A stretch of DNA of 22,501 nt from a virus. Below, piece after piece: positions 1 through 22,501 of this stretch. The stretch lies in the IMG/VR virus record IMGVR_UViG_3300022220_000023, positions 1-22,501 of that record. One strand, given 5' to 3'. The notes under the pieces were generated by a model. It saw nothing but the letters and a program-made list of their open reading frames with translations. It was not told where the DNA came from and searched no databases. A program made the position numbers and the translations under genes. The number at the start of each line of letters is the position of its first letter. Position 1 is the stretch's first letter.

Positions 1-1176
1 CGCGAGACACGCAAGCTCGCCCTGAGAAACAACGACCGGGTGCGCCAGGCCGTAGCACAACAGGTCCAGCACGCAGCGTCTCTTGGGGAGCGCGTGGGGC
101 AGGTTGTGGAGGCGTTTTCCATCGCCGGGCGGCTCAAGGGCGACGACCTGCCCACCTTTGTACCCCCAAGCGCCGTGAATCGTGCCAAGGAGCTTGGTAG
201 CGCTGGTAGCGAGGCGGCATTAGCCCGCGTCGAGCTTGCGCGCCTACGCACACCCCAGGAGGTCTCAGAGGCTATACGCAAATACGGGGGTAACGCAGGC
301 AAGGTTCCGATTCGTGGTAGCGGGCCCGGCATTACCCAGCTCAAGACGTTTCGCAAGGTGGGCGCCATCAAGGACGCCTCGGAGATAGGCCTGTCCGCTA
401 GGCTCCATGGGTCTGCAGCGCACAACGTGGCCAGCACCGAGAAGGCCGTCAACAACATCATCAGGGCCGGCACGAACTACGACAAGGCCCAGCGGGACCT
501 GATACGAGAGGTCGCCAAGAGCGGCCAGGACGTACTAGGCGCCCAGCAGCGCATCCCGAAGCACATCAAGCGACTTGAGAAGGCAGGGCGCCAACTGCGA
601 ATCATGGAGACAGGCCCCAAGAGCGCATACAATCAAGAGCAGTACGCCAAGGCTAAGCGCGAGTGGGATGCAGCTATCAAGGCCATCGAAAAGCGCGCCC
701 TGCGACAGGTAGACAAGCGAGGGGGTACCGCCGAACTGCTGCAGATTGTCAAAAAGCAAGGTGCCAAGGGTACAGACAAAGCCCTGCAGCGCTGGACAGA
801 CGAGAAGCAGCGCTACAACGCGGACCGCATTATCTCCACCGAGTCAAGCGCCGCCTATCGCGCCCGCGAGTACAACCAGGTCAAGGACAAGGACTATGTG
901 ACCGGGGCTTACTGGCGATTGAATCGTGGTGCCCGGCGTAAGTACGTTCGCAAGGTCAAGCCTCGCAAGAAAAGCAAAAAGGGCATGAAGGGAATGCGGT
1001 GCGTATGCGAAGGCCTGGCGGATGAGCTGTACCCCAAGGCGATTATGAAGGACTACCCCAGGATGGGGCATCCGTACTGTAATTGCTTCTGGGAGCTGGT
1101 CTACGACCGTGACAGGATGCTGAGCGAGCCGCTTACTCAGGCGGACGTGGAGTGGTATGAGGGGTTGCCGGATTAG
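1..1176 (+). CDS. Phage minor head protein, SPP1 gp7 / Mu gpF-like (5' end outside window)
   Basis: The frame is open from base 1, with a GTG at 40 but no ribosome site there, so the gene almost certainly starts before the window. The C-terminal part carries the marks of the phage head morphogenesis family: an IISTES-type helix about 262 residues after the GTG, then a Cys-x-Cys (RCVCEG) near residue 321, and a closing MGHPYCNC motif near residues 342-349 that resembles the HPxCxC metal-binding ending of Mu F. The middle is rich in Lys, Arg and Gln and likely helical. Members of this family sit next to the portal inside the procapsid and help load or eject DNA. Its last 44 bases overlap the end of the leftward Lar-like gene. 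The family call rests on motif pattern and position only. Confidence 0.75.
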   Translation, partial: RETRKLALRNNDRVRQAVAQQVQHAASLGERVGQVVEAFSIAGRLKGDDLPTFVPPSAVNRAKELGSAGSEAALARVELARLRTPQEVSEAIRKYGGNAGKVPIRGSGPGITQLKTFRKVGAIKDASEIGLSARLHGSAAHNVASTEKAVNNIIRAGTNYDKAQRDLIREVAKSGQDVLGAQQRIPKHIKRLEKAGRQLRIMETGPKSAYNQEQYAKAKREWDAAIKAIEKRALRQVDKRGGTAELLQIVKKQGAKGTDKALQRWTDEKQRYNADRIISTESSAAYRAREYNQVKDKDYVTGAYWRLNRGARRKYVRKVKPRKKSKKGMKGMRCVCEGLADELYPKAIMKDYPRMGHPYCNCFWELVYDRDRMLSEPLTQADVEWYEGLPD

Positions 1177-1402
1177 ATTCTTCCGGCCACTCCATCAATT
1201 TTTCCATTGCACGCGCAAGCCGTCGCATCAGAGCCGGCAGCGAGGCGTATTTGTTCCACTCATCAGAGGCCGATCTTTGTGACCCGGACCAGCCGATTGA
1301 GTGCGCACACCCGACGCACTCTACCCAGTGCTTGGCGAGGTCGCTGTAGTCGCTTCTGGCTTCTGCTTGCTTGCCGCAAACCGGACATGGACAAATTATC
1401 AT
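1133..1402 (-). CDS. Lar-like zinc-ribbon protein (possible restriction alleviation)
   Basis: An 89-residue protein with two Cys pairs, CPVCG (C6, C9) and CVGC (C29, C32), followed by SASDEWNKYA. The spacing and the Ser...Trp-Asn ending match the Lar family of small zinc ribbons (CPFCG...C..CG...A...WN). E. coli Lar, encoded by the Rac prophage, modulates type I restriction; the function is not established for most relatives. The start at 1402 is preferred to a GTG at 1411 because its ATG overlaps the TGA of the preceding gene as ATGA. The C-terminal tail is Pro/Thr-rich. It is the last gene of the leftward cluster and runs 44 bases into the 3' end of the head gene on the other strand. Confidence 0.7.
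   Translation of the reverse strand: MIICPCPVCGKQAEARSDYSDLAKHWVECVGCAHSIGWSGSQRSASDEWNKYASLPALMRRLARAMEKLMEWPEESNPATPHTTPRPPE
1149..1203 (+). terminator. Possible weak rightward terminator at the convergent junction
   Basis: GGAGTGG (1149-1155) pairs with CCACTCC (1187-1193), and inside it GCCGG (1167-1171) pairs with CCGGC (1183-1187). A TTTTT run follows at 1199-1203. The outer and inner stems compete for base 1187 and the 5' side has a long bulge, so this is a poor intrinsic terminator at best. Its position just after the stop of the minor head gene, where transcription meets the leftward cluster, fits the role. Confidence 0.25.
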
Positions 1403-1683
1403 GTGGGCCACTCCGCCGCGTTGCCGTCCGCGTCAATTGGCGCGCACTGGACACTGGGATACTTGCTGACGGGCTCAATACCATCTTCGGCCTGAACCCA
1501 TGGGCCGGCTTTTTCGTCAGGCAGTAGCTCGTTAACAGTGGGTGGGCTCACCCCGCCATCGGGCCACACGATGCGGACCATCCATAGGTTGCGGTAGTTG
1601 TTTTTGTGTGGTCCGCCATATGTCTTTTGATGGGCATCTGCTTCGATGTGGCTTGGCCACCTGTCGCGATATTGGAGCTTCAT
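1399..1683 (-). CDS. Hypothetical protein, 94 aa
   Basis: No family recognised. The protein is soluble-looking, rich in Trp, Tyr, Pro and Asp (MKLQYRDRWPSH at the N terminus, WMVRIVWPDGG near residues 34-44), and lacks membrane segments. An upstream in-frame start exists at 1722, but the ATG at 1683 overlaps the TGA of the preceding gene in an ATGA arrangement, and the gene itself ends with ATGA into the Lar-like gene. Both overlaps suggest translational coupling within one leftward mRNA. Confidence 0.65.
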   Translation of the reverse strand: MKLQYRDRWPSHIEADAHQKTYGGPHKNNYRNLWMVRIVWPDGGVSPPTVNELLPDEKAGPWVQAEDGIEPVSKYPSVQCAPIDADGNAAEWPT

Positions 1684-1874
1684 CGTTGGCCCACCCAAAC
1701 CGCCATCCACACGCGCGCCCAAAGCGGCGCCCTGGCAAACTTCCCCATCCAGTCCAGGGCGGTGCCGGCGATGGTTGAGCGGTAGTGCTTGAGCTGGCGG
1801 CGCAGCTCGGCGTTCTCGGCTTCAAGATCGGCTATTTCGTGCTCGGCTGGTGTACCCGGCGCGTTGGTCTTCAT
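1680..1874 (-). CDS. Small coiled-coil protein, 64 aa
   Basis: Residues 12-31 form a short leucine-zipper-like heptad stretch (IADLEAENAELRRQLKHY), followed by a Trp-rich amphipathic C terminus (ALDWMGKFARAPLWARVW) that could lie on a membrane or a protein partner. A strong ribosome site (AGGAGGAGATGACCGA then ATG) supports the start. The stop overlaps the next gene as ATGA. No family recognised. It may be an oligomerising partner of its cluster neighbours, which is only a guess. Confidence 0.65.
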   Translation of the reverse strand: MKTNAPGTPAEHEIADLEAENAELRRQLKHYRSTIAGTALDWMGKFARAPLWARVWMAVWVGQR

Positions 1875-1878
1875 TCGG

Positions 1879-2106
1879 TCATCTCCTCCTGCTGTGCCGC
1901 AGTCTTATTCTAGAGCTGGGCGGCATGGCCCTTTGTACAGCCAGGGCCTCTTTGTTGATGCGCTTGGCGTCCATGCCCATTAGCACCGCGGTGGGCATTT
2001 TTGCGGCCTGGTCCGCTGTCAGTCCATACCTATACAACGCATCAACATCGGCGTCCCATTGGTCCCGCCACCTCTTGCACTGCAATAAAAATTCAGCCGT
2101 TGGCAT
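1879..2106 (-). CDS. Hypothetical protein, 75 aa
   Basis: Starts MPTAEFLLQCKRWRDQW. The ATG at 2106 is chosen over an in-frame upstream one at 2154 because GGAGGAGATCA directly precedes it. The N-terminal two-thirds looks helical and acidic, with LTADQAAKMPTAVLMGMDAKR; the C terminus is very basic (RIRLRHSRRR), which could bind nucleic acid. It overlaps the preceding gene by 14 bases and is 4 bases from the next. No family recognised. Confidence 0.6.
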   Translation of the reverse strand: MPTAEFLLQCKRWRDQWDADVDALYRYGLTADQAAKMPTAVLMGMDAKRINKEALAVQRAMPPSSRIRLRHSRRR

Positions 2107-2278
2107 TGATCTCCTCCGGCCGTGTATCGGCCACAAGCTCGGCAACCTGTGCACGCAGCTCTACCAGCTTGCGCGCGAGCACGTGGGCCGTCGCCGCATC
2201 GTGTGCTAGCCGGCTCACCAGGTGCTCGGCGCCCAGGTTTAGTTTCAACAGCTCATCCCGTGTCGTCTTCAGCTTCAT
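2093..2278 (-). CDS. Small helical protein, 61 aa
   Basis: A short, almost wholly helical protein (KLKTTRDELLKLNLGAEHL, then ARKLVELRAQVAELVADT) with heptad-like Leu/Val spacing typical of small oligomerising phage proteins. It overlaps the first gene of the leftward cluster by 26 bases and the next by 14. The ribosome site is weak (CTGGGACG before ATG), so expression probably depends on coupling to the upstream gene. No family recognised. Confidence 0.55.
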   Translation of the reverse strand: MKLKTTRDELLKLNLGAEHLVSRLAHDAATAHVLARKLVELRAQVAELVADTRPEEINANG

Positions 2279-2507
2279 CGTCCCAGCCCAGTTCTATCTC
2301 CATGCCTGCCTTGACGCGGTGAAAAACCTTGTCCGGGCTCTGTCCTCGCGCCCTTGCGGCCCTGCGTATCCATGCGAATATGGCTTCTATGTCTCCGCGT
2401 TCAACCCGTCCTAGTAATTCCGGCACCGTACAATCATCGTCTATCGCCTGCTGTTTTAGGTTGTTGACCGTGGCTGATTTTGCTCTGATTTGTTCGGCAG
2501 TACCCAT
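2253..2507 (-). CDS. Hypothetical protein, first gene of the leftward cluster, 84 aa
   Basis: Starts MGTAEQIRAKSATVNNLKQQ and has an acidic end (ELGWDDEAEDDTG). It is predicted helical, with IEAIFAWIRRAARARGQSP in the middle. No Shine-Dalgarno precedes the ATG at 2507. It is the promoter-proximal gene of the leftward cluster, facing the regulatory region 2508-2653; a TTGACA sits about 30 bases upstream. No family recognised. Confidence 0.6.
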   Translation of the reverse strand: MGTAEQIRAKSATVNNLKQQAIDDDCTVPELLGRVERGDIEAIFAWIRRAARARGQSPDKVFHRVKAGMEIELGWDDEAEDDTG

Positions 2508-2513
2508 GCCAAA

Positions 2514-2542
2514 CCATTAGCACACCCGTTACACACTGTCAA
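2514..2542 (-). promoter_or_regulatory. Candidate leftward promoter of the small-gene cluster
   Basis: On the minus strand a perfect TTGACA (2542-2537) is followed after 17 bp by TAATGG (2519-2514), a poor -10; GCTAAT preceded by TG is an alternative -10 at 15 bp. Transcription would begin almost at the ATG at 2507, which has no ribosome site. The -35 lies inside the conserved repeated element, so a protein bound there could affect both directions. Confidence 0.35.
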
Positions 2543-2582
2543 CAAAAACGTGACAGCATAAACCATGTCAACGGTCTAGGAT
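2528..2582 (+). promoter_or_regulatory. Late promoter/operator element, copy A
   Basis: It holds GTTACA (2528-2533), TGTCAACAAAAACGT (2537-2551) and ACAGCA (2553-2558), then 17 unconserved bases and CTAGGAT (2576-2582). CTGTCA and TGACAG (2536-2541, 2551-2556) form a perfect 6-bp inverted repeat with a 9-bp gap, and GTTACA/GTGACA repeat directly 22 bp apart, two helical turns. TAGGAT is a plausible -10 (TAnnnT). There is no standard -35 for the rightward direction, which suggests an activator binds the upstream part. A leader of about 65 nt would follow, containing a small CTAGC/GCTAG hairpin (2595-2613), up to the scaffold gene. A second copy is at 18662-18716. The role is inferred. Confidence 0.6.
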
Positions 2583-2653
2583 ATACCTACGTAACTAGCG
2601 CGGTCAAAGCTAGGGTAGCCGACGGGCTTTAACCGGAAGGAGATGGAGCAAAA

Positions 2654-3379
2654 ATGGCAAAATTGGAAATTGACACCGAGGCCGAGCTTACCACCGAGAC
2701 CATTGAGGCATTGCGCCCATTGCTTGAGGCGGTAAATCATCACGTGCTCGACGAGAGGGCGTTCCTGGGCCTAAAGAAACAGGGCGCCAGGGAGCCCGCT
2801 GACGCACTTGCTGCACTGCAGGCCGAACACGACGCACTCAAGACCACGCACACCGAAGCCGCCGAGAAGCTCAGAGAGCTGGAGCGTGCTGCGATGTCCG
2901 AGGCCGAGCGCGTAGCAGCCGAAGCCAAGGACCGCGAGGCAGCGTTGGCGGAGGCGCAGGCGAAAGCCGCCGCGTCTGAAAAGCAGGCAGCCAAGGCCAT
3001 CACGGCCATGAAGGCAAAAGCCCTCGCGGCGGAGATGCCCAACCTGCTGGCCAACGTGCGGCCCGAGCTGGCCGAAGCAGCGCGCCTGGTTGCACAAGCG
3101 AACCTCAAGGGTCTCGGCATCACCGACGAGGGCGAGCTGACCGTCCAGGGCGACGACGGCTCTGACCTGGTGGGCGATGATGCAAAATCTCACTTCGGCA
3201 CCTGGTGGAGCACTCAGGGTCATTTCCACGCGCCACAGCAACCCGGACCCGGTACAGCTGGCAGTCCAGCTCCGGCGCCCAAAGCAAACGACAGGTTTCA
3301 ACCAATTTCGCCGGCCGTTGGCAGCTATGAAGAGCGCCAGGCCATCGCAGCCGCTGCAGATGCGGCCGAGCGAAAATAG
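2654..3379 (+). CDS. Capsid scaffolding-like protein, 241 aa
   Basis: A long Ala/Glu/Lys-rich coiled coil spans about residues 50-128, typical of scaffold proteins that organise capsid subunits during procapsid assembly. It is followed by a helical/acidic region (130-190), a Pro/Gly linker (195-212), and a short helical C terminus rich in Ala that could be the capsid-binding tail. It lies directly upstream of the capsid gene, the normal scaffold position. GGAAGGAGATGGAGCA precedes the ATG. No serine protease motif is visible, so self-cleaving protease-scaffold activity of the Mu I type is not supported. The exact family is not certain; it resembles DUF4355-like scaffolds. Confidence 0.7.
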   Translation: MAKLEIDTEAELTTETIEALRPLLEAVNHHVLDERAFLGLKKQGAREPADALAALQAEHDALKTTHTEAAEKLRELERAAMSEAERVAAEAKDREAALAEAQAKAAASEKQAAKAITAMKAKALAAEMPNLLANVRPELAEAARLVAQANLKGLGITDEGELTVQGDDGSDLVGDDAKSHFGTWWSTQGHFHAPQQPGPGTAGSPAPAPKANDRFQPISPAVGSYEERQAIAAAADAAERK

Positions 3380-3394
3380 CAACGGAGCAAAACA

Positions 3395-4840
3395 GTGGCA
3401 GCTACCCTATTAGCCGAAGTCCTCGACCTCGTCGGGACGAACACCTTCCGCCAGATGGTTTACGAGTCGTTCGTGCACGGAGACCCGCTCGGCGCGCGAA
3501 TGCCGTTTTCCAGCGAAGGCGTCAAGGGCTCCCAGTGGGTCCAGTGGTACCGCGCAAGCAATGCATCGGCCAGCACCCACAGTTTCTACGCTGACTTCGC
3601 GTCCAGCGCGGCGACCTGGGACAAGTACAACGGGTTTCTCACTGCCATCAAGCGCGGTGACACTCTCAATGAGGTCGTGGATGTGGCGCTCGGCGTTGGC
3701 GATGTGGGATTCAACTCGGTGGTCCAAAAGCGGAAGGCCATCATTGACGCCATCGCCAAGTTGTACCGTGAGTACCTGGTGACCGGCACCACGTACACCT
3801 CGGCAATCGGCGCCACTCTCACTGGTATGGGCCTCACTGCCATCGAGGCGAGCCCGCGTCTGTTCGATTTCGCCGATGTCCACCCGCAGGACGGCGTTAC
3901 GCTCGGCACCACGGTCGGCACGTTCAAGTGGGTGCAAGGAACCCTGGCTCTTTCGTACAAGGCTCCCGGGGATGACTACTTTGGCCCCGCGCAGACCATG
4001 AGCGCCTCGAGCCGCTTCCGGATACCGCTGTACTCCGGTCTGGATTCGAGCAACACGCCGAACCCGTCCAAGTGGATTCGCAGCACCTGGACCTACGCAA
4101 CCCTGGCCGCCACCGGAAACTTCACCGGCGACACGGCTGTCGCTGCGGAGTGTGTGACGTTCACGCCGGCCGTCCAGCCAACTGGCATGATCCAGAATCT
4201 GCACCCTCGACTGTCCGTGTATTCCGACCTGTCGGGCGCCGCCACCGCTGCCGGTACGGGCAGTGTTACGAACGGTCCAGCGGCTGGCGGACCTGCCAAT
4301 CGCAAAAACCTGTCCTGGCTCCGTGACGAGCTGTTGGACATGTCCAACGATGACCCGTCGCGGTGCGCAATCCTTGCGCCCCCGAACCTCATCCTCGGCA
4401 CTCTCGAAGGCCTGGTCACGCACCTCGGCCACGGTGTCGATCCGGTCATGTTCATGGGCAGCGCGCTCAACCAGGGCTTCAGCTACGGTGACATGCCCGT
4501 ATTCAAGAACCGGTTCATTCCCACCAACCTGGCCAGCGCCGACGCCAGCAGGGACGACCTGACCTCGATCATCGGCGTGGTGCTCGGGGTGGACAACTAC
4601 CACATCAAGACCACCAGCGTGATGGGTAACTCAACCATCATGGACCAGACCTCGAATCGTGTGTCCGGTGCAATCGCCGAGGGCGACGGCACCTCTACCG
4701 GAACCAGTATCCCGGTGCAGTACTACGAGAAGAGCGCTGGCGACAATCTCAACACCAACATGCGCGGGTTCATGTTCTTGGAGGGCGTGGCGAAAAACCT
4801 GTCGGACGTGGCCGCCATCACACACGTTTACAACCAGTAA
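3395..4840 (+). CDS. Major capsid protein, probably HK97 fold, 481 aa
   Basis: The size, the place after a scaffold, and the alternating alpha/beta pattern fit a major capsid protein. The early region (residues 1-60) has a helix and an aromatic loop (QWVQWYRAS); a long helix follows near residues 100-130 (VVQKRKAIIDAIAKLYREYL). Near residues 325-400 is an LRDELLDMSNDD...CAILAPPNLILGTLEGL segment that looks like the spine/A-domain. The C-terminal part is beta-rich (YHIKTTSVMGNS, RGFMFLEGVAKNL). The start is GTG with GGAG 6 bases upstream. It is much longer than the Mu capsid protein (about 305 aa), so the capsid module differs from the Mu-type tail module. The fold is inferred from context. 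Confidence 0.75.
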   Translation: MAATLLAEVLDLVGTNTFRQMVYESFVHGDPLGARMPFSSEGVKGSQWVQWYRASNASASTHSFYADFASSAATWDKYNGFLTAIKRGDTLNEVVDVALGVGDVGFNSVVQKRKAIIDAIAKLYREYLVTGTTYTSAIGATLTGMGLTAIEASPRLFDFADVHPQDGVTLGTTVGTFKWVQGTLALSYKAPGDDYFGPAQTMSASSRFRIPLYSGLDSSNTPNPSKWIRSTWTYATLAATGNFTGDTAVAAECVTFTPAVQPTGMIQNLHPRLSVYSDLSGAATAAGTGSVTNGPAAGGPANRKNLSWLRDELLDMSNDDPSRCAILAPPNLILGTLEGLVTHLGHGVDPVMFMGSALNQGFSYGDMPVFKNRFIPTNLASADASRDDLTSIIGVVLGVDNYHIKTTSVMGNSTIMDQTSNRVSGAIAEGDGTSTGTSIPVQYYEKSAGDNLNTNMRGFMFLEGVAKNLSDVAAITHVYNQ

Positions 4841-4848
4841 GGAGATAC

Positions 4849-5241
4849 ATGCTTTTCGACGCCAGTCCGCGGACCTTCTACTGGGTCTATTCGTCATTCG
4901 GCCCCAGCTACAACGAGGTAGAGCATGGGCTCTGTTTTGTGGATGGACTACACCCCCACCCAGTGGCTGGACCCATTGCCGAGAAGGCACAGTTGAATGG
5001 ATACCTGCTCGTCGAGCATGAGGGCAACGAGGTATTCCGTGAGTGGTCTCGGGACGACGGGCGTTACTGGACTCCGCAGTTTTCCTCCCCTGGCTCCAAC
5101 GGGGGCGGCAGTACGGGCCATCTCCTCCCAACGCTGCCGCCCCCCGAGGACTGGCCGGACAAGCTCCCTGAATCGTATCTAGGGCTTTTCGACCGGTACA
5201 CGCCACAGGGCAGGGTTAAGCGCAAATACCGTGGCGACTAG
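4849..5241 (+). CDS. Hypothetical structural-region protein, 130 aa
   Basis: It begins MLFDASPRTFYWVYSSFGPS, with AAGGAG 6-7 bases before the ATG. The first half appears to be a compact beta domain (GLCFVDGL, NGYLLVEHEGNEVFREWSRDDGRYW); the second half is a Gly/Ser/Pro-rich linker and a basic tail (GRVKRKYRGD). It lies between the capsid and connector genes, a slot often used by head fibre or decoration proteins, but no family is recognised. It overlaps the next gene by 11 bases. Confidence 0.6.
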   Translation: MLFDASPRTFYWVYSSFGPSYNEVEHGLCFVDGLHPHPVAGPIAEKAQLNGYLLVEHEGNEVFREWSRDDGRYWTPQFSSPGSNGGGSTGHLLPTLPPPEDWPDKLPESYLGLFDRYTPQGRVKRKYRGD

Positions 5242-5623
5242 CATTACCACCCAGGCGGATGTGGTTACCTACGGGTTGATTGACGACAACACAATCGAGC
5301 GCCTGACCACGGACCGCATGCGCAAAAACAACTGGCTAACCCTCCATCAACGCGCATGGAGCAAGGTCAAGGCGCACCTCAAGCTCCCGCCGACAATCGA
5401 GGAGGCTGACCTAGACGATACCACCGAGCTGACCGTGGCGACGGTTTACATGGTTCTGTATCTGGCTTACGAGCAGGCCGCGCCGGTGGGCGGGGGCATG
5501 AGAGAGCAGAGCGGCTTGTACTACAGGAAGGCCATCAAGACCATGGCTGAGGTCAGGCTCACATCTGGCGGAGTGGAGCTGCCGCGGCGGTCCTACCAGT
5601 TCCGCAGGGGGGCGAGGGCATAA
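5231..5623 (+). CDS. Head-tail connector, Mu gp36-like (DUF1320)
   Basis: A small helical protein with a typical connector opening: ITTQADVVTYGLIDDNTIERLT, then a helix of TELTVATVYMVLYLAYEQAA, as in gp36/DUF1320 and HK97 gp6-type adaptors that attach to the portal after packaging. The C terminus is short and basic (RRSYQFRRGARA). The GTG start at 5231 lies within the end of the previous gene. Position before an HK97-gp10-like gene supports the call. Confidence 0.65.
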   Translation: MATSITTQADVVTYGLIDDNTIERLTTDRMRKNNWLTLHQRAWSKVKAHLKLPPTIEEADLDDTTELTVATVYMVLYLAYEQAAPVGGGMREQSGLYYRKAIKTMAEVRLTSGGVELPRRSYQFRRGARA

Positions 5624-6139
5624 ATGCCTGCAATCCAGATGAAGGCAAACCCCACCGCTGTCATAAGGACAATGGACACCCGCCTACAAGCGGCCATTGT
5701 GCGCAATCAATCCCGCGCGCTGGAGCTTATCGCCGATCGCCTCATTGCAGACATCCGCAAGGGCCCATGGTTCACGCGTGACGGCGGCGTGCTCAAGGGC
5801 GGTCTTTACAGAACCCGCCCGAAGGTACGTAAAAGCGGCTCCAGTATTGACGCCGGCTGGGGCGGACCTGCTGCGGTCTATGGCCCCGTGCTGGAAACCG
5901 GACCCGAGAAACGGTCATGGGTAATTGAGCCAGTTGGCATCAAGGCGGGGGGTCAGCCCGTCAAGGCCCTGCGATGGTTCTCGAATGGCCAGGTGCACTA
6001 TGCAAAACGCGTAGTCCGCCACTGGTCTACCAAGTCACTTCGGCCTCACTTTGGCCCAGCGTCAGATAGGCTTGTGCCGTTCAATCGGCGCGTGCTTAAT
6101 GATGCGGCGTCAAACGCCTGGATCGCGGTGGGGCTGTAA
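5624..6139 (+). CDS. HK97 gp10-like head-tail joining / neck protein, 171 aa
   Basis: The centre carries the family pattern: WGGPAAVYGPVLETGPEKR (tyrosine and Gly loop), then ALRWFSNGQVHYAKRVVRHW and SLRPHFGPASDRLV, with the PF04883-like 'Y...lE.Gt.....k..L.W......ff.k.V.hp...pr.fl..A' order. Such proteins form part of the neck or the tail completion complex. The ATG follows the previous stop without any gap. Confidence 0.7.
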   Translation: MPAIQMKANPTAVIRTMDTRLQAAIVRNQSRALELIADRLIADIRKGPWFTRDGGVLKGGLYRTRPKVRKSGSSIDAGWGGPAAVYGPVLETGPEKRSWVIEPVGIKAGGQPVKALRWFSNGQVHYAKRVVRHWSTKSLRPHFGPASDRLVPFNRRVLNDAASNAWIAVGL

Positions 6140-6789
6140 TGCGCACCCCGCCAGACATTCAGGTAGCGAGCATTCTGCATTTCCTCAATCTGGCCCTGCG
6201 CCAGGACAAGGATATACAGAAATGGACCAGCGCGCGCCCCGATGAAATAGTGGCAGAGACCCTGGAGTTTCAGCCTATCCAGCGCAACGGCGGCGAGGTG
6301 TACCTGTTTGCAAACAAAATGCCGACTCTTGCGCTTCATGTTGTGAAGTCCAAGCGCCATCGTCGCGGTGGCCGATGGGGGCGAGATTTGACCCTTTGGC
6401 TGTGGTACCTATTCCTCCCATTTCAAAGCGACGAGCCGAGCATTCACGGCCTTACGAAAGTCGAGCGCTGGAAAAGCCTAATTGACTGGCGCCTGGGCTA
6501 CTGGCTCTATGAGCAAAAACTACCTGCCACAGCAGCCGAGGACGAGGAGGTGTTCAACCTCCAAACCGCCGCCAAGATTCGCACCATGGATGTAGGCGAT
6601 ACCGAATATTTCAACGAGGGTGAGATTGAGGGTCTGAAAATGACCCTTGAGGTTGACCACCTTTGGGCACCATACGAAGAAATGGATCCAGCGACCTTTG
6701 ATCTGCTGGATTTCGAGGCTCACACATTCAGCGCCGGAACCCCACTGGTTGCTGAGCTACAAGTCGAGGGCGACATTGACCAAACGTAA
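6139..6789 (+). CDS. Mu gp37-like tail protein (positional), 216 aa
   Basis: Starts with TAATG overlap. No clear motif, but the length, the Trp-rich middle (LTLWLWYLFLPF, ERWKSLIDWRLGYWLYEQ) and the place between a gp10-like neck protein and a gp38-like protein match the gp37/DUF1834 slot, thought to be a tail completion or terminator protein. The C-terminal third is acidic (DVGDTEYFNEGEIEGLK). The family name is inferred from synteny only. Confidence 0.5.
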   Translation: MRTPPDIQVASILHFLNLALRQDKDIQKWTSARPDEIVAETLEFQPIQRNGGEVYLFANKMPTLALHVVKSKRHRRGGRWGRDLTLWLWYLFLPFQSDEPSIHGLTKVERWKSLIDWRLGYWLYEQKLPATAAEDEEVFNLQTAAKIRTMDVGDTEYFNEGEIEGLKMTLEVDHLWAPYEEMDPATFDLLDFEAHTFSAGTPLVAELQVEGDIDQT

Positions 6790-6820
6790 ATCAATGCACA
6801 GGGTCCGTGACCGCGGAACC

Positions 6821-7066
6821 ATGATGATCACAATGACTCCGGGCTGCCGCAAGTTCGTGCAAAAGCCGCCAATTGGCGCCTGGCGACCCGTGGAGCAGCG
6901 CTATTACAACTATGCCATGGACGACAACGGCGAGCCGTACGGCAAAGACTTCGTTCGCGAGGTACCGCGAGACCAGTACCACAATCGCATGGTCGCCAAG
7001 AACGACTGGATCATGGAGGCGTCGCCGACGCCTAAGCCGAAAGCCAAGGCGGGAGGCAAGCAGTAA
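6821..7066 (+). CDS. Small Mu gp38-like protein (DUF2635-type by position), 81 aa
   Basis: MITMTPGCRKFVQKPPIGAW, then VREVPRDQYHNRMVAKNDW and a Lys/Pro-rich tail. The order 'TPGC...P...VP.D.Y..R' recalls DUF2635/gp38, a small protein that sits just before the sheath gene in Mu-like phages. The start is uncertain: ATGs at 6794, 6821 and 6824 are possible, none with a good ribosome site (GGAA precedes 6821). It ends in TAATG with the sheath gene. Confidence 0.5.
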   Translation: MMITMTPGCRKFVQKPPIGAWRPVEQRYYNYAMDDNGEPYGKDFVREVPRDQYHNRMVAKNDWIMEASPTPKPKAKAGGKQ

Positions 7067-8604
7067 TGACTATTTCCTTTTCCGAAGCTGTCGGCGGGCC
7101 CGTACCTGGCACCGAGATTGAAATCAATCTCCAGGGTCTTGGGGGGCTGCCAAGCGGTGACCAGATTCGCAACATCCTCGTGTTGAGCGAGATTGTCGCA
7201 GCTGGCACCGCGAGTGCCGGTGACGTCACCACGACCCCCTTTGCCGATGCAGACGCGGCCAGCGCATGGTTTGGTGCCGGCTCCCCCGGCGCCCACCAGT
7301 GCGCGTATATTTTCGACTACCGCAATAGCGACAGCGGCAAACCGAAGTGCGCTGTTTATGGCGCCGCGGTAGCGGAGCTGCCGGGTGGTACTGCTGGCGC
7401 CCAGACATTGGTTCTGGCAACCAACGCGAGCGCTGCCGGCGTCTGGGTTTTCTCGGTCGGCGGGTTCCAGTTTTCCGTTACCGTCTCAAGCGGCGACACT
7501 CCCACCGAGCAGGGCGACGCCGTGGTTGCGGCGTGGACCGCGCTCGCTGAAAAGGACTCCGTTCCAATCACCCCGGTCAACGTTGCGGGCACTATCACTT
7601 GGACCGCGAACACCAAGGGCGCCCACTACAATAACATCGGGTTACAAACCATCACGGACCCAGGCATCACCACCACGGCCACATGGCAGAGCACGACCAT
7701 GGGCGGTGCAGGTGGTACTCCTGGCGCAGGTGTTGCACCTACCCTCACGACCATCATTGCCAACCTCGCCAGCTTCTCCGGAGCCGGCCAGATTGTCATC
7801 CCGTGGACGGAAGACGGCAACGCTGCAGCGCAGTCGTTTGAGGTTGTGGCGGTCGAGGCCCTGATCGATCACATCAACGACCGAGCGGATGCTACGAACA
7901 TGGAGCCCACCTCACTGGTCATGGGCTACAAGACCACGGCGGCGAGCTTCGCTAGTATCATGGCTGCTGCCCCGTTCAATGCCAACGACGACCAGCGCGT
8001 CTCATTGGCCGCTCACCCGTACAGTGCGGTATCTGGGGGCGGAGCATGGGACGGCGAGCTGGCGGCCCAGTTTGCGGCAATGAGGGCGTCTGAGACGCAT
8101 TACGCGCGCAGCTTCGACGGGCTACCGTTTCGCAATCTGCAACCCCCGCTGTCCACGGACAACTGGACGTCGGTTGAGCTGAAGGCACTCCTCGAAGCGG
8201 GGTGCTCGCCGATTCACCAGCCCACCGCCAACGCCGAAATGGCCATGGTCAGAAACGTCATGTGCCGCACCTCTTTCGGTGTGGTGGATGGCACTATCAT
8301 GGACTCCCTGGACTACGTACGCGAGGCAGTCAAGGCCAAGCTGGCACTGCTGGTGCGTATGTCCATCGTAGGCGACGACGAGGACCCGCCTCCTGTCGAG
8401 CACATCACGCAACCCAGCGCCATTAAGGCGATGATCAAGGCCACGTTCGACGAGTTGCAGGACGAGGGCTACTTGACCAACGTCGACGACAACTGGCCGT
8501 CAGTGGTCATCGAGCTGGACGGTACCACGGTACAGATCAGCATCCCCACGGATATCGTTCCGCAGCTGCACAACATCATGACGCGCCTCGACTCGGCGGT
8601 ATAG
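7066..8604 (+). CDS. Tail sheath protein, Mu gpL-like, 512 aa
   Basis: The contractile sheath subunit that polymerises around the tail tube. The N-terminal part (SEAVGGPVPGTEIEIN; ILVLSEIVAAGTA; an AYIFDYRNSDSG segment) matches the sheath layout, with a central Ala/Gly/Thr beta-rich insertion (about residues 95-250). A domain with FEVVAVEALIDHINDR near residues 258-273 fits the subtilisin-like sheath core (PF04984). The C-terminal domain (DSLDYVREAVKAKLALLVRM through ISIPTDIVPQLHNIM) fits the conserved handshake region. It is joined to the previous gene by TAATG. Position right before a small tube gene supports the assignment strongly. Confidence 0.85.
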   Translation: MTISFSEAVGGPVPGTEIEINLQGLGGLPSGDQIRNILVLSEIVAAGTASAGDVTTTPFADADAASAWFGAGSPGAHQCAYIFDYRNSDSGKPKCAVYGAAVAELPGGTAGAQTLVLATNASAAGVWVFSVGGFQFSVTVSSGDTPTEQGDAVVAAWTALAEKDSVPITPVNVAGTITWTANTKGAHYNNIGLQTITDPGITTTATWQSTTMGGAGGTPGAGVAPTLTTIIANLASFSGAGQIVIPWTEDGNAAAQSFEVVAVEALIDHINDRADATNMEPTSLVMGYKTTAASFASIMAAAPFNANDDQRVSLAAHPYSAVSGGGAWDGELAAQFAAMRASETHYARSFDGLPFRNLQPPLSTDNWTSVELKALLEAGCSPIHQPTANAEMAMVRNVMCRTSFGVVDGTIMDSLDYVREAVKAKLALLVRMSIVGDDEDPPPVEHITQPSAIKAMIKATFDELQDEGYLTNVDDNWPSVVIELDGTTVQISIPTDIVPQLHNIMTRLDSAV

Positions 8605-8611
8605 GTGAAAT

Positions 8612-8998
8612 ATGGGAAACGCGGCATTCGCGACGTACGAAAAGGACGGGCAGATTCTTCACAACGTGGAGGGTCTGGCCATCAACAAGGCAGGCGGGAG
8701 CGAGTCGGTTCCGATTCGCACGATTACCCCCAGCCGGCAGCCCATTGGATGGAAACACGGCCAGAAACCGGACTACACCATCACGTTCAACGTCCAGCTT
8801 TTGGACAGCGGGCTTGAGGTGGACTGGATGGCACTCAATGACAGTAAGGCCGAGTTCACTTTTACCGAGCGCACCGATTCGTGGTTCCGCACCTTCTCTC
8901 TGTGCGTGGTGCAGTCTTGCGAGTCCACCACGGATGAAAACAACTCGCCGACCTGGGCGGTGACCATCGGTTGCCTCAAGTCCAAATACAACCCGTAG
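8612..8998 (+). CDS. Tail tube protein, Mu gpM-like, 128 aa
   Basis: A short beta-rich protein in the tube slot directly after the sheath gene. It starts MGNAAFATYEKDGQILHNV; beta strands follow (YTITFNVQLLD, AEFTFTERTDSWFRTFSL, WAVTIGCLKSKYNP) as in single-domain tail tube folds that stack as hexamers. AGGTGA lies 6-8 bases before the ATG. The function comes from position, length and secondary structure. Confidence 0.7.
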   Translation: MGNAAFATYEKDGQILHNVEGLAINKAGGSESVPIRTITPSRQPIGWKHGQKPDYTITFNVQLLDSGLEVDWMALNDSKAEFTFTERTDSWFRTFSLCVVQSCESTTDENNSPTWAVTIGCLKSKYNP

Positions 8999-9020
8999 GC
9001 CGAAAGCAAAAGGAGATGCC

Positions 9021-9653
9021 ATGTCTGACGAGCCCACCAACAAGTCCACCCCGGAGCCGGTTCCCTGTCTTGAGGCGCTACTGTCTCTTGAACCAATTCT
9101 GAGCGACCCTATAGAGGTGAAATTCGGAGGGCAGGCAACGCATGTTGTGCTGAGGGAAATACCGAATGATACAAAGAACCGTCTCAAAATGGCGGCGATT
9201 CAGCACGTAGAAAACGCCCGGGTAGAACGCGAGAAACACGGCGGCAATGAGTGGCGCAACGCCGCCGCCGATCTGGATGTCCTGAAGATGGAAGAGCAGG
9301 ACCTGAGAATCCTTCACGCCGCACTAACGGACCCTGTTACGCATGGGCCAGCCGTCAGCCTGGAGACCATGCGTTACCACATGGGCTCTAATCTCCAGGA
9401 GTTCCTCGGACAGAAATACGAAGAGCACGAAGCTGGCATCAACCCTGACGGCGCCACTGACGAGATGATCCAGGCGCTACTCGACGACGTAAAAAAAAAC
9501 GAGGATTTGGTCTCGCTTTGGACGCGGTACGGATCGCTGACGGCCCTGCGCTGCGTGCAATTTTTGGCTGCTCAAGTCGAGATGTACCAGACCGCGCAAT
9601 CTTCTACTATCTCCACTGGAAAAAAGCGGCGTACGCGCAAGCCGAAGAAATGA
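9021..9653 (+). CDS. Tail assembly chaperone, short form (gpG / Mu gp41 equivalent), 210 aa
   Basis: Located between tube and tape measure, where the chaperone that keeps the tape measure soluble is encoded. It is largely helical and acidic, with LREIPNDTKNRLKMAAIQHV and ATDEMIQALLDDVKKNEDL, and ends in a basic tail (GKKRRTRKPKK) that starts exactly at the slippery site. Its UGA stop overlaps an ATG in the -1 frame (ATGA at 9650-9653). AAAGGAGATGCC precedes the start. The -1 frame after the slip is open to 9790, so two products are expected. Confidence 0.75.
   Translation: MSDEPTNKSTPEPVPCLEALLSLEPILSDPIEVKFGGQATHVVLREIPNDTKNRLKMAAIQHVENARVEREKHGGNEWRNAAADLDVLKMEEQDLRILHAALTDPVTHGPAVSLETMRYHMGSNLQEFLGQKYEEHEAGINPDGATDEMIQALLDDVKKNEDLVSLWTRYGSLTALRCVQFLAAQVEMYQTAQSSTISTGKKRRTRKPKK
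9620..9626 (+). other. Programmed -1 ribosomal frameshift site
   Basis: The heptamer A AAA AAG fits the X XXY YYZ rule in the frame of the upstream gene (A, AAA 9621-9623, AAG 9624-9626). It is nine codons before the stop, the usual place in tail chaperone genes. The -1 frame is open onward to 9790. Shift efficiency cannot be read from sequence; a second possible site, A AAA AAC, is at 9494-9500. Confidence 0.7.
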
Positions 9654-9790
9654 AGTTGGACCTGCTTACAAAGTCGAGCACGGACGAACGGCTTGAGGCC
9701 ATCATTGAGGTAATGGCTGAGGCGACAAAGGCAACCCTCGAAATGCTTGCCACTATTGCCAAGATACTGGCAAAGAGGCAGGTCTTTTAG
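9626..9790 (+). CDS. Frameshift extension of tail chaperone (gpT / gp41'-like), 54 codons
   Basis: Read after the -1 slip, this adds AAYAQAEEMKLDLLTK and a long amphipathic helix (IIEVMAEATKATLEMLATIAKI) to the first 202 residues of the short form, giving about 256 residues. An ATG at 9650 overlapping the short-form stop could also yield a separate 46-residue protein by re-initiation. In lambda-like and Mu-like phages the fusion binds the tape measure while the short form binds the tail. The stop TAG overlaps the GTG of the tape measure gene. Confidence 0.65.
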   Translation, partial: AAYAQAEEMKLDLLTKSSTDERLEAIIEVMAEATKATLEMLATIAKILAKRQVF

Positions 9791-12165
9791 TGCCGCCCAA
9801 GCAGACAGTAGCAATTACTATTTCGGCCGACAATCGCCGGCTGAAGGCGGACCTGCGCCGCGCGTCCGGGGAGCTGCGATCGTTCGAGCGACAGGTGGGT
9901 GGGGTTGCGATGCGAATGCGTCGCATGCGCCAGTCGTTTATGCAGTCCGGCATCTTTGGCAGGGCCGGCGGTGCGGTCAGAACGGCGGCGGGGTTTGCTG
10001 GTGCGTTTGGGTTCCAGCAGCTCATCAAGGACGCGCGGGACTACAACGCAGGCCTGACGGATGTAGGCATTACCGGCAACCTAAATCAGCGACAAATGGC
10101 GGCCATGGGCGAGACCATCAACAAGGTCTCGAACGCCACAGCCAAGTCCCGTAATGAGGTGCTCGGGTTTGTCCAGGTCGTTACGACCCTAACAGGCGAC
10201 GCCAAGGGCGCCCACGTAGCGCTGGCCGACATGGGCGAAATTGCGCTTGCCACCGGCGCGGACATGAACGACCTCGCCGGGGTATTCGTCAAGCTCACAA
10301 AGAACATGGGCATCATGCCCAGCAAGGCGCGAGCTGCGTTCAACATCCTGCGTAGCCAGGAAAAACTTGGCTCCATTACCATGGCCAACGTCGCCCAGAA
10401 CTTCGGCAAGCTGGCCGGAGTCGGCGGTGAATTCGGGGCAGAAGGAAAAGGCGTCAAGGGCGTGCGTGCTATCGGTGGGCTATTTCAGCTCGCCGGCCGC
10501 GGGTTTGGTGTGGGCCAGGAGGCACAGGCGGCCATCGCCACGGAGAAGTTCCTCTTTTCTCTGAAAACCAAGCGCAAGCAAATTAAAAAACAGCTGGGCG
10601 TGGATGTATTCGATGCACAGGGCAAGGCGCGCGACCTGCCTACCGTGTTCGAGGAAATCGGGCTCGCCATCGCCAAGAACCCGAAGGCCAAGACCCTGAG
10701 CCTGTTTGGTGAACGCGGTGTCCGGGTTGCCGCTCAGCTCAGAGACGCTGTGGCCACTGGCTCGTTTGACCCGGCCGCAGCAAAGCTGTTTACCGCTGGC
10801 GCAAGGGACGAAATCAGCGCAGACGCTGCCAAGCGCCGGGCGTCGCCGGCATTCCAGTTTGACAAAGCGGTCAACCAGCTGGGCAACACGCTCAAAAATT
10901 TCGCAATGCCTCTGTTTAAGTCGCTGTCGAAGACCCTCAAGGAATTCGGCCCCGACCTGGTTAAGATGCTCAAGTTCGTGCTGGAGAATAGCCGTACCCT
11001 GTTCAACCTCTGGCTGGGGGTCAAGGGCGCGCGGTTTTTCTCGAACCTCATGGCCCCAGTGGGGGGCGGCGGCGGCATCCTGACAAGCGCCGGGCAGGTC
11101 ATGGGCCCCGGCGGAATAGCAATGGCCGGAGGGCAGCTGGCTCCGGCGTCACAGGCCGTTGCGCAGGCTCTGGGTGCCGCCGGTGCATCGGGTGCGCGTT
11201 CGGCTCTCTCGGCCTATCCTATGACGTTTGGAGCCAGGGCCGAGGGCTTCGGGACCAATCGCCTGACCGATGCTCAGATGTTGCGCCGCGAGCGCACACT
11301 GCGCGGGCGAGCTGGTAGATTTGCTGGCCGCGGCGTTGAGTTTCTCTCCACCCACCGCGGGACCATCGGCCGAGGCGCCGGAATGGGCATGGGCCTAGCT
11401 GGCGCGGCCGGAATGTTTGGCACCGGTGGCGGCGCTTACGGACAGACCGCCAACATGATCGCGAGCATGATGCTCATGTCGGGCAACCCTGCCCTGATGG
11501 CAGCCGGTGGCGCGGTCATGGTTGGCAATAGCCTACTCGGCACGAAGAATGCCAAGGGCAAGGCTGGTATGTTCGAGGGCGACCTCGTAGACCCGCGCGG
11601 ATTTGCGCGCATGTTTGCTCGGGCGAGCGGTGCGGCAATGAGCCGCGGCAAAGGCTCTCTGCTTGAGAAGGAGATGGGCACCGGCATGGTGTCCGATTTC
11701 CTCACGAACACCTCACGGGGGATTGAGTTCCAAAGGAGCATTGACAAAACACTTGGCGGCGTCGGTCTGGTATCTGACCAGCTCGGAACAGGGTTTGACG
11801 CCGAGCGACTGCTGAAAAAGCGCGGCGTAGGCGGAATCAAAACACTCAAGGGCACATTAGGCACACAGGCCGCCAGGCTTCGGGCAAAGACCATTGAGGG
11901 CATTCGCTCGGCAAAGGCCATGAGGGGCGACAAATCGCCGATCACAGAAGAGCAGATTCAGGCCGCCGCCGGTCCACAGCTCGCCAAGCTAGAGGGCACC
12001 ATTAACGCCCTGGAGCGCGTGCTAGTGAAACTCCTCAAAGGCGAGGGTATCACCGTCAATGCGCGCGTGCTGCTCCCCAGTGGGTCAACCCCGGCCGCAC
12101 GGTTGCATTCTGGCGCCGGGCTTCATGGAGTGGCCGGGGAATACGGGCCCGACGTGGAATACTAA
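9790..12165 (+). CDS. Tail tape measure protein, 791 aa
   Basis: Starts GTG, overlapping the chaperone stop as TAGTG. The N-terminal coiled coil (NRRLKADLRRASGELRSFER, residues 15-34) is followed by a Gly/Ala-rich hydrophobic region and helix (to about residue 100). Residues 100-350 recall the PhageMin_Tail region (LGSITMANVAQNFGKLAGVG, LPTVFEEIGLAIAKN, SLFGERGVRVAAQLRDAV). A second hydrophobic, Gly/Ala/Met-rich stretch lies at about residues 531-584, of the type thought to enter the host membrane. By the usual rule of about 0.15 nm per residue the tail would be near 120 nm. No peptidase domain is evident. Confidence 0.88.
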   Translation: MPPKQTVAITISADNRRLKADLRRASGELRSFERQVGGVAMRMRRMRQSFMQSGIFGRAGGAVRTAAGFAGAFGFQQLIKDARDYNAGLTDVGITGNLNQRQMAAMGETINKVSNATAKSRNEVLGFVQVVTTLTGDAKGAHVALADMGEIALATGADMNDLAGVFVKLTKNMGIMPSKARAAFNILRSQEKLGSITMANVAQNFGKLAGVGGEFGAEGKGVKGVRAIGGLFQLAGRGFGVGQEAQAAIATEKFLFSLKTKRKQIKKQLGVDVFDAQGKARDLPTVFEEIGLAIAKNPKAKTLSLFGERGVRVAAQLRDAVATGSFDPAAAKLFTAGARDEISADAAKRRASPAFQFDKAVNQLGNTLKNFAMPLFKSLSKTLKEFGPDLVKMLKFVLENSRTLFNLWLGVKGARFFSNLMAPVGGGGGILTSAGQVMGPGGIAMAGGQLAPASQAVAQALGAAGASGARSALSAYPMTFGARAEGFGTNRLTDAQMLRRERTLRGRAGRFAGRGVEFLSTHRGTIGRGAGMGMGLAGAAGMFGTGGGAYGQTANMIASMMLMSGNPALMAAGGAVMVGNSLLGTKNAKGKAGMFEGDLVDPRGFARMFARASGAAMSRGKGSLLEKEMGTGMVSDFLTNTSRGIEFQRSIDKTLGGVGLVSDQLGTGFDAERLLKKRGVGGIKTLKGTLGTQAARLRAKTIEGIRSAKAMRGDKSPITEEQIQAAAGPQLAKLEGTINALERVLVKLLKGEGITVNARVLLPSGSTPAARLHSGAGLHGVAGEYGPDVEY

Positions 12166-13079
12166 TGGCATCTATTCGTGAACAGCTGGCAGCCGAGGCC
12201 GACATTGGAGGCGTGACGTTTTGGGCCACGAGCGCAAGTGGGCCAGGCGCCCCCCGGAGCATTGTGCAGCACGGCGGAATCGGTGTTACTGGGGCCGTCA
12301 CTGTTGACCTCGGCAGGCCGGCCAGGACCGAGACACTAAAGGCCACTGTCGACGAGACTGTTTTTCTCAAGTTGATTGCCGTAAAAGACGCCGCCAAGGT
12401 AGTAGATATCACCCATCCACTTTTCGGGACGTTCCAGGGTCGCGTGCAAGACGTGCCCTATGAGGCCGGGCCCGACGACATGGTGGATATCACCGTCACT
12501 GTCATTGAGCACGGCGAGCCGTCCATATTGCTCGCTCCGGCCGTGGTTACCCTGTCCAGCGCCGCCGCAGATGCAGATGCTGCGTTTGCCAATCTCGGCG
12601 ACGACCTTGACGGCCTCGGTGATTTCCCACTGACCGACGACCTGACAAACAATATCACCAACATCAATTCGAGCTATTCCACGTTTAGCGGTGCACTCGA
12701 CGACGCGCAGCAAGGGGTCGCGTCGTTCGAGGACATCGCGGCAGAATTTACCGCATTCGCCCAGGCTGGCCAGGCGCTGGTTGACTCGGTTGACACGGCA
12801 TGGGACACGGTCACAGAGTTGGCTGATTTCTCTGTCCAGGATTTGGTCTATGAGACAATCGACGCCGCGCGTGATTGCGTCAACTCCATGGAGCGGCAGC
12901 TTGGCAACGTATGGGAGGAATTCCAGGTAAGGGGCAGCGTGTCCATTGCCGAGCTGGCGCGTGAATTCATCGGCGCCGATGACGACGATTCTATCCAGCT
13001 GATACTTGACAGAAACCCACAAATCGTGGACGTCTCAGCAATCCTGCCGGGCGTCAGCGTGTCTATTCCAATCCTATGA
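12165..13079 (+). CDS. Baseplate/DNA circularisation N-like protein (Mu gpN / gp43), 304 aa
   Basis: The N-terminal half (IGGVTFWATSASGPGAPRSI, then HPLFGTFQGRVQDVPYEAG) follows the DNA circulation/Mu gpN domain pattern, a baseplate component despite its old name. The middle (about 120-250) is helical and acidic. The end, residues 256-304 (SVSIAELAREF...NPQIVDVSAILPGVSVSIP), has the two-helix, NP, 'I.PG..V.IP' shape of a LysM-like module. TAATG overlap with the tape measure and ATGA with the next gene place it in the tail operon. Confidence 0.7.
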   Translation: MASIREQLAAEADIGGVTFWATSASGPGAPRSIVQHGGIGVTGAVTVDLGRPARTETLKATVDETVFLKLIAVKDAAKVVDITHPLFGTFQGRVQDVPYEAGPDDMVDITVTVIEHGEPSILLAPAVVTLSSAAADADAAFANLGDDLDGLGDFPLTDDLTNNITNINSSYSTFSGALDDAQQGVASFEDIAAEFTAFAQAGQALVDSVDTAWDTVTELADFSVQDLVYETIDAARDCVNSMERQLGNVWEEFQVRGSVSIAELAREFIGADDDDSIQLILDRNPQIVDVSAILPGVSVSIPIL

Positions 13080-14464
13080 CGGCGCCGTTTGAAATACAGC
13101 TGGTAGACCTTGATACGGGCAAAACCAACCGGCTGACCCACTGGAGCACCTACACCTATATCTCCGACCTTATGCAGGCAGCGGACACCTTCACGGCCAC
13201 AATTGCCCCTACTGCAAACCAGCGCGCATTTACGGCCCACGGCGGGCAGCTGGCAAAGGTGTTTTCTCATGGCGCCCTGCAGTCTACGGCCATCACCGAC
13301 GAGCGCTCTGAGGCAGCAAGCAAGAGCTCCACAGACCTAACTGTCTCCGGCCGCGGCGTGGGTGGGCTGCTGGTGGATTCTGCGGTGCCGCCGTCAGTGG
13401 GGTATTCAATTGCCGAGCTGTCCTTGTTGCAGATTGTCAACAAGATAACGGACCCCTGGCAGCCTGATTACATCACGTCGGTGGTGGCGTCAAATGACGT
13501 AAGCAGGTTCATTGCTGCGGGCGGGCAGTCGAGCTACTCGACCAAAAGCAGGACCGCACTGCGGGTCAAAAAAGATGACAACGGAAACCCTGTTATCGGC
13601 AAAGACGGGAAGGTTAAGCGTGAGCGATACCTGATACCCGGCAAAACCAGCAAGGCCAGGTATAAGCCGTTTGGCAAAAAGTCGCCGTACTACCGGGGCA
13701 CAGGCGAGGAGACGCAGCGAAAGACTCGAATAGAGCCCGGCGAAAAGGTATGGGGTGTCATTTCTAGGCTCTGCAAAATGGTTGCTGCGCATCCGTTCGT
13801 TGGCTGTGACGGAGCGTTGGTGCTCGGGCGCCCTGCCTACGATTTCCAGCCGTCCGCTTATGGTGACGGGCTTGTCTTAGAGTGGAACGACAAACAGCAG
13901 CGCGCCACCGGCGGCAATGTCGAAAACGTCCAGTTTGAGACATCCATCGCCGAACGCCACTCGGAGACCATCGTCTGGGGCACCGGTAAGCCACGCAAGG
14001 GCAGCATGGGCGCCGAGATCAAGCGGCATACCTGGAGCGTTAAGGACCCATGCCCGGCCTTCTGGGTGCGGTCTGCTGCTTCTCCCTGGGTGACCACGAA
14101 CAAGCTCTACAAGCCGGATGTGCGCAAAATAAAGGACGTCGCCAACGAAGACCTTGTACGCCGAATTGCGCGCGGCATATTTGAGGAAAAGGTCATAGGC
14201 GCGTTTTCGCTGCAGTACGAAATAGCAGGCCACCACATCAACGGCGTGCTTCCGGTGGTAGACTCCATGATTCCGGTGCGGGATGAGCGATTCGGGCTTG
14301 AGGATGCGTTCTACATTACTCGGGTGGAACGGAGTGTATCACTAGACAGGGGTGCCACAACTGTTATCAATGTAATCCCTCCAAAGATTTGGCTGCATTT
14401 CGACCACGACAAAACAGGCGACGATGAATATCTAGAGCACATGGTGCAGAGGGTGTTTTGGTAA
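13076..14464 (+). CDS. Baseplate hub protein, Mu gpP / gp44-like, 462 aa
   Basis: Corresponds to T4 gp27-type hub proteins that join the tube to the spike. The N terminus (FEIQLVDLDTGKTNRLTHW, DTFTATIAP) and the later PGEKVWGVISRLCKMVAAHP...GALVLGRPAYD (residues 221-255) are typical of this family. Between them, residues about 157-220, lies a Lys/Arg/Gly-rich stretch (KKDDNGNPVIGKDGKVKRER) that looks like an inserted loop. The C-terminal half is a beta-rich domain ending YLEHMVQRVFW. ATGA overlap with the gpN-like gene. Confidence 0.75.
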   Translation: MTAPFEIQLVDLDTGKTNRLTHWSTYTYISDLMQAADTFTATIAPTANQRAFTAHGGQLAKVFSHGALQSTAITDERSEAASKSSTDLTVSGRGVGGLLVDSAVPPSVGYSIAELSLLQIVNKITDPWQPDYITSVVASNDVSRFIAAGGQSSYSTKSRTALRVKKDDNGNPVIGKDGKVKRERYLIPGKTSKARYKPFGKKSPYYRGTGEETQRKTRIEPGEKVWGVISRLCKMVAAHPFVGCDGALVLGRPAYDFQPSAYGDGLVLEWNDKQQRATGGNVENVQFETSIAERHSETIVWGTGKPRKGSMGAEIKRHTWSVKDPCPAFWVRSAASPWVTTNKLYKPDVRKIKDVANEDLVRRIARGIFEEKVIGAFSLQYEIAGHHINGVLPVVDSMIPVRDERFGLEDAFYITRVERSVSLDRGATTVINVIPPKIWLHFDHDKTGDDEYLEHMVQRVFW

Positions 14465-15271
14465 ATGACACTTGAGCCCCGAAACAACACGTTCAGGATG
14501 GTCTCTGGCGCGGTGCGGTCTATCTCCCGCTGGCTACTGGCGCGGCGCGTGGTCGAGAAGGACAACGCCGACACCGGGAAAATTGCCTTTATGCAGGTCA
14601 AGGGCGACGGAGACCCCGGTGACCCTGATAACCAGGACGTACTCCAGGAGGATGATGTTGACCACGTGCAACATTATGGGTTTGAGTCGTACCCGGCCGC
14701 TGACACCGAGCTGATAGGGCTGGATGCGGATGGCGGGAGCGTGGTTATCGGCGAGCGCGACGCGGTACCGAAGACCCTTGGCGACCTGGCCCAGGGCGAC
14801 GTACGATTATACGACTCTGCAGCCAATGAGATTCTACTGGATGCGGATACCGTGATCCGTATCACCTGCGCAGTGGGCAACGTGGAGCTTTACGCCAAGG
14901 CTGGGTCAATCGTAAAGCTGGGCAACGACTCCAGCGCGACATACCGAAAGGCGGCGTATGCCCATACCACGGAGGCCGGGGCTAGCAAGGTAGCGAGTGG
15001 TACCACCCTGGACGTGTGGACAGGCAATGTCTTGGCGGACATTACTGCAATTAAGGCGGATTTGCTGGCGCTTGTTTCGTTTGTTAATTGCCTGGCAGGA
15101 AACGCGGCTGACGTTGCCACTACAATTGTTGGCAGCGGGCCCGTAAGCGCTGTTTGTGGGTTTCCTGCCGCCCCTACTCTTGCCCCGCTAACCCTTGTTG
15201 ATATTAGCACGGGCACAAATCACTCCTATGTGTCGACCGGTTCGGATGCCGTAGAAGTGGAAGAGCCATAA
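14465..15271 (+). CDS. Baseplate spike protein, Mu gp45-like, 268 aa
   Basis: The segment HYGFESYPAADTELIGLDAD matches the Mu gp45 (PF06890) core, an OB-fold that continues into a beta-helix spike used to puncture the outer membrane. Repetitive Ala/Asp strands follow (LYDSAANEILLDADTVIRI). At 268 residues it is longer than Mu gp45 (about 200), the extra being a C-terminal helical/Ala-rich part that includes LADITAIKADLLALVSFVNC. It begins exactly after the stop of the hub gene. Confidence 0.75.
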   Translation: MTLEPRNNTFRMVSGAVRSISRWLLARRVVEKDNADTGKIAFMQVKGDGDPGDPDNQDVLQEDDVDHVQHYGFESYPAADTELIGLDADGGSVVIGERDAVPKTLGDLAQGDVRLYDSAANEILLDADTVIRITCAVGNVELYAKAGSIVKLGNDSSATYRKAAYAHTTEAGASKVASGTTLDVWTGNVLADITAIKADLLALVSFVNCLAGNAADVATTIVGSGPVSAVCGFPAAPTLAPLTLVDISTGTNHSYVSTGSDAVEVEEP

Positions 15272-15272
15272 C

Positions 15273-15674
15273 ATGCCTCTCGATATTTACTACAATGCCG
15301 CTTCCGATGTCATTGGGCCCGACAATGTGCTCGGGTCGGATGGCAATTACGAGACCACGCCCGGCGCTACGGCGAAGGTTGGCCGGTGCGTGATGTCTGA
15401 ATACCGGGTTATTGACGGAGTGCCGTTCGGCAACAAAGCCTGGAAGGCATTGCAGCGCGCGAGCGACACGTTGCAAAACAGGGCGCTGCTGAAACGGTAC
15501 ACCGAGGAGGCTATTAAGCCCATTCAGGACGCTGGCGAGATTCGTGACCTTGAGGTAACCGTGGACGACCCGGCCAACCTAAAGGGCGCTGCGATGCTTA
15601 TCACGTTTTACGATATTCGGCAAAAGGACACCGTGACCATTGGCGTCCTGTCGCCGTGGGGAATTCCACAATGA
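15273..15674 (+). CDS. Baseplate wedge protein, Mu gp46 / gp25-like, 133 aa
   Basis: Carries the GP46 pattern: a Tyr/Asn N terminus (PLDIYYNAASDVIGPDNVL), RALLKRYTEEAIKPIQDAGEI helix and LEVTVDDPANLKGAAMLITF, which fits the T4 gp25-like lysozyme-related wedge fold (non-catalytic). It lies between spike and gpJ-like genes, as in Mu. Its TGA overlaps the ATG of the next gene. Confidence 0.7.
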   Translation: MPLDIYYNAASDVIGPDNVLGSDGNYETTPGATAKVGRCVMSEYRVIDGVPFGNKAWKALQRASDTLQNRALLKRYTEEAIKPIQDAGEIRDLEVTVDDPANLKGAAMLITFYDIRQKDTVTIGVLSPWGIPQ

Positions 15675-17194
15675 GCCTGAACATCCCACCGAAAGAGACC
15701 GTCCGTGCGACTGTGCGCGCCCTCTGGCAGAGCGAAAGACCTGACGCCGACGATTCGACTTATAGCGACCTCTGGCTGTATTCGCGAATCGTTTCGGTGG
15801 TGGTATTCCGCCTACACCAGACGATTCAGCGCGGCATAAACGCCGTGTTTCCGACTACGAGCTTTGGGTCATACTTAGGTGCGTGGTTGTCCTGGATTGG
15901 AGCGAGTGACGGCTTGGGTGGGTTTGGGTACATCGTGCCCCGTATTTCCAGCGGGACCGATGCAGGACGGGCCACCGCAGACGGCGGAGACATCGCAGCC
16001 AATGCCCTAAACGGCAAACAGATGACGGATGCCGCCGGCAAGCTATACCAGTTCAACGAAAATCATGTCCTTGTCCCGGATGGGACAACGATTGATTTGG
16101 ACATCATCAGCATAACCAAGGGCAGCGCCACAAACCTGGAAAGCGGTACCGTCCTTACCCTGACCAGCCCTCCGGCCAATGCACGCTCTGCGGTAACACT
16201 GGTGGCCGATCTTGATGGGGGTGCCGACGCCGAGACCGAAACCGATGGACGCGCTCGATTGCTCTCCCTGCTGCGCTCTCCGCCTGCATCGGGCAACGTG
16301 GCCAGCTGGGTTAAGACAATCGAGGACACCTCTCCAGGCGCCCTGAAAGCGTACGTGTGGCCCAAGAGAGAAGAGCCGCCCGGGTATGGCAGGGTTGACT
16401 ACTGCGCCCTGCAGACGCTGGAGACGGGCGAGGATAGGTATATCGCCGCGGCTGATGACCTGTACTCTGATATCGAGGATGAGGTGGAGGACAAGCTCCC
16501 TGTTCTTATGTTCAAAAACTCGCGACAGCTGACATTGGTAAGCGACACCGGCGGCGTTGACATTACATATACGCTCGCTGACAATGCCACGGAATCGCAG
16601 AAATGCGATTGGGATAGTGAAAACAACAAGAACCTTATTACTGCCAACGATGATGGGGGGCCGAATATAACCGTTGATGTAAACGTGTGCTCGCCAACTG
16701 TTACAAATGGGCTAGAGGTAGGGCATGTTGTTGTCATTGACGGCATTCCCGGAACAGTCACATCTGTAAACGTAGGCGCAGACCCGAAGGTTTTTGCTGT
16801 TGCGTCTGGCTGGGCGTGGCCGAGCGTTGCAAATGTACTAAATGGGCTCGCGGTCACATCGGGCGGTGGACTGATTGGCAATATTGATTACACCGACTCG
16901 GGCGGAACCGCGGTTGCTCGCTCTGGGGTAATTGGTACGCTGCAAACCTACTTTGACGGCCTGGGGCCAGCGCGCGGAACTTACGCCGCAACAGCAATTC
17001 AGGACTGGGACGACACCGCGCGAATTCAGGGAATCCAGTCTGACATAATCCAGCTAGGCGGCGGATCTATCATCAGTGTTACGGTTGATGATTTACTGGG
17101 CGATGTAATTGACTATGCCCCATCTACAGGGTCTAGCTCAATTGCAGAAATCATAAACATAAGCGAATTCATCGCTCACCAGGTGTTCGTATAA
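15671..17194 (+). CDS. Baseplate J-like protein, Mu gp47-like, 507 aa
   Basis: The core is at residues 186-245: ETETDGRARLLSLLRSPPAS, then a Trp, a GALKAYVWPK strand and GYGRVDYCA, the ordered pattern of baseplate J (PF04865). The start at 15671 is preferred over 15656 because its ATG overlaps the TGA of the gp46 gene. About 120 residues (285-405), starting after EDEVEDKLPVLM, are not expected in Mu gp47 (about 360 aa) and look beta-rich (TLVSDTGGVDITYTLADN; VVVIDGIPGTVTSVNV): a possible inserted Ig-like domain. The C terminus ends GDVIDYAPS...IISVTVDDL. TAATG links it to the next gene. Confidence 0.8.
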   Translation: MSLNIPPKETVRATVRALWQSERPDADDSTYSDLWLYSRIVSVVVFRLHQTIQRGINAVFPTTSFGSYLGAWLSWIGASDGLGGFGYIVPRISSGTDAGRATADGGDIAANALNGKQMTDAAGKLYQFNENHVLVPDGTTIDLDIISITKGSATNLESGTVLTLTSPPANARSAVTLVADLDGGADAETETDGRARLLSLLRSPPASGNVASWVKTIEDTSPGALKAYVWPKREEPPGYGRVDYCALQTLETGEDRYIAAADDLYSDIEDEVEDKLPVLMFKNSRQLTLVSDTGGVDITYTLADNATESQKCDWDSENNKNLITANDDGGPNITVDVNVCSPTVTNGLEVGHVVVIDGIPGTVTSVNVGADPKVFAVASGWAWPSVANVLNGLAVTSGGGLIGNIDYTDSGGTAVARSGVIGTLQTYFDGLGPARGTYAATAIQDWDDTARIQGIQSDIIQLGGGSIISVTVDDLLGDVIDYAPSTGSSSIAEIINISEFIAHQVFV

Positions 17195-17859
17195 TGGCGT
17201 GGCCCAGCTGGATGCCGAGCGCTTCTCGGCCAAGTGCTTTCCCGGACTGGTCTGATATTTATCGGACCGTGGTTCCTCGTGAGTGGCCGGCGCGACTGTT
17301 TGCGGTGGGCTCCGAGGCAATGAGCGACCTGATAGCCCACGGCGAGTCTTTCGCCCTGGCCCGAGACTTGCTGCAGTTTGTGCAAAGCTACATTATCCCG
17401 GAGAACGACAGCACGTATGCAATATTTTTGGACAAATGGGAAGAAGTGTTTAATGTTGCACCGGCCGCAACGACAGGCCTGAGAATAGACAGGCTTGTCG
17501 CTGCTCTGAGACAGCGCGGCACGATGACCAGGGCCCTGACCAGGGCAATTATGTGCCGTGCATATAGCAAAACGGCTCCATCTTCTGTTACCCTGGTATC
17601 TCCTACTGCCGCCAATGTCGCGGCAACCGATACTCTTGGGGACGAGACAAAAATTCGTGGCGGTACGTCTATGCACATCCATTACTGGGACGAGTCCATT
17701 GACCCGGACTTGAGTCTAGCATGGGATTTGATAAATCAGATAAAACCCGCGTGGGAACAATGGACGGTTGGTAAATGGCAATATGGCCGCTATGGGTCTA
17801 CCGCAGACAACACAATACGAACCCGCTATCAGGGCGGAACATACGACACGAGGCCCTAA
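17194..17859 (+). CDS. Baseplate protein, Mu gp48-like (DUF2313 / YmfQ-type), 221 aa
   Basis: A long helical front (LARDLLQFVQSYIIPEND, FLDKWEEVFNVAPA) and the motif RIDRLVAALRQRGTMTRALT fit DUF2313/gp48, the baseplate periphery protein that contacts tail fibres. A C-terminal HIHYWDESIDPDLSLAWDL and PAWEQW follow the family's conserved end (helix plus 'Kpahe'). TAATG overlap with the gpJ-like gene. The DNA here is more AT-rich than the flanking genes. Confidence 0.65.
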   Translation: MAWPSWMPSASRPSAFPDWSDIYRTVVPREWPARLFAVGSEAMSDLIAHGESFALARDLLQFVQSYIIPENDSTYAIFLDKWEEVFNVAPAATTGLRIDRLVAALRQRGTMTRALTRAIMCRAYSKTAPSSVTLVSPTAANVAATDTLGDETKIRGGTSMHIHYWDESIDPDLSLAWDLINQIKPAWEQWTVGKWQYGRYGSTADNTIRTRYQGGTYDTRP

Positions 17860-18402
17860 ATGGCATACGGAAAATTAGCAGAAGGTGACCGCATTTGGGA
17901 TAGCTCCAAAGACCTTGGGATTTATTTCGAGGACTTTAACGAAATAAACGACCAACTCAAAGCCATGCTAGGGCCGCTTACTGTGGCCGTGCCGATGGCG
18001 TCAGCAGAATGGGATAAATCAGGGGCTGTCGATTACTACTACAGAAAAGCACTTGGTTGGTGGGCTTGGCAAAGCGTCAACGCCGCGGCAATTGTGTTTC
18101 CGCTTGGAACTCTAAGAACCGGGCAGGTCATTACCGCAATTGATGTAACCACCAGGGGTGCAGCGGTCGGGGGCGGAATCATCCTCTACAGGCAACCAAT
18201 AGCAACACCGGCGGCGCCAACCAGCACCGGCACATGGGCTGCAAATCCATTTAACACCGGCGGCGCGGACCAAACCAAGTCAGCCACCGGTGGATTGCCG
18301 CATACCGTGCTCACTGATTTTGAGTACTACATTGAAATAACAACTTCAGCCGGTGCGCAATACATTCATGGCATCGAGTACACCGTTCAGTTCGGCGCCT
18401 AG
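17860..18402 (+). CDS. Tail structural protein of unknown type, 180 aa
   Basis: Begins at the base after the gp48 stop. The N-terminal 45 residues are acidic and helical (DSSKDLGIYFEDFNEINDQL), which often mark attachment to the baseplate; the remainder is beta-rich (GTLRTGQVITAIDVTTRGAA, ILYRQPIA, YIHGIEYTVQFGA). Position after gp48 suggests a fibre base or tail-tip component. The stop TAG shares the CTAG with the stop of the convergent lipoprotein gene. No family is recognised. Confidence 0.55.
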   Translation: MAYGKLAEGDRIWDSSKDLGIYFEDFNEINDQLKAMLGPLTVAVPMASAEWDKSGAVDYYYRKALGWWAWQSVNAAAIVFPLGTLRTGQVITAIDVTTRGAAVGGGIILYRQPIATPAAPTSTGTWAANPFNTGGADQTKSATGGLPHTVLTDFEYYIEITTSAGAQYIHGIEYTVQFGA

Positions 18403-18632
18403 TCCATGCAATCGTCAAGCGAGCCAATGCGCCGAGACAACTCCACTGCTGCCCCGTGCACGGCTGTTGAGTCGTCGGACGCAAGCAGGTCTAATACCCA
18501 GCGCGACTGCCCGACGACTGCGACCACCTGCCGCTCGCACGGATTGCATTCCCCGGCGTCAGGGCTGCCTGTAATCCCCTCGCCCATGCACCCACAAGCC
18601 AGCATCACCAGAATCAAAATTGCGTGTCTCAT
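18399..18632 (-). CDS. Small lipoprotein on the opposite strand, 77 aa
   Basis: N terminus MRHAILILVMLACGCMGEG: a charged start, hydrophobic stretch and lipobox-like MLA-C, predicting a secreted lipidated protein. The mature part has a CNPC pair and Cys near the end (LDDCMD), which could form disulfides, plus a helix (QSRWVLDLLASDDSTAVHGA). It is the only leftward gene in the tail region and looks like a moron. Candidate roles are superinfection exclusion, lysis (o-spanin) or lysogenic conversion; the sequence does not decide. No Rz-like partner is seen beside it, and it is not Pro-rich. Confidence 0.6.
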   Translation of the reverse strand: MRHAILILVMLACGCMGEGITGSPDAGECNPCERQVVAVVGQSRWVLDLLASDDSTAVHGAAVELSRRIGSLDDCMD

Positions 18633-18639
18633 GTTCTAC

Positions 18640-18668
18640 ATGATAGCACACGTCGCCGCCTGTTACAA
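18640..18668 (-). promoter_or_regulatory. Candidate leftward promoter of the lipoprotein gene
   Basis: On the minus strand TTGTAA (18668-18663) and TATCAT (18645-18640) lie 17 bp apart, a fair sigma70-like pair. The start would be close to the ATG at 18632, and no Shine-Dalgarno precedes it. TTGACA also occurs just upstream but at 25 bp from TATCAT. The -35 overlaps the conserved element. Confidence 0.4.
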
Positions 18669-18716
18669 TCTGTCAACAAAAACGTTACAGCACCCATTTT
18701 GCATATGGGCTAGGAT
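18662..18716 (+). promoter_or_regulatory. Late promoter/operator element, copy B
   Basis: The same layout as copy A: GTTACA (18662-18667), TGTCAACAAAAACGT (18671-18685), ACAGCA (18687-18692), 17 unconserved bases, then CTAGGAT (18710-18716). Here GTTACA occurs twice exactly 22 bp apart, and CTGT/ACAG keep the dyad. It lies directly before the fibre-region operon, whose first ATG is only 9 bases after the last T. If TAGGAT is the -10, the mRNA would be leaderless or nearly so. AGGA at 18712-18715 could also serve as a ribosome site for that ATG, an alternative reason for the motif here but not at copy A. Confidence 0.6.
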
Positions 18717-18725
18717 GGACCCAGT

Positions 18726-19187
18726 ATGACCCGAGTAGCAACCACAGTCGCCGAACACAACCTGACCACGACCGAGGTGGCAGTCTACGAGTCGCCGTCT
18801 ATCCACCTGGAGACGCCGGTGTCGTTCGTCAATAACGGCGCCGAGGCCATTGAGATTCGGTTCCCGGGACAAACGGTCATGTTTCCCCTGGGTGTCGGCA
18901 AGGCCATCAGAGCCAACGTTGGCGGGAATGTCTACGCGCGAGCAAGCGCCACCACCTCGGTGCTGGTGGTCGGATTCGGAATTGAACCCATTTCGTTCGG
19001 GGCGTCTTCTGCAGGCTCCCTGACACCGGCCGAGATTGCCGTTCTGGCAGAGTCTCGGACCCAAAAACAGCTATTGGCTGAGCAGCTTCTAGAGCTTCGC
19101 TTGATCAAAGCACACCTTCGTATCATGACCGAGGAAAACCTGGAAGTCCGGGACCTCGACATTGATCAACGTGTCGCTGGATACTAG
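18726..19187 (+). CDS. Structural protein with beta N-half and coiled C-end, 153 aa
   Basis: Residues 1-95 are beta-rich (VAVYESPSIHLETPVSFVNN; GQTVMFPLGVGKAI), reminiscent of small decoration or fibre-head folds. The C-terminal part is helical (SRTQKQLLAEQLLELRLIKA) with an acidic end (EENLEVRDLDID), which could trimerise or anchor. It is the first gene after the second regulatory element. The start at 18726 has only a weak AGGA upstream. No family recognised. Confidence 0.6.
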   Translation: MTRVATTVAEHNLTTTEVAVYESPSIHLETPVSFVNNGAEAIEIRFPGQTVMFPLGVGKAIRANVGGNVYARASATTSVLVVGFGIEPISFGASSAGSLTPAEIAVLAESRTQKQLLAEQLLELRLIKAHLRIMTEENLEVRDLDIDQRVAGY

Positions 19188-19191
19188 CGAC
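19173..19191. other. Short hairpin at gene end, before a ribosome site
   Basis: GTCGCT (19173-19178) and AGCGAC (19186-19191) form a perfect 6-bp stem with a 7-base loop, spanning the stop TAG of the first gene. AGGAG for the next gene begins three bases later at 19194. No T-run follows, so it is not an intrinsic terminator. It could tune translation of the next gene or mark an RNA cleavage site. Confidence 0.35.
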
Positions 19192-19204
19192 CTAGGAGCT
19201 TCAC

Positions 19205-19777
19205 ATGTCCGTAATTACCTCCGGAAACGGCACCCAGGCGGGTGTCACCAGTGCCGCCCGTCAGATGGTGCAGAGCACGCGCAACGATTCCGTCATTGAC
19301 CAGGTGCTCGCCGGGTGGGCATTCACCTGCTCGGAGAACACCGTCACCCCGACCGGCGCCAACGACTTCATGGCGTTCAAGAACACCTCGGCGGACTACG
19401 CTGTTGTGACGCGCATCGCGCTGACCGACGCCGGCGCCGAGACCCTCACCCTGAACCTCGCGGCCAACTACACGATTGCCGGCACCAACGCGGTGCCCGA
19501 TACGTCGTACAACCGCGGCGGCTTCACCAACGCCCTGAGCGACAAGATGCAGGTCGCGGTCGGCATAACCGTCACTGGTACCGGCGCGGTGCTTTCGCCC
19601 ATGGTGACCTTTACCACGGGCGCCGGCACGGAGTACGACAATATTCTCGACACGGGTCATCACATCGTGATTCCTCCGGGGCAGTGCCTCACGTTCTCGG
19701 CTGGTACCGGCACGGCGGCCATCACCACGATCAACGTCGATCTGCACTTCGTGATGGACCCGCGAATCGACAGCTAA
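19205..19777 (+). CDS. Beta-rich structural protein, 190 aa
   Basis: Almost wholly beta-strand-like with many Thr, Ala and Gly (VLAGWAFTCSENTVTPTGA, TRIALTDAGAETLTLNLA, ITTINVDLHFVMDPRIDS). AGGAG lies 6 bases before the ATG. It stands in the run of small rightward genes in the fibre position. Likely a virion component such as a fibre subunit or decoration protein; no family recognised. Confidence 0.6.
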   Translation: MSVITSGNGTQAGVTSAARQMVQSTRNDSVIDQVLAGWAFTCSENTVTPTGANDFMAFKNTSADYAVVTRIALTDAGAETLTLNLAANYTIAGTNAVPDTSYNRGGFTNALSDKMQVAVGITVTGTGAVLSPMVTFTTGAGTEYDNILDTGHHIVIPPGQCLTFSAGTGTAAITTINVDLHFVMDPRIDS

Positions 19778-19802
19778 CCCCTGACCCCCAGGAGGTGCCC
19801 TA

Positions 19803-20594
19803 ATGGGCATTAAGGCTTATCTCCAGGACAAAGCAGGCAACCTGCTGGGCGCCTCCTGGGCAGCCCCTATCCGCGTCGCTCTGCACGGGCGCGGTGCGGG
19901 CGACTTTCATTCGCCGTACGACTTCACCGCGACCCGCTCCGGCGACAACCAACTGACCCTGACCGGCAGCGGGCTGCCAACCATCACCGACTCATCGCAG
20001 TTCCGAGCGGTCCGCGCCTACGATGTGACCGGCCGGCTTGTAGCCGAGTTTTACAACTCTGGCCGGACCGGTTTTTACTGGGATTCGTTGGGCGCGGTCT
20101 TGACGGTCGGTGGTGTCAAATTCTCCCCAGCCGCGTCAAGCTTCGAGGTGGAGCTGCAGGGCCAGCACCGCGGGTATTCCGCCACGGAGACCAGCTGGCA
20201 GTCCTACCAGGTCAACCCTGAGCACGCCTGGACGCAGCAGAGCACGCCGGTCGACGACACCAACATCACCGATGGCACGGTCTACTACTACGTGGATTTC
20301 GACCAGTACCGGTACGCCGGCTATCAGATTTCGCTCGACTGCGACGCCGCGACCGTCACTGCCACCCTGGAGGCGTCCCTACAGGACGATGGCACCGCCC
20401 AGGGGAGCTGCGCTTACCAGGACGTCACCAATGACCTGTTCGGCGTGGCGAGCCTGGTGGCTGCCGCTGCCCCGGCGTCTGACATGTGGGTCATCGACAC
20501 CCCGTTCCCGGCGAAGTTCCTGCGGCTCAAGATCGTCTACGCCACCGGCGGAAACACGGGCGATGCGACGGTGTACTTCAGGGGGACGTACTAG
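19803..20594 (+). CDS. Structural protein, 263 aa
   Basis: A strong ribosome site (CCAGGAGGTGCCCTA) precedes the ATG. Composed of several beta segments (PIRVALHGRGAGDFHSPYDF; YVDFDQYRYAGYQISLDCDA; FLRLKIVYATGG...VYFRGTY). The ending FLRLKI...FRG resembles the closing strand of jelly-roll domains. No domain can be named from sequence alone. Probable tail-fibre-region structural protein. Confidence 0.6.
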   Translation: MGIKAYLQDKAGNLLGASWAAPIRVALHGRGAGDFHSPYDFTATRSGDNQLTLTGSGLPTITDSSQFRAVRAYDVTGRLVAEFYNSGRTGFYWDSLGAVLTVGGVKFSPAASSFEVELQGQHRGYSATETSWQSYQVNPEHAWTQQSTPVDDTNITDGTVYYYVDFDQYRYAGYQISLDCDAATVTATLEASLQDDGTAQGSCAYQDVTNDLFGVASLVAAAAPASDMWVIDTPFPAKFLRLKIVYATGGNTGDATVYFRGTY

Positions 20595-20595
20595 C

Positions 20596-21156
20596 ATGAT
20601 GATGCGGCGCTCCAGCTGTGCCGGTGACCCGATCGCGCTTCAGCGCGAGATCCGGATCACTGGGACGGGCTCGCAGACCGTGAACTTATTTCAGCTGGTC
20701 GGAGCGGTGCGCGTCAACCAGGCACTCGCGGTCATCAAGAGTATTACCACGCTGACCAACCTGACAGGCCTGTATTTCGATCTGTGGGACGGCGCTGCGG
20801 CGAAGGAACTGACCTCCGAAGGTGCGACCCTGAGCGGCTGCCTGTGCGGCGCGATCTTCATCAAGGACCAGATCGACACGCAGGAGCTGAGCGTCTACGA
20901 CACGGACCAAGCAAGGTCGAGCGAGGTCATCGACGACAAACGGATCGGCAAGCCGTTCTCGGTCATGGCCAAGCACGGCGCCGACACGTTCATCCGCCTG
21001 CACTACACGACCACCGACAACCCGGTGGACTTCACCGTATGGCTCAAGATTGAGTTCGAGCCGCTAAACGGCGGGTATTTGACACCGGTTCCGAGCGGCG
21101 GCGAGATGGCGATGATGGGGATGGTTGACAGGTCTGCGCTGGAGGTGATTGAATAA
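20596..21156 (+). CDS. Structural protein, 186 aa
   Basis: Starts at the first of three consecutive ATG codons (MMMRRSSCAGDPIALQ), one base after the previous stop. Beta-rich core: EIRITGTGSQTVNLFQLVGA, LYFDLWDGAAAKELT, AIFIKDQIDTQELSVYDT, FIRLHYTTTDNPVDFTVW. The order resembles small jelly-roll virion proteins. TAATG with the next gene. No family recognised; the exact start among the three ATGs is open. Confidence 0.6.
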   Translation: MMMRRSSCAGDPIALQREIRITGTGSQTVNLFQLVGAVRVNQALAVIKSITTLTNLTGLYFDLWDGAAAKELTSEGATLSGCLCGAIFIKDQIDTQELSVYDTDQARSSEVIDDKRIGKPFSVMAKHGADTFIRLHYTTTDNPVDFTVWLKIEFEPLNGGYLTPVPSGGEMAMMGMVDRSALEVIE

Positions 21157-21632
21157 TGCCTCGCTCTGAAATAGGCGCGGTGATTCAAGGTCTCAACGTA
21201 GCAGAGCCGTCGTCGCGCGTTGCATCAAGCCCCTACGGCAAGCTCCACACCATCGAAGAGCACGTTCATGCGGTCGGGTGTGTCTACCCAACCCTAGCGT
21301 CCGGGGTGACCGTTACAGCGGGGGCGGCGTGGACACTGGGCGCGTTCGTCGAAGTAGTGCCTGCCTCGACCATCACCGATGAATTCGATATTCACTACGT
21401 CTCGATCGAAAACATCAGCGCTAACGACGTATACGAGCTGCATCTGTATTACGGCGCAGGTGACACGCTTGCCGGGATGGTTCGATTCGTCAAAAACGCT
21501 GCTGTTGACGCGGTGGTAAACGTTCCGTTCATGACCCCGCTGATCCCGGCCAACTCGCGAATTCGAGCAAAGCTCGCAAGCGCCAGCGGTGGCGACAATG
21601 CCGACATTTCGGTTTTCTATCACACGTATTAG
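21156..21632 (+). CDS. Structural protein, 158 aa
   Basis: Carries a motif I associate with recurrent small phage structural proteins: DVYELHLYYGAGDTLAGMVRF, then PFMTPLIPANSRIRAKLASA with a closing FYHTY. That order (a strand, 'Y.GA', a strand, 'P.IPANSRI.AKLAS') suggests a single beta-sandwich subunit that assembles in rings or fibres. TAATG overlap with the preceding gene and a position within the fibre-region operon. Confidence 0.65.
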   Translation: MPRSEIGAVIQGLNVAEPSSRVASSPYGKLHTIEEHVHAVGCVYPTLASGVTVTAGAAWTLGAFVEVVPASTITDEFDIHYVSIENISANDVYELHLYYGAGDTLAGMVRFVKNAAVDAVVNVPFMTPLIPANSRIRAKLASASGGDNADISVFYHTY

Positions 21633-21639
21633 GTGACCC

Positions 21640-21918
21640 ATGAGCAAAGCCAACTACACCGCCGCGGCCCCGTTGCTCAGCAAGGGCGTGACCGTAACCA
21701 AGTACAAGACAGACCACCCCAAGCGCCCGGAGCCGGAGCCGGTGGAGGACACCGAGCCCACGGCCGAGCAGGTCAAGGCTGTCTACCAGTCCCTCCTGAC
21801 CATGGAGGCCCGCGGGGTTGGCTACTCGGGCGTGGCCCGTGAGACGCGCGACAAGCTGCACTGGGTCAAGCGGATTCACAGCGAGATGCAGTCCGCTTTT
21901 GAGGCGGCCCACGCGTAA
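21640..21918 (+). CDS. Small helical protein with Pro-rich linker, 92 aa
   Basis: N-terminal 25 residues (MSKANYTAAAPLLSKGVTVT), a PEPEPVEDTEP linker, then helical segments (TAEQVKAVYQSLLTMEARGV, VARETRDKLHWVKRIHSEMQ). AGGTGA 3-4 bases before the ATG and a TAATG into the next gene. The C-terminal pattern vaguely recalls a helix-turn-helix but lacks a firm match. Function unknown. Confidence 0.55.
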   Translation: MSKANYTAAAPLLSKGVTVTKYKTDHPKRPEPEPVEDTEPTAEQVKAVYQSLLTMEARGVGYSGVARETRDKLHWVKRIHSEMQSAFEAAHA

Positions 21919-22501
21919 TGGGTGCCCTGGAGTCGCTACCCGTCCAGCGTATCCGCCCGGTGCTGTACGCACCGCTGTGGACCGGTACGCTCCTAGATGA
22001 GAGCGGCAACGGCAACCACCTGACGGCGGTCAACTCCATCCGCTGGGGCCGATACAAGGGGCGTGACGGCGTTATCTCGGACGGCAACGGCATCCTGCGG
22101 GCTGACGCGGACACGTCGCTGGAATTCGACGAAATAACGATCATGATCCTCGGTCATTTCGACCACCAGGACGCGACGCAGTATTTCGTGAAAACGGCCG
22201 CTGCGGGGGGTGTCTGGTTCTACGCATCGACTACCACGCTCCGGTTCTGGGATGGGTCGGCGGCCTCGTTCGTCAATACCTCTTTCGTCGGTGCCCAGAC
22301 CCTGTGTGTACGCTCGCAGGGGGGCGCACAGAAGCCCGAGTTTTTCGTTGACGGCGCATCCGTTGGGCTGGGGTCGGCTACCTCGTCACAGTCCATTCCG
22401 TCGTCCAATTGGTATCTCGCCGGAGACGCCGCGGCCGGGGGTGTGAGGGATCCAATTTCAGCGGCTGTCATCTACAACAGCCTTCTGACCACCCCCGAGA
22501 T
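21918..22501 (+). CDS. Lectin-like (ConA/LamG-type) fibre protein, 3' end outside window
   Basis: Open to the last base (194 codons here). The sequence shows DESGNGNHLTAV (residues 27-38), a typical LamG_3/ConA opening, then SLEFDEITIMILGHFD and PEFFVDGASVGLG with SNWYLAGD and AAVIYNSLL, the beta-sandwich pattern that ends in 'ly...Ls..ei'. Such domains bind carbohydrate or serve as fibre receptor-binding modules. It begins with a TAATG overlap and closes the run of structural genes. Whether a longer fibre follows cannot be seen. Confidence 0.65.
   Translation, partial: MGALESLPVQRIRPVLYAPLWTGTLLDESGNGNHLTAVNSIRWGRYKGRDGVISDGNGILRADADTSLEFDEITIMILGHFDHQDATQYFVKTAAAGGVWFYASTTTLRFWDGSAASFVNTSFVGAQTLCVRSQGGAQKPEFFVDGASVGLGSATSSQSIPSSNWYLAGDAAAGGVRDPISAAVIYNSLLTTPE

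What the first reader, a model, noticed from the sequence alone, without database searches (positions are those of the whole stretch)
2528..2582. A 55-bp element repeated 16 kb apart, conserved at both ends with a drifting 17-bp centre
Copies at 2528-2582 and 18662-18716 match at 28 of 31 bases on the left and 7 of 7 on the right, but only 6 of 17 in between, always with the same spacing. This is what selection on a protein site plus a -10 would leave. Both carry GTTACA-type direct repeats 22 bp apart and a dyad CTGT...ACAG, and neither has a normal rightward -35. A phage activator of late transcription is a reasonable reading; the TGT-N13-ACA dyad recalls, but does not match, the TGT-N12-ACA site of P2 Ogr. 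Such a pair would turn on two structural operons together.
Basis: partly seen in the sequence, partly recalled or inferred. Interest (0 to 1): 0.78.

Follow-up and report, generated by a model that had tools for sequence, protein, structure and literature searches.

The report
Paired late promoters of unusual phage
Two matching DNA switches 16 kb apart, found so far only in this unusual tailed phage, sit where related phages carry the promoters that an activator protein uses to turn on the late, particle-building genes, so they very probably switch on two late gene blocks together.

Summary
In detail: copies at 2528-2582 and 18662-18716 match 28/31, 6/17 and 7/7, far above chance. The reading as an activator-dependent late promoter pair is well supported by position and architecture, but not proven. 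The window is a 22.5-kb fragment of a deeply diverged myovirus with a Mu-type tail. Its rightward genes are interrupted by leftward genes exactly twice, and one copy sits at each restart. Copy 1 lies just before a scaffold-like gene and the probable capsid gene, where Mu has its late promoter for gene I. Copy 2 lies 15 bp before a start codon, as in leaderless genes. The motif has no match elsewhere, but distant Mu-type kin carry unrelated two-copy elements in the same place, and every kin record checked of 33 kb or more encodes a Mor/C-family activator. In one kin group the site-to-(-10) spacing is 41 nt in all eight copies, the same as here. Each copy lies in a divergent gap with a leftward promoter-like sequence overlapping the site, so the bound protein may also shut leftward genes. 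P2 Ogr is unlikely. An 11-bp repeat register also resembles actinobacterial MtrA/GlnR boxes. The host and the activator are unknown.

The parts
2528..2558 (+). E1 conserved left arm (activator site): GTTACACACTGTCAACAAAAACGTGACAGCA
   Evidence: 28/31 identical to 18662-18692; predicted position about -61 to -31
2536..2556 (.). E1 dyad CTGTCA-N9-TGACAG, centre 2546 (about -43)
   Evidence: read from the sequence
2559..2575 (+). E1 drifting 17-bp spacer
   Evidence: 6/17 identical to copy 2, background level
2576..2582 (+). E1 conserved C + -10 hexamer TAGGAT; predicted start A2589
   Evidence: 7/7 identical; CTAGGAT occurs only twice in the window
2514..2542 (-). E1 leftward promoter-like sequence TTGACA-17-TAATGG with TG before the -10; overlaps the arm
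   Evidence: sequence; TTGACA on - strand at 2537; -10 lacks the final T, so not flagged by the scan
2253..2507 (-). first gene of a leftward cluster of small genes (84 aa, no family match); start codon 12 nt from TAATGG, no Shine-Dalgarno
2654..3379 (+). first gene driven by E1: 241-aa coiled-coil, scaffold-like protein with Shine-Dalgarno AAGGAG
   Evidence: function inferred from position and composition
3395..18402 (+). probable capsid gene, then Mu-type tail operon (sheath 7066-8604, tape measure 9790-12165, gp43-gp47-like 12165-17194)
   Evidence: PHROGs and Pfam matches; capsid by position only
18662..18692 (+). E2 conserved left arm: GTTACAATCTGTCAACAAAAACGTTACAGCA
18693..18709 (+). 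E2 drifting 17-bp spacer
18710..18716 (+). E2 conserved C + -10 TAGGAT; predicted start A18723, 3 nt before the ATG
18640..18668 (-). E2 leftward promoter-like TTGTAA-17-TATCAT with extended TG; overlaps the arm
   Evidence: promoter scan
18399..18632 (-). leftward 77-aa gene with lipoprotein-like N-terminus; TATCAT 13 nt before its ATG
18726..19187 (+). first gene of the second rightward run (153 aa, no match); TAGGAT 15 nt before its ATG

Best explanation
E1 and E2 are a matched pair of activator-dependent late promoters. A dimeric activator, most likely encoded on the missing part of this phage genome and working like Mu C/Mor, binds the 31-bp arm (dyad centred about -43 from the predicted start). 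It recruits or remodels host RNA polymerase at a promoter that has a good -10 (TAGGAT) but no -35. The 17-bp centre is spacer and is free to drift. E1 fires the scaffold-capsid-tail operon; E2 fires the following genes from a start 3 nt before the ATG, giving a practically leaderless message. Because the arm overlaps leftward -35-like hexamers, the same binding probably blocks the leftward small genes (inferred, weaker). Shown: the element, its geometry, its position and the parallel in kin. Inferred: activator, transcription starts, timing.
For: The pair is far above chance and conserved only at its ends. The -10-like hexamer occurs nowhere else on the + strand. A copy lies at each of the two places where the rightward gene run restarts. 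Of 26 gene starts, only the two beside E2 have TANNNT 11-16 nt upstream, the signature of leaderless genes (PMC3160421). In distant Mu-tail kin, unrelated two-copy elements lie before the same head (protease/scaffold) gene in 20 of 32 loci against 9.8 expected, mostly with the second copy before gp46, and 51-58 nt from the start codon in most copies measured. In one kin group (8 copies) site-to-(-10) distance is 41 nt, as in both copies here. 16 of 19 of these records, and all 9 comparison records over 33 kb, carry a Mor/C-family gene. Mu itself has a C-activated promoter before gene I (PMC4461284).
Against: No activator gene lies in the window, no relative carries this motif, and there are only two copies, so base-level constraints are uncertain. 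In kin the second copy precedes gp46, here it precedes post-tail genes. Mor/C genes are general in these phages, so their presence does not single out records with paired elements. Kin elements mostly lack a conserved -10 block.
Confidence: 0.74

Rival explanations
1. The arm is a box for a host OmpR-family response regulator of the MtrA/GlnR kind, so host physiology gates the late genes.
For: Three half-sites in 11-bp register, GTTAC-N6-TCAAC-N6-GTKAC. Actinomycete GlnR boxes are gTnAC-n6-GaAAc or, in mycobacteria, (t/g)TAAC-n6-G(c/a)AAC (PMC10704036); Streptomyces MtrA sites end in GT(G/T)AC (PMC5650626). The only half-site difference between the copies is at the free position of gTnAC. TAGGAT and leaderless-type starts fit a high-GC actinobacterial host. 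Cyanophages use host PhoB (PMC10976474).
Against: Host unknown. The middle half-site is TCAAC, not GAAAC or GTNAC. The A-run between half-sites and the AGCA after them are also conserved, which such boxes do not need. The arm ends about 18 bp before the -10. No other box in the window.
Confidence: 0.12
2. The arm is mainly an operator for a repressor (or early-late switch) of the leftward promoters; rightward firing is secondary.
For: Both copies lie in divergent gaps; TTGACA-17-TAATGG and TTGTAA-17-TATCAT (extended -10) overlap the arm; the 8-mer TAGCACAC is shared, at a constant 10-11 nt from the leftward ATG but shifted 8 nt relative to the arm.
Against: The leftward parts are not in constant register with the arm, whereas the rightward -10 is at exactly the same distance in both copies, so selection holds the arm to the rightward promoter.
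Confidence: 0.09
3. Ordinary constitutive host promoters, copied once and drifting only in the spacer.
For: A good -10; many high-GC promoters lack a clear -35. A single duplication could explain two copies.
Against: 31 bp of upstream arm is conserved while the 17-bp spacer is randomised, which needs selection on the arm; no rightward -35.
Confidence: 0.04
4. A non-transcriptional site (packaging, recombination or transposition-end site).
For: Two direct copies flank a 16-kb module.
Against: Placement shortly before gene starts with a conserved -10; no terminator-like site, no tRNA, no Rfam match.
Confidence: 0.01

Closest known systems
Bacteriophage Mu C-dependent late promoters (P_lys, P_I, P_P, P_mom) and the Mor/C activator family (PF08765)
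   Same: Several late promoters with a common activator site upstream of a poor or absent -35; one lies before the head gene I, the same place as E1; Mu-type tail genes downstream.
   Different: Site sequence differs; second promoter lies after the tail operon, not before gene P (or gp46 as in the kin here); activator not in the fragment; divergent leftward genes at both copies.
P2/P4 late promoters activated by Ogr/Delta (PF04606)
   Same: Dyad of TGT...ACA type, no -35, several promoters fired together.
   Different: N13 instead of N12, centre about -43 instead of about -55 (recalled), no Ogr/Delta family match above cut-off in the window or the 19 kin records.
Actinobacterial GlnR/MtrA boxes (OmpR family)
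   Same: Half-sites GTNAC at 11-bp register, GTKAC end.
   Different: Middle half-site TCAAC; distance to -10; host not known.

Membership tests
Mu-type C/Mor-activated late promoter | Shared upstream activator site at two or more late promoters of one phage | tested here: met
   Two copies, constant geometry
Mu-type C/Mor-activated late promoter | Promoter directly before the head protease/scaffold operon | tested here: met
   E1 -10 ends 71 nt before the scaffold-like gene; kin have pairs there
Mu-type C/Mor-activated late promoter | No consensus -35 | tested here: met
   No rightward sigma-70-type promoter ends at the TAGGAT of either copy
Mu-type C/Mor-activated late promoter | Phage encodes a Mor/C-family activator that binds the site | not testable with these tools
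   None in this 22.5-kb fragment, but near-complete kin all have one; binding not testable
P2 Ogr/Delta late promoter | TGT-N12-ACA site centred near -55 | tested here: not met
   TGT-N13-ACA, centre about -43; the N12/-55 consensus is recalled
P2 Ogr/Delta late promoter | Ogr/Delta zinc-finger gene | tested here: inconclusive
   None in the window fragment nor above cut-off in 19 kin records
GlnR/MtrA box | GTNAC-type half-sites in 11-bp register | tested here: inconclusive
   Two of three half-sites fit, the middle one only partly
GlnR/MtrA box | Actinobacterial host | not testable with these tools
   No close relative, no host information
Leaderless bacterial gene | TANNNT about 12 nt before the start codon, no Shine-Dalgarno | tested here: met
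   Both E2 genes (13 and 15 nt), 2 of 26 genes in all; the 18726 gene has a weak AGGA that is part of the -10

The most novel reading that the evidence does not exclude
The arm is bound by a host OmpR-family regulator of the MtrA/GlnR kind, so a contractile-tailed phage times its late, virion-building genes by its host's cell-cycle or nitrogen signal, while the same binding shuts divergent leaderless leftward genes.
Probability: 0.1. Interest if true: 0.75.

Novelty: new member of a known kind. Interest (0 to 1): 0.5.

Why it matters
It gives the first candidate late-promoter motif for a deeply diverged Mu-tail phage lineage for which no close relative was found. The comparison suggests a general rule in Mu-type phages: the late promoters keep their place and geometry while the site sequence is replaced, presumably together with the Mor/C activator. 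That makes activator-site co-evolution directly testable across many sequenced phages.

Tried and rejected
Close relatives by sheath, baseplate hub and gp47 proteins: none in viral contigs; sheath, capsid, tape measure, scaffold and the 18726 gene gave no match in phages, and the hub, gp47 and head-morphogenesis proteins only remote ones. The motif in viral, genome and phage collections: none, weak chance-level hits, or six chance hits with unrelated flanks. One search (a loose pattern with many N) returned 0 where about 28 chance hits were expected by my estimate, so I do not rely on N-rich collection scans. Terminator, tRNA and Rfam readings: nothing. E. coli LexA (CTGT-N8-ACAG): spacing differs. 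PhoB-like placement: arm ends too far from the -10. MerR-type long spacer: the spacer is not conserved. Fold of the 84-aa leftward protein: four helices, pLDDT 68, too weak to use. A first ORF mask hid E1/E2 in my own control, and the second control also missed them, so the frequency of pairs in kin is a lower bound.

Full report
WHAT WAS CHECKED. Flanks fall to background. The pair is the best ungapped self-match of the window, score 30 against a maximum of 24 in 337 dinucleotide shuffles. The difference between ends and centre is significant (Fisher P=2.5e-5) and the centre does not differ from 25% identity. So this is not a young duplication but an element whose ends are held and whose middle is free. 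No third copy exists in the window.

THE RECORD. The window is a complete IMG/VR record of 22,501 bases, a fragment. It encodes a MuF-like head protein (weak match), scaffold-like and probable capsid proteins, tail sheath, tape measure and Mu-type gp43 to gp47 baseplate genes. Best tail relatives are at 22-28% protein identity; head and post-tail genes have no convincing relatives among the phages and kin loci searched. The host is unknown.

ANATOMY. The rightward genes are interrupted by leftward genes twice, at about 1133-2507 and 18399-18632, and one element sits at each restart. In E1 the -10 TAGGAT is 71 nt before the scaffold-like gene, which has a strong Shine-Dalgarno. In E2 it starts 15 nt before the ATG of the next gene. 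Of 26 gene starts only the two on either side of E2 have TANNNT 11-16 nt upstream, the mark of leaderless genes, which are frequent in Actinobacteria and Deinococcus-Thermus and present in several other groups (PMC3160421). With the start at the seventh base after the hexamer (A2589, A18723) the 21-bp dyad CTGTCA-N9-TGACAG is centred at about -43, the arm covers -61 to -31 and the drifting centre is the spacer. That is the geometry of an activator that takes the place of a -35.

LEFTWARD SIDE. Both arms contain TGTCAA, a leftward TTGACA. In E1 it stands 17 bp from TAATGG (12 nt before the leftward ATG), in E2 a shifted TTGTAA stands 17 bp from TATCAT with an extended TG, 13 nt before the leftward ATG. 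TGTGCTA keeps its distance to the leftward start codons (10 and 11 nt) but not to the arm (8-nt shift). A protein on the arm would therefore cover the leftward -35 region in both copies; a late-on, leftward-off switch is likely but inferred.

COMPARISON WITH KIN. The motif itself has no match elsewhere. I therefore asked whether Mu-tail kin have an equivalent. In 32 kin loci whose best intergenic repeat scores 20 or more, 20 have a member in the gap region before the protease/scaffold gene against 9.8 expected (binomial P=2e-4 by locus, 0.017 with my hand-made family grouping). At least five unrelated sequences do this: ACTGAACCCCNTC, CTTAAACCCCGCTGATACTC, GTGTGGAACTCYCTC, CCGTCCCAGGGAC, AGGGTTTGAA. 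The second copy is mostly before the 116-aa gp46 gene, and the element start lies 51-58 nt from the start codon in most copies measured. In the GTGTGGAACTC group the distance to TA[TA][TC]CT is 41 nt in all eight copies; in the window CTGTCAAC to TAGGAT is 41 nt in both; this equality may be coincidence. 16 of 19 records with such pairs encode one Mor/C-family protein; the three without are short fragments, and 9 of 9 comparison records above 33 kb also encode one, so Mor/C is general in this group and this fragment probably just lacks that half of the genome. Ogr/Delta is absent above cut-off. Mu has C-activated late promoters before lys, I, P and mom, with I serving head assembly (PMC4461284).

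MECHANISM. Best reading: a pair of activator-dependent late promoters that works like Mu's C-dependent promoters, probably served by a phage activator encoded outside the fragment. Membership in the Mor/C system is not shown because the activator is missing. The strongest alternative for the binder is a host OmpR-family regulator: GTTAC-N6-TCAAC-N6-GTKAC resembles GlnR and MtrA sites (PMC10704036, PMC5650626), and phages are known to use such a host regulator, PhoB in cyanophages (PMC10976474). The middle half-site and the conserved A-run fit poorly, and the host is unknown.

LIMITS. Only two copies; no expression data; kin are distant and not independent; ORF-based controls undercount pairs; N-rich pattern scans of the collections may not be reliable.

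Noticed in passing
L107, L110, L116, L161, L152, L155, L119, L080, L097, L059, L012, L060, L072, L132, L122 (coordinates): Mu-tail phages of several lineages carry unrelated two-copy elements, mostly 51-58 nt before the start codons of the head protease/scaffold gene and of gp46; candidate Mor/C late promoters with replaced site sequences.
   Followed up: partly
L080 254-320, L119 5881-5940, L097 16414-16480: Several of these kin elements are followed by a G+C-rich inverted repeat ending directly at the start codon, for example GCCGCCACTAAGGTGGCGGC-ATG.
   Followed up: no
1133-2507 (-): Cluster of small leftward genes inside the structural region, including a Cys-rich (CPCPVCGK...CVGCAH) restriction-alleviation-like protein at 1133-1411 (resemblance by eye only).
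   Followed up: partly
18399-18632 (-): 77-aa lipoprotein-like leftward gene (MRHAILILVMLACGC...) between the tail operon and E2; could be a spanin-type or surface protein.
   Followed up: no
Viral contigs pattern scan: A loose 16-base pattern with long runs of N gave 0 hits where my rough estimate is about 28 by chance; N-rich collection scans may under-report.
   Followed up: partly
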